In this document: one piece after another, positions 1-64,000 of the stretch
Position numbering within the stretch: position 1 is the stretch's first letter
Layout of the letters: each line of letters starts with the position of its first letter
Source: a virus
IMG/VR virus record: IMGVR_UViG_3300046804_005087
Coordinates: 1-64,000 of that record
Direction: 5' to 3' (one strand)
Length of the DNA: 64,000 nt
Program-made: the position numbers and the translations under genes
The notes under the pieces: generated by a model
Database searches by the model: none
What the model saw: only the letters and a program-made list of their open reading frames with translations
What the model was told of the DNA's origin: nothing

Positions 1-968
1 TTTCCTATTTTGTCAGTTTTTGCTTGGTAATCGTCAGGGAATGAGCCAAGTCGTTTCCATTCTCTAAAAGTTAATTTTCGACACTCGTCCCAATGAGTAA
101 AACTATCACCTGCTTTAAGCGTATTAGCAGGTGAGCAATCGTCTAATCGAATCTGATTAAACCCTGTACGTTTACCCGTTTCTTTTGTAGTAGCTGTTGC
201 ATAGCCTGACCCGTCTCCCTTTTTAGTTTTAGCCCACCACTTCAAATCTAAGTTATTAGGTTTTGTATCCCTAATTTCATCATCCGTCAAAACCTGTAAA
301 TCGCTAGTCGCCTCACCCGCGCTAATCCATCTATGCTTAGGAGCTAATACCAATTTAGGCTTATCAATATCATCTCTTAAAGCAATAAAAAATACCCGTT
401 CTCTTTTTTGGGGAACCCCACAATCGGCGGCGTTAACCAAGAATAATTGACAACGATACCCAATCTCTTTAAATCGTGCCATAACCATCTTAACGTAGCC
501 TTTAGCATTACCTTGTATCATGCCTTTAACGTTTTCAGCTATGGCAACTTTAGGTTTTAAATGCTCAACTAAATCAAGGTAATCAAAGAATAGGTCATCT
601 AAAACTTGCTTTGCTTGACCTTCCCTAAAATGTTTTTTCTTGCCCCATGCTTTCTCTCTACTCCCTGCCATTGAAAAAGTAGAGCATGGGGGACTGCCAT
701 CTAAAATATCAAGGTTAAACAATTCTTGCGGCAATTCTTTAGTTAACAAATCTTTAATAGGGCAAAGAAAATAATACTTAGGATTATGGTTCAGCTTGTA
801 ATGATAAGCCATTTCAGGGTCAATATCATTAGCACCAATGACATCGCAACCAGCTAGTTTATAGCCCATCGTTGAGCCACCACCACAGGCAAATGTAGAA
901 AATACTTTGAGTCCGTTTTTAGGAACAGACTTCAAGTCTTTTAAAAACCAAGCGTGAGGATTAGTCAT
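1..968 (-). CDS. C5-cytosine DNA methyltransferase (C-terminus cut by window edge)
   Basis: The frame is open from ATG at 968 to the window edge (about 322 residues). Visible C5-methyltransferase motifs: I near the N-terminus (FSTFACGGGSTMGYKLAG), IV with the catalytic Cys (GSPPCSTFS), VI (ENVKG) and VIII (CGVPQKRERVFF), then a REWKRLGSFPDDY stretch of motif IX/X type. Only the last C-terminal part is missing. It would methylate cytosine C5, for self-protection or epigenetic marking. The start overlaps the stop of the ParB-domain gene by 8 nt, so the two are translationally coupled. The recognition sequence cannot be read. This is one of two C5 methyltransferases here; the other is at 57223-58194. 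Confidence 0.93.
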   Translation of the reverse strand, partial: MTNPHAWFLKDLKSVPKNGLKVFSTFACGGGSTMGYKLAGCDVIGANDIDPEMAYHYKLNHNPKYYFLCPIKDLLTKELPQELFNLDILDGSPPCSTFSMAGSREKAWGKKKHFREGQAKQVLDDLFFDYLDLVEHLKPKVAIAENVKGMIQGNAKGYVKMVMARFKEIGYRCQLFLVNAADCGVPQKRERVFFIALRDDIDKPKLVLAPKHRWISAGEATSDLQVLTDDEIRDTKPNNLDLKWWAKTKKGDGSGYATATTKETGKRTGFNQIRLDDCSPANTLKAGDSFTHWDECRKLTFREWKRLGSFPDDYQAKTDKIG

Positions 969-1494
969 TAAATTCAAAACCGCATTTAGGGCAAGTGTGA
1001 TCAAACTCGTAACTGTCAGGGTCTATTTCTTGCGTGTTACCTTCATTCTCATCCCCATCCATATCATCTAATCCCCCCATATCATCCCCATCAATCGCCC
1101 CCATCAACCGCTCTAACTCACTATCATCAAACCCCAAATCATCCAGGTCGTAGCCACCCATATCAAGGGCTTCTAATTCCTGAGCTAAAAGCACCATATC
1201 CCAGTCAGTCTCAGCCAGCTTATTATCAGCGATTCTAGCTGCTTTAACCTGTTGGGGGGTCAAGTCATCACGGACAATAACCGGCACAGTTTTAAGCCCC
1301 ATTTGCAAAGCTGCTAACCGTCGCCCATGACCCTTAATAATGACCATGTTTTTATCAACCACAATTGGCTGATCGAACCCCTCAGCTATTTGTTTAACCA
1401 GTAGGTCAATCTGCTTTTGGGGATGACTCTTGGCATTGTTAGCGTAAGGCTTAATGTCGTCAATCGGAACGGTCTTAATCTGGTGATAATCCAT
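961..1494 (-). CDS. ParB/Srx-domain protein with C-terminal zinc knuckle
   Basis: 177 aa. The N-terminal ~100 residues are a ParB/sulfiredoxin-type domain: a VPIDDIKPYANNAKSHP start, then the GHGRRLAALQMG helix containing the conserved G-x-R-R. An acidic Asp/Gly-rich linker follows, and the end is CPKCGFEF. Phage proteins of this type are commonly encoded beside DNA methyltransferases, as here. They are not partition proteins and may bind DNA or hydrolyse nucleotide. The biochemical role is not established from sequence. Confidence 0.85.
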   Translation of the reverse strand: MDYHQIKTVPIDDIKPYANNAKSHPQKQIDLLVKQIAEGFDQPIVVDKNMVIIKGHGRRLAALQMGLKTVPVIVRDDLTPQQVKAARIADNKLAETDWDMVLLAQELEALDMGGYDLDDLGFDDSELERLMGAIDGDDMGGLDDMDGDENEGNTQEIDPDSYEFDHTCPKCGFEFND

Positions 1495-1537
1495 TGATTA
1501 CTATACCGATAATGTTGTTGCTTTTTCTATATTAATC

Positions 1538-1738
1538 ATGGCTAATTCATTGCAAAAGTGTCCGGTTTGTGGCGTGTTGATTGAGGACGATGCAAAGGTG
1601 ATTTTTAGTTACGGGAAACCGGGAACCCGTTCGCGTCTTTATGCCCGTGTCTGTCAGTTTGCCAAAGATAAAGCAAATTGCATTAATCAGGATGATTCTA
1701 AGATAGGTGACATCCTAGAAACTGACTATTACGACTAA
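1538..1738 (+). CDS. small Cys-containing protein, zinc-ribbon-like
   Basis: 66 aa. It begins with a CPVCGV pair and has two further Cys (VCQF and NCIN), so it may bind zinc. Function unknown. Its TAA stop shares one base with the ATG of thyX (TAATG), which implies coupled expression with that gene. Confidence 0.7.
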   Translation: MANSLQKCPVCGVLIEDDAKVIFSYGKPGTRSRLYARVCQFAKDKANCINQDDSKIGDILETDYYD

Positions 1739-2466
1739 TGGACAATCAAAATAAAGTGGTGTTGCTTGGGTTTTATGGTGGTGATAAAACCCATTGTTTA
1801 TCGGCTTGGCAATCAACTAATCTTGATTTTGAATATACTCAAGACATTAATTCTCGCATTCAAGTATTATTTGCTAACACTACTAAAAATAAGAAGAAAA
1901 GCCCCGCTGATTTGCTTAAGATGTTAGCAGACTATAATCATCATACACCTTTCGAGAAAAGCACTCTACACTTTCAAATTACAGGCGATATTGCTAGTCA
2001 TATTCACTGCTTAAAACATCGCATTGGCGTTTCGATTAATGCCGAATCAGCACGGTATAAAGAGTTAATTGATAAATGGTATATTCCCAATGACTGGGAT
2101 ATACCAGTTGACGATGTAACACATTTTGCAAGAATGTCGATTTTTGAAAATGCTGAGCGATGGGACTATGTACTGTCTCAGTATGTTGAGTTGGGGCATG
2201 AGCTTTACCATGAGGCAATTCAACAGTTAACGCCACATTTAGGGCGTAAACGTGCCAAAGAGTCAGCTCGGTATTTTCTGACCTACGCTAAACAAATTGA
2301 CCATGACATGATGTTTAATTTTCGGAGCTTCGTTCACTTCCAACAGTTACGCAACAGTGACGACGCCCAAAAGGAAATACGGGAAATTGCACAGTTAATG
2401 CTCGATCAGGTTAAGGCGATCCCAGGCAATCCTTTTGAATATTCACTAGCCGCATTCAACCTCTAG
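1738..2466 (+). CDS. thyX: FAD-dependent thymidylate synthase ThyX
   Basis: 242 aa, typical ThyX length. The ThyX signature is present as HRIGVSINAESARY (canonical RHR-x7-S with Lys for the first Arg). Other family features are NHHTPFEKSTLHF near residue 65 and the C-terminal FRSFVHFQQLRNSDDAQKEIRE, matching the usual R-x-F-x-L-R-x2-x-xAQ-E-I. It makes dTMP from dUMP with methylene-tetrahydrofolate, NADPH and FAD, supplying thymidine for phage replication. Dcd (54173) and NrdB (18608) belong to the same nucleotide-supply set. The 3' end overlaps the convergent gene at 2446 by 21 nt. Confidence 0.95.
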   Translation: MDNQNKVVLLGFYGGDKTHCLSAWQSTNLDFEYTQDINSRIQVLFANTTKNKKKSPADLLKMLADYNHHTPFEKSTLHFQITGDIASHIHCLKHRIGVSINAESARYKELIDKWYIPNDWDIPVDDVTHFARMSIFENAERWDYVLSQYVELGHELYHEAIQQLTPHLGRKRAKESARYFLTYAKQIDHDMMFNFRSFVHFQQLRNSDDAQKEIREIAQLMLDQVKAIPGNPFEYSLAAFNL

Positions 2467-2703
2467 TCGCTTGCGGCGGTGTTCCCACAATGCCAACGGT
2501 GCCTTGATGCCGGGCCAACCATCACACGACCGAAACCGATTAATAACGCGACTCACAACGTCCTCCCTAGCCCGCCAGTCGAGTCGTTCATGCAATAGGT
2601 CATCCGCATAGGCATCTTCAATTAGACGGGCAAACTCGCTTAGGTTAACAGGCGATAATCTAACCCGTGGGTAATCGGTCAAAACTCGATAGGACTTGAT
2701 CAT
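2446..2703 (-). CDS. hypothetical protein
   Basis: 85 aa from ATG 2703. This start is chosen over the upstream in-frame Met at 2718 because GGAGG lies 8 nt before it. Charged, Arg-rich, no recognisable domain. It lies immediately downstream of the inverted-repeat side of divergent module copy 1, with a TTAGGATAG motif 19 nt upstream. Confidence 0.55.
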   Translation of the reverse strand: MIKSYRVLTDYPRVRLSPVNLSEFARLIEDAYADDLLHERLDWRAREDVVSRVINRFRSCDGWPGIKAPLALWEHRRKRLEVECG

Positions 2704-2722
2704 GGCTTTTCCCTCCATACCA

Positions 2723-2867
2723 CTATCCTAAAACTGACTGTTTCACCCTCTATAAATTCCTTAAGAGGGTGAAACACCCTGGAACCTAGACAGGGTAAGG
2801 GTTTCAGAGTTTTAGGGCGTTTGGTATTTTAGGGATGTTGACAGTAAGGTGGTTGATTGTGTAGAAT
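2723..2867. promoter_or_regulatory. divergent regulatory module, copy 1
   Basis: On the + strand TTGACA (2838-2843), an 18-bp spacer and TAGAAT (2862-2867) form a strong promoter for the gene at 2900. The opposite side carries a perfect 11-bp inverted repeat, GTTTCACCCTC (2740-2750) and GAGGGTGAAAC (2765-2775), then on the minus strand TTAGGATAG (2723-2731) 8 bp further out. Length from TAGAAT to the outer end of the repeat is 128 bp, as in the five other copies. Confidence 0.85.
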
Positions 2868-2899
2868 TGGGGTTATAGCAAACAACAGAGGTTTTTCAA

Positions 2900-3160
2900 A
2901 TGGCTTTATATGCTTTAGTCTCAGGCAATCAAGTTATGTATTCCGACGGAACGAAAGTGACCGTCAAACCTAAAAAACAATCTCCACGCAAAAAAGCTAT
3001 CAAGGTCGGATCAACTGTAATGGTTAATTTTGATTCCGAATGTATTGCTGTTACTACTGCAAAACGTCCAGATGGCTGGTTTGAATTTGAAATTATTCAA
3101 GGAAAAGACAAAAACAAAAAAAGTGCGTGTCACAAAAAGCTTTTAACGTTAATTGACTAA
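2900..3160 (+). CDS. hypothetical protein, basic
   Basis: 86 aa, Lys-rich, with an SH3-like pattern (VGSTVMVNF...WFEFEIIQGK). GAGG lies 10 nt upstream of the ATG. It sits directly under the strong promoter of module copy 1 and is therefore probably early. No family recognised. Confidence 0.6.
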   Translation: MALYALVSGNQVMYSDGTKVTVKPKKQSPRKKAIKVGSTVMVNFDSECIAVTTAKRPDGWFEFEIIQGKDKNKKSACHKKLLTLID

Positions 3161-4686
3161 TTCTCTAAGTCTTCCCCCGCTTCAAGTAGCCGCAAAATCG
3201 ACTCATAATCAGAGTCACTAAGGGGCAAGTCATAACTACTGCCAATTCGAGATAGTTTATCGGAGTCCTCTAACGTAGTGGACTCTGTTTCTGCCATATC
3301 CTGTCCATCTTGACTATTTTGAGCATCGTCCTCTGGCTCATTAGTCTCACCCATAGCCGCTTCAATTTCTGCCATATCGTCCTCATCTAGTGTGATGTTT
3401 ACCCCGAACTGACTACCACCGAACCGGGATTCTAGGATGGTTTCCGCCGGTAGTCCCAAAGCCGCGTACTTCTCATCAGCCTCAGCATAGATTTTATACT
3501 CATCCGCACGATCACGGTCAGATTTAACCAGGATAGATGGATAGGCGATTTCATACGCTAGGCGATCGCCAGTAATGCTAGGCATAATCAAATCGGTTAA
3601 CCGACATAGGTAGGGCGTAATGATATCGCTCTGGTAGTTACCGACCATTTCTGCCCATTGCTCATGATCGGATTTCCCCGACTCACTCATTGCCCCCTGT
3701 TTAGTCGAACCTAACAACCGACTACGGGTAATGCGACTACATGCCACAAACATATCAATTACTAAGTTAACTAGGCTATCAATACCACTGAAGGAACGGT
3801 TGATAAACCCCGCATCTTCCCTGGCGGCGTCCAAAACCATGAGATTAATTGACGACAAACCGACTTTAAAAAGCTCTAATCTGGTTTGGATATCTTTCTG
3901 TTTACCCTGTAGCACCATATCGGCTAGACCATCCATCTTGTACCAGAAACCCGATGCTGATTGTAGATAATTAGACGCGGCTTTACTGGTTAACGTCATG
4001 TCGCTAAAACTGTCAATTAACACCTCAATGACAGACCGATCTTTAAAATCATTGCGGTATAGCATCTCCCCTGTCAGTTCAACACCATAGAATCGTAATA
4101 CTCTATCAGGATGAATCTCAGGTACATAGCTAAAGTAGCCAGGTTTGAGGTCATCCATCATAGCGGTGTAGTGGGGGTCTTTGCCGTAGTAGCCGCGATT
4201 ATAACTAATCCTATCCCGTCCAAAGATAGCGCCGCTTCTGACCCCCTTGACGCTCTCTAAATCGACGGGCTCACTCAATTCTTTACCGTCGTCAATGTCT
4301 AAAACGATATGACAGTTCCCTTCAACATTGGCAATGATTAGCGCTTTTTTAATAGCATTTAGCCCATAGTGTTTAAAGCCGGCAATATCATAAAATACAA
4401 TCTCATCTAATCGTTGCTTAATCTCCGTTCCCAGATCTGTATCTTCTTCAAACTGCCATTCAGGGCATTGTCGCAAACTATCGACGGGGTAAGCCGTGCA
4501 AGCCGTGTTAATCAGGGGATTTATGAATAATTCGTAAGCCTCATCTAGGGTTAGTCTAGGTTGGTAATTGACTGCAATGTTATTGGCTAAGCCTAGTCCA
4601 TTAACGGTGTTGCTAACAGCACTAATCGCCCTCCCAAATACCCCATTGGCATCATTTAACCAGCTAACATGAAATGTATCAGTCAT
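3157..4686 (-). CDS. portal protein (DUF1073-type)
   Basis: 509 aa. It matches the DUF1073 portal family by overall plan: an N-terminal AVNYQPRLTLDEAYELF, a central RSVIEVLIDSF and the diagnostic GSTKQGAMSESGKSDHEQW stretch near residue 325, followed by a long acidic C-terminus. It would form the dodecameric DNA channel at the head vertex. It diverges from the terminase pair, sharing a 34-bp promoter region, which is unusual because portal and terL are normally co-directional. The stop overlaps the convergent gene at 2900 by 4 nt. Confidence 0.85.
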   Translation of the reverse strand: MTDTFHVSWLNDANGVFGRAISAVSNTVNGLGLANNIAVNYQPRLTLDEAYELFINPLINTACTAYPVDSLRQCPEWQFEEDTDLGTEIKQRLDEIVFYDIAGFKHYGLNAIKKALIIANVEGNCHIVLDIDDGKELSEPVDLESVKGVRSGAIFGRDRISYNRGYYGKDPHYTAMMDDLKPGYFSYVPEIHPDRVLRFYGVELTGEMLYRNDFKDRSVIEVLIDSFSDMTLTSKAASNYLQSASGFWYKMDGLADMVLQGKQKDIQTRLELFKVGLSSINLMVLDAAREDAGFINRSFSGIDSLVNLVIDMFVACSRITRSRLLGSTKQGAMSESGKSDHEQWAEMVGNYQSDIITPYLCRLTDLIMPSITGDRLAYEIAYPSILVKSDRDRADEYKIYAEADEKYAALGLPAETILESRFGGSQFGVNITLDEDDMAEIEAAMGETNEPEDDAQNSQDGQDMAETESTTLEDSDKLSRIGSSYDLPLSDSDYESILRLLEAGEDLEN

Positions 4687-4720
4687 ACTATTAAAATAAT
4701 CTTAATAGTATTATTTTAAA
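4687..4720. promoter_or_regulatory. divergent intergenic region, portal/terminase
   Basis: A very AT-rich gap with an inverted repeat, TACTATTAA / TTAATAGTA (4686-4694 and 4702-4710). The minus strand reads TTAAGATTA just before the portal ATG, a weaker version of the TTAAGATAG late-type motif. No sigma-70 -35 box is visible. Confidence 0.45.
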
Positions 4721-5074
4721 ATGTCTAAACACTCTACTAATGATGACAATAAACATATTCAGTTAGAGATTGTCCCAACTGGTCAAACTGAGTTAGATTT
4801 TAACTTGGCTGAAATTACTCGCAAACACTACAAGATACAATCGTCGATTGTCGGTAAACTTTACAAGCAAGTCGATAAACACGCCGCGTCTGATTTGACT
4901 GTAGCGGAAGCAAAGCAGGTAGCGGATACAATTAGAAATTTATCTATATGGGCTTCCAACTTCCACGAAAAGTTAACAATTGTACAGCAGAATGAGGCTG
5001 AAAAGATTATTGCGTTAGGCGGTGCAATTGACTATGAAAATTTAACCCAGGAGCAAAAAGAACAATGGTTGTAA
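4721..5074 (+). CDS. putative small terminase subunit
   Basis: 117 aa, mostly helical and charged. The assignment rests on position and size, directly upstream of and overlapping terL, as TerS genes usually are. No clear HTH is visible. TerS would recognise the packaging start and recruit the large subunit. Confidence 0.5.
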   Translation: MSKHSTNDDNKHIQLEIVPTGQTELDFNLAEITRKHYKIQSSIVGKLYKQVDKHAASDLTVAEAKQVADTIRNLSIWASNFHEKLTIVQQNEAEKIIALGGAIDYENLTQEQKEQWL

Positions 5075-6645
5075 AGTCAATAGAATCAAGGATGGAAGAT
5101 AGAAGACGGGTTAGATGGTATGGACATAATGTATTGGATGCCAGAAAGTTGCAGTTGGATACAATGAAAAATGATACTGTCTGGTTTATTAATAATTATG
5201 GTTACACAATCGACCCTAGAGATGCTCACAATCCGTTAAAGCCTTTTCTTTTATTTCCTATCCAAGAAGACTTGGTAAGGTTTTTTGAAACTAATTACTA
5301 CGATGGCAATTGGGCTATTTTAGAAAAATCTAGAGACGTTGGGGCGACTTGGATTTTATCGGCGGTACTGGTAAAACATTGGTTGTTTACCCCAAACTTT
5401 AAGGGCGCAGTAGGTAGCAGAAAATCAACGCTAGTCGATAAAGCAGGCGATCCTGACTGTATTTTTGAAAAGATTAGATTGTTTATTAAGAATTTACCGG
5501 ACTGGTTACAACCTAATGGGTGGGAAAACAAACCATCAAAAACAATGCTAATCTATAATCCTGACAACGGCGCAACTATAACCGGTGAGGGCGGATCGGA
5601 AATAGGGAGGGGCGGACGTACTGGTTTGTACTTCTTAGATGAAAGTGCATTTATTGAGCAGTCTCAAAAAGTGATGTCTGCCTTGTCAGCTAACACTAAT
5701 TGTTTAATTCAAGTATCAACGCCTAACGGGTTAGACAATGCCTTTTACCGATATGTCAGTGAGGGGAAGATTCCTAAGTTTAGAATTCACTGGAAAGATG
5801 ACCCCCGTAAAAATCATTGGATTACTCCCGGCGGTGTAACCGGTAAAGGCTGGGATGCCCCTAAAGATGCTATTTATCCTTGGTATGAGCAAAAGTGTAA
5901 AGAGATTGGCGATCCGGTTATTATCGCTCAAGAATTAGACCTTGATTATTCTGCTTCTGTTGAGGGGATCTATATCCCTGCTAAATGGGTGATGACCTGT
6001 ATTAATGCTCATCTAAGATACCCTGGCATCATTGACGCTGATCAGCCTATCTGTGCGGGTCTAGACGTTGCGGCGGGCGGTGCTAACCAGTCAGTTCTAA
6101 TCATCCGTCAACAGGGATTGGTAGCGCCTAAAATCTACCGTTGGGACAACCTTGATCCAACTCAGGTATCTTTTGTCGTTGACGATCTATTGCGGCGTTT
6201 AGGGGTTGAATATCTATGTTTTGATGCCGATGGTGTGGGGGCGGGGGTCGGCAGCACGTTACGGTCAATTGCTGATAAATCCTACGTTATAACCCCATTC
6301 AATGGTGCGGGAAGTCCCGACGACTATACACTTTGGCAAGGGGAAAATAAAACTAGTAAGCAAAAGTTTGCTAACCGACGGGCGGAGGCTTGGGGGATAC
6401 TACGGGAACGAATTAGAAAAACCTACGAAATGAGTGAGGGGATTAACACCTATCCTGAAGATGAACTAATCTCAATTCCCAATGACCCTAACTTAATTAT
6501 CGAGCTTAGTAAATTGACAATTCGGTACAATAGTAGTGGCAAAATTCTACTACAACCTAAGAATGAATTGAATCGGTCGCCTGATACTGCTGACGCTTTA
6601 GTTTATTCGTTTGTTAAGCCGAGGGGTTTGGCTTGGTGGACATGA
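5065..6645 (+). CDS. terL: terminase large subunit
   Basis: 526 aa. The ATPase half has a Walker A variant, EKSRDVGATW (about residue 87), and Walker B, LYFLDESAF (about 190). The C-terminal nuclease half has a DVAAGG-type aspartate (GLDVAAGGANQ), LCFDADGVGAG and DTADALVYSF near the end. It packages DNA into the prohead and cuts the concatemer. The start overlaps the putative small subunit by 10 nt; a second in-frame ATG at 5092 is possible. Confidence 0.92.
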   Translation: MVVKSIESRMEDRRRVRWYGHNVLDARKLQLDTMKNDTVWFINNYGYTIDPRDAHNPLKPFLLFPIQEDLVRFFETNYYDGNWAILEKSRDVGATWILSAVLVKHWLFTPNFKGAVGSRKSTLVDKAGDPDCIFEKIRLFIKNLPDWLQPNGWENKPSKTMLIYNPDNGATITGEGGSEIGRGGRTGLYFLDESAFIEQSQKVMSALSANTNCLIQVSTPNGLDNAFYRYVSEGKIPKFRIHWKDDPRKNHWITPGGVTGKGWDAPKDAIYPWYEQKCKEIGDPVIIAQELDLDYSASVEGIYIPAKWVMTCINAHLRYPGIIDADQPICAGLDVAAGGANQSVLIIRQQGLVAPKIYRWDNLDPTQVSFVVDDLLRRLGVEYLCFDADGVGAGVGSTLRSIADKSYVITPFNGAGSPDDYTLWQGENKTSKQKFANRRAEAWGILRERIRKTYEMSEGINTYPEDELISIPNDPNLIIELSKLTIRYNSSGKILLQPKNELNRSPDTADALVYSFVKPRGLAWWT

Positions 6646-6646
6646 G

Positions 6647-6686
6647 AATCCCCTCACTTTTTAGGGTGAAGGGATTGGGTTTTGTC
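6647..6686 (+). terminator. rho-independent terminator after terL
   Basis: Imperfect stem AATCCCCTCAC / GTGAAGGGATT followed by GGGTTTT. It separates terL from the convergent gene at 6692. Confidence 0.55.
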
Positions 6687-6691
6687 TGGTG

Positions 6692-7183
6692 TTAAGCAAA
6701 AAGTTGTGTCACTACTTGTTTTTTCGAGTAAAGATAAAATCCATTTTTAGATCCTCGCTTTAGATATTTTAGGTATGGATGACCAGACAGTTTAGGATTG
6801 CTTACAGCAGACGAATAAAATACGTTAACTAGCTGAGATTGAAAGTTGTGGGTCTTTGTCATCCACTCAATTTCGGGAATTCGCTTCATCCAATTGGTAA
6901 AGTCAATTGGACGAAATTCTTTGTTTCCGATAAATTCAAAGAACTTCCGAAAAAAGTCTTTTTCATCTAACTTTGAAACGATGTCAAGATAACTCATACT
7001 TTTTGCATCATCGTTATATGAATAGCTTTCCCAGCAATCTGTGATGTTGATTGGCGTTTCGGCAATGTTAGACTCCTTTGCTTTTAACTCATTGATAACA
7101 TCTTGTAATGCTTCAATGTCTTTGTGGTTTACAGCATCAGCAGCAGCATTCCATAAAGCGTTGATTACGTAATTGTTAGCCAC
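6692..7183 (-). CDS. hypothetical protein
   Basis: 163 aa, soluble, no recognisable domain; rich in aromatic residues in the C-terminal half. It follows the HTH gene on the same strand with a 27-bp gap, so it is probably cotranscribed with the helicase-HTH unit. Confidence 0.6.
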   Translation of the reverse strand: MANNYVINALWNAAADAVNHKDIEALQDVINELKAKESNIAETPINITDCWESYSYNDDAKSMSYLDIVSKLDEKDFFRKFFEFIGNKEFRPIDFTNWMKRIPEIEWMTKTHNFQSQLVNVFYSSAVSNPKLSGHPYLKYLKRGSKNGFYLYSKKQVVTQLFA

Positions 7184-7210
7184 GGTAGTTTCCTTTGTTG
7201 TTTGCGTTAA

Positions 7211-8089
7211 CTAAAATTCTTGAGCAAGGTAATCGCAAAGATTCGTGTACAAATCCCGCAATTGTTTATCGCTTAAAGTCTGATAAAGCTTGGATGCTAT
7301 ATCGCCCCCCGTATTAACCGATGGCACAATATAACCCAGACTTTCCGCCATCTCATTTAGATAATCAACATCACATTTTGACTTGAGGTTATTTGCTAAA
7401 ACCTCAGGCTCCCCAGGTAATGCAATCATCGCCTTGTCTTTAATGATTCCTAACTCGATTGCAGCGGCGCGAGCTGATTTGTACTTCTTACCCTTACCGA
7501 TGTTTAACTCTTCACCTGGAAAGTCACGCTTAATGCGTCCCAATAGGTAGCCTTGCGATGTCCCTTGAGTCTTGGACTTTTGAGCTTCCTTTGTATCCTT
7601 ATCGGAAATTATTATATTATAATCTTTTCCGATACTGTGAATTGTACTCTGTGCGACCCCAATCTCATTGGCAATTTGCTGTTGAGTCATGCCATCTAAT
7701 CGCATTTGTTGGATTTTCATTTTGTCCTCTGGGGTTATTGTGGATGGTCGTCCTGGTTTGTTGATTGGTTCGATTGATTCTGGTACAGGGTTAAAGTTTT
7801 CTTGAGTGAATAGGTCTAGTAATTCTTTGGCGTATGGGTCAAACTTAGAGTTTTTGCTACAGGATTCAACGGTTAGGTAGATTGCCAAGGGATCGGTTTT
7901 TAGTCCGTCTTCGTGACCAATAAAATCTTTCAAGGAATCAAAATTGTAGGTTTCTCCTAGCCATTCATAATGTCGATGCCATCCTGACTGAATTAATTCA
8001 CAGAATCCTTTAAACCATTCAACCGATAAATTAACACCGTCAGCATAAGCTCTGACATACATGAAAGTTTCATTGATTGAATTATCCAT
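7211..8089 (-). CDS. HTH DNA-binding protein
   Basis: 292 aa from ATG 8089, which overlaps the stop of the upstream helicase by 8 nt; a more upstream in-frame Met at 8125 would overlap more. Around residues 115-160 there is a resolvase/invertase-type HTH preceded by GRPST: MRLDGMTQQQIANEIGVAQSTIHSIG. The N-terminal third (DGVNLSVEWFKGFCELIQSGWHRHYEW) and C-terminal third are not recognised. No recombinase catalytic domain is visible, so it is more likely a regulator or DNA-binding partner of the helicase than a recombinase. Confidence 0.7.
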   Translation of the reverse strand: MDNSINETFMYVRAYADGVNLSVEWFKGFCELIQSGWHRHYEWLGETYNFDSLKDFIGHEDGLKTDPLAIYLTVESCSKNSKFDPYAKELLDLFTQENFNPVPESIEPINKPGRPSTITPEDKMKIQQMRLDGMTQQQIANEIGVAQSTIHSIGKDYNIIISDKDTKEAQKSKTQGTSQGYLLGRIKRDFPGEELNIGKGKKYKSARAAAIELGIIKDKAMIALPGEPEVLANNLKSKCDVDYLNEMAESLGYIVPSVNTGGDIASKLYQTLSDKQLRDLYTNLCDYLAQEF

Positions 8090-10061
8090 TGATGTTTTCC
8101 TCATAATATTTTCGTGCGGATTCAATCCATTTGACTCGCGTTGCTAACGTAGCCTGAGATAGTGATTGGATGCCAATCTTGCGATTAATAACTTGACTTA
8201 CCACTCGATAGCCTTCATCGTCTTTTAAGTCTCGGTAAGCGTCTCCTAGTGGCGATTTAATAGAAGACCATCGAATGAGATTTGTTAGTCGCTTAATTTC
8301 TGCTTTTGCTTCTGCAATTTGGGCATCATAATCGATATTGATAGATGGTTCCTTGGGTGATTCATTACGACGTATTTCGCTAATTTCATCGGCATATTTA
8401 TCTTTCAAGACACGGATTCGCTCAATTACTGCTTTTTGTTGTGATTCCGAATTAGAACCGAGTACAGCGTCAATCCACTGACGGAACGCTGTTTGACCGC
8501 AAAATTCGGCAATTACGGATGGGCAATCTTGTAAATATTTAATAGCTTCCTGAACATCTGAAGGAATTAAACAGCTATTTACAACTTCAACGTATCCATC
8601 AGTTTCTGTCATGTAAGGCATAACGGGGCGATCCGTATCTACCAATGGATTGTCTTTGATGTTGTCTATGTTGTCATTGCCGGATTCATTGACTACCATC
8701 TTGATTTGTTTTTTCAAGTTAGCAGAAAGGTAAACAAAAGTAGGCTCAGCCGGAGCTACAATGTACCCTGATTTTGTCATGGTAGGAAAACCATCGTCAT
8801 AATAAGAAAAATCAATGCGCCGTCCTGATTGGTCATAAAGTTTGGGAATACGACGGGCGGCGCGAAAGATAACTTGAATGATATAAAGCATGGTAGATAT
8901 TGCGCTTAAATATCCCACTACTTTGATGGCAGGAATATCTACCCCTTCAGAAATCATACCAACAGAAACAATGGCATCTGGAACCTTTGGATTTGGCTTT
9001 TGCAATTCGTCTTGGATATGCTCAATTTTTTTGCTTGCTTTTGTGTCAATTTCATCAGTTCCAGAATGAATCACCTGCACAGTCCAAGCATATTTATCTC
9101 GTAGGTATTTGCCGATGTTATCAGCTTCGCGCTTGTTTCGGGCAACAACTAAGGCGATCACATGGGGACAATGCCATTGACGAGCTTGATCTAAGCGTTC
9201 TCGCACACGTTCCAATACCTTAATTGCAGTTTCATTTCGATAAACGTTTTCACATCCTACATGCTTGCCTAGGTCATTATTTTGTTGTGGGATAACCCGA
9301 CTGCATTCTTCCCAGTCTTCATCGGTTAATGGAGGATTATATTCAGATACCACCTGTTTACTGTCTCCCATCCCCACATAGGCGCGGGAATGGATTAAGT
9401 CAAAATGCAATGGAACTGTCCCACGAGTAGGTGATTTTAAATCACTTGCGTAATTGTAAGAATAATCAGGAACTACAATGCCATTTTGGTAGTAATTGTT
9501 ATTTTGCAGTAAAGCAATATAACCATCAGTACGCCACGGAGTACCTGATAGCATCAAAATGTTGTAAGAAATACTGGCGATAGATTCTAACGCATTCCCC
9601 CATTCCTTATCCCGTTCTGCGTGATGATACTCATCACAGATTAAAAGGATTCGAGAATTTGCAGGAATATTGTCTAATGAACGTTTTGCCCCAGCATAGG
9701 TGACAACACGAAAAACAACATCTTCTGTAAAGTTGTCAGATTCACCTGTGACGACAAATCCCAGGCTTTTAGCGGTTTTTACCCATCCTTTTTTAATAGA
9801 TACGCTAGGAACTAAGCAAATAACTACCGTATCAAGGTCACTACCTGATGTGTATTGAGCGGCGGCAAACAAACAACCAAGCATAGTTTTGCCGCCACCT
9901 GGGCACACTTCCGCTACAAATACGCGAGAGTCTTTATCTTTTTGGCGCTTATCTCGCAGTGACTTTAAAACCTCTTTTTGCCAGATACGTAAATCAATAT
10001 TAGATGCTCGCTTTTCCACTTCTCGCTTGAAGTGATTGTCAATCATTGGGATCGAATACAT
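8082..10061 (-). CDS. SF2 DEAD/DEAH-box helicase
   Basis: 659 aa. Motifs in order: I (VCPGGGKTM, about 55), II as DEYH (LLICDEYHHAE, about 145), III-like SGTPWR, a C-terminal RecA-like lobe with SVGMISEGVDIP, and motif VI IQVIFRAARR. A tail of about 200 residues is charged. It is an ATP-dependent nucleic-acid translocase, perhaps for replication or recombination. Its start overlaps the HNH gene and its end overlaps the HTH gene, indicating one operon. Confidence 0.88.
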   Translation of the reverse strand: MYSIPMIDNHFKREVEKRASNIDLRIWQKEVLKSLRDKRQKDKDSRVFVAEVCPGGGKTMLGCLFAAAQYTSGSDLDTVVICLVPSVSIKKGWVKTAKSLGFVVTGESDNFTEDVVFRVVTYAGAKRSLDNIPANSRILLICDEYHHAERDKEWGNALESIASISYNILMLSGTPWRTDGYIALLQNNNYYQNGIVVPDYSYNYASDLKSPTRGTVPLHFDLIHSRAYVGMGDSKQVVSEYNPPLTDEDWEECSRVIPQQNNDLGKHVGCENVYRNETAIKVLERVRERLDQARQWHCPHVIALVVARNKREADNIGKYLRDKYAWTVQVIHSGTDEIDTKASKKIEHIQDELQKPNPKVPDAIVSVGMISEGVDIPAIKVVGYLSAISTMLYIIQVIFRAARRIPKLYDQSGRRIDFSYYDDGFPTMTKSGYIVAPAEPTFVYLSANLKKQIKMVVNESGNDNIDNIKDNPLVDTDRPVMPYMTETDGYVEVVNSCLIPSDVQEAIKYLQDCPSVIAEFCGQTAFRQWIDAVLGSNSESQQKAVIERIRVLKDKYADEISEIRRNESPKEPSINIDYDAQIAEAKAEIKRLTNLIRWSSIKSPLGDAYRDLKDDEGYRVVSQVINRKIGIQSLSQATLATRVKWIESARKYYEENING

Positions 10062-10221
10062 AATTAGATTTCCTTAAATTACATTCGGGACAGCTTGGAA
10101 CTCCATTGTGTAGCGTAGTAGTTCCGCCCTTTGAATAAGGAATCACGTGGTCTATATGGCAAGTAGCGTCAACTTTTTTGCCGCAATAAGCACAGCGCCA
10201 TTGGTGCTTGATTAACAGCAT
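10039..10221 (-). CDS. small HNH endonuclease
   Basis: 60 aa from ATG 10221. The frame is open further upstream to 10308, but that Met coincides with the predicted transcription start. The C4-type HNH motif is complete: WRCAYCGKK, CHIDHVIPYSKGGTT, NGVPSCPECNLRKSN. Being free-standing and very small, it could be a nicking homing-type enzyme or a packaging-associated nuclease. It overlaps the helicase start by 23 nt. Confidence 0.8.
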   Translation of the reverse strand: MLLIKHQWRCAYCGKKVDATCHIDHVIPYSKGGTTTLHNGVPSCPECNLRKSNYVFDPND

Positions 10222-10313
10222 AGTTTTTTCAGACTTACTAAAACAACGTCTCAACCTAGAGAGCGGAAAAATTTCCGACTGACAAAGTGTCCTTCTGCAT
10301 AAGCACATAAGCT

Positions 10314-10348
10314 ATATTAACAACGCTCCAAATAAAATGACAACCAAT
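10314..10348 (-). promoter_or_regulatory. sigma-70-type promoter for the HNH-helicase operon
   Basis: On the minus strand, TTGTCA, an 18-bp spacer and TAATAT at 10314-10319. Transcription would start near 10307, so the HNH start at 10221 has a leader of about 85 nt. Confidence 0.6.
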
Positions 10349-10386
10349 AATGTCAGATATTTGCAGCCAATTTCAGTAAGCTTCAA

Positions 10387-10605
10387 TCATTTGCCATCCC
10401 TGAGCCGCTGATAAAATTTGCCTTTGCGGTCATGGGAGAAAGTGGAGGGGAACCGTAGGTAAAGGGCGATCGCCTCCCTAATCAATTCCGACCGACTCAT
10501 ATCCTTTTGCCAACATCGCTCATTCAATGCTTGGATAATGCCATCGTCTAGGGACACTGAAACTGGTTTTTTGGGATGGTCGGGCGTTAGTTTGGCTCTA
10601 GGCAT
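10387..10605 (-). CDS. ribbon-helix-helix (CopG/Arc-type) regulator
   Basis: 72 aa. The beta strand KPVSVSLDD is followed by two helices containing DMSRSELIREAIALYL, the standard RHH pattern. These dimers bind palindromic operators, so this is a plausible ligand for the repeated inverted repeats in the divergent modules; that link is inference. It lies alone between a terminator and the HNH operon. Confidence 0.85.
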   Translation of the reverse strand: MPRAKLTPDHPKKPVSVSLDDGIIQALNERCWQKDMSRSELIREAIALYLRFPSTFSHDRKGKFYQRLRDGK

Positions 10606-10653
10606 AGGACGGGTGATTGATTGGGCTACAGATATTTTATTAATCTATGCCAA

Positions 10654-10676
10654 CAAAAAAGACCCCGGAGGGTCTA
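10654..10676 (-). terminator. rho-independent terminator
   Basis: On the minus strand AGACCC-TCCG-GGGTCT followed by six T. It terminates the ASCH-like gene (10705) just before the RHH gene. Confidence 0.85.
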
Positions 10677-10704
10677 GTTTCGTGCTCACCATTATGCGTT
10701 ACGG

Positions 10705-11343
10705 CTATTTTAACAACTTAAACTCAAGTACCCAAACCCAGGGGTTAGACGCCCAAGGATGTTTTTTGTTGTCACTGTCCCATAGATTTTGAAAAGCAGT
10801 ACGCAATTCATGTCGGGGGTAGTCTAATCCTGGGCAAAAACTTTCCAGCCCTTCGGCCATCGCATCCTTTTCACTAATATCATTCAACCGTTCAACCCAT
10901 ACATCAGTAATCTCTAAAGTTATGCGAGATGCTGCGCGGGGCATGTGGATTGAAGGTTTCCATTTAACGGGTTTTCCCGTCCGTCCATCAATGCCAGCAA
11001 TATAAACGTTAGCTTCAGGATAGAAAGTTTCGGTTTTATACTTAATATTGCCATCCGATAAGATAGCAAATGTTTCCCGCACCCATAATCGATCATCAAC
11101 TTCTCCAAATGGGCATTTAATTTGTCGGCAATATTTCTTGTGAGGTTCACCTGGCACATGGGTTAGTGTTTCAAAATCCCGTGTTTCTGGATTGATTCGC
11201 TCAATTGTTTTAAAAACAACCGACTCACCTTTTTTGCTAACCATATCCGGCTGTGGCTTAACAACCCGCCGTGACTGTGTTTTACGCCCGTCAAGGATGG
11301 CGCGCACCATCTCGCCGCTAAATAAAATTGGTTTTTCTTTCAT
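10705..11343 (-). CDS. phage ASCH-like protein
   Basis: 212 aa from ATG 11343, chosen because GAGG is 5-8 nt upstream and the longer frame would start inside the promoter -10 box. The N-terminus (MKEKPILFSGEMVRAILDGRKTQSRRV) and the WVRETF, MPRAASRITLEIT and NPWVWVLEFK segments match the widespread phage family annotated as ASCH-domain or morphogenetic proteins. ASCH/PUA-like folds bind RNA or modified nucleotides. It is driven by the host-type promoter of module copy 2, so early expression is likely. Confidence 0.75.
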   Translation of the reverse strand: MKEKPILFSGEMVRAILDGRKTQSRRVVKPQPDMVSKKGESVVFKTIERINPETRDFETLTHVPGEPHKKYCRQIKCPFGEVDDRLWVRETFAILSDGNIKYKTETFYPEANVYIAGIDGRTGKPVKWKPSIHMPRAASRITLEITDVWVERLNDISEKDAMAEGLESFCPGLDYPRHELRTAFQNLWDSDNKKHPWASNPWVWVLEFKLLK

Positions 11344-11374
11344 ACCTACCTCAAATGTTTGCTCGATTTCTTCC

Positions 11375-11519
11375 ATTCTACACAATCAACTGCCTTACTG
11401 TCAAAACGCCATTTTAGCCAGAATCCCTAAAACTCTGAAAGCCTTACCCTGTCTAGATTACAAGGTGTTTCACCCTCTTAAGGATATTATAGGGGGTGAA
11501 ACAGTGGGATTTAGGATGG
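11375..11519. promoter_or_regulatory. divergent regulatory module, copy 2
   Basis: Minus-strand TTGACA (11399-11404), 18 bp, TAGAAT (11375-11380) drive the ASCH-like gene. Inverted repeat arms are GTTTCACCCTC (11467-11477) and GGGGTGAAAC (11493-11502). TTAGGATGG lies at 11511-11519, facing PhoH. The length between outer boundaries is again 128 bp. Confidence 0.85.
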
Positions 11520-11547
11520 TGATATAGGACTCTTACGGGAATAACTT

Positions 11548-12312
11548 ATGGGACGCCAACGCCAACGTCGAGTTGATACTGCTAGCTGGGATGACGTTGA
11601 GTCGTCCTATTTTTTTGACAACGTAGTGCCACTAGTCCCCAACCGCAAAACTTTCAAGCCTCTAACCCCTAATCACCATCGGTTAATCCACCATATCCGC
11701 AATAGTCCGATCACGATAATCAATGGGCCCGCCGGTAGTCTCAAAACGTTTCTGAGCTTGCAGACCCTGATACAGCTAATCGACGATGGCACTTATGACA
11801 AAATTGTGTATATCCGTCAGCGTATTCAACGCCCCCATGAGCCAGAATTGGGCTCTTTACCGGGCGATAAGAGTGAGAAGCTACACAAACTACTTGCGCC
11901 GATTTTGGATAACCTGGAGGCGATTCTAAGTCCCTATGCAGTTGACGAATTCATCAAAACTAAAGTTGAATGTTCTGATATTGAATCGTTGCGGGGGCGA
12001 TCACCGTTACGGTCTTGCCTATTCTGTGATGAGGCGCAAAACTGTGATTTAACAGCGCTAGAGACTATCATGACCCGTCGCACTGAATGTTCTAAATTAG
12101 TACTGGCTGGGGATTTTAAAGGGCAACGGGATATTTTAGACCGGGAATTTGATGCTTTTGAGTTGGTTTGTAATGAATTTGAAGGCAAGTTTCCAATCAT
12201 CCATCTAACAAAAAATGACATCCTACGGTCTGAGACTAACAAGGATGTCATCACGGGTTTTGAACGAATTAAAGAACGATTACAACTTATTGGTGTTTGT
12301 CCCCCTGCATAA
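11548..12312 (+). CDS. PhoH-family ATPase
   Basis: 254 aa. Walker A is GPAGSLKTF (about residue 61; the usual form is GPAGTGKT, so Gly before Lys is replaced by Leu). Walker B and its signature are FCDEAQNC (about 160), followed by AGDFKGQRD. PhoH proteins are frequent in cyanophages; their role is uncertain (RNA metabolism or phosphate-stress linked). It is preceded by the inverted-repeat side of module copy 2. Confidence 0.88.
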   Translation: MGRQRQRRVDTASWDDVESSYFFDNVVPLVPNRKTFKPLTPNHHRLIHHIRNSPITIINGPAGSLKTFLSLQTLIQLIDDGTYDKIVYIRQRIQRPHEPELGSLPGDKSEKLHKLLAPILDNLEAILSPYAVDEFIKTKVECSDIESLRGRSPLRSCLFCDEAQNCDLTALETIMTRRTECSKLVLAGDFKGQRDILDREFDAFELVCNEFEGKFPIIHLTKNDILRSETNKDVITGFERIKERLQLIGVCPPA

Positions 12313-12469
12313 TTTTGTGGATATTAGCTTTAACCCGATTGCCTAACAAATCATAGGCATCGTTAACAATATCCTCGGCAAACTCAGAACGGATAGACTG
12401 CAACTCATCTTTAGTTTGAGCGTCAATCATGCGTTCAGCCGCATCTAAAACATAAGTAGTTCTGTTCAT
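12287..12469 (-). CDS. hypothetical small protein
   Basis: 60 aa, helical and acidic, no family recognised. It overlaps the 3' end of phoH by 26 nt. It has its own promoter related to the divergent module (12501-12530), which supports its being real. Confidence 0.6.
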   Translation of the reverse strand: MNRTTYVLDAAERMIDAQTKDELQSIRSEFAEDIVNDAYDLLGNRVKANIHKIMQGDKHQ

Positions 12470-12500
12470 ATCAAATTAATTGTGCTTGCTTAGTGCCCAC

Positions 12501-12530
12501 ATTGTACACACTCAACCATTTTATCGTCAA
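12501..12530 (-). promoter_or_regulatory. module-type sigma-70 promoter without the inverted repeat
   Basis: Minus-strand TTGACG, an 18-bp spacer ending in GGTTGAGTGTG, and TACAAT. The spacer shares GGTTGA-TGTG with the module promoters, so it is a partial seventh relative lacking the distal inverted repeat. Confidence 0.65.
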
Positions 12531-12560
12531 GCGATGTCGTGGGGTCAAGGTAAAATAGTT

Positions 12561-12579
12561 GGGTATGTTATAATGGCGA
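12561..12579 (+). promoter_or_regulatory. probable promoter for zinc-ribbon genes
   Basis: A TATAAT -10 box followed at once by a HIP1 octamer. The -35 region is weak. GAGGG lies just before the ATG at 12611. Confidence 0.45.
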
Positions 12580-12610
12580 TCGCAAACTAACAAAATAGAG
12601 GGATAGTGTA

Positions 12611-12871
12611 ATGCCAAGACCGCCAAATCCTGACAATCCGCCTTGCGAGTCGTGCGGGTCTAACCGGGTTTCCGTTCACCGACATCTTGACAGCGGCAAT
12701 ACTCAGTACCGCTGTAACGAGTGCAAGAAAACTTGGACACCCAATAAAAAACCTCATGCCAGGGCGGGTAAGGGGAAATTAAAATACATGGATAGACCGT
12801 TGTCTAATGCCGAACATCAACGGCTATGGCGGCGGAAACAAAAGTTGTTAAAAAAGTTGAAGCCCGACTAA
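12611..12871 (+). CDS. zinc-ribbon protein
   Basis: 86 aa. Four Cys in CESCGSN...RCNECKKTW form an IS1/InsA-type zinc ribbon at residues 13-42, followed by a basic tail. It is a small DNA-binding protein candidate. GAGGG lies upstream of the start. One base separates it from the next zinc-ribbon gene. Confidence 0.7.
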   Translation: MPRPPNPDNPPCESCGSNRVSVHRHLDSGNTQYRCNECKKTWTPNKKPHARAGKGKLKYMDRPLSNAEHQRLWRRKQKLLKKLKPD

Positions 12872-12872
12872 C

Positions 12873-13271
12873 ATGAATTGTCCCCACTGTGGAAGTCCTA
12901 ACACACTCAAAAAAGGCTATGATCGTTACTTTAGACAACGGTATCGCTGTAAAGAGTGTCATAAGGGATTTGGCGGTGGGGATAAACTAAAGCCGATTAA
13001 AACACTGCATTATCATGCGTTAGTTGATTTATGCCCGCCTGCTAAGCAATCAAAGTCCCCAACGTTCACAACGCTGTCTGACAAGGTGACTTGTAGGATT
13101 TGCCGCAAGCATTTAGACAATCGAGTAAATCCTGACGATTTAACCACTAACAAAAGTTTTAGCTTAACTCGGAAAGCGATTAAATTATTAGTGGCATCGT
13201 CAAAAGTTAAAGATGTTAGTCAGTCAGCGTTAGTCAATCAATTAATTTTGGAGCATTTAAGCAATAGCTAG
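12873..13271 (+). CDS. two-zinc-ribbon protein with helical C-terminus
   Basis: 132 aa. The first ribbon is CPHCGSPNTLKKG...RCKECHKGF; a second Cys pair is CRICRK near residue 75. The C-terminal 40 residues (RKAIKLLVASSKVKDVSQSA) look like a short helical DNA-binding or dimerisation region. Probably a regulator; the function is not established. The same ribbon type recurs in the frame-shifted domain at 41806-41925. Confidence 0.7.
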   Translation: MNCPHCGSPNTLKKGYDRYFRQRYRCKECHKGFGGGDKLKPIKTLHYHALVDLCPPAKQSKSPTFTTLSDKVTCRICRKHLDNRVNPDDLTTNKSFSLTRKAIKLLVASSKVKDVSQSALVNQLILEHLSNS

Positions 13272-13275
13272 TTAT

Positions 13276-13461
13276 TTGTTTATTTTTGAAGATATTAGTA
13301 TCACGGCTTCAGACTGTTTTGCAGACGATGATGTTTTTATGGTTCAATCTGGATATCTTGATATCATTGATATTTCAGACCCTCAAAAGCCTAAAAAGAT
13401 GACATTTGACAGTGAGGAGAAATTGTCATTTGTTGATATCAATTCTGAAAGCATCGACTAA
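13276..13461 (+). CDS. hypothetical acidic protein (weak start)
   Basis: 61 aa, strongly acidic, starting at TTG 13276 with no good ribosome site. It overlaps the convergent peptidase gene by 36 nt. Codon content is gene-like, but the call is uncertain. Confidence 0.35.
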   Translation: MFIFEDISITASDCFADDDVFMVQSGYLDIIDISDPQKPKKMTFDSEEKLSFVDINSESID

Positions 13462-13848
13462 TCGCCGTTGCCAGCGCCCCATGCTATCCAGTTCGGTAAC
13501 GCCATGATGACTATCGGCATGGATGAAACCAGTCCCGTTACTAATGCCTAGATGGTAGGGTATTTTCCCAAAACTAAATAACAATAAGTCCCCCGCGCTA
13601 ATCTCAGTTAGGGGGATTTGTTTTAAGTATTGAATCGACTGCAAAAATATTAAAATCTCATCCCCTTCTGGCATCTTAGCATAACAGTTAATATCGCCAA
13701 ACTCAAAACCCAAACTATCTTTAAATACCGCTTCAATAAACCGGACACAATCCACCCCATGACCTATTAATTTTTGATTATGTTGCCATGGAGTATTAAG
13801 CCATTTTCTAGCTTCGATTAAGATTCTTTGTTGATATTTTGAAACCAT
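13426..13848 (-). CDS. NlpC/P60 cell-wall peptidase (tail-associated)
   Basis: 140 aa. Catalytic Cys in GHGVDCVRFIEAVF (about residue 32) and His in IPYHLGI (about 98), followed by FIHADSHHGV, match the phage NlpC/P60 family encoded with distal tail genes. It would cleave peptidoglycan stem peptides at the tail tip during entry. The start overlaps the RecB-like nuclease by 31 nt. Confidence 0.85.
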   Translation of the reverse strand: MVSKYQQRILIEARKWLNTPWQHNQKLIGHGVDCVRFIEAVFKDSLGFEFGDINCYAKMPEGDEILIFLQSIQYLKQIPLTEISAGDLLLFSFGKIPYHLGISNGTGFIHADSHHGVTELDSMGRWQRRLVDAFRIDINK

Positions 13849-14444
13849 TGTAATCGCTTTAAGAACTCATCAAAATAAGCATCGATGATTGACGGTGCTT
13901 TTAGATTAAATAACTGACAGTCCCCATTTTCTGGGATTATAACCACCGATGCTTGATTTACATTAACACAATCTAATTCTTTTAACGCATAACTATAGGC
14001 AGCAACTTGCAATAGGTAGTTTTTAACTTGACTAGGGGACTTAGTTTTTTTAGCAGATTTCCAATCAAATAATATTAGGCGATCGCCATGATAGGCAAGA
14101 CAATCGAGACTACCACTAAAACCCAATTCAGAATACACTTGATGTTCCCACACAATAGGCTGAATGTGTTTCAAAACCGTATTCAAAAGCTTATCAAATA
14201 ACTCCGATTGTTTGGCTTTTGTGTTGTTTAAAAAATAGGATTCAACGTCATCGTGTAATTTTAAACCACGGTCTAGACATCGTTTAGATTCTTCAGGATT
14301 ATCTTCTCGCCATTGCTTAAAATCATAGTCGCTAGTAGCGTTTAAAACTGTTGTCACTCCTGGTAACTCACCAATAGGAGTGACGTGATATCTTGCCCCT
14401 TTTTTGTAACTGTACTTAGCCTCACGACGGGGTAGTTTAATCAT
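13818..14444 (-). CDS. PD-(D/E)XK (RecB/Cas4-like) nuclease
   Basis: 208 aa. The nuclease core is GFSGSLDCLAYH followed by LILFDWKSAKK (catalytic D...D-x-K), then Q-V-x-N-Y-L-L-Q-V-A-A-Y, the helix typical of RecB-family exonucleases. GVTTVL at the N-terminus is also common in this phage group. It is probably a single-strand exonuclease for recombination or replication. It is oddly placed between tail-type genes. Confidence 0.82.
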   Translation of the reverse strand: MIKLPRREAKYSYKKGARYHVTPIGELPGVTTVLNATSDYDFKQWREDNPEESKRCLDRGLKLHDDVESYFLNNTKAKQSELFDKLLNTVLKHIQPIVWEHQVYSELGFSGSLDCLAYHGDRLILFDWKSAKKTKSPSQVKNYLLQVAAYSYALKELDCVNVNQASVVIIPENGDCQLFNLKAPSIIDAYFDEFLKRLQWFQNINKES

Positions 14445-14478
14445 AGCAATATAGATAGTTTGCTAGACTATATTAAAC

Positions 14479-14502
14479 AAAAAGCGAGGTCAATAACCCC
14501 GC
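14479..14502 (-). terminator. rho-independent terminator
   Basis: Minus-strand GCGGGGT-TATTG-ACCTCGC followed by five T, ending the transcript of the gene at 14558. Confidence 0.7.
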
Positions 14503-14557
14503 CTCCAATCAGCTACTGTAACTCTTTCTTCGTCCTAGAAAGGTTTACCTTTTTATT

Positions 14558-14998
14558 TTAATCAAACTGATTGGGTTTGTCTTTAACTTCTTGGTAGTAT
14601 TGCCAGTAAAACTGAGTCGGATCTTGTGGGCCAACGGCTTCAATTGCTTTGCGACAAATTGACTCAAAAATCACAGAGATTTCTAACAATTCGGCATCAG
14701 CGGCAATCTTAGAAACCATATTAGCCGTGCGAGTGTAAATCAGATTTAACCCTTTAGCAAAACTACCGGGAATCCCGGCAATATTTGCCGCAATGTCGAT
14801 AAACCGTAGGCGGTATTGAATCTGATTAATAACGGGTAAATCTTCATCATTGTACTCTTCGGCGTCTAAATTCAGGGCGTTAATTGCCGCCTCTAAACTT
14901 GCAAATTCAGCCGTCAGGTCTACCCCTTTAGGAGTGTTTTTCTTAGCCTGATTCAATCCTTGAATCATTTGATTGCGCCAACGTTCTAACATGCTCAT
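14558..14998 (-). CDS. hypothetical protein, helical
   Basis: 146 aa, largely helical, no family recognised. GAGG precedes the ATG at 14998, and a TTAAGATAG motif lies 30 nt upstream, the same arrangement as in front of tail and lysis genes, so it may be a late virion gene. Confidence 0.6.
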   Translation of the reverse strand: MSMLERWRNQMIQGLNQAKKNTPKGVDLTAEFASLEAAINALNLDAEEYNDEDLPVINQIQYRLRFIDIAANIAGIPGSFAKGLNLIYTRTANMVSKIAADAELLEISVIFESICRKAIEAVGPQDPTQFYWQYYQEVKDKPNQFD

Positions 14999-15028
14999 AA
15001 AATCCTCAAAACAAAGTAACCTACATTC

Positions 15029-15037
15029 CTATCTTAA
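15029..15037 (-). promoter_or_regulatory. late-type TTAAGATAG motif
   Basis: Exact minus-strand TTAAGATAG, 30 nt upstream of the gene ending at 14558. It interrupts the end of the long leftward cluster. Confidence 0.6.
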
Positions 15038-15079
15038 TGTCTGCCCCATAACAGATATGTGCTGACAAAATAACTAAAA

Positions 15080-15229
15080 TCATTTCGCTTTGGTGTTTTT
15101 AGGTGGGTGTCCGTTTTTATCCCATCCATATCTAAGCATCCGCTCATACTCACCTGGAATAGGTTTCAAAGCAAGTGGAATGTCGTTGTGATAGTTCCAT
15201 TGGTAACGTAGATCAATGTTTTCAGCCAT
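15080..15229 (-). CDS. hypothetical small protein (49 aa)
   Basis: An ATG at 15229 opens 49 codons: MAENIDLRYQWNYHND... with a basic C-terminus, ending TGA at 15080. It fills the gap between the 15260 and 14558 genes on the same strand. The reading frame lacks any recognised domain. Confidence 0.5.
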   Translation of the reverse strand: MAENIDLRYQWNYHNDIPLALKPIPGEYERMLRYGWDKNGHPPKNTKAK

Positions 15230-15259
15230 TATGTTTAGCCTCGAATTACAGAAACAACA

Positions 15260-15721
15260 TCACAATAGAACAGATTGAAACCCATTGTTAGTCAATGTAT
15301 CTTGAATTTCTGTTAGCATTTCATCCGTTAAAATTAACCCAACTTCACGAGCTGCTAACAAAAGACCGCTTACAGCCATTTGCAAAGCTGCTAATTTATC
15401 AAAATTTGTCGGGTCATCTTTTCCGCGTTCAATGGTTAACCCCACGGCTGCCATTGCCCACGCTATACCAGGATGAGTAATAGAATTGCTATACAAAAAT
15501 CGGTAAGTTTGTGACAATCGCAATTGATCGTAAAAGCCGTTCCAATCAGCCGATGGCGCTTGAATAAGCGGATCGGGCTCAGGCATAATTTCATAATGCC
15601 CCGCATCATAAGCCGCCTGCAAAATTGACAGCGTAGGTTCACTATATGCCGACAAATCAGGCACACCATTTATTACTACAACAAGAGTTTTTGTGTTGTA
15701 TGAATGCAATAAAATAATCAT
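15260..15721 (-). CDS. hypothetical virion-cluster protein
   Basis: 153 aa from ATG 15721, which shares ATGA with the stop of the upstream gene. It has a helical C-terminal half (WAMAAVGLTIERG...LLAAREVGLIL). Position after the fibre-like genes suggests a tail or chaperone-like role, but nothing specific is recognisable. Confidence 0.6.
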   Translation of the reverse strand: MIILLHSYNTKTLVVVINGVPDLSAYSEPTLSILQAAYDAGHYEIMPEPDPLIQAPSADWNGFYDQLRLSQTYRFLYSNSITHPGIAWAMAAVGLTIERGKDDPTNFDKLAALQMAVSGLLLAAREVGLILTDEMLTEIQDTLTNNGFQSVLL

Positions 15722-16347
15722 GGTGCGATCCCTCTTAAAGTATAAGTCCAACTTAATCGTGCTGCATTCAAAATTGGAGAACCCACTACATTGTTAACGT
15801 ACAAAAATGCACCAGTCGAAGTATTAACCCCTGTGTTGACTACCGAATTCACTGGATAACGTAATTGTCTGCCAAATGGATTTGTAGTAATTAGTTTTGC
15901 TGTAGTATCTACTGTGACAATATAAGCTCCCGTATTTAAGGTAACTATCCCAACGTGTAAATCAAACTTATTGTTACTATCTAATGTGGTAGTGCTCCCA
16001 CTGCCATATCCCCTAACAGTCCACGCTTCCACATAAATATTATTGTTAAACCCAAATGGCAATCCTTTACCAACTACTCCAACAGGGGAGAAAAGCGTTC
16101 CGTTTGTTAACGTGTAGTTTTGCGCGGTGGTTCCGCTGCTCCACTCCATTTCGTAAAATTGATTTGTCAACCAATAAGTCCCATTCCAAAACCAACTGTA
16201 ACCACTGCTTGGGTTGTACCACGTGTCACCAATAACTAAAGACTCGCCGCCAAGTCTTGTAGTAGGCTTAGTTACCCTAACAAAATTAGCGACACCTCCA
16301 ATAATGCCGCCGTCAACGATTACCGACGGCTTGATGATTGTACTCAT
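15718..16347 (-). CDS. tail-fibre/receptor-binding-like protein
   Basis: 209 aa, beta-rich, Gly/Thr/Asn-rich, few charged residues. The N-terminus includes GDTWYNPSSGYSWFWNGTYW, a segment type common in phage fibre tips and often used as an attachment or carbohydrate-contact region. It overlaps the large repeat protein by one base-frame (TAATG). Exact function inferred from context. Confidence 0.55.
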   Translation of the reverse strand: MSTIIKPSVIVDGGIIGGVANFVRVTKPTTRLGGESLVIGDTWYNPSSGYSWFWNGTYWLTNQFYEMEWSSGTTAQNYTLTNGTLFSPVGVVGKGLPFGFNNNIYVEAWTVRGYGSGSTTTLDSNNKFDLHVGIVTLNTGAYIVTVDTTAKLITTNPFGRQLRYPVNSVVNTGVNTSTGAFLYVNNVVGSPILNAARLSWTYTLRGIAP

Positions 16348-17924
16348 TATTTGTACCTCACGCTGATATGAATAGGGGTGGTAGGGGCGGTGGTTGAATT
16401 GTCAGCTAAACCAGTCACGCAAGCAATAGAAATAGCCGTAGAAAACACTTCAAACGGCACTAATCCAGGCTCTAATAAAAACAGTCCTGGCGTTATGCCA
16501 TCACTAGGGGGGACAAGAATTGTTAGGGTAATAGGGGAAGTTCCAACCACAACAGAACCAGCGGTAATGTTAAAAAATTTGACATAGACTGGAACGGTAT
16601 TTATATTGATGAAATTCCAGCCCATTACACCACCCGCACTACTTTTGATTGATTGTGGCGTGGATGATAGCGCAGTGTTTCTATAGCATAAAAACCCCGC
16701 TTCCGAGGCTAACGTTACGTTGCTTAGCGCTGCAACAATAGCTTTTAGTCTATCTAATAGAGTAAATTGCGTTGGATTTGTTTGAACCTCACCAATCTGA
16801 TTAGCAATTCCACTGGCAACGCCATCACTTGCAAGCGTTACAGCTAAAGAATTAGCCGCAGTTTTAGCACCTAATGAAGACGGAAATAAAGCGATTAATG
16901 ATGTGATTCTTTGGGCGATTCTTTGCAGTCGTCCATTTAACCCGGACGATGCCGTATCTGAGGACGGGGGCGGCTCTGTTAAGTCGCCGATGCGTGTATT
17001 AGTTAATACTTGGTTGGTTGTAGTTGACAAACCAGAAAAATCTAATCGATTATCAAGCAAGTCGGCAAGTGCTTTAAATCTGCCTAGGATTGTGTAAGCC
17101 GTCGGAGTCAATTGAACTTCGCCAATCAAGCCAGTTACAGTTGTTAGTCGCTGAGCTAATCGTTGCAATCGCCCATTTAATCCTGACAATGCCGTATCTG
17201 TTGCGGGGGGAGCCTCGTCTCTTGCCCCAATCTGTGAATTATTTGTGTCTTGATTTGCTTTAGTTGCGAGGGCAGATATATCAAGTGGGACTTGTTCTTG
17301 AGTTTTAACAATTAGTCCCTGTAATTGTGCCAATGTTAATGGCTGGCTTAGCTCTGTTTTGACTTTTAACCTATCACCATCCCAGGCAAATAAATCACCA
17401 AAAGCGACTAAGTTTTGATCTTCTGTTTTAACAGTTAACGCTTGCAATTCTGTGAGGGTTAGGGGCTGATTTAATTCTGTTTTGACCTTTAATCTGTCTT
17501 CCAGAAATGTAAGCTTATCTAATATCGCCTGAATAGCCGTTAAAACCGTCGCACTTTCTAACTCCATCAATGTTAAAGGTTGACTTAATTCGGTTTTAAC
17601 CAGTAGACGATCGCCATCAAACACAAACTCTGGCATGGCATCAACGATCGCCGCCAAGGTCGCCTCATTCAACTCGGTGGAGTAGGTAACAGCCGGATCA
17701 ATCGAAGTTAGTAGGCGATCGCCGCTTAAAACCAACTGAGGGAGTTTATCTTTCAACGCCGCTAGTGTCGATTCGGTGGCCAATAGCTCATGGTCAACCA
17801 GCTTAAACTTGCTGATATAGGGCTCTAAATCCGTTCCCGTCCCCTCTGCCAACAGATAGATAATTGTTACGCCATCAGCGCCTATAGCCTGTAAATTAGC
17901 CACTAAAATACCCTCCGCAACCAA
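16347..17924 (-). CDS. repeat-containing tail/baseplate protein
   Basis: 525 aa with obvious internal repeats. DRL(L/K)VKTEL(S/N)QPLTL occurs about three times, separated by ~45 residues. A longer unit occurs twice, with TDTALSGLNGRLQRLAQR and TDTASSGLNGRLQRIAQR. IGEVQ-xx-PT recurs twice. The C-terminal ~130 residues form a non-repetitive beta-rich domain. Repeats of this type are common in phage structural proteins that form elongated shafts, so a fibre or baseplate spacer is likely. Confidence 0.65.
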   Translation of the reverse strand: MVAEGILVANLQAIGADGVTIIYLLAEGTGTDLEPYISKFKLVDHELLATESTLAALKDKLPQLVLSGDRLLTSIDPAVTYSTELNEATLAAIVDAMPEFVFDGDRLLVKTELSQPLTLMELESATVLTAIQAILDKLTFLEDRLKVKTELNQPLTLTELQALTVKTEDQNLVAFGDLFAWDGDRLKVKTELSQPLTLAQLQGLIVKTQEQVPLDISALATKANQDTNNSQIGARDEAPPATDTALSGLNGRLQRLAQRLTTVTGLIGEVQLTPTAYTILGRFKALADLLDNRLDFSGLSTTTNQVLTNTRIGDLTEPPPSSDTASSGLNGRLQRIAQRITSLIALFPSSLGAKTAANSLAVTLASDGVASGIANQIGEVQTNPTQFTLLDRLKAIVAALSNVTLASEAGFLCYRNTALSSTPQSIKSSAGGVMGWNFININTVPVYVKFFNITAGSVVVGTSPITLTILVPPSDGITPGLFLLEPGLVPFEVFSTAISIACVTGLADNSTTAPTTPIHISVRYK

Positions 17925-18190
17925 CTAAGAACTTTAGACAAATTAAGTACCATGTTTGTTTTAGCCGGTGTAACCTTGACTTCCCGACTGGCTATCAATT
18001 GATAGGCTTGACGCCCTGCTAAGGCTTCAATTGCATCAGCATCGGTGGCAAATTGGGGCAAGTTTAAATCATCAAAAATCAGCGTTACCGAATTGGGTAA
18101 AAGTACCGTCGTCGTAAATTGATTAATAGCGATCGCCGTTTTAGTGGGGGCAAAATTCAGACGGGTATAGGTAGGGGAAATGTCAATCAT
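17903..18190 (-). CDS. hypothetical virion-cluster protein
   Basis: 95 aa, overlapping both neighbours (22 nt at its 3' end, 8 nt at its 5' end), so tightly coupled in the fibre operon. No domain recognised. Confidence 0.6.
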   Translation of the reverse strand: MIDISPTYTRLNFAPTKTAIAINQFTTTVLLPNSVTLIFDDLNLPQFATDADAIEALAGRQAYQLIASREVKVTPAKTNMVLNLSKVLSWLRRVF

Positions 18191-18578
18191 TTTCTGTCAC
18201 CTCTGGCATTACCTGAACGAATCCCACTGCCAAGGAATAAACCACGCCATCCAAGGCAATTTGCCAGTCCCACACATAGCAATTTTTAAGGCTAGGCGTT
18301 TTAGTTCCCCCTTGATATTCTGTTACCGGCAAAAGCAGGGTTTTAGCTGGCGTTAGGTATGGGTGAAACGTTGTTAAATCGGCTTCAGCGTCATAGGTAG
18401 CGGCGGAATGGTCAAAAGTCGCCAGAAGTTCACCCTCAGCAACTAAGTAATTTGTGCGGATCTCAGACTTTGGAGTCCACAGCGTCCAATCCCCCGACAA
18501 TTCAGGCTTCCAGAGGTCAAACGTTGCCCCCCGGATAATCGCCAAATCGTCAATTAAATCAACCTTTTGCCGTGCCAT
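18183..18578 (-). CDS. hypothetical virion-cluster protein, first gene of fibre operon
   Basis: 131 aa, beta-rich (IIRGATFDLWKPELSGDWTLW...CYVWDWQIALDG). Its start is 24 nt downstream of a TTAAGATAG motif, which makes it the first gene of the operon running to 15260. The pattern resembles small phage tail or BppU-like N-terminal domains, but this is weak. Confidence 0.6.
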   Translation of the reverse strand: MARQKVDLIDDLAIIRGATFDLWKPELSGDWTLWTPKSEIRTNYLVAEGELLATFDHSAATYDAEADLTTFHPYLTPAKTLLLPVTEYQGGTKTPSLKNCYVWDWQIALDGVVYSLAVGFVQVMPEVTEND

Positions 18579-18602
18579 ACCTAAACCTAGACGACCCTAC
18601 TA

Positions 18603-18611
18603 CTATCTTAA
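18603..18611 (-). promoter_or_regulatory. late-type TTAAGATAG motif
   Basis: Exact minus-strand TTAAGATAG in the short gap between nrdB and the fibre operon, 24 nt before ATG 18578. Confidence 0.65.
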
Positions 18612-19636
18612 AAATCGTCCCAGCCGCTAACACCTGACGACATAACATAGCTAGTAACAGTAGCCTCAAAGAAATTGGCTTTAGTATGAGCTTGTTTACC
18701 GGTATCCGCAAAGTTTTCTAGGTGTCCATAGGGTGACTGATTAAAGCCTGGGAAAATTTCATCTAAGCCAATTGCTTTTAGTCGTTTATTAGCAAGAAAC
18801 TTAACGTACTTTTCAGTTGAATCTTCTTTGATGCCTAAAATGTCATTACCAATAATATGGTTAGTCCAATTGATTTCTTGCTTAGCCGCCTCAGCAAAAA
18901 TTTCATAAATCTGGTCAAGGGATGGCTTGAACGTGACGATCGCCTCTGGTAAAATCTTTTGATATAACCGAACGTGGCTTAACTCATCGCGATTAATCAT
19001 GCGAAAAATATCGGCACTACCCGCCATTAATTGACGACTAGCTAAATTATAAAAGTAATTAAATCCAGTGTAAAAATAAAGCCCCTCCAACACGTAATCT
19101 GCCAGCAATGCAATAAAATAGTTTTCATCACTAGGGTCATCCACATACTTTTGATATAAGCCTGCAATATACTGGCATCGCTCTAAAAGCACCTTATCTT
19201 CCCGCCAAAAGTCATAAACTTTATCTCGTTTTTCTGTTGGGATAATAGTTTCAATCATGTATTGATAGCTCTGGTTATGCATTCCTTCTTGGCTAATTTG
19301 TTCTGCCATGCACAGACTAATTTCGGGGGCAGTAACTGGTAGTTTTAAATGGGGAATGTTGCAAGTTTGCACAGAATCTAGGAAGGTTAAATAGGATAAA
19401 ATACCATCAAAAGCCCGACTTTCACTATCGGTTAAATTGTTATAATCGGTAACATCAGCAGTCAGATCAATCCGTTGCGGGATCCAGAAATTCTCACGCA
19501 TTTGTTGATATAAACTAACTGCCCATTGATACCGGACATCATTAAGTTGCATAAGATTTGTTGTTTCCCCAAACCACACAGTCCGAGACTCAATAGCATC
19601 GTTACCAGATGGATTAAAAATAGGTGTTGATTGCAT
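18608..19636 (-). CDS. nrdB: ribonucleotide reductase class I small (beta) subunit
   Basis: 342 aa, usual NrdB length. Metal ligands and radical Tyr are visible: Asp in YLTFLDSVQ, Glu/His/Tyr in SQEGMHNQSYQYMI, Glu in DYVLEGLYFYTGF, and Glu/His in NRDELSHVRLYQ. It should carry the dimetal cofactor that generates the radical for NDP reduction. No large subunit (NrdA) is present in the window; it may lie outside, or the phage may pair with the host NrdA. It sits inside a run of virion and lysis genes. Confidence 0.93.
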   Translation of the reverse strand: MQSTPIFNPSGNDAIESRTVWFGETTNLMQLNDVRYQWAVSLYQQMRENFWIPQRIDLTADVTDYNNLTDSESRAFDGILSYLTFLDSVQTCNIPHLKLPVTAPEISLCMAEQISQEGMHNQSYQYMIETIIPTEKRDKVYDFWREDKVLLERCQYIAGLYQKYVDDPSDENYFIALLADYVLEGLYFYTGFNYFYNLASRQLMAGSADIFRMINRDELSHVRLYQKILPEAIVTFKPSLDQIYEIFAEAAKQEINWTNHIIGNDILGIKEDSTEKYVKFLANKRLKAIGLDEIFPGFNQSPYGHLENFADTGKQAHTKANFFEATVTSYVMSSGVSGWDDF

Positions 19637-19677
19637 GACAATAAAAGCAAATAAATTATCTAATTGTTAATCTTGAT

Positions 19678-19938
19678 TCAACTTACCTCGTATTGTTTAG
19701 CCCATTTAGCTACATCAGAATTAAATTCTTCAATAATAGGCTTTATTCTTACTTCGGAATCTACGCAAATATTAAAATTCTTTATCCAATCAATTCCTTT
19801 TTGAGCAATGCTAATTTGTCGCTTATACTCATTGACCGGACGAGTTTTTTTCATTGCAAGTGATTCAATGGTCGCCAATGTACAATCAGTCATATAAACC
19901 AATGCATAGTCTGGGCTTGAAATATGTAAGGGACTCAT
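19678..19938 (-). CDS. hypothetical protein
   Basis: 86 aa, Lys-rich helical, sharing ATGA with the stop of the endolysin gene upstream. The coupling suggests a lysis or post-lysis role, but no membrane segment is visible, so it is not an obvious holin. Confidence 0.55.
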   Translation of the reverse strand: MSPLHISSPDYALVYMTDCTLATIESLAMKKTRPVNEYKRQISIAQKGIDWIKNFNICVDSEVRIKPIIEEFNSDVAKWAKQYEVS

Positions 19939-21416
19939 AAATTAATAGGAGGGACGTTAATTTCAAAATGGAAGTGATGGTGATGACCTCGAACTGACCG
20001 ACATAATTCTTTTTGAATTAGATGAGGGTCGTTAAAATAAATGCTTGATTTTTTAACCGTAGGACAGGCATTGATAGATCGCAACATTGCCTCAGCGGTT
20101 ACTCTATCGTAATTACTGCTTAGATAGTCAATACCCCCATTACCGCCATCTTTACGGGGCAAAAATACATCGCATGACATACCTGTTTCATGCCCAGCAT
20201 GGTCGGGCGTATTGCCGCCGTGGGGAAGGCTAATGTCATTAATAGAAAACAGCGCGGCGTTAGGTTTTTTGCTGCGATAATTGTCATGGTAATGTTTAGC
20301 AATCCACAGAATAGCGCCCGCCATCCAATTAGTACCGTAGTCATGATGGTCATGAGTTTCTTCTAACTCTTGATTGCGATAACTGATTGCTTTATTTGTG
20401 TTAGGCATAATTTGCCAGCGTGGGGCATTATCTGCATTTAACCACTGATGGGTTTTAGCATTAACATCTACCCGACCATCACTGTTAACCGTTGTTTGCC
20501 CATTGATAATCGACTGGAATAATCGAATTATTTGAATGGTTTTAGCGCCTACTTTTCCGTCAACATCACCAATGGGATAACCTAATTCTTTTAACTTGGT
20601 TTGCACTTGGATGACATCATCTTTATTGTTTTTGCCCCCATTGCCAACGCTACCCGATAATTTAATATCTGCTTTTACCGGCTCAGGCTTAACAGTAGCA
20701 AAAACCTCAATATTAAACGATTGGCTATCATCTCCACTACTGAAAGTAATTTGGCGATCGCCAGGGGTATTCAACACAAGGTCATAATCTATTAGCCCAT
20801 CCTGTACTTGACAATCGGGTAATTCAAAACGACTATCTGCCATCACAGTTAACAAGGCATTAGGATCACCGTAGTATTTCCCGATGACAGTTACAGGCTC
20901 ACCTACACTGGCTTTGGCAGGGTAGTTAATCAGGTCAATTTGGCTAGGTGCAACAGGGTTTGCAGACTCAATTGGCTCTAACCACAATTTCCCTTCTTCT
21001 GTACGGCGGTTAACCAGTCCTGACAGTGTTTTACCACCTCCCTTGACATACAGCATCATTGCCGTTGGTACACCCGCTAAATCGCTTTGTAACGCCCGGG
21101 TAATCGTCTCAAACCCCTTAGCGCCATAAAAGCCCGCGCCCAGATTCCACGCAAAGGACAATAGCGCCCCCTGTTGATTGCGATTCAGCGATCGCCATAT
21201 GGGGATTTTCTGCAACTCTGGCAAAAAGTCGTCTTTAATTTGTTGCCTCAATAACTTATCGGCTTCCACTTCATTGGCTAATTTGTCGCCCCGCTTAACC
21301 GCCCTGCCATTAATGCGAGTCGAACCGTATCCCACTGTATAAACCTTGGCGGGACATAGGTACGCATTTAGTCGCAAGCCCTCCCATTTTTTGATTAACT
21401 CAATACCCTTATCCAC
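19935..21416 (-). CDS. modular endolysin: GH24 muramidase + PG-binding + M74-like endopeptidase
   Basis: 493 aa, starting with GTG 21416. Residues 1-145 are a GH24 (T4-type) lysozyme: Glu12 in KKWEGLRLNAYL, Cys21 and Thr27 fit the E-8-D/C-5-T catalytic triad. A beta-sandwich linker (~155-245) follows, then a PG_binding_1 domain near 265-305 (VQTKLKELGYPIGDVDG). The C-terminus (345-493) resembles MepA/M74 LAS metallopeptidases: SLPHGGN, HAGHETGMSCDVF and HHHHFHFEI supply the His/Asp zinc ligands. It would cleave both glycan and peptide bonds. No signal peptide, so a holin should be needed. Confidence 0.85.
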   Translation of the reverse strand: MDKGIELIKKWEGLRLNAYLCPAKVYTVGYGSTRINGRAVKRGDKLANEVEADKLLRQQIKDDFLPELQKIPIWRSLNRNQQGALLSFAWNLGAGFYGAKGFETITRALQSDLAGVPTAMMLYVKGGGKTLSGLVNRRTEEGKLWLEPIESANPVAPSQIDLINYPAKASVGEPVTVIGKYYGDPNALLTVMADSRFELPDCQVQDGLIDYDLVLNTPGDRQITFSSGDDSQSFNIEVFATVKPEPVKADIKLSGSVGNGGKNNKDDVIQVQTKLKELGYPIGDVDGKVGAKTIQIIRLFQSIINGQTTVNSDGRVDVNAKTHQWLNADNAPRWQIMPNTNKAISYRNQELEETHDHHDYGTNWMAGAILWIAKHYHDNYRSKKPNAALFSINDISLPHGGNTPDHAGHETGMSCDVFLPRKDGGNGGIDYLSSNYDRVTAEAMLRSINACPTVKKSSIYFNDPHLIQKELCRSVRGHHHHFHFEINVPPINL

Positions 21417-21444
21417 AACAAAACCCTATAGTTAGCCTACAGGG

Positions 21445-21453
21445 TTATCTTAA
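21445..21453 (-). promoter_or_regulatory. late-type TTAAGATAA motif and leader hairpin
   Basis: Minus-strand TTAAGATAA, 28 nt upstream of the endolysin GTG. Between them is a short hairpin, AACCCT/AGGGTT (21419-21443), that could affect translation start. Confidence 0.55.
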
Positions 21454-21468
21454 AAACTGGGTTTAGGA

Positions 21469-21816
21469 CTATACGATTTTGTTTAGATGCCATTCGTCAT
21501 CCGTATCGTAGTTGAACAAAAATTCAGTGATACCTAAACGATTAACAAAGTCTTTTGCAATTTCACTTAAATCCGTATCTGAGAAAGACGGAATGTCAAA
21601 GTAGGCGGAGTAATATTCTTTTTCAAGACGATTAACCCATGTTAGCGCTTTAGCGCCCGTACAAACGGGGTTTCTGAACTGAATGAATGTGTCGATTTTA
21701 GTCGCCTCCCATTCCACGTTTTCAATATCCGGCGTCGCCACCGCTTCTTGGGCGGCGCGAAAAACTTGCTTGATTGGAATCTGGGACTTGAATTTGACAG
21801 TAGCCATTATGGTCAT
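21469..21816 (-). CDS. hypothetical protein, early
   Basis: 115 aa from ATG 21816, with GAGGT 7 nt upstream; the in-frame extension to 21861 runs into the -10 box and is excluded. The leader (GAGCAAACATTTGAGGTA and close variants) is shared with the ASCH-like gene under module copy 2. No domain recognised. Confidence 0.6.
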   Translation of the reverse strand: MTIMATVKFKSQIPIKQVFRAAQEAVATPDIENVEWEATKIDTFIQFRNPVCTGAKALTWVNRLEKEYYSAYFDIPSFSDTDLSEIAKDFVNRLGITEFLFNYDTDDEWHLNKIV

Positions 21817-21850
21817 AAAACTTACCTCAAATGTTTGCTCAATTTCCCTC

Positions 21851-22002
21851 ATTCTACACAACCAACCGCCTTACTGTCAACACACCCGAAACCTCAAAAA
21901 CCCTAAAACTTTAAAACCCTTGCCCTGCCTAGGTTTCAAGGTGTTTCACCCTCTTAAGGAATCTATAAGGGGTGAAACACTCCGATTCGGTGACTAAGAT
22001 AT
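21851..22002. promoter_or_regulatory. divergent regulatory module, copy 3
   Basis: Minus-strand TTGACA (21875-21880), 18 bp, TAGAAT (21851-21856). Inverted repeat arms GTTTCACCCTC (21943-21953) and GGGGTGAAAC (21969-21978). Module length 128 bp. CTAAGATAT at 21994-22002 faces the + strand gene. Confidence 0.85.
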
Positions 22003-22026
22003 GTTGTGTGTTGATTGAGGGCGGTG

Positions 22027-22446
22027 ATGCTTAAGCGACTAGGAAGGATTCGACTACCGGCATATTTAACGGGGCGACATTTGGCAAATCAGCAACGTTT
22101 AAATCCAATTAGGTCGCTGCCCAGGAATGACGTAAATAACAGAGATATATCAGATCAGATCGGGGTTTTATGGTGTTGGGATGTTGATTATCACGTTGAT
22201 TCTGATCTGCAAACCACTACTCTCATCGTCCTAGACAGCAATAAGCACGCGTTGCACGTTGAAAATTACGGCTCTTTGGAATTAAGCCGTGGTGATGTGG
22301 TTGCATTTTATGCTCATGAACGTCATGCCCTTACCAGATCGAATAACCGTAGAGCTTTGTTTAGTGCGCTTTATATCGACACTGGTTGCTATGGATATAG
22401 CCACACGTTAGATAGGGCTAAAGAGTTGCTTAAAATGGCATTATGA
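22027..22446 (+). CDS. hypothetical protein, possible cupin/double-stranded beta-helix fold
   Basis: 139 aa from ATG 22027 (GAGGGCGG upstream). The central part, LELSRGDVVAFYAHERHALTR, resembles the G-D-x5-H-x-H-A turn of cupin-like barrels, but the match is loose. Its stop overlaps the next gene (TTATGA). It is downstream of module copy 3. Confidence 0.5.
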   Translation: MLKRLGRIRLPAYLTGRHLANQQRLNPIRSLPRNDVNNRDISDQIGVLWCWDVDYHVDSDLQTTTLIVLDSNKHALHVENYGSLELSRGDVVAFYAHERHALTRSNNRRALFSALYIDTGCYGYSHTLDRAKELLKMAL

Positions 22447-22841
22447 GACGAATCAAACACCACTACCGTTTGAAACAAAAATTGCTTGCAGGCGTAGACG
22501 CGGTTAACAACGCCTACCAGTCTGCAATGACCACGGTTATTTCAGAGCCCCGTCAATGGACATACGGGTTTGGTACCACCTATCGGCAAAATGGGGAGGT
22601 AATTGAGGGGAGTTTTCGCAATATTGTCGATTTAGCTAATCTCAAAAATTCCCAATCGATGATCCGCGAGGGGATGCGGACTACCTACCAGTGGGATGGT
22701 ATGGGTGAAACGCCCCCAATCATTGTCCACGAAGGCGCTACGCTGCCCAGTGGAAAACAAATACCACCCCGTCGGTGGACTGAGGTGGCAGCGGATGAGC
22801 TTGACTGGCAAGCGGCGTTTGTATCTGGGTTTAATGCGTGA
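22443..22841 (+). CDS. tail-completion/HK97-gp10-like protein
   Basis: 132 aa. The central NGEVIEGSFRNIVDLANLKNSQ, then TTYQWDG and IIVHEGATLPSGKQIPPRRWTE, resemble the tail-completion group (R-N-I-V-D-x-G-x-L-x-x-S, VHEG, P-x-R-x-W). It would act at the head-tail joint. The first ~30 residues are paralogous to the small ORF at 23470. Confidence 0.6.
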   Translation: MRRIKHHYRLKQKLLAGVDAVNNAYQSAMTTVISEPRQWTYGFGTTYRQNGEVIEGSFRNIVDLANLKNSQSMIREGMRTTYQWDGMGETPPIIVHEGATLPSGKQIPPRRWTEVAADELDWQAAFVSGFNA

Positions 22842-22843
22842 TT

Positions 22844-23179
22844 TTAGAGCTTAGACACTTTTACACTGACACGCCCCTGGGATGGCTTAGCGATGCGTTT
22901 AAACGCGGCTTTGGACAGGTCTATTGAACAGTTACCGCACCGGTCGGTGATGGTTACGATAACAGATTTGCCAGTACGCCGGTTAGTCACCTTGACCCGT
23001 TGCCCTAGTCGGTAACGGTTACTCGCAGCGGTCATCGCATTAGGGTTGTAACGCGCCCCATTTGCCATTTTGCGCCCCGATAAACTGGGATGGTAGTAGG
23101 TAGCAGTTTGGGCGTTGATCGGGGCGTGGGGCAGTAGAATTGACGCGCCTAGAATAATAGCAATGAGTCTGTTTTGCAT
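22844..23179 (-). CDS. RlpA-like double-psi beta-barrel protein with signal peptide
   Basis: 111 aa. Residues 1-23 form a signal peptide (MQNRLIAIILGASILLPHAPINAQ). The rest is a compact RlpA/DPBB domain: TATYYHPSLSGRKMANGARYNP, VTNRRTGKSV, TDRCGN and DLSKAAFKRI. Host RlpA is a lytic transglycosylase acting on septal glycan; the catalytic acid is the Asp of ITDRC. It would be exported and may aid lysis or superinfection effects. It is convergent with the tail-completion gene, 2 bp away. Confidence 0.85.
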   Translation of the reverse strand: MQNRLIAIILGASILLPHAPINAQTATYYHPSLSGRKMANGARYNPNAMTAASNRYRLGQRVKVTNRRTGKSVIVTITDRCGNCSIDLSKAAFKRIAKPSQGRVSVKVSKL

Positions 23180-23183
23180 GATG

Positions 23184-23193
23184 TTTGCTTAGC
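23184..23193 (-). repeat. GCTAAGCAAA word
   Basis: Exact copy just upstream of the RlpA-like gene; one of six intergenic copies. Confidence 0.5.
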
Positions 23194-23244
23194 TAAATTA
23201 CAAACATTTTAAACATAGTTAATCATTTTACGCAACTGGTTATT

Positions 23245-23460
23245 ATGGCTGTACCACCTCCTGACTACGAAGAACACGAATTAAGACGACCGTGGCATTT
23301 TCAGTTCCCCAAGATTGAAGACTGGGCATATTTACTAGTCTTAGGAACTATCTGTGTTGGGGTCAGTAATGGCGACCTAAACAATTTAGGTCAACAATTA
23401 ACTGGGGCGGCGCTAGCGGCTTTTAACCATATTGTTAAAGACCGAAAAGATAACGATTAA
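23245..23460 (+). CDS. small single-TM protein, possible holin
   Basis: 71 aa: a Pro-rich N-terminus, one hydrophobic segment (YLLVLGTICVGVSNG, residues 29-43) and an amphipathic helix, then a charged tail. Size and proximity to the RlpA-like gene fit a holin-type or other membrane protein; this is not proven. Confidence 0.5.
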   Translation: MAVPPPDYEEHELRRPWHFQFPKIEDWAYLLVLGTICVGVSNGDLNNLGQQLTGAALAAFNHIVKDRKDND

Positions 23461-23469
23461 AATGATGCT

Positions 23470-23640
23470 ATGAAACGTATTAAGCACCACTATCGACTAA
23501 AGGAAAAACTCATCGCAAAGGTAGACGATGCTAACAATGTCTATCAGTCTACAGTAGAAGATGTTGTACCAGAAATATCGCAATGGCTTCAACTCGCTAA
23601 TACAATGCAAGGTTTGGCAAATATTAAAAAGTCCCCGTAG
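23470..23640 (+). CDS. short paralogue of the tail-completion gene N-terminus
   Basis: 56 aa, ATG 23470 to TAG 23640. The first 30 residues (MKRIKHHYRLKEKLIAKVDDANNVYQS) align with MRRIKHHYRLKQKLLAGVDAVNNAYQS of the gene at 22443; the rest is unrelated and short. It may be a truncated duplicate or a small protein keeping the N-terminal helix. Confidence 0.6.
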   Translation: MKRIKHHYRLKEKLIAKVDDANNVYQSTVEDVVPEISQWLQLANTMQGLANIKKSP

Positions 23641-23649
23641 TGGGGGACT
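23626..23649 (-). terminator. rho-independent terminator
   Basis: Minus-strand AGTCCCC-loop-GGGGACT followed by TTTTT, ending the regulator gene at 23659. It overlaps the 3' end of the small ORF at 23470. Confidence 0.75.
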
Positions 23650-23658
23650 GGTTATGGA

Positions 23659-24360
23659 CTAATGCTTAATTACCAGCGTTGTAGTTTCCGGTAGATTAGC
23701 GTCTGGGTAGCACAATCGCCATACGTCATGAGAATACAAGTTCTTCCACTCAAAACGAGGGCAGGGAACTCGCTTAATTTCCTTTTTGAGAAACAGACTC
23801 ATTGCTTTTAGCTTGCGCCATTTAAACTTTGTTTCAGAGACATCATTAAACTTGGCGATACGGACAATGGAACTGTAATCGAACAACTCATCAACAGCTT
23901 CTGACAACAGTTCATTTTCTTGCTCTAGCAGTTCCTTTTCAGCCTGTGCCTTCTCAAGTTCTAACTGCAATCGCCCCGCTTCTAACAATGCTTCCCCGTA
24001 GGATTTCGGGATATTGGCGATCGCCGTTGACTGGACTTCAAACCCTGCTAGTTTGTGCAACGAAGCACGAATTCCTAGTTTAGAAAACTTTTTTAGCAGT
24101 GACGGATTGTCTTTTTCTAGCCAATCAGCCATTGTATTTTCGTCGATGAGCCGTACTCCTTGAATCCCTTGCCCTGTCTGGATTTCAGCCGATTTAAAGT
24201 TGTCTTTCCGTACCCCTCCCATCCGTGACGATATGGTGGTTTTTGGGACACCACTCATTCGGGAATAGCCTGCTTGAGTCGCAAAGCTTTCGCCGGTTTG
24301 GGTATTGATGACCAATTCAATCCCATCTTTGTCAAAACGTTCGTAACTTACAATACTCAT
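23659..24360 (-). CDS. antirepressor-like regulator A
   Basis: 233 aa. The first ~120 residues (MSIVSYERFDKDGIELVINT...TGESFATQAGYSRMSG...LHKLAGFEVQSTAI) are near-identical to the protein at 53123-53851. The C-terminal halves differ: here a coiled coil (~130-165), then a KFKWRKLKAM region. The layout, a conserved N-terminal recognition domain and a swapped C-terminus, is typical of phage antirepressors. GGAG precedes the ATG. The leader hairpin is described separately. Confidence 0.65.
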   Translation of the reverse strand: MSIVSYERFDKDGIELVINTQTGESFATQAGYSRMSGVPKTTISSRMGGVRKDNFKSAEIQTGQGIQGVRLIDENTMADWLEKDNPSLLKKFSKLGIRASLHKLAGFEVQSTAIANIPKSYGEALLEAGRLQLELEKAQAEKELLEQENELLSEAVDELFDYSSIVRIAKFNDVSETKFKWRKLKAMSLFLKKEIKRVPCPRFEWKNLYSHDVWRLCYPDANLPETTTLVIKH

Positions 24361-24398
24361 CAGGTTTTCTCCTATGTAGTTTAGGGGTTAACTAAAGT

Positions 24399-24420
24399 CC
24401 TCCAGGTGAGACTGGGGGCA
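24399..24420 (-). promoter_or_regulatory. leader hairpin with invertible-looking loop (copy A)
   Basis: Flanks CCTCCA / TGGGGGCA can pair (one G-T). The 8-bp core is GGTGAGAC here and its exact reverse complement GTCTCACC in copy B (53890-53911). It lies in the 5' leader of the regulator. Confidence 0.7.
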
Positions 24421-24425
24421 CTACT

Positions 24426-24434
24426 CTATCTTAA
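24426..24434 (-). promoter_or_regulatory. late-type TTAAGATAG motif
   Basis: Exact minus-strand TTAAGATAG, 65 nt upstream of regulator A. TTGAGT lies 17 bp before GATAGA, so a sigma-70 reading is also possible. Confidence 0.45.
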
Positions 24435-24501
24435 TTGCTTGCCCTAGACTCAAACATTTGATAAACGCAGGCACAAAAAAACACCACACGCCACACGCCG
24501 C

Positions 24502-24738
24502 TTAATCAAACGTCACGCCAAAGTCAACGCCTAGCACAGACTCAATTTTTTGAAGTGTTTCAAGCGGTATTGATTGCTTTCCCGATTCAATTCGATACCA
24601 ATTAGCAGTAGTCATCCCAGCCAAGCCACAAATCTGCGTGATGGTTCGATCATCGTTTAGCCTAGCTTGCTTGATTCTTTCGTTCAACGCCGGGACTTGC
24701 ACCCGCACAGTCTTAACTACTTCCATTGTCACTGGCAT
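24502..24738 (-). CDS. Cro/CI-type HTH regulator
   Basis: 78 aa from ATG 24738, with GAGG 7-11 nt upstream. The HTH_3 motif is clear: RTITQICGLAGMTTANWYRIESGKQSIP, residues ~36-62. It is a small repressor candidate. A TATAAT on the minus strand at 24776-24781 fits as its -10 box. Confidence 0.85.
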   Translation of the reverse strand: MPVTMEVVKTVRVQVPALNERIKQARLNDDRTITQICGLAGMTTANWYRIESGKQSIPLETLQKIESVLGVDFGVTFD

Positions 24739-24818
24739 GATGGAACACCTCAATCTTACTAAACTTATCGCCTCTATTATAACTCAAGGCGTTAAAAAGG
24801 AAACTTATAAAGTTGCGC

Positions 24819-24848
24819 TTGACAAACTTAGGTTATGGGTGTTTAATG
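24819..24848 (+). promoter_or_regulatory. sigma-70-type promoter toward the antirepressor operon
   Basis: TTGACA (24819-24824), 18 bp, TTAATG (24843-24848), upstream of 24978. Confidence 0.45.
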
Positions 24849-24977
24849 AAAAGTATGGAAACGGACAGCACACCGCAAGCCAAAAGTTAACTAAAGTGCG
24901 GATACGACAAAGCGACCGCCGCCCGTAGGAAGAACGCGATCGCCCTGAAAAACCAATTACAAAAAAGGTCTACGACT

Positions 24978-25226
24978 ATGTTAAGCCAAATCGATCAGTA
25001 TCTGCCAGAGTCCGAGTCTATCCAAGAGACCGCCTACCGCTACACCGAGCATCTAGAAAATGAACGCATTAACGGCGAATGGGAGGCGATGACCGCGCCC
25101 TATGGTGTATTTGCCGATAAATCTCCCGAATGGTGGGAGGGATTTCTGACCGCATTAGCCCGTCGCAATGGGGTCAATGTTGCGGTATTAAACCAGCCTG
25201 CCCCTTGTGACGATGACTGGTTTTAG
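24978..25226 (+). CDS. hypothetical small protein
   Basis: 82 aa, acidic, Trp-rich in the centre (SPEWWEGFLTAL). No domain recognised. First gene of a rightward unit with 25290, 25538 and 26264. Confidence 0.6.
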   Translation: MLSQIDQYLPESESIQETAYRYTEHLENERINGEWEAMTAPYGVFADKSPEWWEGFLTALARRNGVNVAVLNQPAPCDDDWF

Positions 25227-25237
25227 TCGCCCTGGCA

Positions 25238-25247
25238 GCTAAGCAAA
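25238..25247 (+). repeat. GCTAAGCAAA word
   Basis: Exact copy in the gap after 24978-25226. Confidence 0.5.
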
Positions 25248-25255
25248 TTAATTTA

Positions 25256-25289
25256 AACCATTACCGGGGGCGTAATGCCCCTTACTACC
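25256..25289 (+). promoter_or_regulatory. leader hairpin before 25290
   Basis: AAACCATTACC then GGGGC-GTAAT-GCCCC (25267-25281) ending 8 nt before the ATG. No Shine-Dalgarno sequence. The next gene has almost the same leader. Confidence 0.6.
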
Positions 25290-25502
25290 ATGACTAAAGT
25301 TGAACTGAATCGCATCTTAAAATCAGCCGGTCTTGACCCAAAAGCCTACAAATGCAAAAAGGAAACCTACTGGAAAATTTATCCCCAACCATACGAGAAG
25401 CCTCGTTTTGCTGAAAATATGGAGAGCTTAAAGGCTTATCTATCTAACAACGGGATTAAGTTTTTCGACAAATATGCCGACTGTTTTCAAATTTACGCCT
25501 AG
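25290..25502 (+). CDS. hypothetical small basic protein
   Basis: 70 aa from ATG 25290 (in-frame ATG at 25275 is inside the hairpin element). Lys/Tyr-rich, no domain recognised. Confidence 0.55.
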   Translation: MTKVELNRILKSAGLDPKAYKCKKETYWKIYPQPYEKPRFAENMESLKAYLSNNGIKFFDKYADCFQIYA

Positions 25503-25537
25503 CAAACCATTACCGGGGCATCGCGCCCCTTAACACC
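25503..25537 (+). promoter_or_regulatory. leader hairpin before antirepressor gene
   Basis: AAACCATTACC then GGGGC-ATCGC-GCCCC (25515-25529). The stem matches that at 25267-25281 while the loop differs, so the structure seems conserved. Confidence 0.6.
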
Positions 25538-26230
25538 ATGTTGACAATCACAGAACAAACTCAAGTCAAAAAATGGCTCCAAGCCGAATTAGACGGTGAA
25601 CAATTCTCGGTAGACTTCGATGTTGCCTGGGTTATGGCAGGGTACAGCCGGAAAGACCATGCAAAACGTCGGCTAACTAATCAGTCATCTTTCTTAATTA
25701 AAGGGGAAGATTACATGATTAACCCAAATGATGATCTACTCCCCCAATCGGGGGAATGGACGTCAGAAGGGCGTTTGAGTGACCGTATAGTATTATCATG
25801 TGACGCTTTTAAACATTTTTGTTTAATGGCACAAACCACCAAAGGACGTGAAATCCGACAGTATTTCATCGAAGTAGAGAAAGCTTTTAACGCTGGCTAC
25901 TCTGATGAGTTACCCTCACGAGATATGTTAAATCGTGAAATTCAATGGTTACGGGATGAGTTAGCCAAATCCTATGCCGAAAAGTACAACGAACCTAAAA
26001 AGTTCCGTATTCACTACCTCGAAACTGATACCCACTACGTTTACACATTGGTCTGTGTGCTTGGCGATCGCCGTTACGTTGAACTGATGAGCCATTCAAT
26101 TCCCACGGTTATCAAGGACAGCTTTAAACAGTCCTTGATGACACAATTTTATGCCCTGGTAGATTTATTAAACGCCATGAGTCGGGACTACAAGCCAGCG
26201 TTAAAAGGGACAGTTTACAGTTACAAATAG
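25538..26230 (+). CDS. AntA/AntB-type antirepressor
   Basis: 230 aa. The AntA-like domain occupies ~20-115: VDFDVAWVMAGYSRKDHAKRRL, then IVLSCDAFKHFCLMAQT and KGREIRQYFIEVEKAF, the diagnostic core. The C-terminal part is a separate, perhaps DNA- or partner-binding, domain. Antirepressors inactivate repressors, so this fits a regulatory cluster with the HTH gene at 24502. Confidence 0.88.
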   Translation: MLTITEQTQVKKWLQAELDGEQFSVDFDVAWVMAGYSRKDHAKRRLTNQSSFLIKGEDYMINPNDDLLPQSGEWTSEGRLSDRIVLSCDAFKHFCLMAQTTKGREIRQYFIEVEKAFNAGYSDELPSRDMLNREIQWLRDELAKSYAEKYNEPKKFRIHYLETDTHYVYTLVCVLGDRRYVELMSHSIPTVIKDSFKQSLMTQFYALVDLLNAMSRDYKPALKGTVYSYK

Positions 26231-26263
26231 CAACGATCACGATCACTAAATTCAGAGGACAAA

Positions 26264-26521
26264 ATGAACAATCTTTATTCTTTATCCCAAGATTATGACC
26301 GTCTGCTTGATTTTTTAGACGACGGAGTTTTGATTGCCGCATTTGTTGACGGCGACATTGTAAAAGCCATCAAAATGAATCAAGACGATGAAGTAGACGA
26401 TTTAAGCTGGTATTCGATTGGAGTGCGCGGATTAACTTATTTTACAGGTGATTCCCGTAAAAAAATTATTGATTATTGCCAGCAAAAAAACCTTAAATGG
26501 ATTGTTCCAATTGGACGCTAA
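26264..26521 (+). CDS. hypothetical acidic protein
   Basis: 85 aa with a GAGG site before the ATG. Acidic N-terminal half, basic end. Last gene of the unit; a strong terminator follows. Confidence 0.6.
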   Translation: MNNLYSLSQDYDRLLDFLDDGVLIAAFVDGDIVKAIKMNQDDEVDDLSWYSIGVRGLTYFTGDSRKKIIDYCQQKNLKWIVPIGR

Positions 26522-26584
26522 ACAAAAAGGGGGACAGCCCCCCTGTTACCAACTCACGAAAATCAATCATATTGTTATTTTAAG

Positions 26585-26607
26585 CCCCCATTTAGGGGGA
26601 TTTTTTT
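26585..26607 (+). terminator. rho-independent terminator
   Basis: CCCCC-ATTTA-GGGGG then A and seven T. The T-run overlaps the stop codon of the convergent tape measure gene. Another G5/C5 hairpin lies at 26528-26543. Confidence 0.85.
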
Positions 26608-29600
26608 ATCTCATTTTACGCCGATAAACCCGTGCCCCCTCATCCTGAATCTGAGACTGGGAACGTCGGAAACTATCAGCATTAGGCGTGACCACGGTAT
26701 AAGACTGGGTAAAGTTATTGACTACCTGATTGCGTTGATTAGAAATAGCTTGACGGGTCTGGGGACTAGGCAGCATTGTCTCCATGCCCCAATTACCGCG
26801 ATAGTTGCGACTATCGTTATAGAGTCGGTCAGTGCCATTAGCAAAACTAGGAATGTTGTCCCATACCCCCGTCCGTTTCAAAGCCCGAAACTTTTGAGCG
26901 TCGCCATTGAGCGTGGACAGGATAGCTTCCCCCTGATTGACTACGGCTAACATTGGCTGTTGCCCCGTTTGGGCTTTTTCCTTGGCCATCACCGCGTCTA
27001 TGCCGTTAGCAAAATTCAAAATATCAACGTTGTCAATCCCTTCAGCAAAATTCAAGATGTCAACTTCATCAGTCCCCATAGCAAATGCCGGTAACTGTAC
27101 GGTATCGCCGGTATAACCTGAAGTGGGGATGAAAGCGCTAGCTGCGTTAGCCGCTCCAAACCCACCTGTAAACAGACCGGTTAACCCATCGGCAATCGTC
27201 CCAAATAATCCACCACCACCCGCTTGCATCGCAAACTGATAAAGCGATTGAGTTGCAATCTGGAGAGCGTTCACAAATTGTAATAACGCCGATTGCTCCA
27301 TACTGATACTGGTATTGGTGAAGCCTGTTAACGCTCCGGTAGCAGCCGTTAACCCCACTCCCATTTGTTCGGTCATCGTGGGGATAATGTCAGTGGCGTT
27401 ATTCAGTGATTCAGTAAAGGGAACAATGGGATTTTGTTGATCCGTAGTCAGGGTAGCAGTCCCTAACTGAGTAGCAGTTTTAAACACCGAACCGGCATCA
27501 AAGCCCCCGCCATTCTCCGGGGTAGGCATATTGGGGGAACTGTAACCAAACATGTCGGCTGTCCACTGGCTTAGGGTGTTCGTGACGGGTTTGAGTACCA
27601 GTTGGTCAAATATCTGACTTGCCATTACATCAAGCAATTTAGTAAATGCCTGGGTAAAGTTGTTAGTCTGGAAAATCGCCTCTTTAAGATTGGCTCCCAA
27701 TTCTTGAATAAAGGGGATAGCTTCTCGGAAAGACTTCTGATAATTAATCTCTGCTAATTCCTTCGATTGGGCGATAAAATCAGCTTGCGCTTGCCCCGTT
27801 AACCCCAAAGTTTTAGCCTCAGCTAACGCCCGTTGTTGAACAGTATCCAGTGCCATTTTGGCTTGAATAATCGCCCCGTCATTGACCAACGTACCGCCCA
27901 AATCGTAACGTGCTCCACTGATAGAAGCCATCAAACTAGCCGCTTTATCTAGGTAGTTTAGTTGCTTCTCAAGATAAGCATTATTAAACGCATTAGCCGC
28001 GGCAATGTCACGGGTCGCTAATAGCTGTTGTTTTTGGGTTTCCAGGATGCCAGATTGTGCATCGTATTGGTCAATCAATGCCCCAATCTTGTCATATTCT
28101 GACTGTAACAAATCAGTGTTTAATCTAAGCTTTTTACCTTCCAAAATAGCCCATTGCTTAGTAGCTTTGAGGGTTTCCTTTTCTGCCACAAACAAAGCTA
28201 TCTCACGCTGTTTATCTTCAATAGACCGTATTTGTTGAGTATAGTTCTGGAAGGTATCAATGCCAGATTGCCGCGCAGATTCCATGATGGTTAAAAACCC
28301 TTTGGCATTACGGGTCATCTGCAAAATAGATAGGGATTGGTCATTGATTGTACGGTCAGTCTCAATAACCGTGCGTTGCAGTTGGATACTAAATCCCGTT
28401 ACATCATCAATTAGTTGGGCAAACTTCTCAATACTGTCTTGCTGAATCCCAGCCATCCGCATTTGAATTAATTGCTGATTTAATGCCGTTAGCCGGTTAG
28501 CCTGTTGGATTAACGGATCGGTATTAACTTGTACCGGCTTAGGCAATGCCTGACCAGCATCAAAGCCTTGTAACTGTACCTGACTAGGATTTAATTCCCG
28601 GTTAACAGTATTCATAAATGACTGTTGTTTGACCGTGGATAGATTAAATGGCTGAGCCGTTAACGGTTGGTAATCAATTGCCTGGGGTTTGGCAGTAACA
28701 GCCGGGACGGGTTTGGTTGGTTTAGCTGTTTGGGGATTGCTAGGCTTAGCCGTGGTTTGATTGACTGGCTTATTAGATTGAACGGTTACAGTGTCGGCTT
28801 GGACAGTAAAACCATTAGCCTTAGCGGCATTATTAAACTGCTTTTGAATCCGTTCATCACCATAGGAATTGTTAGCTAATTTAACCGCAACATCAGCTAA
28901 GTTTGTGCCCTTTGGCAAAAAGTCTTTATTGTTACGGGTGAAGGTACGTGCAAACTCTAAAAGAGTTTCTGGCTTATTGCCCATCAATCCCTCTAGTGTG
29001 TTACCAATACTGTCAATTAATCCCCCTAATTGTGCAGTCTGTCCAAGTTCAATCCCTTCAGGAATACCAAAGTTGAGCTTAGATTGCAGTCCTAGTGATC
29101 GCCGCCGCTGAATGGTTTCATTGATGGCATCCCCAGCACGGTTAGGGGAGATAGAAGCACGATTGCCACCTGTGCCGGCATAACGTGATTGTCCGGTAGT
29201 CCGACCCGCTTCTGGGTATGCTAAGCCGATGCTAGCCCATTCCCGTGCTGATGATTGGATCGCCTCAGTTAACGACCCATTACGACCACTAGATAAAATG
29301 TAATTGCCAAGTTGAGGACGTTTATTTTTGATTAAGTCAATTGCCAATAAATGCTGGGTTTCGGGCGTAAATGGTGCATTTTCTAATCCTGTACGTTTTG
29401 CCGCACTTTTTAACGTGGAAGGAATAAACTGATAGGCTCCTACCGCATATAATTGACCGGCATTTTGTTTGGCGATAATTTGATTAACAGTTATTTGCTC
29501 AATTGGTTTTTTAAACAATGACTGTAAGTTTTGACCGCTACTATCACCAGCTCGACCGCGATTAAAGGAACCATAGCCACCTTCCCCACTACGAATCAAA

Positions 29601-32600
29601 CGTAACAAAGGCTCGAACGATTGAATTTCAAGAGACTGGTTAGATTGCGGTTGCCATTGGTTTTGTTGTGGCTTAGGTTGCTGTACTCGCTGTGATTGGT
29701 ACGGATTGCTAGCCTTATTAACCAATCCACCATAGGCATTAGTGTACTGGTCGAGAATATAGCCGCCATTTTGATTAGCGTTCATTGCCCCGTTAAAAAT
29801 ACGGGGATCGCCAGGGGCGTAATCAGACGGGTTGAATTGCTGCAATTGTTGTGTAACCTGTTCCCAACTTCTTACCGGCTTAGCCGTATCATATTCAGGT
29901 TCATAAACGACTTGCCCATTGTCACCAACATAAACTTCCCCTTTAGAACTCTGGGTCGGCAATGCCATTTCATCAGTCCACAAACTAGGATTGTTATTAT
30001 TAATTGTCGTCTGATTTGTTGCCTGATTATAAATAATTGATGACTTTGCACCGTAATTATTAGCTTGGGGAATCGCCGTGTTAGGACTGTAATTAAACTT
30101 ACTACCAAGGGCGTTAGTTAATGTCTTAGACTCAGGGCTAGATTTATCATTGCGAGTAATCGTCCGGTATAAATCTTCAAACGCCCGCCGTAGATTATTA
30201 GTCGAATCGGTTAAGCCCCGTTGCAAGTCAACATAAGAACGATTTAACTGCCTTACTTGGCTGTCATATTCCCGTACATTTTCAATGTATTGTTCTTCGA
30301 TTTGGCGTACCTGACGTAATCGACTAATCCGTTCTTTTTCCAGATTTAAGACATCGATCTTGATTTGTCGTTCATTGGTTTGATTACTAAATAACGATTC
30401 AGTAAATCGCAACACCATCGCATTTAATTGACGGGCGGCGCTGTTAGAATTGCCAGGGGTAATGCTTAGGTTTTGGGTACGGAGCTTGGATAATTCTATG
30501 TTGCCTTTGGCATCTTCTAAAGACTTTTGGACTGTTTCAATTTGAATGTTAAAATCAGCGCCTAGGTCTTGATAGGACTCGATTAGGTTGCGATTAGATA
30601 AGCGTAATTGACGACTTGTTTCTGCTACCTGAAGCCCAAAATCTTCAATAGAGCGTTGATCTTGGATAGCTTGCTGTTCAATTTGCCGGTTAAGATCATA
30701 GACCTGGCGGGCGGTAGTCCTGAAATAGTCCTCTATTGTAAAGTCCATTTTAAGGTCATATTCAGCCTTAGCAATACTACTTGCCAGTCCAGACAATTCA
30801 ACAGATTGTTCTCTTACTGTTTTTCTTAATTCTTCAATTTTGGCGCGTTTTTCTGATACATCACCAACGTTAGAAATTGATAAGGCTTTGCGTAATGCAA
30901 GGTCGTTTTCTCGCAGTGCATTAGCTGTTATTTCGTAATCACGTCGGTAGCTTTCTAACGCCACTAACTGACTTTTACGATTAACTACCATTGACCCACC
31001 GCCCTCTTTATAAATTTGGGTGTTTGTCATATTAGTTTGGATTGTATTTTGCGATTTTAGCCGGTCTAACTGGGACTGTACATCTAAAATTTTATTTAAT
31101 ACCCGATCCCACGCATCTTCTAACGGCTTAGCAATATCACTAATGCCTTGACCCGCAAAATAGTTTTTAATGTCATCAGCCAACTGTTTAACAGGTTCTA
31201 ACGCTGCATTAGCTCTTTCTTGAGCAGCCAATGGTAAACCAGAGTTTTTAATTGCCGCCGTTGCCGATTCTACATATTGACTTAAATCCTTAGAGTAGGA
31301 ATCAAGGTCAATAAATGGCTTAGCTAGTTCTTTTCGCGTCTTTAACAGATTGTTTAAATCTTTGTCAATAGACTGTATTTGTAATCGAGCTTGAGCAGTA
31401 TTCTCTAGTCCTAGATTAGTCCGTTGGTCTGACAACTGATTACGTTTAGCGTCAATATCTTTTATTTGTTGAACAGCATTTAAGCCAGTATTGCTTAATG
31501 GTTTTGACAAATCATTAACATCAAAAAGGGTGTTATCTTTTTGCAGTCTTTCTTTAATGTTTTTGTAATCCTGCTCATAACCAATCAACGTATCTAGCAA
31601 TTGATTTTCTGCCATCGTAGGCGGCAATCCAACTTGCTGGGGAAAATAATCTTGAATACCTAATCGTTTAGAAGCTTCAATTCTGTCTTTCGTATTTTCC
31701 ATTATAGCCGGACGATTTAACTCTGCCCAAAAATTCATTAACGGGTTTTTAGTGTCTTTGGCTATTTTTTTTAGACGTTCGTATCCTGTGATTAATTGTT
31801 TAAATTTTTCTCTTTGTTGCAGAATAAAGTCATCAGACTTAAATGATTTCTCAGTGCGTCCAAAAAAGATAGTTTCAAAACTTAACTCTAACCCCTTAGA
31901 TGGCAACTTGATTGAGTTAATTTTTGAGTTAGTATCTTTAGCTTGCTCACCCAATGATTTTAAAGCCGACTTCATTGCATCGGTAGAACCAATTAAAGCG
32001 TTACGTGCCTTGTTAGATTCAGCTTCGATATTGTTAGAAAAGTCACTACGGGCAAATGCCATTACTCCTATTGCCAAAGCAGCCTCAGCGGCAATCATCG
32101 CTGTTCCCATTGCCAATCGTTGCGCCGCCATCTGTTTAGTGCGACGATTCAATAGCTCATCACGTTTAGCTTGATAACGAACTAACGCATCTTTTTCAGG
32201 ATTCAAATTACCATCTCCCATCATGGATTCACGACGGGCTTGGTATTCCTGTTTGAGCTGTCTTAATTCCTGTTGATTGTCAGCAATAGCCTTTTCTCTT
32301 GATATAGTCGAGCCGGTAGCCCGTGAATAATCAGACTGATAATTCCGAATGATTGATTCCCGTTTTTGCTTATATTGCATTAACGTATCAAGCGATGAGT
32401 CTAACTCTTTTCGTAATACGCTAAATTCACTACCAAATCGACTCATTACGTCTGTTTTTGTGACCCCTGACAATGAAATCAGCGTGCCACCAAAAAGGTC
32501 GTCTATTGTCCGTTTCATTGTACTTGCATTAATTACGGCATCTTTAACGGCTTTGCCCCATCGTCCTAATGCCATTGTCAAATTATTTAAAGTTGGCATT

Positions 32601-35600
32601 ACAAACATATTTCCTAATACTCGCACCTGTTCAAACATCAAAACAAGTGCAGTCATTTCAATGACACCACTGGGAATTGTTTTAATGAAAGATTTTAGCC
32701 CATCCGTAATAGCAGAAAATGGATTGCCTCGCTCAATAAAGGGATCAAACATTGCCCCCATACCACCATCGCGCATCCCTCGGTCAATGCCAGTAAATAA
32801 TGCCGTAAACATATTGCCGACACCTTTACTCATGTTTTCCATGACACTATTTTTAGCACCTAGGACATCATCCATAACATCGGCAATTGTTCCAATTAAA
32901 AAAGGAGTTAACGTGCCTAGCGTATTTTTGAAAACAGAGAATAATAGGTTACTTCCCCCCTTAGCGATATTGGCGATCGCTGGGGTTTTCATGATGTAAC
33001 TAACACCAATCCCAATAGACGCCCAAACGGCAATTAAACCCGAAACAGCTAATGTATTAAGAATTTTAAAATTGCTATTTACTAAACCTAAAACATTAGC
33101 CCAAGTTGATTTAACAGTAGTAAATAATCCACCGTAAGTATCAGCAAAATTCTTATTTAACTTAAAGTTGAGATTCTGAATTCTTGTAGTAGCACTAGCA
33201 TAGTTGTCCCCCATAGACAGCGCCGCTGTTCCAAAGTCCTCTTTTAAGACTTTACTAACAGCCCCGACCCATTTTTCCGTGCCAATAGCACCACGGCTTA
33301 CCATTTCATCTAATCCCGCCGTTGTAGTATTTAACGCCTTGGCAAATACAGACATCGCCGGAGGGAATCGCTCACCCAATTGTTGACGTAGTTCTTCCAT
33401 GCTGATTTTGCCTTTGCTTAGCATTTGAGTATATGCCATGAAGATTAAATCAGCATCTTGAGTGCTTAATCCTAACGCTCGAATGGAGGCAGAAATACCT
33501 TCAAATAGGTCTAACATTTCCTGTCCGGTCAGATTAGTATTTCGAGCGGCGATCGCCATTTGGCTAAAGTTTTGTACCGCTGGCTCAATAGGAATCGAAT
33601 ACTTTTCAGCAATGCCTGTTACCTGGCTTTGTTTTGCCCCTCCTAACGTTGTGTTTCCTTCGAGAGTAGTAAAGCGTTGTTTAATTGGTTCTTGCTGCAT
33701 TAAAGCCTGATCTATGCGTTGCACAATCGGCGCAATTAACGTACCAATACCCAGACTAGCCATTGCCGCAGGGATCAAGGGCATAGCCAAAGGCGCGGCG
33801 GCGATCGCAGGGGCAAGACCAGGAGCAAACGTAGTAGCACCGGCTACGGCAAACGTCATAATCTGGTCAATCAACCCATTGGCTGCTTCACCTTTAAGTT
33901 TTAATCCCTTAATCAAAGATGACTTAAGCGTCCCAAAGAAGTTATCGAAATACTCCTCAGTTCCTTCTACGGCTAAATTACCAGCATGATTACCCAATGC
34001 GGTAAATTGGCGATTAAACCGAGTGTTAAGGTTTTTAATTTCATTGTCTATCGCTTTAATTTGGACGGTATCAACTCCATTCGCTTTTTTTGACAATTTT
34101 AACCGTATATCTTTTAAATAGTTAATAGTTAAGATAACTTCTTTTTTGATAGATTCTAATTCTTCTTTTGAATCAGAACTATCAATTTTTTGTAAAAGCT
34201 CTTGTCTTGCCTTTTTGTTTGTGCGTGAGCGTTTATGACCGGCAACTTCATAAAAAGGTACGTTGACAGGCTTGGAATTAATATTGTAATCTAGCCGTCT
34301 TTTCCGTTTTTCCCCGGTCGCATTAGTTGGAGCTTCTAACGGACTCGATAATAATTGAGTTTGTTCATTATCATTGTTAACAACTGAATGAAGTTTTGGG
34401 ATTGGGAATTTCTCATAATCAAATCCCATTCTGCCAGCCTCGTTTTTAGACTGAGTAAATAGCTTGACACTATTCGCCGTTATCGACTCAATTTGTTTAT
34501 TGACAAAGCTTGCTGTTTTTTTCCAGTTTTCTCGAATCCAATGGGTCGGGCCAGGTGAACCCTCAGACAAATTCTTTTGCAACGGATAGGCTTGTTTTTT
34601 CGCCGTTTCCGTCATTTCTACCATGTCAATCTGTACAGCATTAGCTGTTTTATCCCAATTCTGCTCAATAGCCTGATTAGGCTGAGATTGAATTTGTTTA
34701 ACATCAATAGAGTTCACTAACTGCATTTTTTTAGTAAGTTTAGTAAACACTCTATCTGTTGCCTCTTCCAATTCATATATAGATACAGTTAAAGCTTCAA
34801 CACTATTTTTTGTATCAACAAATATAGTCTGCTTTGAAACACCAGTAACTTTATAGTTTCCTGACACTAACGACTTTTTTTCTTTTTTGTAATCATAATC
34901 AGGGTCATCAGCTAACCCAATAGCATTGTAAGGAATGTCAAAACCTTTTCGTGGATTTTTAATGCGATAAATGCTGTCGCCTTTTTGTAGATTGACCGAC
35001 CCTTGATTTAATCCAACACCAGACAATACAGACACTAAGTCACCAGTAAATGACTTGGGATTGGCAAAGTTAACCTTATCACCTAGTGAATGATTTGCAT
35101 CGCCGGGATGCATTCTGATTAAATTGCTGTAATTAGTTTTACTGACAAGTGAAAGTAACTTCAAGTTTTCATTGTTTGCGATTTTATTGTTAGAACTTGA
35201 CACTACTCTTCTACGAATAGCCTTTAATGTATCTGGGTTTAAAGATTCGCTACCGTTGGCAGTAAAAAGTTTAGTGGCATTATTTGATAACGCACTTAGT
35301 TTTTGCATTATCTTTTTTTCTGCCTGTGTCAATGACTCACTAGCCCCAATCTCTAAACCTTGACCGATGGCTTCTCCAACCTTAATAAACTTTTTAGATG
35401 GCGAATGACTATCAATGGCTTTTTTGGCAACATCAATAGACTGAGTCATTGTCGATTCTACAGACTCAAAAACGATATTTTTATTGGCATTAACACCACT
35501 TCCTACACCATCAGGAATTGACTTACCAACACTACCGGCATCCCGTTTTAATTTAGAAACATCAGGCATTTCTACAGCATTAGCATCAAGCGTTATGCCC

Positions 35601-37891
35601 TTAAATGCCGACTCATCCATCTTGTATTTTTTAACATCAAAACCAAACCCTTTCCCCTGCTCTTCTAATCGTTTAATTAAGTCACCAAACGCCTTAGCAA
35701 TAGAACCAATATCACCTTTCATTCTTTCCATTGGCTCAATGCTTCCCCGCATTTTACCTAGGAACTCAAACTTTAATTTCTGAGCTGCTTTATATTGTGC
35801 TTCCCAGTCACTTTTGACAGTAGACTGCATGACAGGATCTAGCTGTTTAAACTCAGCCGGTTTAAGCTGTTTTAGCCCCGGTAATTGTACAGACTGAGGG
35901 ATAAAATCCCCCTGATTAGCCCGTTCAACATTAGCCGCTTTAGGTAGATATTCTCCGATTAATTTACGTTGACTCTCAGGCAACGTAGGCAAATAAGTAT
36001 CAAGGTTTTGCGCTTTTTCAATTAATCTACTTACTTTACTAGATGCAACCTTGCCAGCATTTTCAATCTGCCCTAAAAACCTAGGTTGATTGGGAGATGG
36101 CTCTAACACTTGCTCGACTTTTTGAGATGCTTTTTGAACGCTTTTTTCTGCTATTACACGCATCCCTTGACCGCCTAAAAGACTAGCGCCACCTGCGCCA
36201 ATCATTGCACCCCCAGACGTCAAAAACTGATGAACATTTGTGACTACGGCTTGAATCTCACCAATAATATCAGCCGCTAAAGGAGCCCCAAATCTTGCAG
36301 GTAATACTGATGTAATTTTTGTGACAACCCCTACTACATTTTGCAAAAACTCAACTTCTAATGGATTAATTCCCTTTGCCACGGCATCACTCACCATATG
36401 CATAACAACCTGGGCGATTTGATGCCCACCAGGTAACTGAGACAACCCAGCAATCGCCGCTGTAGGAATGGCGACTTTTGCTGTAGTTTGAATAGCAGAC
36501 TTAGCCTTGTCAGGGATTCCCATCGGGTCTAAAGCGAATACTCCAGACTCAACAGATTTTAACCCCTTATAAGACAAATTTCCCGCCCCAATCGCACCTC
36601 TTACTGCTGTCTTGGCAGATTCAACTAAAACGTTTAAGACATTATCTTTTGAGTCTTGAATTGCAATCTTCCCTTTTTCCGTCACCAATTTCATTGACGT
36701 TTTAGGATGCAATAAATAATCGCGCATCGTTGGATTTTCTGACGTTTTAGCGATTAAACGACTATCTACTTTTGCGCTTTTTTGATATTGAATTAACTGG
36801 TCACGATAGCCTTGCATAACAGGATCGTCACCAACATCACCCATAACTTTTAATTGTTCAGAAATATCATTCTTGATTTTCCGAACTTGTCCATAGTCAT
36901 TACTGTTAACTGCCAAATCTAACCGATTCGACAATTCACTAATCAACTTTTCTGATTCACGATACTGCTTTAACTTGCTTGAGATTTGACTGGAAACGAC
37001 ATTTAACGTTGCAGAAAGTTTAGCAATAGCGTCAACCTGTAAATTGACTTGATTTCCCATTGCAATCACTTCGGCGTTAGACGGGATACCCCTTGCGCTA
37101 ATTGTTTGATTAGCATTTCTTAAATTCTGCTTAATATCCTTAGATTGTCTTTTTAAATCATTAATAACAGATTTTTCTTGACTCAACCCTTTAGACTGAG
37201 ATGCAACACTAGAAACATCAGACAATAAAGAATCAATGCTATCCATTTTATCCTGGTATTTCTTGACCCTTCCAAGCTCATCCTTTTTAGCTTTTACGTT
37301 TGGGAAAGCATAAGAAACTGTAGCGTTAGCCGCTTTTTTGCCAGCATCTTTTAAATCAAAGTTAAAATCCTCGCCAATAACAGAAGCAAACCCATTAAAT
37401 AATTCTTTGGATATAGACTGTCCAAATCCTTCAAAAAAACCACGACCGATACCAGCAAACGGAGCGGTAATAACATCACCCAGTTTGTCAACTACTTTTT
37501 CAACCTCACTAGTTAACTTATCTTCAATTTCGCCATACAACGTATCGCCATAATTACCTTGACCGGATTTAGAGCCAGAACGATCTCGATTTTTCTTTTT
37601 TGCTTCTAATTCATTTAATTTTTTATTTGCATCTTCAATTTCCGAATCATCAACCTTAACCGCAATTGGGTTATTTTCAAACAAGTCAACAGTTTCAAAT
37701 AAATGATTTTGCTTAACATCTAAAAGCTCATTTAGCTCGTGTAAATTATCTAACTCAACCTTAGGTTTTATAGGACTCCCCTTTTCAACCATCGCTAGTT
37801 TTTTAATCGCCTTTCTGACCGCCGCGTCAATGTCACGACTTAACTTACTGTCATCAGCAACTAATTCTAAAACCAGCGTTTCCAGATTCAT
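26606..37891 (-). CDS. giant tape measure protein with lysozyme-like domain
   Basis: 3,761 aa in one uninterrupted frame. A tape_measure domain lies near residues 1,400-1,600 (MLSKGKISMEELRQQLGERFPPAM...). Hydrophobic segments occur near 440-560 and 1,330-1,370 and around 1,620-1,720. Long coiled-coil stretches follow. A lysozyme/transglycosylase-like domain near 2,760-2,900 has a candidate catalytic Glu in IRSGEGGYGSF and GAYQFIPSTL. Pro/Gln-rich linkers flank it. It sets tail length and probably cleaves wall glycan at entry. At about 0.15 nm per residue the tail could reach about 560 nm. Confidence 0.93.
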   Translation of the reverse strand: MNLETLVLELVADDSKLSRDIDAAVRKAIKKLAMVEKGSPIKPKVELDNLHELNELLDVKQNHLFETVDLFENNPIAVKVDDSEIEDANKKLNELEAKKKNRDRSGSKSGQGNYGDTLYGEIEDKLTSEVEKVVDKLGDVITAPFAGIGRGFFEGFGQSISKELFNGFASVIGEDFNFDLKDAGKKAANATVSYAFPNVKAKKDELGRVKKYQDKMDSIDSLLSDVSSVASQSKGLSQEKSVINDLKRQSKDIKQNLRNANQTISARGIPSNAEVIAMGNQVNLQVDAIAKLSATLNVVSSQISSKLKQYRESEKLISELSNRLDLAVNSNDYGQVRKIKNDISEQLKVMGDVGDDPVMQGYRDQLIQYQKSAKVDSRLIAKTSENPTMRDYLLHPKTSMKLVTEKGKIAIQDSKDNVLNVLVESAKTAVRGAIGAGNLSYKGLKSVESGVFALDPMGIPDKAKSAIQTTAKVAIPTAAIAGLSQLPGGHQIAQVVMHMVSDAVAKGINPLEVEFLQNVVGVVTKITSVLPARFGAPLAADIIGEIQAVVTNVHQFLTSGGAMIGAGGASLLGGQGMRVIAEKSVQKASQKVEQVLEPSPNQPRFLGQIENAGKVASSKVSRLIEKAQNLDTYLPTLPESQRKLIGEYLPKAANVERANQGDFIPQSVQLPGLKQLKPAEFKQLDPVMQSTVKSDWEAQYKAAQKLKFEFLGKMRGSIEPMERMKGDIGSIAKAFGDLIKRLEEQGKGFGFDVKKYKMDESAFKGITLDANAVEMPDVSKLKRDAGSVGKSIPDGVGSGVNANKNIVFESVESTMTQSIDVAKKAIDSHSPSKKFIKVGEAIGQGLEIGASESLTQAEKKIMQKLSALSNNATKLFTANGSESLNPDTLKAIRRRVVSSSNNKIANNENLKLLSLVSKTNYSNLIRMHPGDANHSLGDKVNFANPKSFTGDLVSVLSGVGLNQGSVNLQKGDSIYRIKNPRKGFDIPYNAIGLADDPDYDYKKEKKSLVSGNYKVTGVSKQTIFVDTKNSVEALTVSIYELEEATDRVFTKLTKKMQLVNSIDVKQIQSQPNQAIEQNWDKTANAVQIDMVEMTETAKKQAYPLQKNLSEGSPGPTHWIRENWKKTASFVNKQIESITANSVKLFTQSKNEAGRMGFDYEKFPIPKLHSVVNNDNEQTQLLSSPLEAPTNATGEKRKRRLDYNINSKPVNVPFYEVAGHKRSRTNKKARQELLQKIDSSDSKEELESIKKEVILTINYLKDIRLKLSKKANGVDTVQIKAIDNEIKNLNTRFNRQFTALGNHAGNLAVEGTEEYFDNFFGTLKSSLIKGLKLKGEAANGLIDQIMTFAVAGATTFAPGLAPAIAAAPLAMPLIPAAMASLGIGTLIAPIVQRIDQALMQQEPIKQRFTTLEGNTTLGGAKQSQVTGIAEKYSIPIEPAVQNFSQMAIAARNTNLTGQEMLDLFEGISASIRALGLSTQDADLIFMAYTQMLSKGKISMEELRQQLGERFPPAMSVFAKALNTTTAGLDEMVSRGAIGTEKWVGAVSKVLKEDFGTAALSMGDNYASATTRIQNLNFKLNKNFADTYGGLFTTVKSTWANVLGLVNSNFKILNTLAVSGLIAVWASIGIGVSYIMKTPAIANIAKGGSNLLFSVFKNTLGTLTPFLIGTIADVMDDVLGAKNSVMENMSKGVGNMFTALFTGIDRGMRDGGMGAMFDPFIERGNPFSAITDGLKSFIKTIPSGVIEMTALVLMFEQVRVLGNMFVMPTLNNLTMALGRWGKAVKDAVINASTMKRTIDDLFGGTLISLSGVTKTDVMSRFGSEFSVLRKELDSSLDTLMQYKQKRESIIRNYQSDYSRATGSTISREKAIADNQQELRQLKQEYQARRESMMGDGNLNPEKDALVRYQAKRDELLNRRTKQMAAQRLAMGTAMIAAEAALAIGVMAFARSDFSNNIEAESNKARNALIGSTDAMKSALKSLGEQAKDTNSKINSIKLPSKGLELSFETIFFGRTEKSFKSDDFILQQREKFKQLITGYERLKKIAKDTKNPLMNFWAELNRPAIMENTKDRIEASKRLGIQDYFPQQVGLPPTMAENQLLDTLIGYEQDYKNIKERLQKDNTLFDVNDLSKPLSNTGLNAVQQIKDIDAKRNQLSDQRTNLGLENTAQARLQIQSIDKDLNNLLKTRKELAKPFIDLDSYSKDLSQYVESATAAIKNSGLPLAAQERANAALEPVKQLADDIKNYFAGQGISDIAKPLEDAWDRVLNKILDVQSQLDRLKSQNTIQTNMTNTQIYKEGGGSMVVNRKSQLVALESYRRDYEITANALRENDLALRKALSISNVGDVSEKRAKIEELRKTVREQSVELSGLASSIAKAEYDLKMDFTIEDYFRTTARQVYDLNRQIEQQAIQDQRSIEDFGLQVAETSRQLRLSNRNLIESYQDLGADFNIQIETVQKSLEDAKGNIELSKLRTQNLSITPGNSNSAARQLNAMVLRFTESLFSNQTNERQIKIDVLNLEKERISRLRQVRQIEEQYIENVREYDSQVRQLNRSYVDLQRGLTDSTNNLRRAFEDLYRTITRNDKSSPESKTLTNALGSKFNYSPNTAIPQANNYGAKSSIIYNQATNQTTINNNNPSLWTDEMALPTQSSKGEVYVGDNGQVVYEPEYDTAKPVRSWEQVTQQLQQFNPSDYAPGDPRIFNGAMNANQNGGYILDQYTNAYGGLVNKASNPYQSQRVQQPKPQQNQWQPQSNQSLEIQSFEPLLRLIRSGEGGYGSFNRGRAGDSSGQNLQSLFKKPIEQITVNQIIAKQNAGQLYAVGAYQFIPSTLKSAAKRTGLENAPFTPETQHLLAIDLIKNKRPQLGNYILSSGRNGSLTEAIQSSAREWASIGLAYPEAGRTTGQSRYAGTGGNRASISPNRAGDAINETIQRRRSLGLQSKLNFGIPEGIELGQTAQLGGLIDSIGNTLEGLMGNKPETLLEFARTFTRNNKDFLPKGTNLADVAVKLANNSYGDERIQKQFNNAAKANGFTVQADTVTVQSNKPVNQTTAKPSNPQTAKPTKPVPAVTAKPQAIDYQPLTAQPFNLSTVKQQSFMNTVNRELNPSQVQLQGFDAGQALPKPVQVNTDPLIQQANRLTALNQQLIQMRMAGIQQDSIEKFAQLIDDVTGFSIQLQRTVIETDRTINDQSLSILQMTRNAKGFLTIMESARQSGIDTFQNYTQQIRSIEDKQREIALFVAEKETLKATKQWAILEGKKLRLNTDLLQSEYDKIGALIDQYDAQSGILETQKQQLLATRDIAAANAFNNAYLEKQLNYLDKAASLMASISGARYDLGGTLVNDGAIIQAKMALDTVQQRALAEAKTLGLTGQAQADFIAQSKELAEINYQKSFREAIPFIQELGANLKEAIFQTNNFTQAFTKLLDVMASQIFDQLVLKPVTNTLSQWTADMFGYSSPNMPTPENGGGFDAGSVFKTATQLGTATLTTDQQNPIVPFTESLNNATDIIPTMTEQMGVGLTAATGALTGFTNTSISMEQSALLQFVNALQIATQSLYQFAMQAGGGGLFGTIADGLTGLFTGGFGAANAASAFIPTSGYTGDTVQLPAFAMGTDEVDILNFAEGIDNVDILNFANGIDAVMAKEKAQTGQQPMLAVVNQGEAILSTLNGDAQKFRALKRTGVWDNIPSFANGTDRLYNDSRNYRGNWGMETMLPSPQTRQAISNQRNQVVNNFTQSYTVVTPNADSFRRSQSQIQDEGARVYRRKMR

Positions 37892-37927
37892 AATGCCAAC
37901 CTAAAAGCTTAAACTAACCCTCATTAT

Positions 37928-37936
37928 CTATCTTAA
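37928..37936 (-). promoter_or_regulatory. late-type TTAAGATAG motif
   Basis: Exact minus-strand TTAAGATAG, 36 nt before the tape measure ATG. Confidence 0.65.
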
Positions 37937-37940
37937 AACC

Positions 37941-38222
37941 CTAACTCACGTGCATCGTCCCGTCCTTAAAAATTAATTGCAACATCGTATTTTTTTCGGT
38001 CTCAGTCACGACCACCAATGGCACGTTACGCTCTTGGCAATCTAACACCTGATCGACTAGCGCACCAAAGTCTTGCAACTTTACTACAACTATTTCATTT
38101 TCAGATTCTCCAATGTAATCATTGTTTGATTTTTCTATTCTATTCAACCTATAGCTACCGCCAAAAATGAATCCTAGAATAAAAATAGTGGCTCCAATAA
38201 ACAATCCTAATAAAAAACCCAT
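37941..38222 (-). CDS. small membrane protein
   Basis: 93 aa. The N-terminus is a Gly-rich transmembrane segment (LLGLFIGATIFILGFIFGG) followed by a soluble ~65-residue part with KLQDFGALVDQV. It resembles phage holin/spanin-type or tail-associated membrane proteins only in plan; no family recognised. Confidence 0.55.
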   Translation of the reverse strand: MGFLLGLFIGATIFILGFIFGGSYRLNRIEKSNNDYIGESENEIVVVKLQDFGALVDQVLDCQERNVPLVVVTETEKNTMLQLIFKDGTMHVS

Positions 38223-38271
38223 TTTAAATTGTGTATTTGTATTTTGAATTTATCAACTTAGGAATATTCTA

Positions 38272-38640
38272 ATGATTGGCATTCCTAACGCAATTATTAA
38301 AATCCCAGTCTTCCCCACTTCCCCGGTTAATTTTGACCCCTACACCGGTGAGCCGATATTTGCCGCCCCTACAATCAACACTATCAGGGCCTGTCTGGAA
38401 GAAAAAACACCGCCTAGGGAACAATCACTACCGGGACAGGATACGGCGATCGCCTATTTAGCCGGGAGAATCCAAGGTAAAGCACCACAGTTTCTAACAG
38501 TCCGAAACTTTTATAACATCACCATCACGTTACAGAATCAAACAGTTGACGGGCGATTCTATTTGACCACAACGCCTAAAAGCCGACTAGGACTCGATTC
38601 TGTGTTTGGGGTAGCCATTTACGGTTGGCTGGTTTTGTAA
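38272..38640 (+). CDS. putative head-tail connector/structural protein
   Basis: 122 aa, beta-rich: NFDPYTGEPIFAAPTINTIRACLEEK and YLAGRIQGKAPQFLTVRNFYNITITLQNQTVDGRFYL. Size and position between tape measure and the regulator genes fit a connector or minor tail protein; AGGA is 8 nt from the ATG. The assignment is inference. Confidence 0.45.
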   Translation: MIGIPNAIIKIPVFPTSPVNFDPYTGEPIFAAPTINTIRACLEEKTPPREQSLPGQDTAIAYLAGRIQGKAPQFLTVRNFYNITITLQNQTVDGRFYLTTTPKSRLGLDSVFGVAIYGWLVL

Positions 38641-38659
38641 ACCTTCAAGCAAACTACTG

Positions 38660-38689
38660 ACAAAATACCGTTTGTGTGCTTATGATGGG
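38660..38689 (+). promoter_or_regulatory. sigma-70-type promoter for the HTH gene at 38717
   Basis: CTGACA, 18-bp spacer containing GTTTGTGTG, TATGAT. The spacer recalls the module promoter spacers. Confidence 0.55.
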
Positions 38690-38716
38690 AGAAGCAAACT
38701 TTAGGAGGGTTTAAAA

Positions 38717-39448
38717 TTGAGCGTTTTACAATGGTCGGCAACTGAAATCCGCATTCACGAACTCGCTAAGCGGGTTTGTGAACTGTACAATAACGCTGAA
38801 CTCAAAAAACTTACCAAGGTGAGTCCCCAGACCATCCGTCGGTGGGCCCAGGGTTGGGAGGATAAGGGGAATAGACCTACTGAATCAACCGCGATGTGTT
38901 TACCGGCGATTCTGGCAGTCAGTGAGAATAATTATCAACGGTATTTAAATGGGGACATAACCCTAGATGAATTTTGGGATCTCAAGGGCAGTGCCAAAAT
39001 AACAGCCGGCACTGAAATTACGGTAGAGTCAGTCCTAAACGACGCCAAACGACTATCTACAAGTGACTTGCTCAAGTTAATGTCCAATCTGTTTTTAATC
39101 ATCGTTCCCAAGGAATTAAACGAATTACAAGCCGAACCCCAAACTGAGTCCCCTAGATGGGTGGAGTTGAATGAAACGGCAAAAAAGCGTCTAAGCACCC
39201 TACTGAATCTGTCCAATCTTTACCTTGAGCAGACCTATCAATCCATCATTGAAGCGGGGGCAGACAAAGGGTTGGTAGAAGACATGACCAATGGAGGATT
39301 TAAAAACAATTACACCGAACCTATTTACTATACTCTACTCCCTTTCCTATGCCACTGCTCAAAATGGCACGGGGTTGTACCCTCCGATGCTAACCCCGCT
39401 CAGTACTTTGATTCTGTCGAACAATTGGAAGCTTCACTTAATAGCTAA
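38717..39448 (+). CDS. HTH-containing regulator
   Basis: 243 aa starting at TTG 38717, preceded by a perfect AGGAGG at 8 nt spacing. An HTH-like region at ~28-48 is LTKVSPQTIRRWAQGWEDKG. The remainder is helical with Cys/His near the C-terminus (LPFLCHCSKWHG). It is a probable transcription regulator. It is convergent and overlaps the sigma-like gene by 4 nt. Confidence 0.65.
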   Translation: MSVLQWSATEIRIHELAKRVCELYNNAELKKLTKVSPQTIRRWAQGWEDKGNRPTESTAMCLPAILAVSENNYQRYLNGDITLDEFWDLKGSAKITAGTEITVESVLNDAKRLSTSDLLKLMSNLFLIIVPKELNELQAEPQTESPRWVELNETAKKRLSTLLNLSNLYLEQTYQSIIEAGADKGLVEDMTNGGFKNNYTEPIYYTLLPFLCHCSKWHGVVPSDANPAQYFDSVEQLEASLNS

Positions 39449-40143
39449 ATACTAGCTAACACTTTTTCCTTGCCTTGACGACAGATTTCATCTAACTTTT
39501 CCCAGTTCACGCCTAACGTTAGCATCGCCATTAACGGTTCTTCAGTGAGTGCCGTATATTCCCGGTCGTCTAACACATCGGCGCAACGGACGCTTAGTAG
39601 TTTTGGCTCATCGTTGTCCAACACGTCGAATACGTCTACTACGTCACCGTCGTTGGCTTTTAACTGGGTTACAAACCGATATTTGTAATCTCGTTCATTT
39701 GATGGCGGTTTAATTTGGCGATCGCCCTGAGCTTCCTCCTGAATTAGTGCTTTTATCCACCGATACGCATAGCTAGAAAATTTAATCTCCTTGCCGTCCA
39801 CTACTGGCTCATACAGGTACAGAGCATAGATTAAGCCGATATGCCCCGCTTGAATTAAATCATCGGGGTTTAATTTGTTATTGCGGCGGTGTTTGCGGTG
39901 CGCCTCACTAATCACCATGGCGGTGTTATGGGCAATGAGTTGATGCATGGCCTTTTCTGCCCTGAGTATCTCTGGGGTGTTTTTAATTCTTGCCCGCGCC
40001 GCCCGTAGTTTCAATTTTTTCCATCCCCCGCCAAAAGATTTTTTAACTTCCAGAGATAGTGCATCCTTCAACGGCTTAAAATCCTGCCACAATTGCCGCT
40101 GCTCAATTTTAGTTAACGAGCGTAGTTTGATGCGAGAAGCCAT
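39445..40143 (-). CDS. phage sigma-70-like factor (region 2)
   Basis: 232 aa from ATG 40143 (an upstream in-frame Met at 40173 is possible). Sigma region 2 is clear at ~75-145: LNPDDLIQAGHIGLIYALYLYEP, then IKFSSYAYRWIKALIQEEAQ (compare DLIQEGNIGLIRA and KFSTYAYWWIRQAI of host sigma). Canonical region 4 is not recognisable in the C-terminal ~90 residues, so -35 recognition may differ or be absent. It is the best candidate to read the TTAAGATAG promoters. It is expressed from module copy 4. Confidence 0.85.
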   Translation of the reverse strand: MASRIKLRSLTKIEQRQLWQDFKPLKDALSLEVKKSFGGGWKKLKLRAARARIKNTPEILRAEKAMHQLIAHNTAMVISEAHRKHRRNNKLNPDDLIQAGHIGLIYALYLYEPVVDGKEIKFSSYAYRWIKALIQEEAQGDRQIKPPSNERDYKYRFVTQLKANDGDVVDVFDVLDNDEPKLLSVRCADVLDDREYTALTEEPLMAMLTLGVNWEKLDEICRQGKEKVLASI

Positions 40144-40278
40144 AATCCCTGTAACTCGTAATGTCTGAATCATAACACAGTTTGATAGTGTACACCGCTA
40201 TTATGCCAAACCCACTCAATTATTTCAATTATTTCCAATCATTTTATTTATCACCAATTGCCGACAATCCTAATCCAC

Positions 40279-40415
40279 AATCTACACAATCAACCACCTT
40301 ACTGTCAATATCCCAAAATACCTGAAACCCCTAAAATCTTGAAACCCTTACCAGTCAAGGATTGTAAGGTGTTTCACCCTCTTAAGGAATTTATAGGGGG
40401 TGAAACAGTGGGGTT
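40279..40415. promoter_or_regulatory. divergent regulatory module, copy 4
   Basis: Minus-strand TTGACA (40303-40308), 18 bp, TAGATT (40279-40284) drives the sigma-like gene. Inverted repeat arms GTTTCACCCTC (40371-40381) and GGGGTGAAAC (40397-40406). 128 bp again. No rightward gene follows and no good TTARGATAG motif is found on that side. Confidence 0.85.
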
Positions 40416-40422
40416 TTAGCAA

Positions 40423-40446
40423 AAAAAATACCCCTCTAGGGGGTGA
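40423..40446 (-). terminator. rho-independent terminator after the dnaN unit
   Basis: Minus-strand ACCCCC-TAGA-GGGGT followed by A and eight T. Confidence 0.8.
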
Positions 40447-40466
40447 CAAATACATAAAGGGCATGG

Positions 40467-40613
40467 CTAGGATTCAGGAGGTTTCAGCCTACGTTGTAAA
40501 TCCCCTTTCCATCGGCGGATGCGGGTAGTTAGAACTTTTTTGTTCTCCGTTGCATCCTGACGATGGCGGGCCATGATGCTATTGTAATCAGGGTCATTAG
40601 GTGAGATAGGCAT
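40467..40613 (-). CDS. small basic protein (48 aa)
   Basis: ATG 40613 to TAG 40467: MPISPNDPDYNSIMARHRQDA..., basic C-terminus. It starts 6 nt after the dnaN stop on the same strand and ends before the terminator, so it is likely a cotranscribed small gene. Confidence 0.6.
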   Translation of the reverse strand: MPISPNDPDYNSIMARHRQDATENKKVLTTRIRRWKGDLQRRLKPPES

Positions 40614-40619
40614 AATTAC

Positions 40620-41744
40620 TTATTTAATGACTTGGACAGGCATTAATAGGAATAGGCTGTTATCGGAGCCGGTAAAAATGATGGGTTGGTTGGCTTGGTT
40701 GATTTTCAGCTTAATTTCCTTGCCCCCGACAGCGTTAATGCCGTTAACAACGTATTTAAAATTCATGCCAATCTGAGTTGGGGAATCCTTGTCACCGTAG
40801 TGATTGCCAGTAGTCGTGCAGGGAATGGATTCAGTTCCCTGTCCAATCTCACTGGAGGCGGTTTCAATGACCAGCTCTGGGGCTTCTGTCGTGTCATTAA
40901 CGGTCATCGTGATCACATTGTTTTTAGGGTCGGCAAATGCCGTTAACCGGGAAATAGCGGATTTGAGTTTGCTAGCCTCGACCGTAACCACCCATTCAAA
41001 TTGAACTGGGACTAACTGCGAAACTTTAGGAAATGCACCGTCTAGAATGCGAGAAATAATAGTTAGGTCGCCTGCAAAAAACTTAACCTGTTGTTCTCCC
41101 AATACCATCTCAATATCGCTATCTGTACTTTTAGCGACCGATAGCAGCGCCTTCGTGGGGATTGTGACTGACAGGTCGTCTTGGCAACCGTCTGACCAGT
41201 AACGGGCTAATGTGTGCCCATTGGTGGCATTAAAATACAGCGTTCCCTTGTCAGTAGCCAGATTAATCCCACACAAAATCTGCTTAGTCTCATCAGTGGA
41301 AGCCGACGATGCGACAGCGGCGATCGCCTCACGCAATGTATCCCCTGACAATTTAATTGCCTCCCCTTCCAATTGGGGTAATTCAGGATAATCATTAGAG
41401 GGTAAACAACTTAAATCATAGTGTCCCGTATCGGACTGAATACTAAGTTTTAGGCTATCATCGGACTCTGTAAAAGATAGCAAAATATCGCCATCTAACT
41501 TAGAGACAATGCTAGAAAATAACTGATACGGCACACAAACATCCGTCGGCACCTCCCCTTGGTAATCAACCGCAAACCCTTTGTAGATAGCAGTTTTGAG
41601 GTCAAATCCACAGACCCGTCCGGTATCGCCATTGGCGTACAGTCTGACACAGGCAAGAATGGGATGGGTCGGTTTAATCGCAATGGCTTGCCCAACGATA
41701 ACCAGAGCATTATTGAGCGTTTTAGCGTTAACGTAGAATTTCAT
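40620..41744 (-). CDS. dnaN: DNA polymerase III beta sliding clamp
   Basis: 374 aa, normal length for the bacterial clamp. The three-domain pattern is evident: start MKFYVNAKTLNNAL, the domain 2 segment YFNATNGHTLARYW and the C-terminal LFLLMPVQVI. It would hold a DNA polymerase on template; no phage polymerase is in the window, so it may use a host polymerase or one outside. Phage-encoded bacterial-type clamps are uncommon. Confidence 0.92.
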   Translation of the reverse strand: MKFYVNAKTLNNALVIVGQAIAIKPTHPILACVRLYANGDTGRVCGFDLKTAIYKGFAVDYQGEVPTDVCVPYQLFSSIVSKLDGDILLSFTESDDSLKLSIQSDTGHYDLSCLPSNDYPELPQLEGEAIKLSGDTLREAIAAVASSASTDETKQILCGINLATDKGTLYFNATNGHTLARYWSDGCQDDLSVTIPTKALLSVAKSTDSDIEMVLGEQQVKFFAGDLTIISRILDGAFPKVSQLVPVQFEWVVTVEASKLKSAISRLTAFADPKNNVITMTVNDTTEAPELVIETASSEIGQGTESIPCTTTGNHYGDKDSPTQIGMNFKYVVNGINAVGGKEIKLKINQANQPIIFTGSDNSLFLLMPVQVIK

Positions 41745-41775
41745 TTGTTTTTAAAAATCGGCACGTCACTATACT

Positions 41776-41799
41776 AAAAAACCCGCCACTATGGACGGG
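41776..41799 (-). terminator. rho-independent terminator
   Basis: Minus-strand CCCGTCCA-loop-TGGCGGG followed by six T, ending the small-gene unit upstream of dnaN. Confidence 0.75.
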
Positions 41800-41805
41800 A
41801 TAAAT

Positions 41806-41925
41806 TTACTTTTTGCGATTAAATTGTTTACCACAGTCACGACATAACCATTGCTGACGGTTGTATGGCGTTATGCCGTTTTTGACGGTGTTTAGGCTGT
41901 CGCAGTTTGGACAGACTTTTTTGGG
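41806..41925 (-). CDS. zinc-ribbon domain without a start codon (-1 frame extension)
   Basis: A 36-residue frame: VCPNCDSLNTVKNG...WLCRDCGKQF, CxxC-x19-CxxC, ending TAA at 41806-41808. In this frame a TGA lies only 6 codons upstream of the first Cys and there is no ATG, GTG or TTG between them. Directly at its beginning the 105-aa gene (41892) reads CCA AAA AAG, containing A AAA AAG. A -1 slip there fuses the ribbon to residue 98. The ribbon resembles those at 12611 and 12873. Confidence 0.65.
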   Translation of the reverse strand, partial: PKKVCPNCDSLNTVKNGITPYNRQQWLCRDCGKQFNRKK

Positions 41926-42209
41926 AACTCAATAGGGTACATGACTTTTTCCCAAAACTCCATACGTGCTGGGCTTTGATCCTGGGATTCAATCAACATG
42001 AGTACGTTAAATAAGCCCGTGCAATCTGACAGGGAGTTAAAAACAAAATCTTTACCTGCCCGAATCCAGTGGGCTTCCCCTTCGGTTAAGTATGTTGCCC
42101 ACGATTTTAGGGCTAAGGATGCATGAGGGTGGCTGGTTTCTACAGTGAAATGAAAGTGTTCGATTTCATTGTTTATTTTTGCCATGATGCCAAATTTGAT
42201 GATTCCCAT
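41892..42209 (-). CDS. hypothetical protein, 105 aa, with probable frameshift extension
   Basis: The unshifted product is 105 aa, ending KSVQTATA. ATG 42209 is preferred because its leader (AAACCAACCAC) matches those of the next two genes; ATG 42185 is possible. The N-terminal half (HFHFTVETSHPHASLALKSW) is not recognised. Ribosomes slipping at 41916-41922 would make a 134-aa form ending in a zinc ribbon, so the gene may produce two proteins. Confidence 0.65.
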   Translation of the reverse strand: MGIIKFGIMAKINNEIEHFHFTVETSHPHASLALKSWATYLTEGEAHWIRAGKDFVFNSLSDCTGLFNVLMLIESQDQSPARMEFWEKVMYPIEFPKKSVQTATA

Positions 42210-42272
42210 AGTTTTTTCTGTGGTTGGTTTGATTGTGCCCCTACTTAGCGAGAGAGGCGATCGCCAAATTAA

Positions 42273-42419
42273 TTATTCAAGATCATCTAAAAACTTCAAG
42301 ACATTTTCAATTAGTGATGCCAATTTGTCGCTTTCATTGTGGTTAAGATTTTCAATTTTACCGGCATTAAGTTGGTCTTGAATGCCGTCTAACAATTCGT
42401 AAAGTTCGGATGCGGTCAT
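42273..42419 (-). CDS. small acidic protein (48 aa)
   Basis: ATG 42419 to TAA 42273: MTASELYELLDGIQDQLNAG..., helical and acidic. The leader, including AAGGAT before the ATG, is identical over 26 nt to that of the 42486 gene. Confidence 0.6.
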   Translation of the reverse strand: MTASELYELLDGIQDQLNAGKIENLNHNESDKLASLIENVLKFLDDLE

Positions 42420-42448
42420 GGTAGTTATCCTTTAGTGGTTGGTTTACG
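42420..42448 (-). repeat. duplicated leader, copy 1
   Basis: 26-29 nt repeated before the ATGs at 42419 and 42686; includes the ribosome site AAAGGAT. Followed downstream by a repeated GCTTAGCGAGAG-GGCGATCGCC unit containing HIP1. Confidence 0.65.
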
Positions 42449-42485
42449 TTACCCATGCTTAGCGAGAGGGGCGATCGCCGGTTGA

Positions 42486-42686
42486 TTATTCAATGTTAGA
42501 TTCTACATACTGAGTAATCAGCTCAGCTAAATTGTCGGGAGCTGGAGTGCCGTTATCATCCGACTCCCACCATTTTTCAGTCATTAATTGATTGACTGCT
42601 TTTTCTACGTCACCATCAAACGGCTTTACAAATTCAGCGGTGGTGATTTGTCCAACAAATAGCTCGTATGCAGTGAAAGCGTCCAT
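42486..42686 (-). CDS. small acidic protein (66 aa)
   Basis: MDAFTAYELFVGQITTAEFVKP..., acidic, helical. It has the same leader as the gene at 42273, so the two probably arose or are regulated together. No domain recognised. Confidence 0.6.
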   Translation of the reverse strand: MDAFTAYELFVGQITTAEFVKPFDGDVEKAVNQLMTEKWWESDDNGTPAPDNLAELITQYVESNIE

Positions 42687-42713
42687 GGTAGTTATCCTTT
42701 AGTGGTTGGTTTG
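42687..42713 (-). repeat. duplicated leader, copy 2, followed by GCTAAGCAAA
   Basis: Same sequence as 42420-42448. The GCTAAGCAAA word lies at 42710-42719 on the minus strand. Confidence 0.6.
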
Positions 42714-42832
42714 CTTAGCGGGCTTGGCGTGTTTCGCTTGCCTCCATGTAATTACTATCTCACCCCTCCCCATGCCTATCATGTTGTATTGTGACACTTT
42801 CCAAACTGTCACATCCCGACCCTGTCAATTAG

Positions 42833-42862
42833 TTGCCATTGTTTCAAGTGAGTCGCTATAAT
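42833..42862 (+). promoter_or_regulatory. strong sigma-70-type promoter
   Basis: TTGCCA, 18 bp, TATAAT. Transcript would start near 42870. Confidence 0.75.
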
Positions 42863-42869
42863 GGGAAGG

Positions 42870-42945
42870 ATTAGTTTCATTTGATATGGTTTGGTACGAC
42901 TTCTATTTCCACCGTCCCCACCGCAGCGAGGGGATTTTTTTTGCC
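42870..42945 (+). ncRNA. candidate small RNA or attenuator leader
   Basis: From the promoter above to the terminator at 42915-42942 is only about 75 nt with no ORF of note. GACTTCTA (42898-42905) is the exact complement of TAGAAGTC (42986-42993) in the following mRNA leader. Confidence 0.4.
42915..42942 (+). terminator. terminator between promoter and primase-helicase
   Basis: TCCCC-ACCGCAGCGA-GGGGA followed by eight T. It lies upstream of a large gene, so it must be bypassed, or a second promoter (TATAAT 42974-42979) is used. Confidence 0.65.
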
Positions 42946-43011
42946 TGTAGTGTTGCAATCAACTAGAGTTGTCTATAATATTTGATAGAAGTCTCCCCCC
43001 CCCTGCATCAA

Positions 43012-46000
43012 ATGCAATTAATCAAAACAAGCAAAACTAATCCTTGCCCTGTATGCGAGACGACTAAGGGAAAATGCCGGACTAGGGATGACGGGCATGT
43101 CCAGTGTATGAATTTCCCTGATGGTGGGGGAAATCCGCTGTATAAATACGTTGGGCTAACCTCTAACGGACTGTGGGGAATGTATTTTCCCCTAGGGAAT
43201 GACGATTTTGACCGTAGTGAATGGCAGCGTAAGAAACTTGAGAGGGAAGAAAGAGAGGCGGAACGGGAGAGACAGCGCCGGGAAAAATGCTTAGACGCCC
43301 AGAGTCGAGATACTGAGATTCGTAAGGTGTTAGAGCAGTTGGCATTGAATGATGGCGATCGCCGTTATTTGTTGGGTCGGGGCGTACCGCTAGCCATCAT
43401 TGAGCGATGCCGGTCTGTGGTGCAGTGGCAGAATTTATCTGAGGCTGTCCACGTTAGTTTGCCGGGGGTGAGCAAATACGGGAATCGGTTGAACACGCCT
43501 AATGATGGGATTTTAGTGGCAGTGCCCGACGGGAACGGCTATTTGGCAACGTTGCGACTGCATGACCGTTATACACCTGATAGAAAATATACCTGGCTAA
43601 GCAGCAAATCGAGAGGGATTGATCCGCGCTTACCCAATAAAGAATATCCAATCGGGTATTACGAACCGGCAAAAATCACAGATCATACTCGCATTGGATT
43701 GTGTGAGGGCATGGAGTGGAAAGCCGCTGTCGCCGCCAATCGGTTAGGGTTTCCGGTGATCGGCTTTAGCGGTTGCGTGTTTTCCGGCTCAATGTCCCAG
43801 GCTAAAGCGCTGATTGGCGACAAAACCCCCGTGTTGATTGCCGATGCCGGAGCGGTTAAAAATCCCCACGTACTCCATGCTTACACTACAACTGTCGAGA
43901 TTTTTGACTTCCATAATTTGTCAATGGAAGTGGCGTGGTGGGGACAGGTTAAAAAATCTGATGGTGACATCGATGAGATACCAGGCGATCGCCCTATTGA
44001 ATTTATCTCCGTCCAAGAATTTAATAATATTGCCAATCAGAAACCAGCTAAAAATACATTTTACCAAGCTTGTATTAATCTGACTAACAAGCTAATGGGG
44101 ACAGCGACCGGGGCGAAAAAACTAGCCCAACGGCTAAAAACGGGTTTAATCCGCTCAGAAGTTGATCAATATTACAAGCCGGGGGAAGGGAGTAAACTGT
44201 ACGGAAAATTAGTCAGAAGCGGGCATAAATATATTTTGGACAATAGCCCAACCGGGACAGGTAAAACCCATACAGTGAGCCAGCTTAAACAGGGTGAGTG
44301 TTTCCTACAACCGGACAATGGGGATGAGGTGAGAACTCGCATTGTGTACTGCCCCCCTAGCCATCGTAATCCTACCAATGCTCAAATTGAGGAAGACTGG
44401 TTTGAGACGGCGGCCCGTAATAATGGTTATTATTTGAACTATTGCAAAACAACAGACCTAGGCAGTCCCTATCGTGAATCGTTGCAGGGATTAGGGAAAG
44501 TGGACGATCACGAACGAACTGAGAGTAATTGTCATTTAGCTGACAAATTTATGCAGTATTACGCCGCCGGTCGGGATACTAAGGGGATATGTGGTGGGTG
44601 CGAGTACCGAGAGAAATGTGCAGTTAAAAAAGGGGATGGGTTTGGGTATATTTCAGAGTCGAAAAAGTGGATTGCAGAACCATTAATCAGAACTTCTACC
44701 CAGTGGGTGGATAAGGAGAAAGTAGAAGCCGCCGCAACGGGTTTAATATTAGATGAGGCGGGACAGGTACAGTGGACGGTTGAAAGAACTGTAACCATGA
44801 AGCAACTGGTAAAACTGTTAGGTTTGATTCGTGATAAGGATGAAAAATTACATGATAAATTGGAACCATTAAAAAATGGTTTACGAAATTTATCTGATTA
44901 TAACGTTCCTAACTGGGGATACAATACACGCCAAATAATTGATGCACTATTTTTAGATGATAGGCTATTGTATGAGCTAGGAACTATCGCCGCGATTGAG
45001 GCTGAAAATATTGACAAAAAACAAGTACAGCCAGTCTTTTTGGTGGATTTACTTGAGATTCTTTTTGGTAAAAAACAGGGGTCTTTGTTGTTAACCGAAG
45101 ACGCCTTGACCATTAAGATTCAGAATCATCGCTTAGTACAAGCTTGCCACGCGGCTAAGTGGGTAATATGTCAGGATGCAACATGGTCGAAACAACACAT
45201 GGCGATCGCCCTGGGTATTCCTGAGTCTGAGATTTACGTTATTTCCCAAGAGCCGCAAACTATCACGAACCTAACTATTGAACAGTGGAAGGGGGCGGGA
45301 ATTTTAGGTAATAGTCGTACTGACAATCAATTAGAACGGTGTGGGATAATTCGCAAAGATTACGAAACCCAGTATGGCTCGAAGGTTGGGTTTATTGATT
45401 GGAAACGTTATGGGAGTCCGAGTGACTTAGTCCACTGTGGCGATAGTCGGGGTAGTAATGCGTACAAAGAAAAGGAGTTAGTGGTATCGTTTGGATTGTC
45501 CCGTCCTAATATGAGCGCGGTTCGTTTGGAGTATGAAACCCTAACCGGTAACGTGATTGAAGGCATAGAAGATAAGCAGTTTAGTGAATTTTATAACCAT
45601 GTTGTGGCGGCTAATTTGGTACAGGAAATTGGACGATTACGGGCTAACAGACGACAGGATCAGAAGTTAACCTTTGTGTTGATTGGGGATGGGGATGTAG
45701 GTTTTTTGGAGGAGTTGGGTTTTGATTTAGTGATTGGTGACATTGCCGAAAAATATCCTGATATTGACTGGGGATGGAAGGGATTTAGTAAGCGCTATTT
45801 AAATCTAGCCATGCGGATTTGTCGGGCGGTGGGGCGTGAGAAATGGCTAGGTTTATCGTTACGGAAATGTGCAGAACTGTTAGACCGTAGTGCGGGATCT
45901 GTCTCGAAGTGGGTGAGACGTTGGTTTGGGGTGGAGGGCGATACCGGCGGCGTGGCGTTTGAACGGTTTCGAGAATTAGTCTACGCCGCAATCTACGGCA

Positions 46001-46239
46001 CCAATGGCAATGTCAAGCCGTTGTCAGAAGAAGAAGAAATATATGTTAACGCCATATCTGAGCTTTTACCTCAAATCAAGACAACCGGACTAAATTTAGG
46101 AAGTGAACTCAAATGGCTGATTGATGTATGTGGATGGACTGTATTTTTAGAAACAGTAAAACGGCTAGAAAAAGACTACTCTATTAAGCTGATAGCCCGT
46201 ATTTTTGACGTTGCCCTGAGTACGGAAACGGTTGCTTAA
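43012..46239 (+). CDS. primase-helicase with Toprim and P-loop domains
   Basis: 1,075 aa from ATG 43012; the frame is open to a TTG at 42982, but that lies at the predicted +1 of a TATAAT promoter. Zinc-type CPVCETTKGKC at the N-terminus, Toprim-like block (IGLCEGMEWKAA...VLIADAG) at ~240-285, Walker A NSPTGTGKTH near 410, Walker B LILDEAG near 580, and a C-terminal HTH (SLRKCAELLDRSAGSVSKWVRRW). This plan fits the DUF3854-type replication proteins of cyanobacterial plasmids and phages. It would prime and unwind at the fork. Confidence 0.85.
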   Translation: MQLIKTSKTNPCPVCETTKGKCRTRDDGHVQCMNFPDGGGNPLYKYVGLTSNGLWGMYFPLGNDDFDRSEWQRKKLEREEREAERERQRREKCLDAQSRDTEIRKVLEQLALNDGDRRYLLGRGVPLAIIERCRSVVQWQNLSEAVHVSLPGVSKYGNRLNTPNDGILVAVPDGNGYLATLRLHDRYTPDRKYTWLSSKSRGIDPRLPNKEYPIGYYEPAKITDHTRIGLCEGMEWKAAVAANRLGFPVIGFSGCVFSGSMSQAKALIGDKTPVLIADAGAVKNPHVLHAYTTTVEIFDFHNLSMEVAWWGQVKKSDGDIDEIPGDRPIEFISVQEFNNIANQKPAKNTFYQACINLTNKLMGTATGAKKLAQRLKTGLIRSEVDQYYKPGEGSKLYGKLVRSGHKYILDNSPTGTGKTHTVSQLKQGECFLQPDNGDEVRTRIVYCPPSHRNPTNAQIEEDWFETAARNNGYYLNYCKTTDLGSPYRESLQGLGKVDDHERTESNCHLADKFMQYYAAGRDTKGICGGCEYREKCAVKKGDGFGYISESKKWIAEPLIRTSTQWVDKEKVEAAATGLILDEAGQVQWTVERTVTMKQLVKLLGLIRDKDEKLHDKLEPLKNGLRNLSDYNVPNWGYNTRQIIDALFLDDRLLYELGTIAAIEAENIDKKQVQPVFLVDLLEILFGKKQGSLLLTEDALTIKIQNHRLVQACHAAKWVICQDATWSKQHMAIALGIPESEIYVISQEPQTITNLTIEQWKGAGILGNSRTDNQLERCGIIRKDYETQYGSKVGFIDWKRYGSPSDLVHCGDSRGSNAYKEKELVVSFGLSRPNMSAVRLEYETLTGNVIEGIEDKQFSEFYNHVVAANLVQEIGRLRANRRQDQKLTFVLIGDGDVGFLEELGFDLVIGDIAEKYPDIDWGWKGFSKRYLNLAMRICRAVGREKWLGLSLRKCAELLDRSAGSVSKWVRRWFGVEGDTGGVAFERFRELVYAAIYGTNGNVKPLSEEEEIYVNAISELLPQIKTTGLNLGSELKWLIDVCGWTVFLETVKRLEKDYSIKLIARIFDVALSTETVA

Positions 46240-46271
46240 TATAGCCACTGTAATCAATTAATCTATACGCG

Positions 46272-46691
46272 GTGAAAAACTTTTTAGGATTTGACTTTTT
46301 TTGCGAACAGACAGTAGACGGTTTATGGACTGGCTACGGCACAAATGGCAGTGTCAAGCTCGAAACAGTGACAGAGCCAAGCTTAGATAGTTTGTATTCT
46401 GTTTTTGAGCGTCAAGCTGTAGTATATCAGTGTCAAGCTGATATGGGGGCATCGTGGGTAACGCTAAAAGACGATTCTGGGGCGGTTGTTTACGTTAACT
46501 TGCCCTGCCAAGCGTTATCAGCAGAAGTCTCCCAATTAGCGGTTGATATTAACCAAGAAAAGACTGCTATTTATGACGGGATTTTTGATAACAAAAAAGC
46601 ACAGTATCGGGTTAACGTGCGCCCCTTTAAACACTATGCTTTATGTAAGTTAATTGGTATTTATACTGAGCCTAATTTGTTAAAGCTTTAG
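46272..46691 (+). CDS. hypothetical protein
   Basis: 139 aa starting at GTG 46272, beta-rich (GLWTGYGTNGSVKLETVTEPS...WVTLKDDSGAVVYVNL). No family recognised. Convergent with 46688, overlapping by 4 nt. Confidence 0.55.
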   Translation: MKNFLGFDFFCEQTVDGLWTGYGTNGSVKLETVTEPSLDSLYSVFERQAVVYQCQADMGASWVTLKDDSGAVVYVNLPCQALSAEVSQLAVDINQEKTAIYDGIFDNKKAQYRVNVRPFKHYALCKLIGIYTEPNLLKL

Positions 46692-47107
46692 AGGTCAAAC
46701 TTTTTGCAAGCTTGCTGATAAAGTAAGTCGCCATGTTCTGAGTTTTGCTCATAACAATAAGCAAGTATTTTAGCGTGCCAACGGATATAGATTTTAACTT
46801 GCTCAGTGTCAATTTGAGCATGGCTTTTATGATTCGTTGTAACTGCATTGGTTTGCGTTGGCTGGTTAACTGGGACAAATTCCCCATCTTCCATAATGTG
46901 GGTAATGCTGTAAAAATTGCCGTTTTTAGACACCATAATCATGTCCCCTTCTCTAAGGTCTAAAAATAGGCGATCGCCATCTTTACCGTAGAGAGTGATA
47001 GGGGTATTGTCCTCTAAATAGGCTTTTACAATGAGTCCCGGTTCACCGTCTTTTTTTCTAATATATTGCTGGGCTGATTGGCTAATGATGGCGGTAATTT
47101 CTGACAT
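46688..47107 (-). CDS. hypothetical OB-like protein
   Basis: 139 aa. The first ~70 residues show an OB-fold-like pattern (GLIVKAYLEDNTPITLYGKDG...LDLREGDMIMVSKNGNFYSITHI), then a linker and helical tail. A TTAAGATAG motif is 24 nt before the ATG. It may bind nucleic acid, but this is weak. Confidence 0.5.
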   Translation of the reverse strand: MSEITAIISQSAQQYIRKKDGEPGLIVKAYLEDNTPITLYGKDGDRLFLDLREGDMIMVSKNGNFYSITHIMEDGEFVPVNQPTQTNAVTTNHKSHAQIDTEQVKIYIRWHAKILAYCYEQNSEHGDLLYQQACKKFDL

Positions 47108-47116
47108 AATTAATGT

Positions 47117-47125
47117 TTAGAATAG
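47117..47125 (+). promoter_or_regulatory. late-type motif variant TTAGAATAG
   Basis: 20 nt upstream of the distal tail gene ATG 47146, and divergent to the next motif. Confidence 0.4.
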
Positions 47126-47131
47126 ACACAG

Positions 47132-47140
47132 CTATCTTAA
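47132..47140 (-). promoter_or_regulatory. late-type TTAAGATAG motif
   Basis: Exact minus-strand copy, 24 nt before ATG 47107. Confidence 0.65.
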
Positions 47141-47145
47141 AAATT

Positions 47146-48498
47146 ATGTCTGAATTAAACATCTATCAAAACCAACCTTATCCTACAGAGCCGATGCTTA
47201 GCGTATCGGTAGAATGGGTTACACAAATTAGTGAGAATCGGTCGGGTAAAGAGAATAGAATCCCTAAAATAACCGAGCCACAATATAGCATTGAAGGGTC
47301 TGATTTTGTTTTAAAAGATGAGGATTTCGCCGTATTTGTGCAAGCTTTTATTAACGCTGAGGGTAAAAATAATGCGTTTCCTTTTAAGTGTCCTTTGGAT
47401 TACTATTGCACAAAAGATGGGGAGTTTTATGATTCTGCTAGTTTTCAGCGGGGCATTTTAGTCCCAATTGATAGTCTGAATTATCAAATTGTTAAACAGT
47501 ATCGGGTCGGGGCAGTTAATGCTTACAAAACAATTACATTGCCGGTAGACGGAACAATTCATGTTTATGCGGGCAACACAGAGGTATTTCCAACTGTCAA
47601 TTTATCGACAGGTATAGTTACTTTTGCATCGTCTCCAACCGGGGCATTGAGTGTGGAGTGTGAGTTTCGTTTACCGATGCGGTTTGATATAGACGATAAC
47701 CAGCTAAACCAAATTAAACGAGCTGTCAATTCTATTTATTCAGCCAACGATACCAGTCTATATTTAGCAGTTAATTTTAGACTATTAGAAGATATGAATT
47801 ATGAGCGTAAAACACCTTTGATTTTTTATGATTGGACTGGTAGCTTAGGGTATAATTTTGATGGGCATCCTTTGGCGGATATTGCCTATTCTGACCGCAG
47901 TTTAACCCGCATTCAATCGTCAGATAATAAACGGGAATTGCGAGATGGATTAGGGGTATTTAGAAAAAAATATGCAATTGCCAATAACAACATGAACTGG
48001 AATGCTACCCAAAAGTATTTTAATCTGTTTATGGCGTGCAAAGGGCGTTTATTGCCGTTTACGTTTGAAGGGCAAACCGTTAGGTTGGATAGCGATGTTT
48101 TTAGCGTTTCAATGATTGGTTATAATAATGTAACAAAAATAAATCCACCGCCAATAATCATTGAAAACGACACATCAAGCTTTAGCTTTGATCTTGGCAG
48201 TCCTCCCAATGGTCGATATCCAAGAACAGTAGTCGCTCCCGAAACTGTACAGAACTACGTCAGCCAAGGTTATACAGCAAAGGCATATTTAACCAGTGCA
48301 ACATGGGATAACGGGTTTATTGCTGTTGAAGGTGGATACTCCGTTGGTCAACCCGGTGATTCGTGGCCTGACTTGGGTAGTTTTTCGGGGCAATATTTAT
48401 ACTTTGGAGAGGGGACGGAAATTGATGTTTTGATTGTACAAGAATCAGGCGGCCCATGTTATTTTTACGGGACGGTGACATGGGAATTGACACGATAA
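47146..48498 (+). CDS. distal tail protein (DUF2460-like)
   Basis: 450 aa from ATG 47146. Features of the DUF2460/TIGR02217 group: SGKENRIPKITEPQYSIEGSD near the start, FPFKCPLDYYC, YRVG...YKTITLPVDGTIHVYAG and CEFRLPMRFD. A C-terminal half with MNWNATQKYFNLFMACKGRLLPFTF resembles a second copy of the fold. It would lie between tail tube and hub. It is oriented opposite to the hub genes. Confidence 0.7.
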   Translation: MSELNIYQNQPYPTEPMLSVSVEWVTQISENRSGKENRIPKITEPQYSIEGSDFVLKDEDFAVFVQAFINAEGKNNAFPFKCPLDYYCTKDGEFYDSASFQRGILVPIDSLNYQIVKQYRVGAVNAYKTITLPVDGTIHVYAGNTEVFPTVNLSTGIVTFASSPTGALSVECEFRLPMRFDIDDNQLNQIKRAVNSIYSANDTSLYLAVNFRLLEDMNYERKTPLIFYDWTGSLGYNFDGHPLADIAYSDRSLTRIQSSDNKRELRDGLGVFRKKYAIANNNMNWNATQKYFNLFMACKGRLLPFTFEGQTVRLDSDVFSVSMIGYNNVTKINPPPIIIENDTSSFSFDLGSPPNGRYPRTVVAPETVQNYVSQGYTAKAYLTSATWDNGFIAVEGGYSVGQPGDSWPDLGSFSGQYLYFGEGTEIDVLIVQESGGPCYFYGTVTWELTR

Positions 48499-48587
48499 TC
48501 AGCAGTCCAATCCCGTATATGTCAACACCAGGGGCGGAAGGAATTTTAAGCCCACGGGGGATAATAACGGCAACTCCTATTAATTGA
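48480..48587 (+). CDS. possible 35-aa protein
   Basis: ATG 48480 overlaps the end of the distal tail gene by 19 nt; GGGACGG is upstream. The product (MGIDTIISSPIPYMSTPG...) has no recognisable domain. It ends 4 nt before the convergent gene. Confidence 0.35.
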   Translation: MGIDTIISSPIPYMSTPGAEGILSPRGIITATPIN

Positions 48588-48591
48588 TCAA

Positions 48592-49461
48592 CTAGACTAA
48601 TGTTCTGCCATTGCCATTATTGTAAAGATAATCAATCTCTTCTTGATTTAAAATACCTGCTATTATATAAAATTCGTCAATGTATCCATTCAATTGAGTT
48701 GTTGGAACAGACCCAGCATAGCCAGCTAATCTAAAATTCGGGGCAGTCCCCCAAAAATCAGTACCACTAGGGAATGTGCTGCTGGTATTTTCTAAAACCC
48801 CATTAATATATAGCCTTAAAAATGTATCATTTTTTTCATATACTAAGTGATACCAAGTGTTAATAGACAATAATTGAGTAGAGTTTGCGGTCACGATAAT
48901 TCTTTGATTGTTTGCAAGTGCGTAATATGTAGCAATAGATGGAGATAAACCTGTATTGTTTGCTCCACAACCAATACCATTGTCGGACACAAGTTGGGCT
49001 TGATATATTCCCCAAGGGCCCGCATAATTAAAGCTATTCCAGCGACACCAGCAGGAAATCGTGTAAATGTTGGCGGTTCGTAAAGTTTCATTGATTCTAA
49101 TACTTGCCGCTGAATTATTCCCCCCTGTATAGGACAAAGCGTTCCCTATTTTTGAAACGGAGTTTTGAACTGTTCCAGCAACCGTAAAATTACTGTAGCC
49201 ACTAGCTTTAATGTCTGAAGTAGTAGAATTTCCAGACCATCCCCATAAAGTTTTAGATCGTAAAATATCTAAAATAGTTGGCGGCGGCGGCAATGAAATA
49301 ACTTGATAGTTTATTGTTTTGTTTTGTCTGTCTGCCAATCCATTTCTAAGTTTTTGAGTGTGAATGATGCCGGTGCCAGGTGTTGCAATAATTTTGCTCC
49401 CAACACTTAACCCAGTCCTGATAATCTTGCCGCATTTATTGCCAACCTTATGAATAGTCAT
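48592..49461 (-). CDS. LamG/concanavalin-like receptor-binding protein
   Basis: 289 aa. The C-terminal ~180 residues form a LamG-type jelly roll: YTISCWCRWNSF, NTWYHLVYEKNDTFLRLYINGVLE and LNGYIDEFYI with NQEEIDYLYNNGNG, the usual laminin_G_3 ending. It likely binds glycan and determines host range. Overlaps 49458 by 4 nt. Confidence 0.82.
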   Translation of the reverse strand: MTIHKVGNKCGKIIRTGLSVGSKIIATPGTGIIHTQKLRNGLADRQNKTINYQVISLPPPPTILDILRSKTLWGWSGNSTTSDIKASGYSNFTVAGTVQNSVSKIGNALSYTGGNNSAASIRINETLRTANIYTISCWCRWNSFNYAGPWGIYQAQLVSDNGIGCGANNTGLSPSIATYYALANNQRIIVTANSTQLLSINTWYHLVYEKNDTFLRLYINGVLENTSSTFPSGTDFWGTAPNFRLAGYAGSVPTTQLNGYIDEFYIIAGILNQEEIDYLYNNGNGRTLV

Positions 49462-49805
49462 AGCGTAATCACAAAATAATCAATACTAATTTTTGCGTCC
49501 GTTGTAGTCGTTGCGCCGCCTCTTAATTCGTCCCCAGCCTCAAGGTAGAAAGTCATTAATTCAACCGGGGGAATGTTGCCAGATGTGGCGTTATTAGCGG
49601 CAATGGGGTAAGTATTTAAAAGTTCATAGGTAGCGTTTGCAGAGCTATCAAACCGGCTTAATGTTACTGTTCCTGCCGTTGCGCCATTACTAATAGTGAT
49701 ATGGTCAATCTTGATTCTAGTCCCCGCAGATGCGGTTAACAATGCCGTGGTTAACGTGCTATTCAAAACAGCCCCTTTAAATTGTGGATCGGAAATTGTA
49801 GACAT
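49458..49805 (-). CDS. small beta-rich virion protein
   Basis: 115 aa, beta-sandwich-like (TALLTASAGTRIKIDHITISNGATAGTVTLSRFD, LEAGDELRGG). These are seen as small appendage or head-decoration proteins. It is coupled to the tail hub gene by a one-base overlap. Confidence 0.55.
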   Translation of the reverse strand: MSTISDPQFKGAVLNSTLTTALLTASAGTRIKIDHITISNGATAGTVTLSRFDSSANATYELLNTYPIAANNATSGNIPPVELMTFYLEAGDELRGGATTTTDAKISIDYFVITL

Positions 49806-52627
49806 TAGAAATAAACCTCGAAAAATTTAACAGATTCGTAATCGCGGTACAGGTAATCTTTATCATTAATCACAAAATCCGTTAATGATTCCCCTGTGCC
49901 GGTAGGATTGGTAACGGTGACTTTTCCCGTGGTAGTTCCAACGCCGATACTACCAGTGATAACGCTATCAGAAATAACGCTAAAACTTGTAAGCGAAACA
50001 CCGTTAATTGCCGCTGTTGTAGCGCTGGTAAAACCCGACCCGTAGATTGTAATTGCATTGCCTACTTGTCCACTCCTCGGAGAAAAATCAATAACACTAG
50101 GGGCTGGGTCATAAAGAGTAGGAGTAAGAGAAATACTGTAACCATAGCCGCGCCCGACCTCACTGGATAACTGATATACTTTTATCGTAATTGTGGACTG
50201 GGTAACACTAAAATCTGTTATCTGTTCACTAGCTAAATACCTAACTGTTGACTCACTACTGGTTAACGTTCTGGCAACTGTTACGCCATCATAAATATCA
50301 ACCTCAAACGATTGAGGAATTAACGCATTTAAGCCCGTATTGTTAGCCGTCCAATTAATGGTAATGTTACCCGCGCTGTCTTTTGTTGCCATAACACCCG
50401 ACGGGGCATAAGGCTTGTAATAAGTGCCCTGTATGGTGTGATTGGTAACTGTTAGGATATCCACTAAGCCAACGTTGTTAAGCACGGCTTTAAGGTCAAT
50501 TTGTGCCCCGATTAGCGTTTGATTAATAGGCAAACTAATTAGAGCGTTGGTAGTCCCCTTGGCAATGTAAACCGCCTCACCGTTACTATGGGCAGTGCGC
50601 GGTGTACCATTAACGCCCCGTTGTAAATAGCTAATTTGATAGGTGTTCGGAGCGGTTAAAACAACATTTCTTGTTACTACCTGTTCACCACCAATCAGCA
50701 ATATTATTTCCTGATTATCAAACTGTGATTGACTTAGGGCTTCTAATTTCCCCTCACTCATTATCACCGTGGCAGTGTTTACCGTATCTAATCCACTGGT
50801 TAATGGTAATGACCCCGATAACGTCCCCTTAGCCGTGGGGAGTAGCGCTGTGGTGATTGCTTGGTAGGTTCCCCCGTTGAATCTTCCGTAAACCGTTGTA
50901 GCGCCAAAGTCATCCCCATCCCTGGCGATCGCCGCATAGATACAAGGTAAATCTGTCGTCCTAATCCTGTTAGTTTCAACGACTGAAATTACCGGTTCCC
51001 CATAGTCAGGCTGTTCATTATTTGGATTATTTGTAACAATCGTATAGTCAGGATTAGAGCCGTAGTAAACTGTAATTGAATCGCCATTTTGAATATCACT
51101 ACTCGGTAAAATTGTTATCTGTCCCGTCGTGGTATTAACACTATAATCAACCCCTTCAATATACGTTATTGCCCCATTAGCGCTTACAATAGAAACGTCT
51201 GTGTTAATGTTTGGCGTTAGCTGAATTGCGCCCCCATTCCAGACAGTTGAGTTAACCCGACTAACGGTAGGTTGTGCGGTAAAGGCATTAGTATCAAAGC
51301 TATAAAGTTCAATCTCCCCAATCAGATTAGCACCGTAAACAATGGAGGCAATGTTAAAACTAACCGCCCCCTGTCCTTCAATTAATGGTAAAGCGACCCG
51401 AAACGATTCTGTTAGGTTTATGGCATCTTCTGGCAATAGATTAACGGTAAATCGTCTAGCCCATAGCCACGCAAATTGTAGATATTTCCACGTCCACCAT
51501 TTAGCATCGTCAGGGGTTAAAAATAGAATTGAATTGATAGATTTAGGATTGTAATGCGTTGCCAATGGATAATAGCGCGTCTCATTATCCCCATTAAAAT
51601 CATCGTTTAAATTGGTGTAATTCAGCGTCACCGATGACGGCAATTCTGAGATATCCGGCATAATCTCCTCATACGGATCGCCGGGTTCTGAGCCGTAATC
51701 AATCGCGGCTAATTGATTAAAATTAAGGTTAGTCGTTGCGGTTGTATTCTCTGGTAATTGAAAGACAATTGCGCCGGTATTATCAAGGTAACTAAATAGA
51801 AAATGACGCTGTACAATCTCATTGATAAACTCTGCGGCGGTCTGCCCATCTTGTCTAAAAATAGCATTGATTTTGAGATTAACCGCGCCGTTAGTGACTG
51901 AGTTTAAAAGTCCACTACATTTAACGTCAACATTCCGAACTAACCCCACACTTTCAGCAACTTCATAAATAACATTATCAATACGATTTTTATTATTATC
52001 TTCACGTCTAACAATAACGTCAATAGTACTGGGCAGTTCACCATTAAATTCATCTAAGGGGAAGTCGTCAACGACACAATAGCAAATACCTTTCATATTG
52101 CGATCGCCGTTTTCATTCCCTTCAAAACTTTGTATTGTGGGGTCAATTACTTGGTCAAATCCGCCAATGTGAATTGTTAGGTAATTCTCTAACTTGTAAT
52201 CATTATCTGCCACCGTAGAAGGCAATTCTCCATCACGGTTATACCAAATCGTGTCGTTAAATTTAATCTGTCTAATGTCGTCAATTTGCCCTTCACAAAC
52301 AGCAAAAGCAAACGTCCCAAAATATTTATAGGTATTAGTCTGAGTGACAGTCCTTCGTCTCCCGCCCTTACCGCCGCCGCTGGCTTGGCTTTCCGTTGTG
52401 GTGACAACTTCTTGCCGCCTAGATGGTGCCCAAAATATCGGACAGCCTTTAATCTGTACTCTACCGTAAACTTTAGACAGTGACCATCCCGCGCCGGTTT
52501 TACGGGTAGAAACGTCTTCAATCTTGCCAACATTATTCTCATTAAAAATCGTCTTTGTAGGAGTTAACGCCCCCGACAAAGCCGATAAACCAACACTTAC
52601 AGCAGTCCCAATCGCAGCAGTCGCCAT
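49805..52627 (-). CDS. tail hub / host-specificity protein with IPT/TIG domain
   Basis: 940 aa. N-terminal Ala/Gly hydrophobic patch, then a Phage-tail_3-like hub domain (YFGTFAFAVCEGQIDDIRQIKFND...). Later, FNIASIVYGANLIGEIELYSFD and SYLQRGVNGTPRTAHSNGEAVYI are classic for this family. An FN3-like part (~740-830) precedes an IPT/TIG domain at ~845-920 (IDFSPRSGQVGNAITIYGSGF). It plugs the tail tip and holds fibres. Confidence 0.82.
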   Translation of the reverse strand: MATAAIGTAVSVGLSALSGALTPTKTIFNENNVGKIEDVSTRKTGAGWSLSKVYGRVQIKGCPIFWAPSRRQEVVTTTESQASGGGKGGRRRTVTQTNTYKYFGTFAFAVCEGQIDDIRQIKFNDTIWYNRDGELPSTVADNDYKLENYLTIHIGGFDQVIDPTIQSFEGNENGDRNMKGICYCVVDDFPLDEFNGELPSTIDVIVRREDNNKNRIDNVIYEVAESVGLVRNVDVKCSGLLNSVTNGAVNLKINAIFRQDGQTAAEFINEIVQRHFLFSYLDNTGAIVFQLPENTTATTNLNFNQLAAIDYGSEPGDPYEEIMPDISELPSSVTLNYTNLNDDFNGDNETRYYPLATHYNPKSINSILFLTPDDAKWWTWKYLQFAWLWARRFTVNLLPEDAINLTESFRVALPLIEGQGAVSFNIASIVYGANLIGEIELYSFDTNAFTAQPTVSRVNSTVWNGGAIQLTPNINTDVSIVSANGAITYIEGVDYSVNTTTGQITILPSSDIQNGDSITVYYGSNPDYTIVTNNPNNEQPDYGEPVISVVETNRIRTTDLPCIYAAIARDGDDFGATTVYGRFNGGTYQAITTALLPTAKGTLSGSLPLTSGLDTVNTATVIMSEGKLEALSQSQFDNQEIILLIGGEQVVTRNVVLTAPNTYQISYLQRGVNGTPRTAHSNGEAVYIAKGTTNALISLPINQTLIGAQIDLKAVLNNVGLVDILTVTNHTIQGTYYKPYAPSGVMATKDSAGNITINWTANNTGLNALIPQSFEVDIYDGVTVARTLTSSESTVRYLASEQITDFSVTQSTITIKVYQLSSEVGRGYGYSISLTPTLYDPAPSVIDFSPRSGQVGNAITIYGSGFTSATTAAINGVSLTSFSVISDSVITGSIGVGTTTGKVTVTNPTGTGESLTDFVINDKDYLYRDYESVKFFEVYF

Positions 52628-52649
52628 AATAAATTTAACCCTCTTAGGT

Positions 52650-52658
52650 CTATCTTAA
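52650..52658 (-). promoter_or_regulatory. late-type TTAAGATAG motif
   Basis: Exact minus-strand copy, 22 nt before the hub ATG. Confidence 0.65.
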
Positions 52659-52685
52659 AGAGGGTTAAAATGCCAAAATTATTGA

Positions 52686-53069
52686 TTAATTGGTGTAAAC
52701 AGTTTTCACGGTCAATGGGTCTAACTCTACGTTAATCCATTGCTGTTGATATTTTTTGATGTCATCATCATTTAATCCAAATTCAATAGCATCAGTGTAT
52801 GGCGGAGAACCTGTTACGCTACGCAAATAAGCAACTTCAAACATTGCCCATTCAGACGATAAAGCCTCAACATAACAAGCATCTTTCTTGAAGTTATCAG
52901 GCAAGCTTAGTTCGATGACGACTAGCTCAATCGGTTCTAAATTGCCAGCTAATTCAACTGCTTTCTCTACTAAGGGATGATAGCAATTGCTAATGCCAGT
53001 CATTGCTTTTACTGCCTTTGCATAGTCCTTTGCCGATTGTTTTTGAAGTATTGATTTATGGTCTAGCAT
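52686..53069 (-). CDS. hypothetical protein
   Basis: 127 aa, acidic, helical with IELSLPDNFKKDACYVEAL. No family recognised. It follows regulator B on the same strand with a 53-nt gap. Confidence 0.55.
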   Translation of the reverse strand: MLDHKSILQKQSAKDYAKAVKAMTGISNCYHPLVEKAVELAGNLEPIELVVIELSLPDNFKKDACYVEALSSEWAMFEVAYLRSVTGSPPYTDAIEFGLNDDDIKKYQQQWINVELDPLTVKTVYTN

Positions 53070-53122
53070 GATAATCCCCGCCCAATATAGAGCGGGTGAT
53101 AGGTTGGCAGATGTTTGATTAA

Positions 53123-53851
53123 TTAGCGCGTGAAATAGCGATGGATAGCAGTATCTAGATGTTCGGTAATTTCATAGTGATTGACAGAATACCGCCCTAC
53201 TTGCTCACTGAATGCCGGTTCAATTTGAGATTTTACAAACTTTCCTAACTGTTTACCGTCGCCAATTTGCGTGTCAGAATAACCCAACGCTTTAGCCCGT
53301 ACTTTGACGATAGTATATTGCTTGGGCTTTTCTGCTACTGGCAAGTATTTTAGATTTTGCTCCAAGCTAATCTGATCGACTAACGCATCCTTGAGTAAAT
53401 GCTTCAAGATGCCCTCACTGAGCGATTCAAGCTTGCTTGCCGCTTCGATGTAGTCAACAGCGTCACGGGTTGGCAAAATCCGTTCTACTGGCTGTTGTGC
53501 TTCGATGATTGCACTAGACGTAATCTCAAACCCTGCTAGCTTATGCATAAACACTCGGACTCCCAGCTTTAATAGTTGAGTTGCCATAGTGGGATTATCC
53601 TTAGGTAGCCATTCAGCAATCAAGTCTTCATCAATCAAGTTGACAGTCCGCAACCCTTGCGGTGTCTGGACTTCAGCCGTTTTAGTCTCGCCTTGGTTGA
53701 CAGTTTGACTGTACCGTTTTGATATTGCCTGCTTAGTGAGTCCGCTCATCCGAGCATAGCCTGCTTGGGTTGCAAAACTTTCACCTGTCTGGGTATTGAT
53801 AACTAATTCAATCCCATCTTTGTCAAAACGTTCGTAACTTACAATATTCAC
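53123..53851 (-). CDS. antirepressor-like regulator B
   Basis: 242 aa. The N-terminal ~120 residues are nearly the same as regulator A (23659); the C-terminal part (~140-240) differs and contains YTIVKVRAKALGYSDTQIGDGKQLGKFVKSQIEP and HYEITEHLDTAI. The promoter (TATAAT at 53920-53925, minus strand) is of sigma-70 type. It may bind the same target as A but with a different effector. Confidence 0.65.
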   Translation of the reverse strand: MNIVSYERFDKDGIELVINTQTGESFATQAGYARMSGLTKQAISKRYSQTVNQGETKTAEVQTPQGLRTVNLIDEDLIAEWLPKDNPTMATQLLKLGVRVFMHKLAGFEITSSAIIEAQQPVERILPTRDAVDYIEAASKLESLSEGILKHLLKDALVDQISLEQNLKYLPVAEKPKQYTIVKVRAKALGYSDTQIGDGKQLGKFVKSQIEPAFSEQVGRYSVNHYEITEHLDTAIHRYFTR

Positions 53852-53889
53852 AAGGTTTTCTCCTAACGATTCTAGGGGTTAACTAAAGC

Positions 53890-53911
53890 CCTCCAGTCTC
53901 ACCTGGGGGCA
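53890..53911 (-). promoter_or_regulatory. leader hairpin with inverted loop (copy B)
   Basis: CCTCCA / TGGGGGCA flank GTCTCACC, the exact reverse complement of the core in copy A (24405-24412). The outer sequences (TTAGGGGTTAACTAAAG, GGTTTTCTCCT) also match. Confidence 0.7.
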
Positions 53912-53935
53912 TACAGTCTATTATAGCCGCCAAAC

Positions 53936-53973
53936 AAAAAGCCCCTAGTCAAATGGATGACCGGGAGCTTTTT
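53936..53973. terminator. bidirectional terminator
   Basis: AAAAAGCCCCTAGTCA ... TGACCGGGAGCTTTTT, an imperfect stem with A and T runs on both sides. It lies directly downstream of the decayed leftward promoter of module copy 5. Confidence 0.6.
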
Positions 53974-54001
53974 GTTGAGTAGGAATATTTACGCTTGTTA
54001 G

Positions 54002-54147
54002 TAAAAACACAATCAACCGTCTTACTGTCAACGCCCCTAAAATACCAAATTCCCTAAAATCCTGAAACCTAGACAGGATAAGGATTCCAGGGTGTTTCAC
54101 CCTCTTAAGGAATTTATAGGGGGTGAAACAGTGGGGAATTAGGATAG
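54002..54147. promoter_or_regulatory. divergent regulatory module, copy 5 (leftward -10 decayed)
   Basis: TTGACA (54026-54031, minus) is kept but the -10 reads TTTTTA (54002-54007), and no leftward gene follows. Inverted repeat arms GTTTCACCCTC (54094-54104), GGGGTGAAAC (54120-54129). TTAGGATAG (54139-54147) faces dcd. Length 128 bp. Confidence 0.8.
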
Positions 54148-54172
54148 TGGCAACTGATAACATGAGGTTCTG

Positions 54173-54745
54173 ATGACGGTTTTAGTTGATCACGAAATAG
54201 CGTCTCTGGCCAGAGGGGAGATACCGATTCACATTTTGGTGGACTACTCACACAGAGGCCATAACCTAAGCCCGCGTATTTTGCCCCTGGTAAAGCCGTT
54301 TGACCCCGACCTAGTCAATCCCCATAGTCTCGACCTACGGATAGGGGAGACGGCTAAATTGCGGGTGATGGGGGGGTATAAGGAAATCGACCTATCTGGC
54401 TACTGTGCGGATAGACCCTACATGATGATTCCAGGCGATCGCCTATTGGTGGCAAGCCTGGAAACATTCAACATCCCAATATTTCTCGAAGCGACCTTTT
54501 ATCTGAAAAGCTCACGGGGGCGGGAATGGTATGGGCACCAATTAGCAGGCTACATTGACGCGGGGTGGCACGGGTCAAAACTGACCATGGAGATTACCAA
54601 TGATGACATTGAGCCGTTGCCCCTATACTTTGGGATGAAATTTGGGCAGTTAGCTTTCCGATTGCTGAATAGTATTTCCAGCAAATCTTACGCTAAAGTA
54701 GGTCGTTACAATAACGATGTATGTGTTATGGAGAGTAAGGGTTGA
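54173..54745 (+). CDS. dcd: dCTP deaminase
   Basis: 190 aa. Family blocks: NPHSLDLRIG near 50, FYLKSSRGREWYGHQL near 105 (Ser/Arg of the active site) and GYIDAGWHGSKLTMEITND with the catalytic Glu near 140. It deaminates dCTP to dUTP, feeding ThyX for dTMP. GAGG before the ATG. First gene of a rightward unit running to about 56557. Confidence 0.92.
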   Translation: MTVLVDHEIASLARGEIPIHILVDYSHRGHNLSPRILPLVKPFDPDLVNPHSLDLRIGETAKLRVMGGYKEIDLSGYCADRPYMMIPGDRLLVASLETFNIPIFLEATFYLKSSRGREWYGHQLAGYIDAGWHGSKLTMEITNDDIEPLPLYFGMKFGQLAFRLLNSISSKSYAKVGRYNNDVCVMESKG

Positions 54746-54879
54746 TGGCTAGTTTTATTTACTGTTTTTATATGTGGCTCACTCATTTATTGGCAACAGA
54801 CTCTAACTCTTTTTGGTGGATATTAAACGGGCATCTGTTTCAAATAAATCAACGAATAGAAACTTTTGAGAAAGACTAA
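54745..54879 (+). CDS. small hydrophobic protein (44 aa)
   Basis: ATG 54745 overlaps the dcd stop (TGATG) and its TAA overlaps the next ATG (TAATG). Aromatic, hydrophobic N-terminal half (FIYCFYMWLTHLL) suggests membrane association. The double coupling supports it being real. Confidence 0.6.
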   Translation: MASFIYCFYMWLTHLLATDSNSFWWILNGHLFQINQRIETFEKD

Positions 54880-55220
54880 TGACTGGTATCTACAAAACCC
54901 GTGCTAATTATCAAAATAAAACTGTTGACTATCAATCTTTGATTAGCGCTGAATGCGACAAGGTTAAGGATATGTTGCTAGAAAAAAACCGTAAATACGG
55001 CAATAGTGCTTTAGACCCTAAACGGATATTTTCTAGCGCCGATCCTATTGAACAAATTAACGTCAGAATTGACGACAAACTAAGCCGCATCGCTTCTAAT
55101 CAATCTGACGACACAGAAGACGCTGAGCTTGATTTGATTGGTTATCTAATTCTTAAACGGGTCGCTAAACAACGAAATAACGAATTGCAGAACTTGTTTG
55201 GAGCAAACCATGATACCTAA
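54879..55220 (+). CDS. DUF1599/Nmad1-like protein (nucleotide-modification associated)
   Basis: 113 aa. Family core: LLEKNRKYGNSALDPKRIFSSADPIEQINVRIDDKLSRI...DDTEDAELDLIGYLIL, matching the Nucleotide modification associated domain 1 (DUF1599). These are found with base-hypermodification or dNTP-metabolism genes; here dcd and thyX. Reaction not established. Confidence 0.82.
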   Translation: MTGIYKTRANYQNKTVDYQSLISAECDKVKDMLLEKNRKYGNSALDPKRIFSSADPIEQINVRIDDKLSRIASNQSDDTEDAELDLIGYLILKRVAKQRNNELQNLFGANHDT

Positions 55221-55413
55221 AGAATGCCAAGAATTAACATTAGAGCAAAGCTTAGAAATGCGTATGATTGCAGACAATGTAGCTAAAATGCCCGCTGATG
55301 AGCTACGCACTCATATTTTATGGTTGTCTAAAATGCTGATGATTAAAGGCAACATCTTAAAATATTTTATGAGCAAGGAATTAAAAGTTAATCTCAAAAG
55401 TGCTAAAAAATAA
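55210..55413 (+). CDS. nblA: NblA-like phycobilisome degradation protein
   Basis: 67 aa from ATG 55210 with GGAG 6 nt upstream. It fits NblA: ELTLEQSLEMRMIADNV, then ELRTHILWLSKMLMIKGNILKYFM, compared with the NblA pattern L-S-L-E-Q-x-F-x-L-R...L...M-x-V-x-x-N. NblA links phycobilisomes to Clp protease so that the antenna is degraded. A phage copy may redirect amino acids and light energy during infection. Known in some freshwater cyanophages. It lies in the dcd operon, so it is expressed with nucleotide genes. Confidence 0.82.
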   Translation: MIPKECQELTLEQSLEMRMIADNVAKMPADELRTHILWLSKMLMIKGNILKYFMSKELKVNLKSAKK

Positions 55414-56072
55414 TGGCTTATAGTCTATCGGATTTAGTTTACTCAGAACGTCAGCGGCGATACCTGTTTCCGTCCGGTAGGCTAGTGCCAGAATCGCAAG
55501 TTAATAAATACATCAAGTCGTTTCAGGCAGTCTATCTTAAGCGGGTTGTTGACGACACTAACGCTCTGGTTAACGGTAATTTAACCGCTAGGGAGTGGGA
55601 AGAAAAAACTGCGTTAAATATTAAAGATGTCCACGTTGCTTTAATGCGGTTTGGTCGGGGTGGAAAAGACAAAGCCTACGCGATGCAATACCTAGACGTT
55701 GCTAACGAATTAAGAACGAATCAGTACCCTGCATTCAGATTGTTAGTGCAAGATTTAAGGGATGGTAAATTGTCCCGTAAAATGCTCGATTATCGCCTCT
55801 CACGGTTTATTCAAAGTAGTCGGGTATCGTATGAAATGGGGCGGCGTTCCTATGCAATTTATGATGATAAAAATACCCATGCTTTGCGTAAATTAGACGC
55901 CCAAGCCAAACACTGTGAAGACTGCGTTAGATACGCTGCAATGGGCATTAGACCGATTGGACAATTACCAGTACCGGGGCAAGCGTGTAAGTGTGCCCAG
56001 GCTTGTAAATGCTCGATTTACTATGGTAGTGAGATGAGTTTAATTGAGTTGAAAAATGGATGGCTAGCCTAA
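55413..56072 (+). CDS. head morphogenesis / minor head protein
   Basis: 219 aa. Helical, with a C-terminal Cys-rich segment HCEDCVRYAAMGIRPIGQLPVPG then CKCAQACKCSIYY, the pattern at the end of SPP1-gp7-type minor head proteins. It would help early capsid assembly or DNA ejection. It starts on the last base of nblA (TAATG). Confidence 0.7.
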   Translation: MAYSLSDLVYSERQRRYLFPSGRLVPESQVNKYIKSFQAVYLKRVVDDTNALVNGNLTAREWEEKTALNIKDVHVALMRFGRGGKDKAYAMQYLDVANELRTNQYPAFRLLVQDLRDGKLSRKMLDYRLSRFIQSSRVSYEMGRRSYAIYDDKNTHALRKLDAQAKHCEDCVRYAAMGIRPIGQLPVPGQACKCAQACKCSIYYGSEMSLIELKNGWLA

Positions 56073-56557
56073 TTGCTACAACAATCGACAAAGTTCAAAC
56101 GATGACAGCAATTCCTGTCAATCATGATTCTGACGTTCAACCTTCGGAGTTGTCATGGGAGGCGTTAGGCGCTATAGTTGGCTTGTTAGTTCCTGTCTTG
56201 ACTGTATGCGTTTTATTTGGTAGTATTCAGGCTAATTTAAGCTTTGTTAAAGAGTCAATAGTAGAATTTAAAAATAGAGAAAAAGAAAAAGAAGAAAAGC
56301 ATAGCAAGACCGTCAATGACTTAAAAAATGAAATTCATTCTACAGAAAAATCCTTATTAGAAAAACTCGAAGAATACCAAGAAGAGACAGAAATTAATCA
56401 AAAAGAAAAACGTGAAGAGTTTAAAGAATATTTATTAATGCATTTAAAAGAATTAATATTACCTCTGCATCGGGAAATTGATCAATTAAAAATCCTTCAC
56501 CAGCGCCGGGACGAGACTTTAAACGACCTCAAGCGAAAAGTGAAGGACTTAGAGTAA
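56060..56557 (+). CDS. membrane protein with long coiled coil
   Basis: 165 aa: one transmembrane segment (ALGAIVGLLVPVLTVCVLFGSI, ~36-57), then ~105 residues of Lys/Glu-rich coiled coil. It may be a holin- or spanin-like protein or a membrane-anchored tail partner. Overlaps the head gene by 13 nt. Confidence 0.6.
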   Translation: MASLIATTIDKVQTMTAIPVNHDSDVQPSELSWEALGAIVGLLVPVLTVCVLFGSIQANLSFVKESIVEFKNREKEKEEKHSKTVNDLKNEIHSTEKSLLEKLEEYQEETEINQKEKREEFKEYLLMHLKELILPLHREIDQLKILHQRRDETLNDLKRKVKDLE

Positions 56558-56586
56558 GATTAAAATATAGAGTATTGACCTCTATG

Positions 56587-56596
56587 TTTGCTTAGC
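56587..56596 (-). repeat. GCTAAGCAAA word
   Basis: Exact minus-strand copy at the 3' end of the frameshifted gene; another in the 56.6-kb gap region. Confidence 0.45.
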
Positions 56597-56938
56597 TGCC
56601 GCCTTCGCTACGTTGGGCGGCTTTTTCTCGCTTGATAATCCCAATGACTTCATTGATTAGCTCAGAAGTAGGGTTTAAATCCATGTGGCGTATCGCCCGT
56701 TTAGCTGTTTCGGTTAAGCGCTGTTCTGCATAGAAGTCCCGGTGTTTTAGCGCGTCTTCAACGGTGTCCAAATGCCAGTTGCCCCAGCCATCGCCTTGCT
56801 GGTAGCCAGAATCACGGTAGAATTTTTTACCATTAGCAACTAACGTAACTTTGTTAACTTTTCGACTGTAGCGATTGTAAAATCTTGACCAATAATCAAC
56901 GCTACAGTATCGCCTTTTTGTAAATGTTCAAAGCTCAT
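56592..56938 (-). pseudogene. frameshifted small gene
   Basis: ATG 56938 reads 32 codons (MSFEHLQKGDTVALIIGQDFTIATVEKLTK, then stop at 56840). The -1 frame continues as VTLVANGKKFYRDSGY...KREKAAQRSEGGS to TAA 56592, with no usable start of its own. Adding one A to the run at 56850-56852 restores a single frame ...EKLTKVTLVANG. The first part resembles the KGDTV start of the 58194 gene. It may be a real deletion or a sequence error. Confidence 0.6.
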
Positions 56939-56955
56939 TGTAATTACCTCTATCG

Positions 56956-57201
56956 TTAAAATTCTAACTTGCTTAATTTGTGAATTTGCTTTTTTAGTGA
57001 AGCAACTTTTAGATCACGAATTTTGTTGGCTTGCTTCAATGCATCTTCTTTGTTAAAAAATGCCTGATTTCCAAAAAACAGCATCCATCCTTTAGGAAAA
57101 CTGTCATCGTAACAGATAATGGCTTTGTCGCTATAAACCTTCCCAGGATATTCAAGGATTCCACGGGTTAATGCGTATTTTGTGACATAAACTTTTTGCA
57201 T
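56956..57201 (-). CDS. small phage protein of unknown function
   Basis: 81 aa from ATG 57201. KVYVTKYALTRGI at the start and NKEDALKQANKIRDLKVASLKKQIHKL at the end fit a short protein seen in many phages, often near modification genes. Function unknown. Confidence 0.6.
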   Translation of the reverse strand: MQKVYVTKYALTRGILEYPGKVYSDKAIICYDDSFPKGWMLFFGNQAFFNKEDALKQANKIRDLKVASLKKQIHKLSKLEF

Positions 57202-57222
57202 CATGTTTGCCTTTAGTTTTGA

Positions 57223-58194
57223 TTAATTTAAAACCGCTTCGATGATTTTTTGCATCATGAGCGGGGGAACGGCATTACCGATCATTTTGGTGTCTAATTT
57301 TAGATCGCCACTAAATTGATACCAATCAGGAATAGTTTGCCAACGGGCTAAGCATTGAGTATTAGCTTCGTAGGGTTGACCATCAATAACAATTGTGGCT
57401 TGTTTAGGAGATACCCTTACTTTGCCTGACATCGCCTTGATCGTGAACATCGGCTGATGTGCAAAACGGATTGTGTTGTTTGGGATGCCGTCTTTTTTCC
57501 TGGATCCGCTTCGTTGAATGACAAAATCCCCCATCCATTTCAGAAGCGTTGTGTGAACGGCGCCAGCGCCCTTGTGGTAATTGATGATCGACTCTTTTTG
57601 CCAATTGGTTAATGTTGTTAGTTTGAGAGTGGGGATTAGATCGGCGATCGCCTCATACCAGTTAATAGGCTTTTGGTTTTTCCATTCAATATTATACAGT
57701 CCTTGTATTTTTCCCCAATGCTTTGAGGCGACTAAAAATAATCGTTTACGTGATTGTGGTACGCCATAATCAGAGCAGTCAAGCAAGGACTGTCCAACAT
57801 AATAATCATTGTTTTTTAAGCAACGTTTAATGTTGGCAAGCGATTTGAAACTGGCATATCCTGCCACATTTTCCAGGCTAAAATAATCAGGTTTTAGCGT
57901 TTCAATCGCCCGACAAATAGCATTAGCCAATTCAATGTCTTCTGAGGTTTCTTTACCATTCTTAGCCCGTGATGCGTTGATACATGGCGGGGAAGCATGG
58001 AGCCAGTCGGGGCTATTAAGAGTTTGCCAATACAATGACTTAACATCAATCGTGTAAGTGTGATGTTCAAAATTATTGCAGGCAATCTCAGCAATATTAT
58101 CGTCAATCTCAACGCCCCAGATGGGTGTTAACCCTGCTTGCATAGCGCCTATATCCGCGCCGCCCATGCCTGTAAAAAGACTAGCAAATTTCAT
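57223..58194 (-). CDS. C5-cytosine DNA methyltransferase (second)
   Basis: 323 aa, complete. Motif I FASLFTGMGGADIGAMQAG, IV ASPPCINAS, VI SLENVAGY, VIII CSDYGVPQSRKRLFLVA, X KMIGNAVPPLMMQ. Catalytic Cys in SPPC. Full-length and distinct in sequence from the one at 1-968. It overlaps the next gene by one base. Target unknown. Confidence 0.93.
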   Translation of the reverse strand: MKFASLFTGMGGADIGAMQAGLTPIWGVEIDDNIAEIACNNFEHHTYTIDVKSLYWQTLNSPDWLHASPPCINASRAKNGKETSEDIELANAICRAIETLKPDYFSLENVAGYASFKSLANIKRCLKNNDYYVGQSLLDCSDYGVPQSRKRLFLVASKHWGKIQGLYNIEWKNQKPINWYEAIADLIPTLKLTTLTNWQKESIINYHKGAGAVHTTLLKWMGDFVIQRSGSRKKDGIPNNTIRFAHQPMFTIKAMSGKVRVSPKQATIVIDGQPYEANTQCLARWQTIPDWYQFSGDLKLDTKMIGNAVPPLMMQKIIEAVLN

Positions 58195-58541
58195 TAGTTA
58201 GATTCCTCAAATTGACTGATTAATTGTTTAATTTGTTTCAACTGTTCAAGGCTTAATTGACGAGAGCGAGAATGATAAAGGCTAAAATAGTCATCAAATT
58301 CATGAATTAGGTTAGTCCTTTGAAACTCATCCAAGTATTCTTGCTGAGTTTTGTAAATCTTGATTAATGGGGTATAGTCCCCAGCATCTTCAAGCATTGT
58401 TTCTTTATAGAATCGAGCGCGAAAGACATCTAAGTAAAAATACTTTCTGCCTATCCGTGTTACTGTGGCGAATCCTGTTTCTTTTTTATTCCATTTTTTT
58501 ACCCAAAAAACAGTGTCGCCAACTTTCAAATCAAACATCAC
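58194..58541 (-). CDS. hypothetical protein, SH3-like N-terminus
   Basis: 115 aa. The N-terminal part (KVGDTVFWVKKWNKKETGFATVTRIGRKYFYLD) has a small-barrel pattern and resembles the start of the frameshifted gene at 56592. Charged helical C-terminus. Its start overlaps the helicase end by 4 nt, so coupled. Confidence 0.6.
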   Translation of the reverse strand: MMFDLKVGDTVFWVKKWNKKETGFATVTRIGRKYFYLDVFRARFYKETMLEDAGDYTPLIKIYKTQQEYLDEFQRTNLIHEFDDYFSLYHSRSRQLSLEQLKQIKQLISQFEESN

Positions 58542-60079
58542 ATAACCTCTAGTATTTGTTGGGGTGGATAACAGCCAAATTCAGCTTTGAATTCTTTGTT
58601 TATCCAGCTATAATCTTTATCTTTTTTGATGGCGATCGCCTCAAGATATGCTAAGTAAGCCAACATAGATTTTTCGTTGCGTTCACCATTGAATACCGCG
58701 CCTAATGACCATTGAGCGCTGGGCCATTGGTTAGGGTGAAGTTCTTTGAATTTAGCCATAGCATAACCGGGGGCGATCCCTTTTTTGAATGCTTCTTTTT
58801 TCCATTCCCGATACAGTTGACCGGACAATGGGAAATCACATTCAACAGTTCGTAACTCAACTAAATTACTTTCCTGTTTAACTTTTTCTCTTAGTGGATA
58901 TTCATGTCCACATTCAGGACAGGTCATATCAAAAGTGCGGTGTAGGTGTCCACATTCAGGGCATTCTTTAACCGGCGGGTCGCCTTTTTCTCCCTGTTTA
59001 GCTTGAATTAAAGCAAAATCAGAGGGAGTTAAATCTTCAATAAAACCGTGGCGCTCAATGTTGCCAGCTTGGTCTAAAACTAAACACTCTGTTTTACCCT
59101 CAGATAACCGCAATCCCCGTCCTAATTGCTGAACGTAAATGGCTTTTGATTTGGTGGGACGGGCTAGGATGACACACTCAATATTAGGTACATCAAACCC
59201 TTCCGAGAGTGCATTACAACACGTTAGCACTGTCAATTTCCCGCTCTTTAAATTAGCATATAACGGTTCACGAATCTTAACGGGGCACATATCCCCACTG
59301 ACATAATTAGCCGCTACACCTGCATTTTCAAAGGCTTTTGCCATGTGCTTAGCATGGGCAACGTCAACGCAAAAGACGATAGTGGTTAACCCATTAGCTA
59401 ATCGTTGCCATTCACTGACCGCCTTGTTAACAATGCCCTCGTCATTACAAAGTACCGAAAGGTCATCTAAAGCAAATTCACCTGCAACGGTTTTGACTCC
59501 GTTCAAATCAGCGCCGCTTAGCCCAAAACATCGGGGTCTAACTAAAAACCCCATCTCTATTAATTGAGACGGTACAGGGGCTAAAACTAGAGCGTTAAAT
59601 AAATCTCCCATTTCTTCACGTTTAGACAATCGCCACGGGGTAGCAGTTAACCCAATGGTAATTTTATGATGGTTGTTTTGAATCATTGACCGTCCACTTT
59701 TACGCCATGCGGTCAGGTGTGCTTCATCATAAACCGCAACATCATCAACCAATGTCAGGGCAGATTTACGACGCTCTAAAGTTTGCATCGAAACTACTTG
59801 GCAGGGGTTGTCAGAATCACAATCCATCCCGCCAGAAACTGCACTGGATTTGATGCCGTATTTCTCAAATCGGGCTATAGTCTGACGGACTAAATTATCT
59901 CGATGAACCATGAATGCAACACGGCGATCGCGGCTAAGAATATCCGCAACCATTGACGCCGCAACTTCCGTTTTACCACTGCCCGTACTGGCGCAAAGTA
60001 GTATTTTATTTTGACCATCACGGATATGGTCGTAAACCTGACGCTTTACGTCTAATTGGTAATCTCTGAGTTTGAGCAT
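58538..60079 (-). CDS. SF2 helicase, RadD/UvsW-like, with zinc ribbon
   Basis: 513 aa from ATG 60079 (AGGAG 4 nt upstream). Motifs: I CASTGSGKTEV, II YDEAHLTA, III GLTATPWR, V EGFDVPNIECV and VI YVQQLGRGLRLSEGK. A zinc ribbon CPECGHLHRTFDMTCPECGH follows at ~385-405, and a C-terminal FKELHPNQWPSAQW segment. This is the RadD-type layout. It likely remodels forks or recombination intermediates with the SSB next door. Confidence 0.88.
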   Translation of the reverse strand: MLKLRDYQLDVKRQVYDHIRDGQNKILLCASTGSGKTEVAASMVADILSRDRRVAFMVHRDNLVRQTIARFEKYGIKSSAVSGGMDCDSDNPCQVVSMQTLERRKSALTLVDDVAVYDEAHLTAWRKSGRSMIQNNHHKITIGLTATPWRLSKREEMGDLFNALVLAPVPSQLIEMGFLVRPRCFGLSGADLNGVKTVAGEFALDDLSVLCNDEGIVNKAVSEWQRLANGLTTIVFCVDVAHAKHMAKAFENAGVAANYVSGDMCPVKIREPLYANLKSGKLTVLTCCNALSEGFDVPNIECVILARPTKSKAIYVQQLGRGLRLSEGKTECLVLDQAGNIERHGFIEDLTPSDFALIQAKQGEKGDPPVKECPECGHLHRTFDMTCPECGHEYPLREKVKQESNLVELRTVECDFPLSGQLYREWKKEAFKKGIAPGYAMAKFKELHPNQWPSAQWSLGAVFNGERNEKSMLAYLAYLEAIAIKKDKDYSWINKEFKAEFGCYPPQQILEVM

Positions 60080-60164
60080 ACTTCTCCTTTTGGCGTTTGC
60101 CACTGCCACGACTAGCCATGATGGGGACAGTAACAAACGCTTATTTAATTGCTAGATGTTTGAT

Positions 60165-60932
60165 TTAGAAGGGCACAGAATCAATCTCTGCGTCACTTAA
60201 AGCCGACTCAGCTTCGACTTTGGGTAATTCAGTTTTTTGCAACGGCATTGCATCCATCGCACGTTCCCATGCCGTTTGTAATTCCGCGAGGTCGGTTGAC
60301 GCTGGGATTTCTAATTCAATGCCGCGATTAGTAGCTTCCTTTGTAGCACTATCGAGATTGTCGATTAGCCGCTGTAATGCTTTATCGTGCCATTCGGGGT
60401 CGTTTGGATATGCTCCGTAAACATTGGCATCGAGATTAATTGAGGCACTAGAAAATGCTTCTTTGATAGATTTATCTAGCTTGGATTTGATAGCCATCAC
60501 AGAATATTCTGTGTCTTGTCCATTACCACTTTTCTTAATTTTGATGTCGCATTCACTAAGAGGACCGGCATCTGGATCAGCGTCATATGCAGCCAATGTT
60601 TTTTGAATAGTTGCCTGGGGGATTTCTAAAACCTTTAAATCCTGGTCAAGGTAAGACCACACCAAACAGAACCATACGTGTTTCCATTTTTCTTGCTTGC
60701 CAAATTTATCAAATTGACGACCACAAAACGGTAAGCGTACAGGTTCTTGCTGTTTTCCGTCTACAACGGCACGATACAGAATCGGCTTATTATCTGCCCC
60801 CCATGTACGGTAAATCAAACGCAGTCCTAAAATTCGGAATTTGTTATCTCCATTTTGGAGCTTCATGAAAATTGACTGACCATTACTTGAACCAACTTGC
60901 TCAATATCGTATCCGGTAGGTAGTAACCCCAT
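60165..60932 (-). CDS. ssDNA-binding protein (gp32-like) with acidic tail
   Basis: 255 aa from ATG 60932 (GGAGG 5 nt upstream). NKFRILGL at ~31-38 and WFCLVWSYLDQDLKVLEI are typical of phage ssDNA-binding core folds. The end is acidic, DAEIDSVPF, as in SSB tails that recruit partners. It coats ssDNA at the fork. First gene of the leftward helicase unit. Confidence 0.75.
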   Translation of the reverse strand: MGLLPTGYDIEQVGSSNGQSIFMKLQNGDNKFRILGLRLIYRTWGADNKPILYRAVVDGKQQEPVRLPFCGRQFDKFGKQEKWKHVWFCLVWSYLDQDLKVLEIPQATIQKTLAAYDADPDAGPLSECDIKIKKSGNGQDTEYSVMAIKSKLDKSIKEAFSSASINLDANVYGAYPNDPEWHDKALQRLIDNLDSATKEATNRGIELEIPASTDLAELQTAWERAMDAMPLQKTELPKVEAESALSDAEIDSVPF

Positions 60933-61021
60933 AAATGCCTCCACTAGGCTGATTAGGTATAAAGCTATATTAGCAAGCACACAACTAAAAGACAAGCATT
61001 TGATTGATGTGATTTCCGACT

Positions 61022-61149
61022 GTCAACCCTGTTATAAATATCTAAGAAGGGGTTAACACCATGTAACCTAATCAGGGTAAGGGTTTTAGAATTTTAGGGA
61101 TTTTAGTCAAAATGGGGCATTGACAGTAAGATAGTTAGCGCTGTAATAT
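61022..61149. promoter_or_regulatory. divergent regulatory module, copy 6 (variant repeat)
   Basis: + strand TTGACA (61120-61125), 18 bp, TAATAT (61144-61149) drives 61185. The inverted repeat is changed to GTCAACCC (61022-61029) and GGGTTAAC (61050-61057), still spanning 36 bp, and the whole is still 128 bp. The inner CAGGGTAAGGGTTTTAGA block is conserved. Confidence 0.8.
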
Positions 61150-61157
61150 GATTAACA

Positions 61158-61167
61158 GCTAAGCAAA
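61158..61167 (+). repeat. GCTAAGCAAA word
   Basis: Exact copy just after the module copy 6 promoter. Confidence 0.5.
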
Positions 61168-61184
61168 TGTATGGAGTGTCTACC

Positions 61185-61637
61185 GTGTTAAGCACACAAT
61201 TTGTAATCAAATCTAAGGTCAACGGCTTTCTATTAGCCGAGTTCTGGCTACAGTCTGAAACCCCCCTATCCGTCCAAGAGTGCCGCAATGCGGTTAAGTC
61301 TTTGGGATGGGAACCCAGTGATGTGCGATGGGACTGCCCAAAATGCGTAGAGTTAGATGAAAGCCACCCCGGCACGATGACCCTGATTGATGCCTTTATC
61401 CCTTTATCCCAAAAAGTACGCCAGCTAGATAATGGTGAGCGTCAATGGAACGCTACAGGATGGCATGAATATACATCCTTAGACGGTTGCATTACGGCGC
61501 TAAGCGCCCGTGCGATCGCCCTAGATTGGGCACTGTTTGACGGGTTTGATGAGGAATTCGCACGGCAAAACATCAAAGTTAACGTTCGATACGTTGACAA
61601 GATCGAGTATCCAGTTAGCGATAACGTGCCTTTTTAA
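61185..61637 (+). CDS. hypothetical protein with SSB-like C-terminal tail
   Basis: 150 aa from GTG 61185 (ATGGAG 8 nt upstream; ATG 61167 also in frame). It contains a Cys pair (WDCPKCVEL) and ends SDNVPF, like the DSVPF of the divergent SSB. The shared ending suggests a common docking partner. No other domain recognised. Confidence 0.6.
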   Translation: MLSTQFVIKSKVNGFLLAEFWLQSETPLSVQECRNAVKSLGWEPSDVRWDCPKCVELDESHPGTMTLIDAFIPLSQKVRQLDNGERQWNATGWHEYTSLDGCITALSARAIALDWALFDGFDEEFARQNIKVNVRYVDKIEYPVSDNVPF

Positions 61638-61652
61638 ATCAAACATTTATCG

Positions 61653-61677
61653 CCCTGGCAAGCGTCAGGGTAAAACT
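61653..61677 (+). promoter_or_regulatory. leader hairpin before 61678
   Basis: CCCTG-GCAAGCGT-CAGGG just before the ATG, similar in place to the hairpins at 25267 and 25515. Confidence 0.45.
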
Positions 61678-61809
61678 ATGTACCTGTCTAATCCCCATCC
61701 TGTCACCCGCATTAAACAGACCGCTAAATCTAGTTACTACCGAGCTTCTGTCAGGCTCGGTTTTAAATTAGTGGCGATCGCCCTAGCAAAAACATTAATC
61801 AAAGGCTAA
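61678..61809 (+). CDS. small basic protein (43 aa)
   Basis: ATG 61678: MYLSNPHPVTRIKQTAKSSYYRASVRLGFKLVAIALAKTLIKG, basic with a hydrophobic end. It lies between 61185 and the helicase fusion in the same direction. Confidence 0.5.
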   Translation: MYLSNPHPVTRIKQTAKSSYYRASVRLGFKLVAIALAKTLIKG

Positions 61810-61814
61810 GCAAA
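61805..61814 (+). repeat. GCTAAGCAAA word
   Basis: Exact copy 2 nt before the helicase-methyltransferase ATG (AAACCATG). Confidence 0.5.
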
Positions 61815-61816
61815 CC

Positions 61817-64000
61817 ATGAACTATCAAGATTTTTTGTCCAATAAGCTGTCTAAAGTTACGCCGTCTGGGTTTGATATTGCCCTTAATGACCTTCCTGAT
61901 TGTCTTTTTGATTATCAAAAATTTGTAGTGCAGTTAGCATTGCAAAAGGGTAAGTTTGCCATATTTGCCGGGACAGGTTTAGGAAAGTCTCTCATGCAAT
62001 TAGTTTGGGCGTTAGAAGTTAATCGTCACACTAACCGCCCCGTTCTGATTCTTGCTCCCTTAGCAGTAGCTAAACAAACGGCAGGGGATGAGTGTACAAA
62101 GTGGGGGATTAACGCCCAATACTGCGAGTCTCAAGCCGACGTAATCAATGGCATCAACATCACCAATTATGAGAAGTTAGGCAAGTTTAGTCCTGATACT
62201 TTTGCTGGTATTGTATTGGATGAAAGTTCAATCCTTAAGGGATTTAACGGCAAAATGCGGAGTCAATTAATTGAGGCTTTTGAATATACTCCTTATAAGT
62301 TGGCTTGCACTGCTACCCCTAGCCCTAATGACTACATTGAATTAGGGAACCATTGCGAGTTTTTAAACGTGATGAGCCGTGATGAGATGTTAGCGACGTT
62401 TTTTGTTCACGATGGCAAAGTGTCGTTAACTGATGAGATTTGGAAACTCAAAAATCACGGCAAAATTAAATTTTGGGAATGGCTTGCATCATGGTCTGTT
62501 ATGTTTCAGAAACCTAGTCATTTAGGTTTTAGTGATGATAATTACCAACTCCCTAAACTCATTGAGCATGAGCTAACAATTGAGTCTGGTATTGTACGGG
62601 AAGGTGAACTGTTCACCATGGAGGCACGGGGATTAATTGAGCAACGCCATGCTAAACGCTCAACTATTGACGACCGTGTTAAAGCTGCCGCCGATTTGAT
62701 TAATGCTAGTGATGAACAGTGGCTTGTCTGGTGCGATCTTAACGATGAATCCGCCGCCCTAGCCGCCGCTATTAACGATTGTGTTGAGGTTAAAGGGTCT
62801 GATAAAGACTCCCATAAAGAGAACGCCGCCATTGACTTTGCACATGGCAAAATCAAAGTCTTAGTTTCAAAAGCTTCTATTTTTGGATTTGGGCTAAACT
62901 TTCAATCTTGCCACAATATGCTATTTGTCGGGCTTTCTAATTCTTTTGAGTTAACCTATCAAGCCGTCCGGCGGTGCTACAGGTTTGGGCAAACTCAAGA
63001 TGTAAATGTCTATTATGTAGCCGTTGACATTGAGGGAGCCGTCCTTAAAAATATTCAGAAAAAACATCGTAAGTTTGAAGAAATGCAAGCTAACATTGCC
63101 AGTCATTTCTTATCTGCCTATCACGCCATCACTGCTAAAAAAGACTACGATCTTACTAAAGCCATGACTAGCCCTATTCTCGAAGTTAAAGACGGTTTAT
63201 GCCTTGACCAAAAACATGGGCAAAACTATTCTAGTTTCCAAGGTGATTGTGTTGAATTGATTAAAGCCGTCCCTGATGACAGTATCGGTTACTCTATTTT
63301 TAGCCCACCTTTTGCGAATCTTTTTACTTATTCCGATTCTCTTCACGATATGGGGAATGTTACCAGTGACGACCAATTTACGGAGCATTACAAATTCCTT
63401 TTGAGTGAACTTTATCGCGTTATGATGCCCGGTCGGCTGGTATCCGTTCACTGCCAAGATTTAATTGCCACTAAGACTAAAGACGGCTTTATTGGCATTA
63501 AAGACTTCTCTGGTTTAATGATTCAGTTAATGCAAGAATTAGGGTTTGTTTATCACAGTCGCGTCACTATCTGGAAAGATCCGGTTTGTCAAATGCAACG
63601 ACTCAAACCCATTGGTTTACTTCACAAACAAGTAGAAAAAGACTCAAGTTTAAGCCGTCAAGGATTACCTGATTACCTGGTAACATTCCGCAAGCCAGGA
63701 GAAAATACAGAGCCAATCGAAGGGCGTTTAGTTGAGTTTTACGGGGAAGATTTGCCTCCTATCAGCAATGATCCTAAATGGCATTCTATTAACGTGTGGC
63801 AGCGGTACGCTAGCCCTGTATGGATGGATATTGTCCAAAATGATACTTTAAACTTTCGTGAGGCTAAGGAAGATGATGATCATAAGCATATTTGTCCCTT
63901 ACAATTGACGGTTATCCGTCGGGCTTTGCAGCTATGGTCTAACCATGGCGATGTTGTTTTGAGTCCCTTTGCTGGTATTGGTTCGGAGGGTTATGTCAGC
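61817..64000 (+). CDS. SNF2-type helicase fused to a DNA methyltransferase (C-terminus cut)
   Basis: 728 codons to the window edge. Helicase part (~1-445): YQKFVVQLALQKGK, Walker A GTGLGKSLM, motif II VLDESSILKG, ACTATPSPNDY and motif VI YQAVRRCYRFGQTQDV. Methyltransferase part (~475-728): motif IV FSPPFANLFTYS comes before motif I VLSPFAGIGSEGY, the beta-class order of N4/N6 amino-methyltransferases. One protein may translocate DNA and methylate it, or act as a restriction-modification-like system. It runs off the edge. Confidence 0.88.
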   Translation, partial: MNYQDFLSNKLSKVTPSGFDIALNDLPDCLFDYQKFVVQLALQKGKFAIFAGTGLGKSLMQLVWALEVNRHTNRPVLILAPLAVAKQTAGDECTKWGINAQYCESQADVINGINITNYEKLGKFSPDTFAGIVLDESSILKGFNGKMRSQLIEAFEYTPYKLACTATPSPNDYIELGNHCEFLNVMSRDEMLATFFVHDGKVSLTDEIWKLKNHGKIKFWEWLASWSVMFQKPSHLGFSDDNYQLPKLIEHELTIESGIVREGELFTMEARGLIEQRHAKRSTIDDRVKAAADLINASDEQWLVWCDLNDESAALAAAINDCVEVKGSDKDSHKENAAIDFAHGKIKVLVSKASIFGFGLNFQSCHNMLFVGLSNSFELTYQAVRRCYRFGQTQDVNVYYVAVDIEGAVLKNIQKKHRKFEEMQANIASHFLSAYHAITAKKDYDLTKAMTSPILEVKDGLCLDQKHGQNYSSFQGDCVELIKAVPDDSIGYSIFSPPFANLFTYSDSLHDMGNVTSDDQFTEHYKFLLSELYRVMMPGRLVSVHCQDLIATKTKDGFIGIKDFSGLMIQLMQELGFVYHSRVTIWKDPVCQMQRLKPIGLLHKQVEKDSSLSRQGLPDYLVTFRKPGENTEPIEGRLVEFYGEDLPPISNDPKWHSINVWQRYASPVWMDIVQNDTLNFREAKEDDDHKHICPLQLTVIRRALQLWSNHGDVVLSPFAGIGSEGYVS

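Follow-up and report, generated by a model that had tools for sequence, protein, structure and literature searches.

What holds an intergenic module to exactly the same length at six separate places in a phage genome while much of its sequence drifts? The question is raised by the window studied here, bases 1–64000 of a 66,812-bp virus record. The initial annotation described six promoter-bearing modules of 128 bp, and all six were recovered where it had placed them, with copies 1 (nt 2740–2867) and 6 (nt 61022–61149) on the plus strand and copies 2–5 (nt 11375–11502, 21851–21978, 40279–40406 and 54002–54129) on the minus strand. Read in their own orientation, the copies align without gaps, and in 6/6 a 36-bp inverted repeat (IR1) is separated by 62 bp from TTGACA, giving 128 bp in total. 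The IR1 pattern (18-bp spacer, at most three mismatches) matched five times in the window against 0.05 expected from shuffled sequence, and the promoter pattern six times against 0.03, both counts being far above chance. The ends of the module are sharp, with flanks mostly 17–47% identical (copies 2 and 3 reach 55% beyond the −10 box). Promoter-type copies lacking IR1 occur outside the window, at nt 66325–66406 of the contig and at nt 31574–31616 of a sister record (G004, below), and one further promoter lacking IR1 keeps the middle box described below at 42 bp.

Copy 1 consists of the IR1 dyad GTTTCACCCTCT-12-AGAGGGTGAAAC (nt 2740–2775), a middle box CCTAGACAGGGTAAGG (nt 2785–2800, the IR2 position) and a predicted promoter, TTGACA-18-TAGAAT (nt 2838–2867), directed towards the ORF at nt 2900–3160. 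The same predicted promoter is found in copies 2 and 3. In copy 2 it lies at nt 11375–11404, towards the phrog_874 gene (nt 10705–11385), with the middle box TCTAGACAGGGTAAGG at nt 11442–11457 and IR1 at nt 11467–11502, the outer side of which faces phoH (nt 11548–12312, plus strand). In copy 3 it lies at nt 21851–21880, towards the 21469/endolysin/RNR operon, with the box CCTAGGCAGGGCAAGG at nt 21918–21933 and IR1 at nt 21943–21978 facing the plus-strand ORFs 22015 and 22443. Copy 4 comprises IR1 (nt 40371–40406), the IR2 dyad CCTTGACTGGTAAGG (nt 40346–40360) and the predicted promoter TTGACA-18-TAGATT (nt 40279–40308), and the first identified gene downstream (nt 39445–40173, minus strand) specifies a phage sigma-70 region-2 protein. 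In copy 5, IR1 (nt 54094–54129) faces the dCTP deaminase gene (nt 54173–54745, plus strand); the middle box, read from the sequence as CCTTATCCTGTCTAGG (nt 54068–54083), is inverted relative to copy 1, and TTGACA with the conserved spacer (nt 54002–54031) points to a regulator-like ORF at nt 53123–53851. Copy 6 carries a second class of IR1, GTCAACCC/GGGTTAAC (nt 61022–61057), in agreement with the variant noted earlier for this copy; its outer side faces an SSB-like gene (nt 60165–60995, minus strand), the box is CCTAATCAGGGTAAGG (nt 61067–61082) and the predicted promoter, TTGACA-18-TAATAT (nt 61120–61149), is directed towards the ORF at nt 61167–61637. The modules had been described as divergent, each with a complete promoter. 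Five copies do lie between divergent genes, but copy 4 is placed between the co-directional clamp and sigma factor genes; likewise, the 18-bp spacer is present in 6/6 copies, but copy 5 has TTTTTA in the −10 position and thus no clear promoter. Three divergent gene pairs in the window with gaps of only 34–49 bp (nt 1495–1537, 4687–4720 and 38223–38271) are without a module, and these may use another, more compact type of promoter.

The sister record, IMGVR_UViG_3300043446_004515 (G004), is 99.99–100% identical to the window record over their common DNA and includes about 10.5 kb that the window record lacks. A seventh module was found in this segment, and the layout, predicted blind, was the same (62-bp gap, 128 bp total), with the IR1 arms altered to GTTAACCC/GGGTTAAC. 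This copy adjoins the head operon (head protease and major head protein). The part missing from the window record also encodes an integrase (nt 29403–30506 of G004, corresponding to nt 9403–10506 of L051), and Ant-type (antirepressor) proteins are encoded by the phage. A phrog_129/BstA-like protein is encoded downstream of the seventh module (nt 38035–38931 of G004, nt 18035–18931 of L051) and is likewise missing from the window record. TerL searches provided three relatives, G001 (72.7 kb), G002 (5.8 kb) and G003 (18 kb). Further carriers of the module were sought using TerL, clamp, helicase, endolysin and primase-like proteins as well as two DNA patterns, and only G004, G001, G002 and G003 were detected; no near neighbour was found among cellular genomes or named phages. 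A DNA-pattern match on contig L200 resembled chance coding sequence, and IR1-pattern matches in T5-like records had unrelated surroundings, and these were discarded. When G001 was compared with itself, eight modules emerged that have a different IR1 (...TATATGCAAC), a promoter being present in four; G002 carries two modules and G003 three, one of the latter with a promoter. Modules without a recognisable promoter are copy 5, four in G001 and two in G003.

The middle box, which the initial annotation did not include, is a third element of the module at a fixed distance. In 7/7 copies, with small variations, the start of the box (TAAGGGTTT) follows IR1 by 20 bp and precedes the −35 box by 42 bp; copy 5 reads TCTAGGTTT at this place. 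In the relatives, the box makes up the right-hand side of the dyad CCTTRnnnnnTAAGG. Among the modules of the window only copy 4 matches the strict dyad, and window-wide this pattern is not enriched (3 matches against 8.3 expected), so that the dyad is defined by comparison with the relatives. The 16-bp element of copy 5 (nt 54068–54083) is the reverse complement of that in copy 1, with 15/16 matches. Another short inversion between paralogous copies was observed in the hairpin loop of the leaders that precede genes 23659 and 53123 (near nt 24399–24419 and 53890–53910), where one leader reads AGTCTCACCT and the other AGGTGAGACT.

The claim that length is fixed despite drift is borne out by the 62-bp linker, which has accumulated about 81 parsimony changes over the seven copies with its length unchanged. 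Two observations had been named in advance as counting against strict phasing, namely indels in the alignment and variable spacing in related phages. Both were found, but in a form that favours it. Copy 4 contains indels, as allowing gaps in its linker alignment with copy 1 gained 40 compared to 13.3 ± 5.6 under substitution only (0/500), yet their net effect on length is zero; most other linker pairs tested were compatible with substitutions only. Spacing in the relatives does vary, but in steps of about 11 bp. The distance from IR1 to the box is 20 bp in the window phage, 22 in G001, 31 and 20 in G002 and 32–33 in G003, and that from the box to the −35 box is 42, 30–31, 42 and 31, and 42 bp, respectively. 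Each segment therefore has a short and a long form that differ by about 11 bp (20–22 or 31–33 bp, and 30–31 or 42 bp), and the two modules present on G002, a small contig, show a difference of exactly 11 bp for both segments (31/42 and 20/31). Expressed at 10.5 bp per turn, the centre of IR1 is about 8.0–8.2, 9.05 or 10.1–10.2 turns from the centre of the promoter spacer (Rayleigh p of about 0.01 on five groups; 0.02 when two shifts are drawn at random as a simple null). Spacing changes mainly by whole turns, in few independent lineages and with a residual scatter of 1–2 bp, and turn-stepping is a good inference rather than proof because the events are few and partly related.

These data support a regulatory module whose length is under selection. 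The phased, looped or cooperative regulator proposed earlier is a good reading of them, since the linker length is kept, the indels of copy 4 cancel and the relatives are turn-stepped. A parallel is the gal operator loop of Escherichia coli, where regulation is best at whole turns (103, 113, 123 and 133 bp; PMC4693257), although gal is a single host locus while the modules are repeated genome-wide.

IR1 itself behaves as a specificity site. In copies 1–5 it is 89–100% identical compared to 55–76% for the adjoining linker, which argues that IR1 is selected and that the copies are more than recent duplicates. The same site is repeated within one genome and its consensus differs in the relatives, the rest of the module being kept. 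Among 15 distinct IR1s, 10/12 arm pairs have changed on both sides, giving a covariation score of 0.360 against 0.179 ± 0.029 for shuffled arms and at most 0.171 for slid registers. Covariation of this kind is compatible with a DNA dyad and an RNA hairpin alike, and the latter, as a leader element or terminator, has some features in its favour. The RNA of copy 1 has a predicted folding energy of −18 kcal/mol (z −5.8), and in some modules of G002 and G003 the outer gene starts 8–20 nt from IR1, which is then directly before the start codon, so that IR1 may be transcribed there and could have a role as RNA. Its position nevertheless argues for a DNA site: IR1 is upstream of the promoter and hence outside the promoter's transcript, copy 1 has no T run after IR1 and no terminator call, no Rfam match was found, and copy 6 shows no significant RNA fold (z −0.6) even though both half-sites are recognisable. 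The arm sequence is, moreover, near constant within one phage. An RNA hairpin in place of a DNA operator is accordingly considered improbable. CRISPR repeats are similar to IR1 in length and ends (36 bp, GTTTC...GAAAC), which would suit a solitary repeat acting as an RNA anti-CRISPR, and the module could also be viewed as a transposable element. Both ideas seem very remote indeed given that the dyad arms measure 9–12 bp and occupy the ends, the promoter is directed away from IR1, neither a target-site duplication nor a second terminal repeat was seen at the six copies, and IR1 is different in every relative. Two candidate features near IR1-like sequence were rejected. GGGTTAAC occurs ahead of genes 23659 and 53123 and was considered an autoregulatory IR1 half-site there, but in both places it belongs to a leader common to these paralogues and has no IR1-like partner. 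A fixed outward promoter beside IR1 (TAGGAT 9–10 bp outside in copies 1, 2 and 5 and in one G001 module) is not claimed because G002 and G003 have no room for one.

The operons that begin with a module serve replication, lysis, nucleotide metabolism, head and regulator functions, and three related phages keep the module layout at orthologous genes despite differing gene order. The phoH module is shared by the window phage (copy 2) and G001, the dcd module (copy 5) and the 22443 module (copy 3) recur in G002 and G003, and the clamp/sigma module (copy 4) in G001. Gene pairs flanking the modules vary, however. The SSB and 61167 sides, served by the single copy 6 in the window phage, have two separate modules in G001, and the phoH module of G001 has a different partner gene, linking copies 2 and 6 to swapped gene cassettes. 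The repeats might accordingly be maintained mainly by homologous recombination that shuffles operons, as has been proposed for PeSL cassettes, with a common length reflecting only descent and gene conversion. We regard this as a rather unlikely account of the modules, as the linkers are too diverged for recent conversion, unlike IR1 and the promoter, the indels of copy 4 cancel, and IR1 is phage-specific with covarying arms. Recombination at the modules and regulation by them are in any case not exclusive.

The turn-stepped distances together with a changing outer site suggest a master regulator bound on one face of the DNA, and we consider it reasonably probable that the module is a phased operator array, in which an IR1 regulator and a middle-box factor control sigma-70-type promoters, likely as a lysis/lysogeny switch of an integrase-encoding phage. 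Three DNA sites would then lie on one helical face, namely IR1, the middle box or dyad and the sigma-70-type promoter with its 18-bp spacer. IR1 would be the phage-specific specificity site, most likely bound by a dimeric phage regulator, while the middle box is the same across relatives; the regulator would contact promoter-bound RNA polymerase, a second factor occupying the middle box, or both. As dispersed control cassettes starting most of the main operons, the modules would switch these coordinately, most likely as the master control of lysis and lysogeny. Whereas layout, spacing, arm covariation and position can be read directly from the DNA, we infer that proteins bind and make contact across the helix face, and likewise the sign of regulation and the role in lysogeny. 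Taking the −35 box to begin at −36, the centre of IR1 is at about −105, −115 or −127 and that of the middle box at about −70 or −81; sites of class I activators are also upstream of the polymerase site (−61.5; PMC4693257). With both sites upstream of the promoter, simple occlusion is less likely than activation or repression by looping, and the latter two would look the same at the sequence level.

A stricter version would make IR1 the operator of a prophage repressor, its sequence changes marking heteroimmune groups as do the stoperators of L5 and Bxb1. It accounts for an IR1 that varies between phages on a constant scaffold, for the integrase and antirepressor genes and for modules at replication, head, lysis and regulator operons, and heteroimmune phages that differ in the consensus of their sites have been described (PMC6550527). 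We consider it quite possible but short of probable, as an IR1 about 100 bp upstream of the promoter is unusual for a simple repressor and the Cro/CI-like HTH protein 24502 is 92% identical in G001 despite the different IR1. The phage encodes several candidate regulators besides the sigma-70 region-2 protein, and those put forward earlier for IR1 include HTH 24502 and RHH 10387. Neither of these two suits a regulator that diverges together with IR1, because of this identity for the former and because the latter has no detectable match in the module-bearing G001; 24502 could instead serve the conserved middle box. The regulator-like proteins 23659–24360 and 53123–53851 have N-terminal domains that are 67% identical and different C-termini, and the G001 counterpart of 23659 retains the C-terminus with an unrelated N-terminus, Rha-like by eye. 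A structure model of 53123 (two-sequence fold) was poor (mean pLDDT 53) and returned no structural match at E ≤ 0.001. Returning to the phased array, a more tentative extension is that in this phage family a fixed, helically phased scaffold of middle box and promoter carries an exchangeable dyad, joint change of IR1 and its protein at many sites with unaltered spacing creating new immunity or regulatory groups; copies 1–5 and copies 6–7 would then be two regulons sharing the scaffold.

That a phage may carry many copies of one regulator site or promoter cassette is already known. To our knowledge, the C1 operators of phage P1 have no fixed phased three-part layout, and in the PeSL cassettes of T4-type phages the stem-loop is the terminator of the upstream gene. 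The 22 dispersed C1 operators control lytic genes of a temperate phage (PMC8546580) and are 17-bp asymmetric sites, in contrast to the 36-bp dyads of the window. Stoperators of Cluster A mycobacteriophages (L5, Bxb1) are also dispersed in many copies with an immunity-group-specific sequence (PMC6550527), but they are 13-bp, asymmetric and mostly block elongation away from promoters, whereas the 36-bp dyads are at a fixed promoter distance. The ESAS of Cluster K mycobacteriophages are inverted repeats at many genes, conserved at orthologues and with a subcluster-specific consensus (PMC3203893); these have 17-bp arms, a variable spacer of 4–13 bp and a tie to start codons (SAS) rather than to a −35/−10 promoter, while IR1 lies beyond the promoter and has a constant 36-bp span. 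Like the module, PeSL cassettes and similar motifs of HGTV-1 are repeated intergenic units combining a promoter (sigma-70-type in the module) with an inverted repeat, and are associated with operon shuffling (Arbiol 2010, cited in PMC3950731); they differ in that IR1 is not terminator-like, as seen at copy 1, and is set at a phased distance. The intergenic repeats of halovirus HF2 are conserved in position among relatives and have demonstrated promoter activity (PMC8707807), but comprise archaeal TATA-box promoters with 58- and 29-bp repeats, and are not known to include a co-diverging operator. By analogy, the module may work like P1 C1 sites, stoperators, ESAS, PeSL and HF2 repeats, a likeness rather than an assignment to any of them; as far as compared, the three-part phased layout, the turn-stepped variation in relatives and the exchangeable dyad appear to be new.

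If this reading is true, the modules represent a spacing experiment made by evolution, with length changes of about one turn in two separate segments of one module, and would offer a clean system for studying the joint change in specificity of a regulator and its dispersed operators, which phage immunity research still asks about. They would also help annotation by marking the control regions in a phage group that has otherwise not been described. The window record and G001 are heavily rearranged relative to each other in gene order, and several of the breaks fall at modules. The tape measure gene (nt 26606–37891, minus strand) specifies 3761 aa (Pfam TMP_3, E 3e-24), which would mean a very long tail, and its G001 counterpart is similarly large at 3736 aa.

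Follow-up and report, generated by a model that had tools for sequence, protein, structure and literature searches.

The late promoters of phage T4 have a TATAAATA-type consensus. Served by gp55, gp33 and the gp45 clamp, they consist of a -10-like element only (PMC7892883, PMC2988020). The phiEco32 gp36 promoters likewise have a single element, tAATGTAtA, with transcription starts 6-8 bp downstream (PMC8948821), and the gp47 late promoters of Salmonella phage 7-11 are bipartite (GTAAtg-(16)-aCTA). Among phages of cyanobacteria, freshwater Ma-LMM01 is described as lacking gp55 and using SigA-like promoters throughout infection (PMC5780444).

The virus studied here is represented by a 64,000-nucleotide stretch of DNA (the window), in which the consensus of the candidate promoters is TTAANATAR. 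It resembles phiEco32 in having one nine-letter AT-rich element, no -35 box and a phage-encoded sigma-70-family protein, a candidate for the role that the sigma factor of phiEco32, which has no detectable region 4, plays at middle and late genes (PMC8948821), but differs from it in consensus and in its probable cyanobacterial host group. With T4 it shares the -10-like element, a sigma region 2 protein and a phage-encoded clamp; however, the clamp is DnaN-type rather than a gp45 trimer, and the adjacency of the clamp and sigma genes does not amount to functional coupling. The TATAAATA-type consensus of T4 did not fit the sites, and because the consensus differs and neither gp33 nor a clamp-binding tail was identified in this phage, we do not class it as a T4 system. 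As in Salmonella phage 7-11, a phage sigma factor would redirect the host polymerase to late genes, but from one element rather than a two-part consensus, and with Ma-LMM01 the phage probably shares a cyanobacterial host but not its reliance on SigA-like promoters. This kind of system is already known; what is new, as far as our search reaches, is its consensus, the group of phages that has it and the pairing of clamp and sigma genes. A literature text search, in which sequence logos are not searchable, did not find the motif strings as promoters in the papers it listed.

Source record and related genomes

The window is part of a 66,812-base virus record (G000). The sigma protein described below led to G002, a 52 kb record that is nearly identical, and to a diverged relative of 72,660 bases (G001), whose proteins are mostly 40-90% identical to those of the window and whose gene order is rearranged. 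A third lineage consists of two records from the same metagenome, G003 (22 kb, found via sigma alignment) and G004 (18 kb, found via terminase alignment). Searches of the phage collection found neither near-identical DNA nor a match to the G003 head protein. A cyanobacterial host is probable, since cyanobacterial homologues (Synechocystis salina first) share up to 77% identity with the NrdB-type protein. The window's 66.8 kb record is probably incomplete, as nothing in it matches the genes for head protease, decoration protein and major head protein that G003 and G001 carry. An NrdB gene ending at 72637 and a gene starting at 10, at the two ends of the G001 contig (G001:C1), are neighbours in the window, and the G001 genome is therefore probably circular or circularly permuted.

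A gene-oriented motif upstream of start codons

The preliminary description had singled out TTAAGATAR as a candidate phage-specific late promoter lying 22-65 nt upstream of seven genes and oriented like the gene in every case. All seven sites are present at these spacings (motif end to start codon), and an eighth, related string faces one of them:

18603..18611, minus strand: TTAAGATAG, candidate promoter, 24 nt before 18183..18578, overlapping the stop codon of an nrdB-type gene (18608..19636)
15029..15037, minus strand: TTAAGATAG, 30 nt before 14558..14998
21445..21453, minus strand: TTAAGATAA, 28 nt before the endolysin gene 19935..21416
24426..24434, minus strand: TTAAGATAG, 65 nt before the regulator-like gene 23659..24360, whose leader can form a hairpin
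37928..37936, minus strand: TTAAGATAG, 36 nt before the tape-measure gene 26606..37891
47132..47140, minus strand: TTAAGATAG, 24 nt before 46688..47107
47117..47125, plus strand: TTAGAATAG, facing copy, before a plus-strand gene starting near 47149
52650..52658, minus strand: TTAAGATAG, 22 nt before the tail gene 49805..52627

A motif search against a background model returned nine copies of TTAAGATAR in the window, compared with 2.07 +/- 1.43 in dinucleotide shuffles, none of which (0/100) reached nine. Seven of the nine precede same-strand genes by 22-65 nt, and the two intragenic copies that had been pointed out are real, at 55532 (minus) and 34129 (plus; earlier placed at about 34127). When one mismatch was allowed anywhere in the nine-letter string, no significant excess was seen in the window (28 vs. 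20), because position 5 of the motif is free: the true element is wider than first seen, TTAANATAR (N = G, T or A) plus variants such as TTAGGATAG, and in orthologue upstream regions TTAAGATAR is replaced in place by TTAATATAR or TTAAAATAR. Further sites of this wider element, including the related strings already noted at 2723, 54139 and about 11511, are as follows:

4691..4699, plus strand: TTAAAATAA, 21 nt before 4721..5074, which adjoins the large terminase gene
4711..4719, minus strand: TTAAAATAA, 24 nt before the portal gene 3157..4686
1527..1535, minus strand: TTAATATAG, 32 nt before the ParB-like gene 961..1494
14468..14476, minus strand: TTAATATAG, 23 nt before the exonuclease-like gene 13818..14444
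46236..46244, plus strand: TTAATATAG, 27 nt before 46272..46691
54139..54147, plus strand: variant TTAGGATAG, 25 nt before the dCTP deaminase gene 54173..54745
11511..11519, plus strand: variant TTAGGATGG, 28 nt before the PhoH-like gene 11548..12312, the weakest site of the set
2723..2731, minus strand: variant TTAGGATAG, close upstream of 2446..2718

TTAANATAR occurs 71 times across the window's record, G001, G003 and G004, and 30 of these copies are followed by a start codon on their own strand at a distance of 20-30 nt, compared with none of the 21 copies of each of the reversed and complemented controls of equal composition; about 30% of the motif copies are more than 200 nt from a downstream start, and these are mostly intragenic. 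An exhaustive 7-mer count over positions -50 to -11 of 201 genes, to which the motif was not given beforehand, placed the two cores of the motif at the top, with TAATATA first (22/42 copies upstream vs. 0.8 expected, p ~5e-27) and TAAGATA second (18/42 copies upstream, p ~2e-20). Gene starts were taken from our own simple caller, and the motif counts and p-values include related sequences, so that the p-values are to be read as guides. The motif was not in excess in the distant terminase contigs G005-G007, and the window had no match in Rfam.

Genes served and conservation at orthologues

The genes served had been described as mostly tail or lysis genes, which applies to three of the seven: PHROGs assigned 19935 as endolysin, 26606 as tape measure and 49805 as a tail protein. 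The remaining four did not bear this out, with a match of unknown function for 18183, a weak transcriptional-regulator match for 23659 and no PHROGs family for 14558 and 46688. The motif also precedes the portal gene, the neighbour of the large terminase gene, dCTP deaminase, exonuclease-like, ParB-like and resolvase-like genes, the head maturation protease gene of G003, and regulator genes of KilA-N/Ant/Bro-type or related. The dCTP deaminase, exonuclease-like and PhoH-like genes are not classically late. Since the genes served reach beyond tail and lysis functions, "non-early" is the safer label.

Site conservation was assessed in orthologue upstream regions, a site being counted as kept at a score of at least 7/8. 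Where the window gene has a perfect site, its orthologue kept the site in 18 of 19 cases, compared with 7 of 30 for genes without one (Fisher p = 6e-7), while the N position changes freely. In G001, and with d for the distance to the start codon in nt, the orthologue of 18183..18578 carries TTAAGATAC at d 27, that of the regulator-like gene 23659..24360 TTAAAATAG at d 77, that of the tail gene 49805..52627 TTAAAATAT at d 21, that of the plus-strand gene near 47149 TTAAGATAA at d 22, that of the ParB-like gene 961..1494 TTAAGATAG at d 28, and the counterpart of the tape-measure gene 26606..37891 TTAATATAA at d 25. Orthologues of the endolysin gene 19935..21416 carry TTAAAATAA at d 24 and d 29, those of the dCTP deaminase gene 54173..54745 carry TTAAGATAG at d 22 and TTAATATAG at d 24, and for 46688..47107 TTAATATAG is found at d 24 in G001 and at d 28 in G003. 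In divergent intergenic regions, facing motif pairs lie 6-11 bp apart with each copy pointing at its own gene, and for the pair at the portal gene all three lineages show the same gap of 11.

The regulator genes (KilA-N/Ant/Bro-type or related) have their late-type motif further upstream, at ~60-75 nt. A leader hairpin of the form CCCCCAG-loop-CTGGAGG occurs in most copies of these genes (window positions 24358-24440 and 53849-53930, both minus strand; L004, L005 and L021), possibly as a translation control.

Promoter anatomy and a second promoter class

In an alignment of 40 sites chosen by the motif, strong information was confined to the nine positions, with isolated weak columns elsewhere. 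The lack of a -35 box proposed earlier is borne out, as TTGACA showed no excess in the -35 region (mean 3.08 matches vs. 2.94, a value equalled or bettered by 17.5% of shuffles), and an extended -10 TG was found in 0 of 39 motif copies. The column 20 nt upstream of the motif weakly prefers G/T (P of maximum ~0.01), which leaves room for an upstream contact. The spacing to start codons suggests that the motif sits at the -10 position. Overall, positional, comparative and compositional evidence supports a phage-specific promoter class of the -10-only kind, and the motif observation holds more strongly than the preliminary description had stated.

A separate and disjoint class, TTGACA-type with a TAGAAT-like -10, lies before the sigma gene and before 2900, 61167, 21469, 10705 and 12287, and none of these genes has a late-type site in the range listed. 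The copy before the sigma gene is:

40279..40308, minus strand: TTGACA-N18-TAGATT, an early-type promoter located 105 nt upstream of the sigma gene

A candidate sigma factor beside a sliding clamp

The candidate reader of the motif and its upstream neighbour are encoded as follows:

39445..40173, minus strand: sigma-70-family protein of 242 residues, region 2 only at the Pfam cut-off, candidate motif reader
40620..41744, minus strand: DnaN-type sliding clamp

The 39445 protein scores 27.5 bits for Sigma70_r2 (Pfam cut-off 24) and matches sigma-70 factors across residues ~69-158. The best fold matches of its structure model, which is of low confidence (pLDDT 57.5, three-sequence input), are sigma factors, and gp55 is not among the fold matches listed. 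Pfam region 4 was not found in the protein, C-terminus included; in hhalign the C-terminal helices align weakly with sigma-70 region 4 (two region-4 sequences), and the C-terminal 50 residues may represent a degenerate region 4. The protein had no match in the phage collection or in the genome-contig collection. It is 57-69% identical in the two other lineages. The sigma-70-family protein and the motif occur together in three lineages, and in each of them the sigma gene has a DnaN-type clamp gene as its immediate upstream neighbour, in the same orientation. On the other side, the 3' end of the sigma gene overlaps that of a convergent gene with a weak repressor-like match (38717-39448, plus strand), whose orthologues in G001 and G003 also adjoin the sigma gene.

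Proposed mechanism and alternatives

We consider it likely that TTAANATAR is a -10-only non-early promoter of an uncultured cyanobacterial phage group, read by the 39445 sigma factor. That the sites act as promoters, where transcription starts, its late timing and the reading of the motif by this protein are what we infer, the link between sigma factor and motif having their co-occurrence as its basis. In the proposed scheme, the motif would be the sole recognition element of a phage-specific promoter class for non-early genes, and host RNA polymerase carrying the 39445-40173 sigma factor would recognise it at -10 through sigma region 2, with no -35 contact. Transcription would start ~6-8 nt downstream of the motif, leaving leaders of ~13-22 nt at most sites. 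As the sigma gene stands behind a host-type TTGACA promoter, early transcription by the host holoenzyme would supply the sigma factor, which would then turn on virion, lysis and other later genes. It is quite unlikely, though tempting to speculate, that the region-2-type sigma factor and the DnaN-type clamp act together and thereby restrict late gene expression to phage DNA that is being replicated, outside the T4 group.

Read instead as the -10 box of host SigA or another host sigma factor, perhaps with a phage activator and with the phage sigma factor serving elsewhere, the motif would gain from the match of TAANAT to the loose TANNNT pattern, from Ma-LMM01, which reportedly has only SigA-like promoters in all phases (PMC5780444), and from the clamp-gene variants TTATGATAG and TTATAATAG, which are more sigma-70-like in appearance. 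We find this unlikely, given that the sites have neither a -35 box nor an extended -10 TG and that the flanking T1, A8 and R9 matter in addition to the -10 hexamer (TAANAT without the leading T clusters weakly, with 14/433 copies at d 20-30). Moreover, enrichment is absent from 240 kb of mostly cyanobacterial DNA (39 copies vs. 52 for the reversed control), and the same genomes hold separate TTGACA promoters.

That the motif is no promoter but is bound by a repressor or another regulator of the phage is highly improbable: it is indeed short, repeated and intergenic, and in the Nostoc phages A-1 and N-1 such motifs were suspected of being stoperators on the ground that their orientation relative to genes is inconsistent (PMC4916379), whereas copies here consistently point gene-ward with a spacing sharp at 20-30 nt, and in facing pairs each is aimed at its own gene. 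We give hardly any credence to an RNA or translation signal within the 5' leader, which the position shortly upstream of start codons would suit, since the distance grows to 58-77 nt where regulator genes have longer leaders, the site is identical in leaders with and without hairpin potential, and in places (18603) the motif overlaps upstream coding sequence.

The reading as a promoter for a phage sigma factor provides a readable map of non-early transcription units in a phage group for which no cultured relative was found, and defines a specific candidate sigma-promoter pair. If true, a cyanobacterial case would join the few phage sigma factors known to need no -35 box, and, with the clamp and sigma genes conserved as neighbours, a coupling of late transcription to replication could be tested directly in a phage other than T4.

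Intergenic palindrome cassettes

A 34-bp palindrome like TTTCACCCTCTTAAGGAATTTATAGGGGGTGAAA recurs as an intergenic repeat at 2741-2774, 11468-11501, 21944-21977, 40372-40405 and 54095-54128. TTGACAGTAAGG lies at one side of it, promoter-like in four of the five cassettes (no -10 is evident at 54031), and TTAGGATAG or TTAGGATGG at the opposite side in three of the five. The cassette has the look of an operator flanked by one early and one late promoter.

Follow-up and report, generated by a model that had tools for sequence, protein, structure and literature searches.

The best-known phage frameshifts lie in structural and tail genes; in tail assembly chaperones of the lambda G/GT type, a −1 shift late in a small gene yields a minor, C-terminally extended form. 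In Escherichia coli dnaX, the shift on A_AAA_AAG shortens the product and is accompanied by an upstream Shine-Dalgarno sequence and a downstream hairpin. The InsA/InsB′ shift of IS1 uses another A-rich heptamer, A_AAA_AAC, and the zinc ribbon of InsA is N-terminal. One source (PMC4066793) ranks A_AAA_AAG, given stimulators, with the most efficient −1 motifs in E. coli and names IS1 as an example of frameshifting that has no stimulators flanking the site.

The gene described here, at 42209-41806 on the minus strand of the 64-kb stretch of phage DNA that was analysed (the window), resembles each of these systems in part. It has the heptamer of dnaX, although the predicted shift extends the product and stimulators of the dnaX kind were not found. 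Like IS1, it combines an A-rich heptamer without an evident stimulator with a ribbon that fits the IS1/IS1595 zinc-binding model, but the ribbon lies 3′ of the slip site, as a tail, and the gene has neither a transposase catalytic domain nor a surrounding IS element. As in the G/GT genes, the candidate −1 shift comes close to the 3′ end of a small gene and would give a minor, C-terminally extended form; unlike them, the gene is located outside the tail region, in an array of small open reading frames (ORFs), and what is added is a zinc ribbon. No match to the lambda-type tail assembly chaperone family was obtained, and the neighbours are clamp-like and helicase-like ORFs. We consider it likely that programmed −1 ribosomal frameshifting yields two products of this gene, of 105 and 134 aa.

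Reading frames, slip site and zinc ribbon

The 105-aa ORF (0 frame) runs on the minus strand from an ATG at 42209 to a TAA at 41892, with an alternative start (M9) at 42185, and its product ends in FPKKSVQTATA. Near its 3′ end, the codons CCA AAA AAG place A_AAA_AAG (41922-41916), with exactly six A, in the −1 slip phase. The −1 frame (41806-41928, stop included) contains no ATG, GTG or TTG and is closed upstream by a TGA (41929-41931) two codons 5′ of the heptamer; it begins TGA GTT CCC AAA AAA GTC TGT CCA AAC TGC and, from this TGA to the TAA at 41808-41806, reads VPKKVCPNCDSLNTVKNGITPYNRQQWLCRDCGKQFNRKK, which includes a CxxC-x19-CxxC ribbon. The initial annotation had described this heptamer and the start-less ribbon frame behind a TGA, and its coordinates, phase and cysteine spacing are all correct. 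Thus, an X_XXY_YYZ heptamer lies in 0-frame phase within the overlap of the two frames, and the downstream −1 ORF lacks its own start codon, as expected of −1 frameshifting. The fusion computed from the frames comprises 98 + 36 = 134 aa. The ORFs of the window contain 8 in-phase A_AAA_AAG sites in 19,035 codons (~4.2e-4 per codon), so that ~0.006 would be expected by chance in the ~13-codon overlap at one locus. One further in-phase heptamer, and no other, is followed by a long −1 extension; it lies at 56995-56989 and was judged ordinary because the ORF into which it leads has its own ATG.

The ribbon scored 53.7 bits (E 2.2e-14) against NCBIfam NF050000, the IS1/IS1595 N-terminal zinc-binding domain, for which the cut-off is 28; at this E-value the match is not a chance one, and the four cysteines are kept. 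With the full-length IS1 family transposase model (NF033558), the score was only 31.1 bits against a cut-off of 100, and the alignment covered positions 1-34 of 199. No transposase catalytic domain was found 3′ of the ribbon; this position is occupied instead by an intrinsic-terminator-like hairpin, CCCGTCCATAGTGGCGGG-TTTTTT (41799-41776, minus strand), and the clamp-like ORF at 41744 comes after it. The DNA-binding role that the initial annotation had assigned to the ribbon is not supported; going by the family name, the ribbon-bearing form possibly binds DNA. For the upstream ORFs, no significant family match was found in Pfam, PHROGs or NCBIfam, and the only relatives of the 105-aa protein among viral contigs, GTDB genomes, named phages, plasmids and 339 cyanobacterial genomes came from the same phage. 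Structure models made without alignments had pLDDT values of 39 and 45 and were not taken into fold searches.

Conservation and selection in a diverged phage

An independent assembly of the same phage, IMGVR 3300043446_004515, matches the window at every one of 18,272 bases around the site, differs from it by 2 SNPs in 9,000 bases elsewhere (55001-64000) and has six A at the slip site. A related but diverged phage is represented by the 37.5-kb contig IMGVR 3300048597_000488 (L016), whose amino-acid identity to the window is 37% for the clamp-like, 55% for the ribonucleotide-reductase-like and 54% for the dCTP-deaminase-like protein, these names being our own reading of the sequences. Its site, GACATGGCAAAAAAGTCTGCCCGGACTGC, contains A_AAA_AAG in the same phase, also with six A, so that the heptamer proposed for checking in related phages was indeed present in one. 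The −1 frame of L016, KKVCPDCGGINTVKNGITKYGKQQWLCKDCGRQFNRKN, likewise has no start and a TGA two codons 5′ of the heptamer; its ribbon is 76% identical to that of the window and scored 57.9 bits against NF050000 (cut-off 28). Similarity between the two phages at the DNA level extends from the heptamer, through the ribbon, up to the terminator, which has a close match 3′ of the ribbon in L016. Another related phage (L004) lacks this gene between clamp and helicase.

The upstream ORF of L016 encodes 103 aa (91 aa from the likelier start) and ends in MAKKSARTAVA. A shuffle test gave borderline similarity at most between the upstream ORFs (local p 0.065, global p 0.015), so we do not call them unrelated; the choice is between homologues that have diverged greatly and different partners. 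For the same reason, the function of the fusion is without corroboration by an independently fused homologue. The conservation evidence comprises two diverged lineages with one ribbon locus each, and their heptamers are common by descent rather than independent draws; site and phase, together with selection on the downstream frame, are conserved in one diverged lineage, L016.

The ribbon cassettes of the window and L016 differ at 29 of 114 bases, with 7, 6 and 16 changes at the first, second and third codon positions, respectively. The NG86 method gave a dN of 0.18 and a dS of 1.56, and YN00 gave 0.22 and 0.72. When the same substitutions were placed at random under neutrality, a stop codon arose in 59% of placements, and retention of 28 of the 38 residues without a stop, as in the real pair, was reached in 0 of 20,000. 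These values, from one pair of sequences, indicate that the ribbon frame is under purifying selection as a protein between the two phages, which makes it very probable that the ribbon is translated. We also scanned IMG/VR for ribbons of the form CxxC...CxxC preceded by AAAAAAG and obtained 18 stretches. In 16 of these the ribbon was in frame with the sequence 5′ of it, where 15 had a start codon and one was cut by the contig end; a −1 shift was needed only in this phage (its second assembly) and in L016. The pattern was absent from 339 cyanobacterial genomes.

Stimulatory elements, which programmed −1 frameshifting does not strictly require, were sought on both sides of the heptamer. No internal Shine-Dalgarno sequence was present in the 25 nt 5′ of it in the window phage or in L016. 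The short stem CTGTC/GACAG (41897-41914, minus strand), to which the initial annotation had drawn attention, is present, and pairing also occurs at its columns in L016, but it is unconvincing as a stimulator. It starts only 1 nt 3′ of the heptamer, a 5-bp stem arises at those columns in 8-25% of random synonymous recodings, so that its preservation, once the codons are allowed for, is not significant, and an apparent compensatory pair proved to be a consequence of amino-acid changes. The role of the stem is therefore doubtful.

Proposed frameshifting and its alternatives

Only a −1 shift (or slippage) links the ribbon to a start, and −1 ribosomal frameshifting on A_AAA_AAG is the simplest such link. 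The majority of ribosomes would terminate at the TAA at 41892 after 105 codons, whereas in a fraction of them both tRNA-Lys would slip back one base at A_AAA_AAG; these ribosomes would translate another 36 codons and so append the zinc ribbon of IS1/IS1595 type, for a total of 134 aa, ahead of the shared terminator. We infer the slippage itself, its efficiency and both products. The interpretation as a programmed frameshift, already offered in the initial annotation, gains support from the conservation in L016 and from the selection acting on the ribbon frame.

The same fusion could also arise through slippage of RNA polymerase on the A run or from phage variants with seven A, in which the tail would be phase-variable. 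Both phages have a homopolymer at the junction, and transcriptional and replication slippage at A runs is known (PMC3711429); however, the run of six A is shorter than the length (n > 7) that PMC3711429 quotes for transcriptional realignment, and the count is six, not seven, in both assemblies of the phage and in L016, and we regard this route as unlikely. We give slightly less weight to decay, in which a ribbon gene that was once in frame lost a single base, leaving a ribbon that no longer functions in either phage. One base in the homopolymer would restore the frame, and the upstream protein has no known function, but the ribbon amino acids have been conserved, free of stops, despite strongly diverged synonymous sites, and it is improbable that this homopolymer recently lost a base in both phages in parallel. 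The retention of both slip site and tail in a phage as diverged as L016 makes a dead gene, like a sequencing error, unlikely.

Independent translation of the ribbon, by internal initiation or stop-start coupling, has a precedent in that the same phage encodes small ribbon proteins with their own ATG (12611-12871 and 12873-13271). At the present locus, however, no ATG, GTG or TTG, and no ATT, ATC, ATA or CTG, lies 5′ of the first CxxC in either phage, and the only close ribbon relative, in L016, is itself start-less and in the −1 phase rather than a separate gene; translation without frameshifting is accordingly very improbable. An assembly artefact is the least credible explanation: every sequence is metagenome-derived, but two assemblies that are SNPs apart elsewhere and a diverged phage concur, which largely refutes it.

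If programmed −1 frameshifting does operate here, recoding would provide a small non-structural phage protein with a second form, possibly able to bind nucleic acid, by the addition of a transposase-type ribbon that is conserved in two diverged phages without evident stimulators and that would escape gene callers. Our guess is that the minor form, which would bear the ribbon and possibly bind DNA, is modulated or titrated by the major one.

The small-ORF array and other features of the window

In both phages, the frameshift gene comes last in an array of small ORFs with which AACCAACCAC is associated. The first member in the window encodes 66 aa (42486-42686, minus strand) and has AACCAACCAC as a leader at 42702-42711; the next encodes 48 aa (42273-42419, minus strand), with the leader at 42435-42444, and the copy of the frameshift gene (42220-42229, minus strand) lies 10 nt 5′ of its ATG. 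These are the 3 copies in the 64-kb window, against 0.13 expected, all just 5′ of array ORFs. The whole L016 record also has 3 copies, of which two (among 2406-2415, 2662-2671 and 2731-2740) precede ORF starts and one lies within a hairpin. Within the window and the L016 record, AACCAACCAC is thus confined to the small-ORF arrays, mostly just 5′ of start codons, a distribution that supports a shared ancestry of the arrays and points to a control site. The motif is likely a promoter, operator or leader element, and binding of the ribbon form to it is speculation. It is conceivable, although we propose it only tentatively, that heptamer, ribbon and terminator form a portable 'slip-and-ribbon' cassette carried on different small genes, by which a fixed minor fraction of each protein would receive a nucleic-acid-binding tail, and that the fusion may regulate its own AACCAACCAC-led array.

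The host is probably a cyanobacterium, judging from GCGATCGC-rich sequence and IS1 relatives. No tRNA genes were found in the window or in the examined stretches of two other phage records. A second frame-disrupted small gene is present at 56592-56938 (minus strand), where, around GAAAAG, MSFEHLQKGDTVALIIGQDFTIATVEK gives way to its −1-frame continuation VNKVTLVANGKKFYRDSGYQQG...; it may be a frameshift gene or a decayed gene, and it had no match among named phages. The two ribbon proteins with their own ATG are adjacent on the plus strand; the second (12873-13271) is also IS1-like and has a match in the related phage record G003 (L044), in an open frame of 156 aa. In the second assembly of the phage, stretches from both ends of the window (38229-64000 and 1-13189) are joined in a different order, which suggests a circular or circularly permuted genome.

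Follow-up and report, generated by a model that had tools for sequence, protein, structure and literature searches.

The locus studied here raises the question of why a phage should make NblA, and why it should make it beside an enzyme of DNA-precursor synthesis. NblA binds phycobilisome proteins and passes them to the host Clp protease, and infected cells bleach. The NblA proteins of phages have so far been explained either by amino-acid supply or by photoprotection, with no way to choose between the two; both hypotheses are already in print (PMC4103541, section 10).

The window, by which is meant the whole 64,000-nucleotide stretch that was analysed, makes up most of a 66.8-kb virus record. 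This is a tail-phage contig with siphovirus-like genes, and portal, large terminase, tail, thyX, nrdB, PhoH, clamp and lysozyme genes are found on it. The initial annotation had placed a gene for NblA inside a nucleotide-metabolism operon, behind dcd and an Nmad1-like gene and in front of a head gene, and had suggested that the antenna is broken down from early-middle infection on, for amino acids or to protect the photosystems.

A divergent phage NblA

The features discussed are collected in Table 1. The proposed nblA frame was searched with the Pfam model of NblA, PF04485, and matched it above the curated cut-off of 25 bits (34.7 bits, E 2.4e-8), residues 8-55 aligning with positions 1-48 of the 50 in the model. 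It is the sole match to this model within the 66.8-kb record; NCBIfam gave no match to the frame. A second profile, made from 26 host NblA rows after the long-branched L267 and L268 had been dropped, gave 43.9 bits with this frame and 4.9 bits with the next best of 840 window frames, and the maximum for 5,000 shuffled versions of the sequence was 12.4 bits. The two profile matches confirm that the frame is an NblA gene. When a profile of the window NblA and its two relatives was run against the PDB, the NblA chains 2q8v (1.2e-6) and 2qdo (1.9e-6) were matched, and a further NblA chain, 1ojh, scored 0.0097, no better than unrelated DnaG chains.

Table 1 Features of the window discussed in the text
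Feature	Position	Strand	Evidence and remarks
Portal gene	3157-4686		
Sigma-factor-like gene	39445-40173	-	phrog_351 4.6e-16
Dispersed intergenic element	54007-54150	+	palindrome 54093-54130; ends 23 bp before dcd
Further copies of the element	2720-2862, 11375-11529, 21820-21979, 40271-40419, 61012-61136		core degenerate in copy at 61012
dcd, dCTP-deaminase-like	54173-54745	+	PF22769 3.2e-16; phrog_1663 4.6e-31
phrog_1485 gene, possible Nmad1/MazG-like nucleotide enzyme	54879-55220	+	phrog_1485 5e-14
nblA, NblA homologue, 67 aa	55210-55413	+	ATG start; PF04485, PDB chains, AF2, dN/dS
Probable head gene, 219 residues	55413-56072	+	phrog_24776 1.1e-32, PHROG without annotated function
165-aa protein, likely membrane segment and coiled coil	56060-56557	+	weak phrog_20 holin match 4.5e-5
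C5-cytosine DNA methylase	57223-58194	-	PF00145 1.4e-44

Two further NblA relatives are 75% and 64% identical to the window copy. The gene occupies the same slot in contigs L003 and L006 and in L002, which is 99.99% identical to the window, and these were the three of 23 records with the 219-residue gene in which PF04485 was matched. Between the window and L003 copies dN is about 0.20 and dS 1.2-1.6, which indicates purifying selection on nblA. Homology, this selection, conservation in the relatives and the setting on a virus contig (portal, terminase, tail) together bear out its description as an auxiliary metabolic gene.

Two trivial origins were considered. A false reading frame or chance match is ruled out by the host-only profile with its shuffles and by conservation in L003 and L006, and host contamination by the portal, terminase and tail genes on the same contig.

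The N-terminal LTxEQ-type motif is present as LTLEQ at residues 9-13 of the window NblA. It is kept in all three window-clade proteins, and L9, E12 and Q13 are invariant across 26 aligned NblA rows. An AF2 model (pLDDT 90) is a helix hairpin of residues 11-25 and 29-57, a short helix followed by a long one, the arrangement expected of NblA. Foldseek with this model returned no NblA chain among five hits, all at chance level, and a repeat alignment covered the same five; for so small a hairpin this says little.

The KHQWGL-type tail found in most host copies is missing from the window NblA. Relative to Leu51 and Lys53, the contact residues of Anabaena NblA, F53 occupies the leucine place and S55 (G in the relatives) the lysine place, with the invariant K56 adjoining, so that the near-terminal lysine is shifted by one place relative to the presumed binding lysine. 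Contact of two C-terminal NblA residues with the phycobilisome is described in PMC5083919, where LTMEQ is also cited as the motif of phage NblA. The NblA of the Planktothrix phage PaV-LD, reported active in PMC9602691, likewise has no KHQWGL tail. The same source reports phycobilisome loss on expression of phage NblAs in cyanobacteria. Phage NblA, its early expression in Ma-LMM01 and its activity in cyanobacteria are covered between them by PMC4103541, PMC9602691, PMC5780444 and PMC5083919.

A phylogeny with phage and host copies had been proposed in the initial annotation. It gave a firm clade and its nearest hosts; with 50 columns the tree does not reach to the deep forks. Two of its rows, L267 and L268, are on long branches. 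The three window-clade NblAs form one group (support 99/99) on a long stem of 1.12 changes per column. Nearest to it by path and by score are host NblAs that have no KHQWGL tail and belong to the LLMIKxN(V)xRDLM type (L258-L262, L269 and L270, many of them in tandem pairs), together with the Thermosynechococcus-like L263 and L264, whose genus was assigned from their match to 2q8v. Even these are only 31-37% identical to the window NblA over 49 residues. For the viral rows the starred branches force only two acquisitions or losses; the tree suggests about seven.

Of 244 genomes sampled from the phylum to which the central Nostoc genome belongs, 92 gave a PF04485 match; a first genome scan with the window-clade profile returned no relative. 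Searches of the phage collection by tblastn found nothing with the window, L006 or Anabaena NblA and PaV-LD only with a T. vulcanus-type segment. The nblA of the Microcystis myovirus Ma-LMM01 was missed by tblastn and recovered with the Pfam model, and the near-emptiness of these searches is put down to tblastn being too weak for the family. Scans of viral contigs reach only relatives of the queries used, so the lineages listed below are not a census. Phage NblA as such was already known; the window protein is a new and divergent one, and it adds a lineage from a phage with siphovirus-like genes.

The gene unit and the element in front of it

The dCTP-deaminase-like gene was placed correctly by the initial annotation. 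Its best solved-structure match was 2qxx (4.8e-13), the dCTP deaminase of M. tuberculosis; KSSRGRE and TMEITN in the window protein fall opposite KSSLGR and TLELSN in that chain, stretches with residues of catalytic role. With the NCBIfam equivalog TIGR02274 it scored 70.6 bits, under the cut-off of 92.8.

The naming of the second gene fared less well. Its family, phrog_1485, was found in at least 586 viral stretches. Pfam gave no match for the window copy, PF07659 (DUF1599, 'Nucleotide modification associated domain 1') included, and DUF1599 was matched in one of 28 relatives, at E 0.045, so that 'Nmad1-like' is a weak label. AF2 gave a three-helix model, for which the Foldseek hits were at chance level, two of the 25 being MazG proteins.

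The gene behind nblA carries no PHROG annotation as a head protein, and its probable assignment as the head gene claimed rests on position. A homologue lies directly behind the annotated portal gene in S-CBS4, and behind it with one small gene between in Cr-LKS4. In 11 of 20 distant contigs (all 11 inspected) it is preceded by a long ORF that occupies the position of the portal. The portal gene of the window itself lies elsewhere (Table 1).

All five genes from dcd to the 165-residue gene are on one strand. nblA starts 11 bp inside the phrog_1485 gene and has one base in common with the 219-residue gene, which in turn overlaps the 165-residue gene; the membrane segment of the last was judged by eye from the translation. 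These overlaps fit one transcript and dcd is solid, so part of the proposed nucleotide-metabolism operon stands. The second gene, however, is only presumed to be nucleotide-related, and the unit also takes in the probable head gene and the gene for the membrane/coiled-coil protein.

The order in L006 is portal - dcd - small ORF - phrog_1485 - nblA - 219-residue head gene. Portal and head gene thus bound the set on either side, which makes it a cargo cassette within the structural module as well. In L003 it is the terminase that precedes the set, and the place of phrog_1485, from dcd to nblA, is taken by other genes; the gene there matched only PHROG families without assigned function and is putatively MazG-like. 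The TALE hits obtained with it were discarded as repeat artefacts, since no single stretch passes. On the simplest reading, the window clade acquired dcd and nblA together as a cassette at the site between portal and head gene and has retained it since.

Some further observations were made around the set. An alternative start of nblA lies 17-18 codons upstream in L003 and L006, where the extension carries the conserved MDVAGYYxLQGQNLD. The window has a similar piece, ELQNL, read in the frame of the preceding gene, as if moved there by a frame change. The C5-cytosine DNA methylase gene of the window has similar counterparts downstream of the nblA set in both L003 and L006.

The intergenic element in front of dcd, roughly 145 bp long, is present in six copies. 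Its 38-bp palindromic core, TGTTTCACCC-N18-GGGTGAAACA, is near-invariant apart from the degenerate copy, and occurs five times in the window with up to two mismatches and not at all in 100 shuffles. Copies end 17-36 bp before dcd, PhoH, ORF 22015 and an SSB-like gene (the degenerate core); one stops some 2 bp short of the 90-residue ORF 2446-2718, and one lies between the clamp gene and the sigma-factor-like gene, about 100 bp upstream of the latter. The presence of one element before dcd, PhoH and, in degenerate form, the SSB-like gene fits joint control with replication genes, by a putative phage regulator that would drive these genes and, in the window, the nblA unit as well. The early-middle timing suggested in the initial annotation would be in keeping with such control and with the early expression of nblA in Ma-LMM01 (PMC4103541).

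The genome of L003 (contig G002, L351-L354) carries a different palindromic repeat, GTTGCATATAC...GTATATGCAAC, which is unrelated in sequence and present seven times. It is found at several of the equivalent loci (PhoH, SSB-like, clamp, thyX) but not before the L003 dcd. Perhaps regulator and operator diverged in sequence with no change in the genes under their control. Candidates for the regulator of the window element are two related genes, 53123-53851 and 23659-24360 (-). These share about 170 bp at and before their starts, and one of them has a weak transcriptional-regulator match (phrog_4936, 8.3e-5). Promoter and terminator scans gave counts no different from shuffles, and Rfam gave no match.

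DNA-precursor genes beside nblA in other phages

Ma-LMM01 resembles the window phage in having nblA within a run of nucleotide genes. It differs in phage type and in NblA branch, and the partner is ribonucleotide reductase rather than dcd. Its order is nrdA-nblA-x-x-nrdB, with nblA overlapping nrdA, and the same order was seen in four of 12 related contigs (the four looked at). The overlap had already been noted in PMC4103541, which also gives early expression of nblA in the same pattern as nrdA.

PaV-LD likewise has a short NblA without the KHQWGL tail, and a PaV-type copy, L190, is 41% identical to the L006 NblA over 46 residues. Its nblA overlaps by 4 bp a kinase gene that the record names thymidine kinase; the counterpart in the related L169 is a thymidylate kinase (PF02223, 4.5e-35). 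The gene order of PaV-LD was repeated in four of 26 related contigs (the four looked at). Unlike the window set, this is a two-gene unit amid opposite-strand genes, with neither dcd nor a head gene.

Other lineages were found among viral contigs. In L203 (3300042518_001688) nblA is flanked on one side by a class II ribonucleotide reductase gene (phrog_367, 1.2e-133; PDB 1l1l) and on the other by a thyX-like one. In L306 (3300027807_000003) it lies directly behind a class II ribonucleotide reductase gene. In both contigs nblA and the reductase gene overlap. A Microcystis-type family comprises 48 contigs with near-identical NblA, and in the one examined whole (G272) thymidylate synthase-like, nrdA and nrdB genes follow nblA at 4, 7 and 9 gene calls. 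The nearest DNA-precursor gene is 11 gene calls away in L245, 9 in L246, and in L195 7 counting MazG-like genes or 13 without them. No such gene was found in L303/L304, and none is annotated in the stretch viewed around nblA of S-SCSM1, where nblA lies between virion-protein and helicase genes. NblA of S-SCSM1 and other marine cyanophages is the authors' HHpred call in PMC9602691. PF04485 matched none of five marine cyanophage records at E up to 10; marine cyanophage NblA is too divergent for this model.

The distance from nblA to DNA-precursor genes was compared with that of random genes in eight lineages, the window clade being left out, and nblA was the nearer genome-wide (p = 1.5e-5, or 3e-5 without MazG-like genes). 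As early genes cluster, a local null of genes near nblA only was also run, and gave p = 0.0415, 0.0065 and 0.0007 at 15, 25 and 40 genes each side. In these tests gene calls were the longest ORFs, with Ma-LMM01 (less about 12 kb at 50-62 kb) and PaV-LD taken by record annotation; L306 and L203 were treated as one, likewise L304 and L303, S-SCSM1 was left out, and the query set was partly taken from genes already found beside nblA (thymidylate kinase, class II ribonucleotide reductase, thymidylate synthase-like). In the window clade alone dcd is two gene calls from nblA, which is not significant (p = 0.17). By these measures the closeness of nblA to DNA-precursor genes is real and moderate. Within the open-access text searched, no mention was seen of nblA recurring next to genes of DNA-precursor synthesis in different phage lineages.

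What the arrangement may mean

The window gene probably encodes a working NblA-type proteolysis adaptor that is made together with dcd during DNA-precursor synthesis. One transcript, starting behind the phage-wide palindromic regulatory element, would carry nblA with dcd and another presumed nucleotide gene, and antenna breakdown would run while the phage makes DNA precursors. Binding by NblA would lead to loss of the antenna. This could release amino acids and nitrogen, required alike for new nucleotides and for virion proteins, and could lower excitation pressure. Against this stand the missing KHQWGL-type tail, the shifted lysine and the lack of an NblA match in Foldseek, as well as the nblA lineages without a close DNA-precursor gene and the probable head gene in the same unit. 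A broader proposal can be put forward tentatively: that phage nblA is part of a DNA-precursor supply module, fused again and again in unrelated cyanophages to dcd or to genes for ribonucleotide reductase, thymidylate kinase or thymidylate synthase because dismantled antennae feed nucleotide synthesis with nitrogen and amino acids and both are timed together, the module of the window being wired to a phage-specific palindromic operator shared with replication genes.

The place of the set in L006 and the outgroups, in which the head-gene homologue comes straight behind the portal gene or one small gene further on (in the 11 contigs, behind the long ORF in its place), would also be expected if accessory genes were simply inserted between portal and head gene and nblA came to adjoin dcd by chance, with no metabolic link. 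The swapping of phrog_1485 for other genes in L003 agrees with such a cargo site. Yet nblA has DNA-precursor genes as neighbours in phages where its surroundings are quite different and no portal gene adjoins it, and the excess of these neighbours survives the local null; chance insertion is rather unlikely. About as unlikely is photoprotection as the main benefit, in which removal of the antenna would cut excitation and damage during the takeover of protein synthesis and gene order would reflect shared early timing only. It has been proposed for hosts in surface blooms (PMC4103541, section 10), but it does not predict nucleotide genes as neighbours over any other early gene. A third alternative, that the NblA fold was kept and its job changed, for example to tying up the Clp machinery of the host or to binding something else, could draw on the long, well-supported stem of the window clade and on a tail unlike that of host copies. 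The conservation of LTxEQ in all three members, the strong purifying selection and the reported activity of the divergent PaV-LD NblA (PMC9602691) make it improbable.

The preferred reading thus remains that of a working adaptor made along with dcd, and it is the recurrence of DNA-precursor neighbours that merits the attention of specialists. If nblA is tied repeatedly to DNA-precursor genes, the supply explanation of phage NblA would be strengthened, and it could be tested by isotope tracing from phycocyanin into phage DNA.
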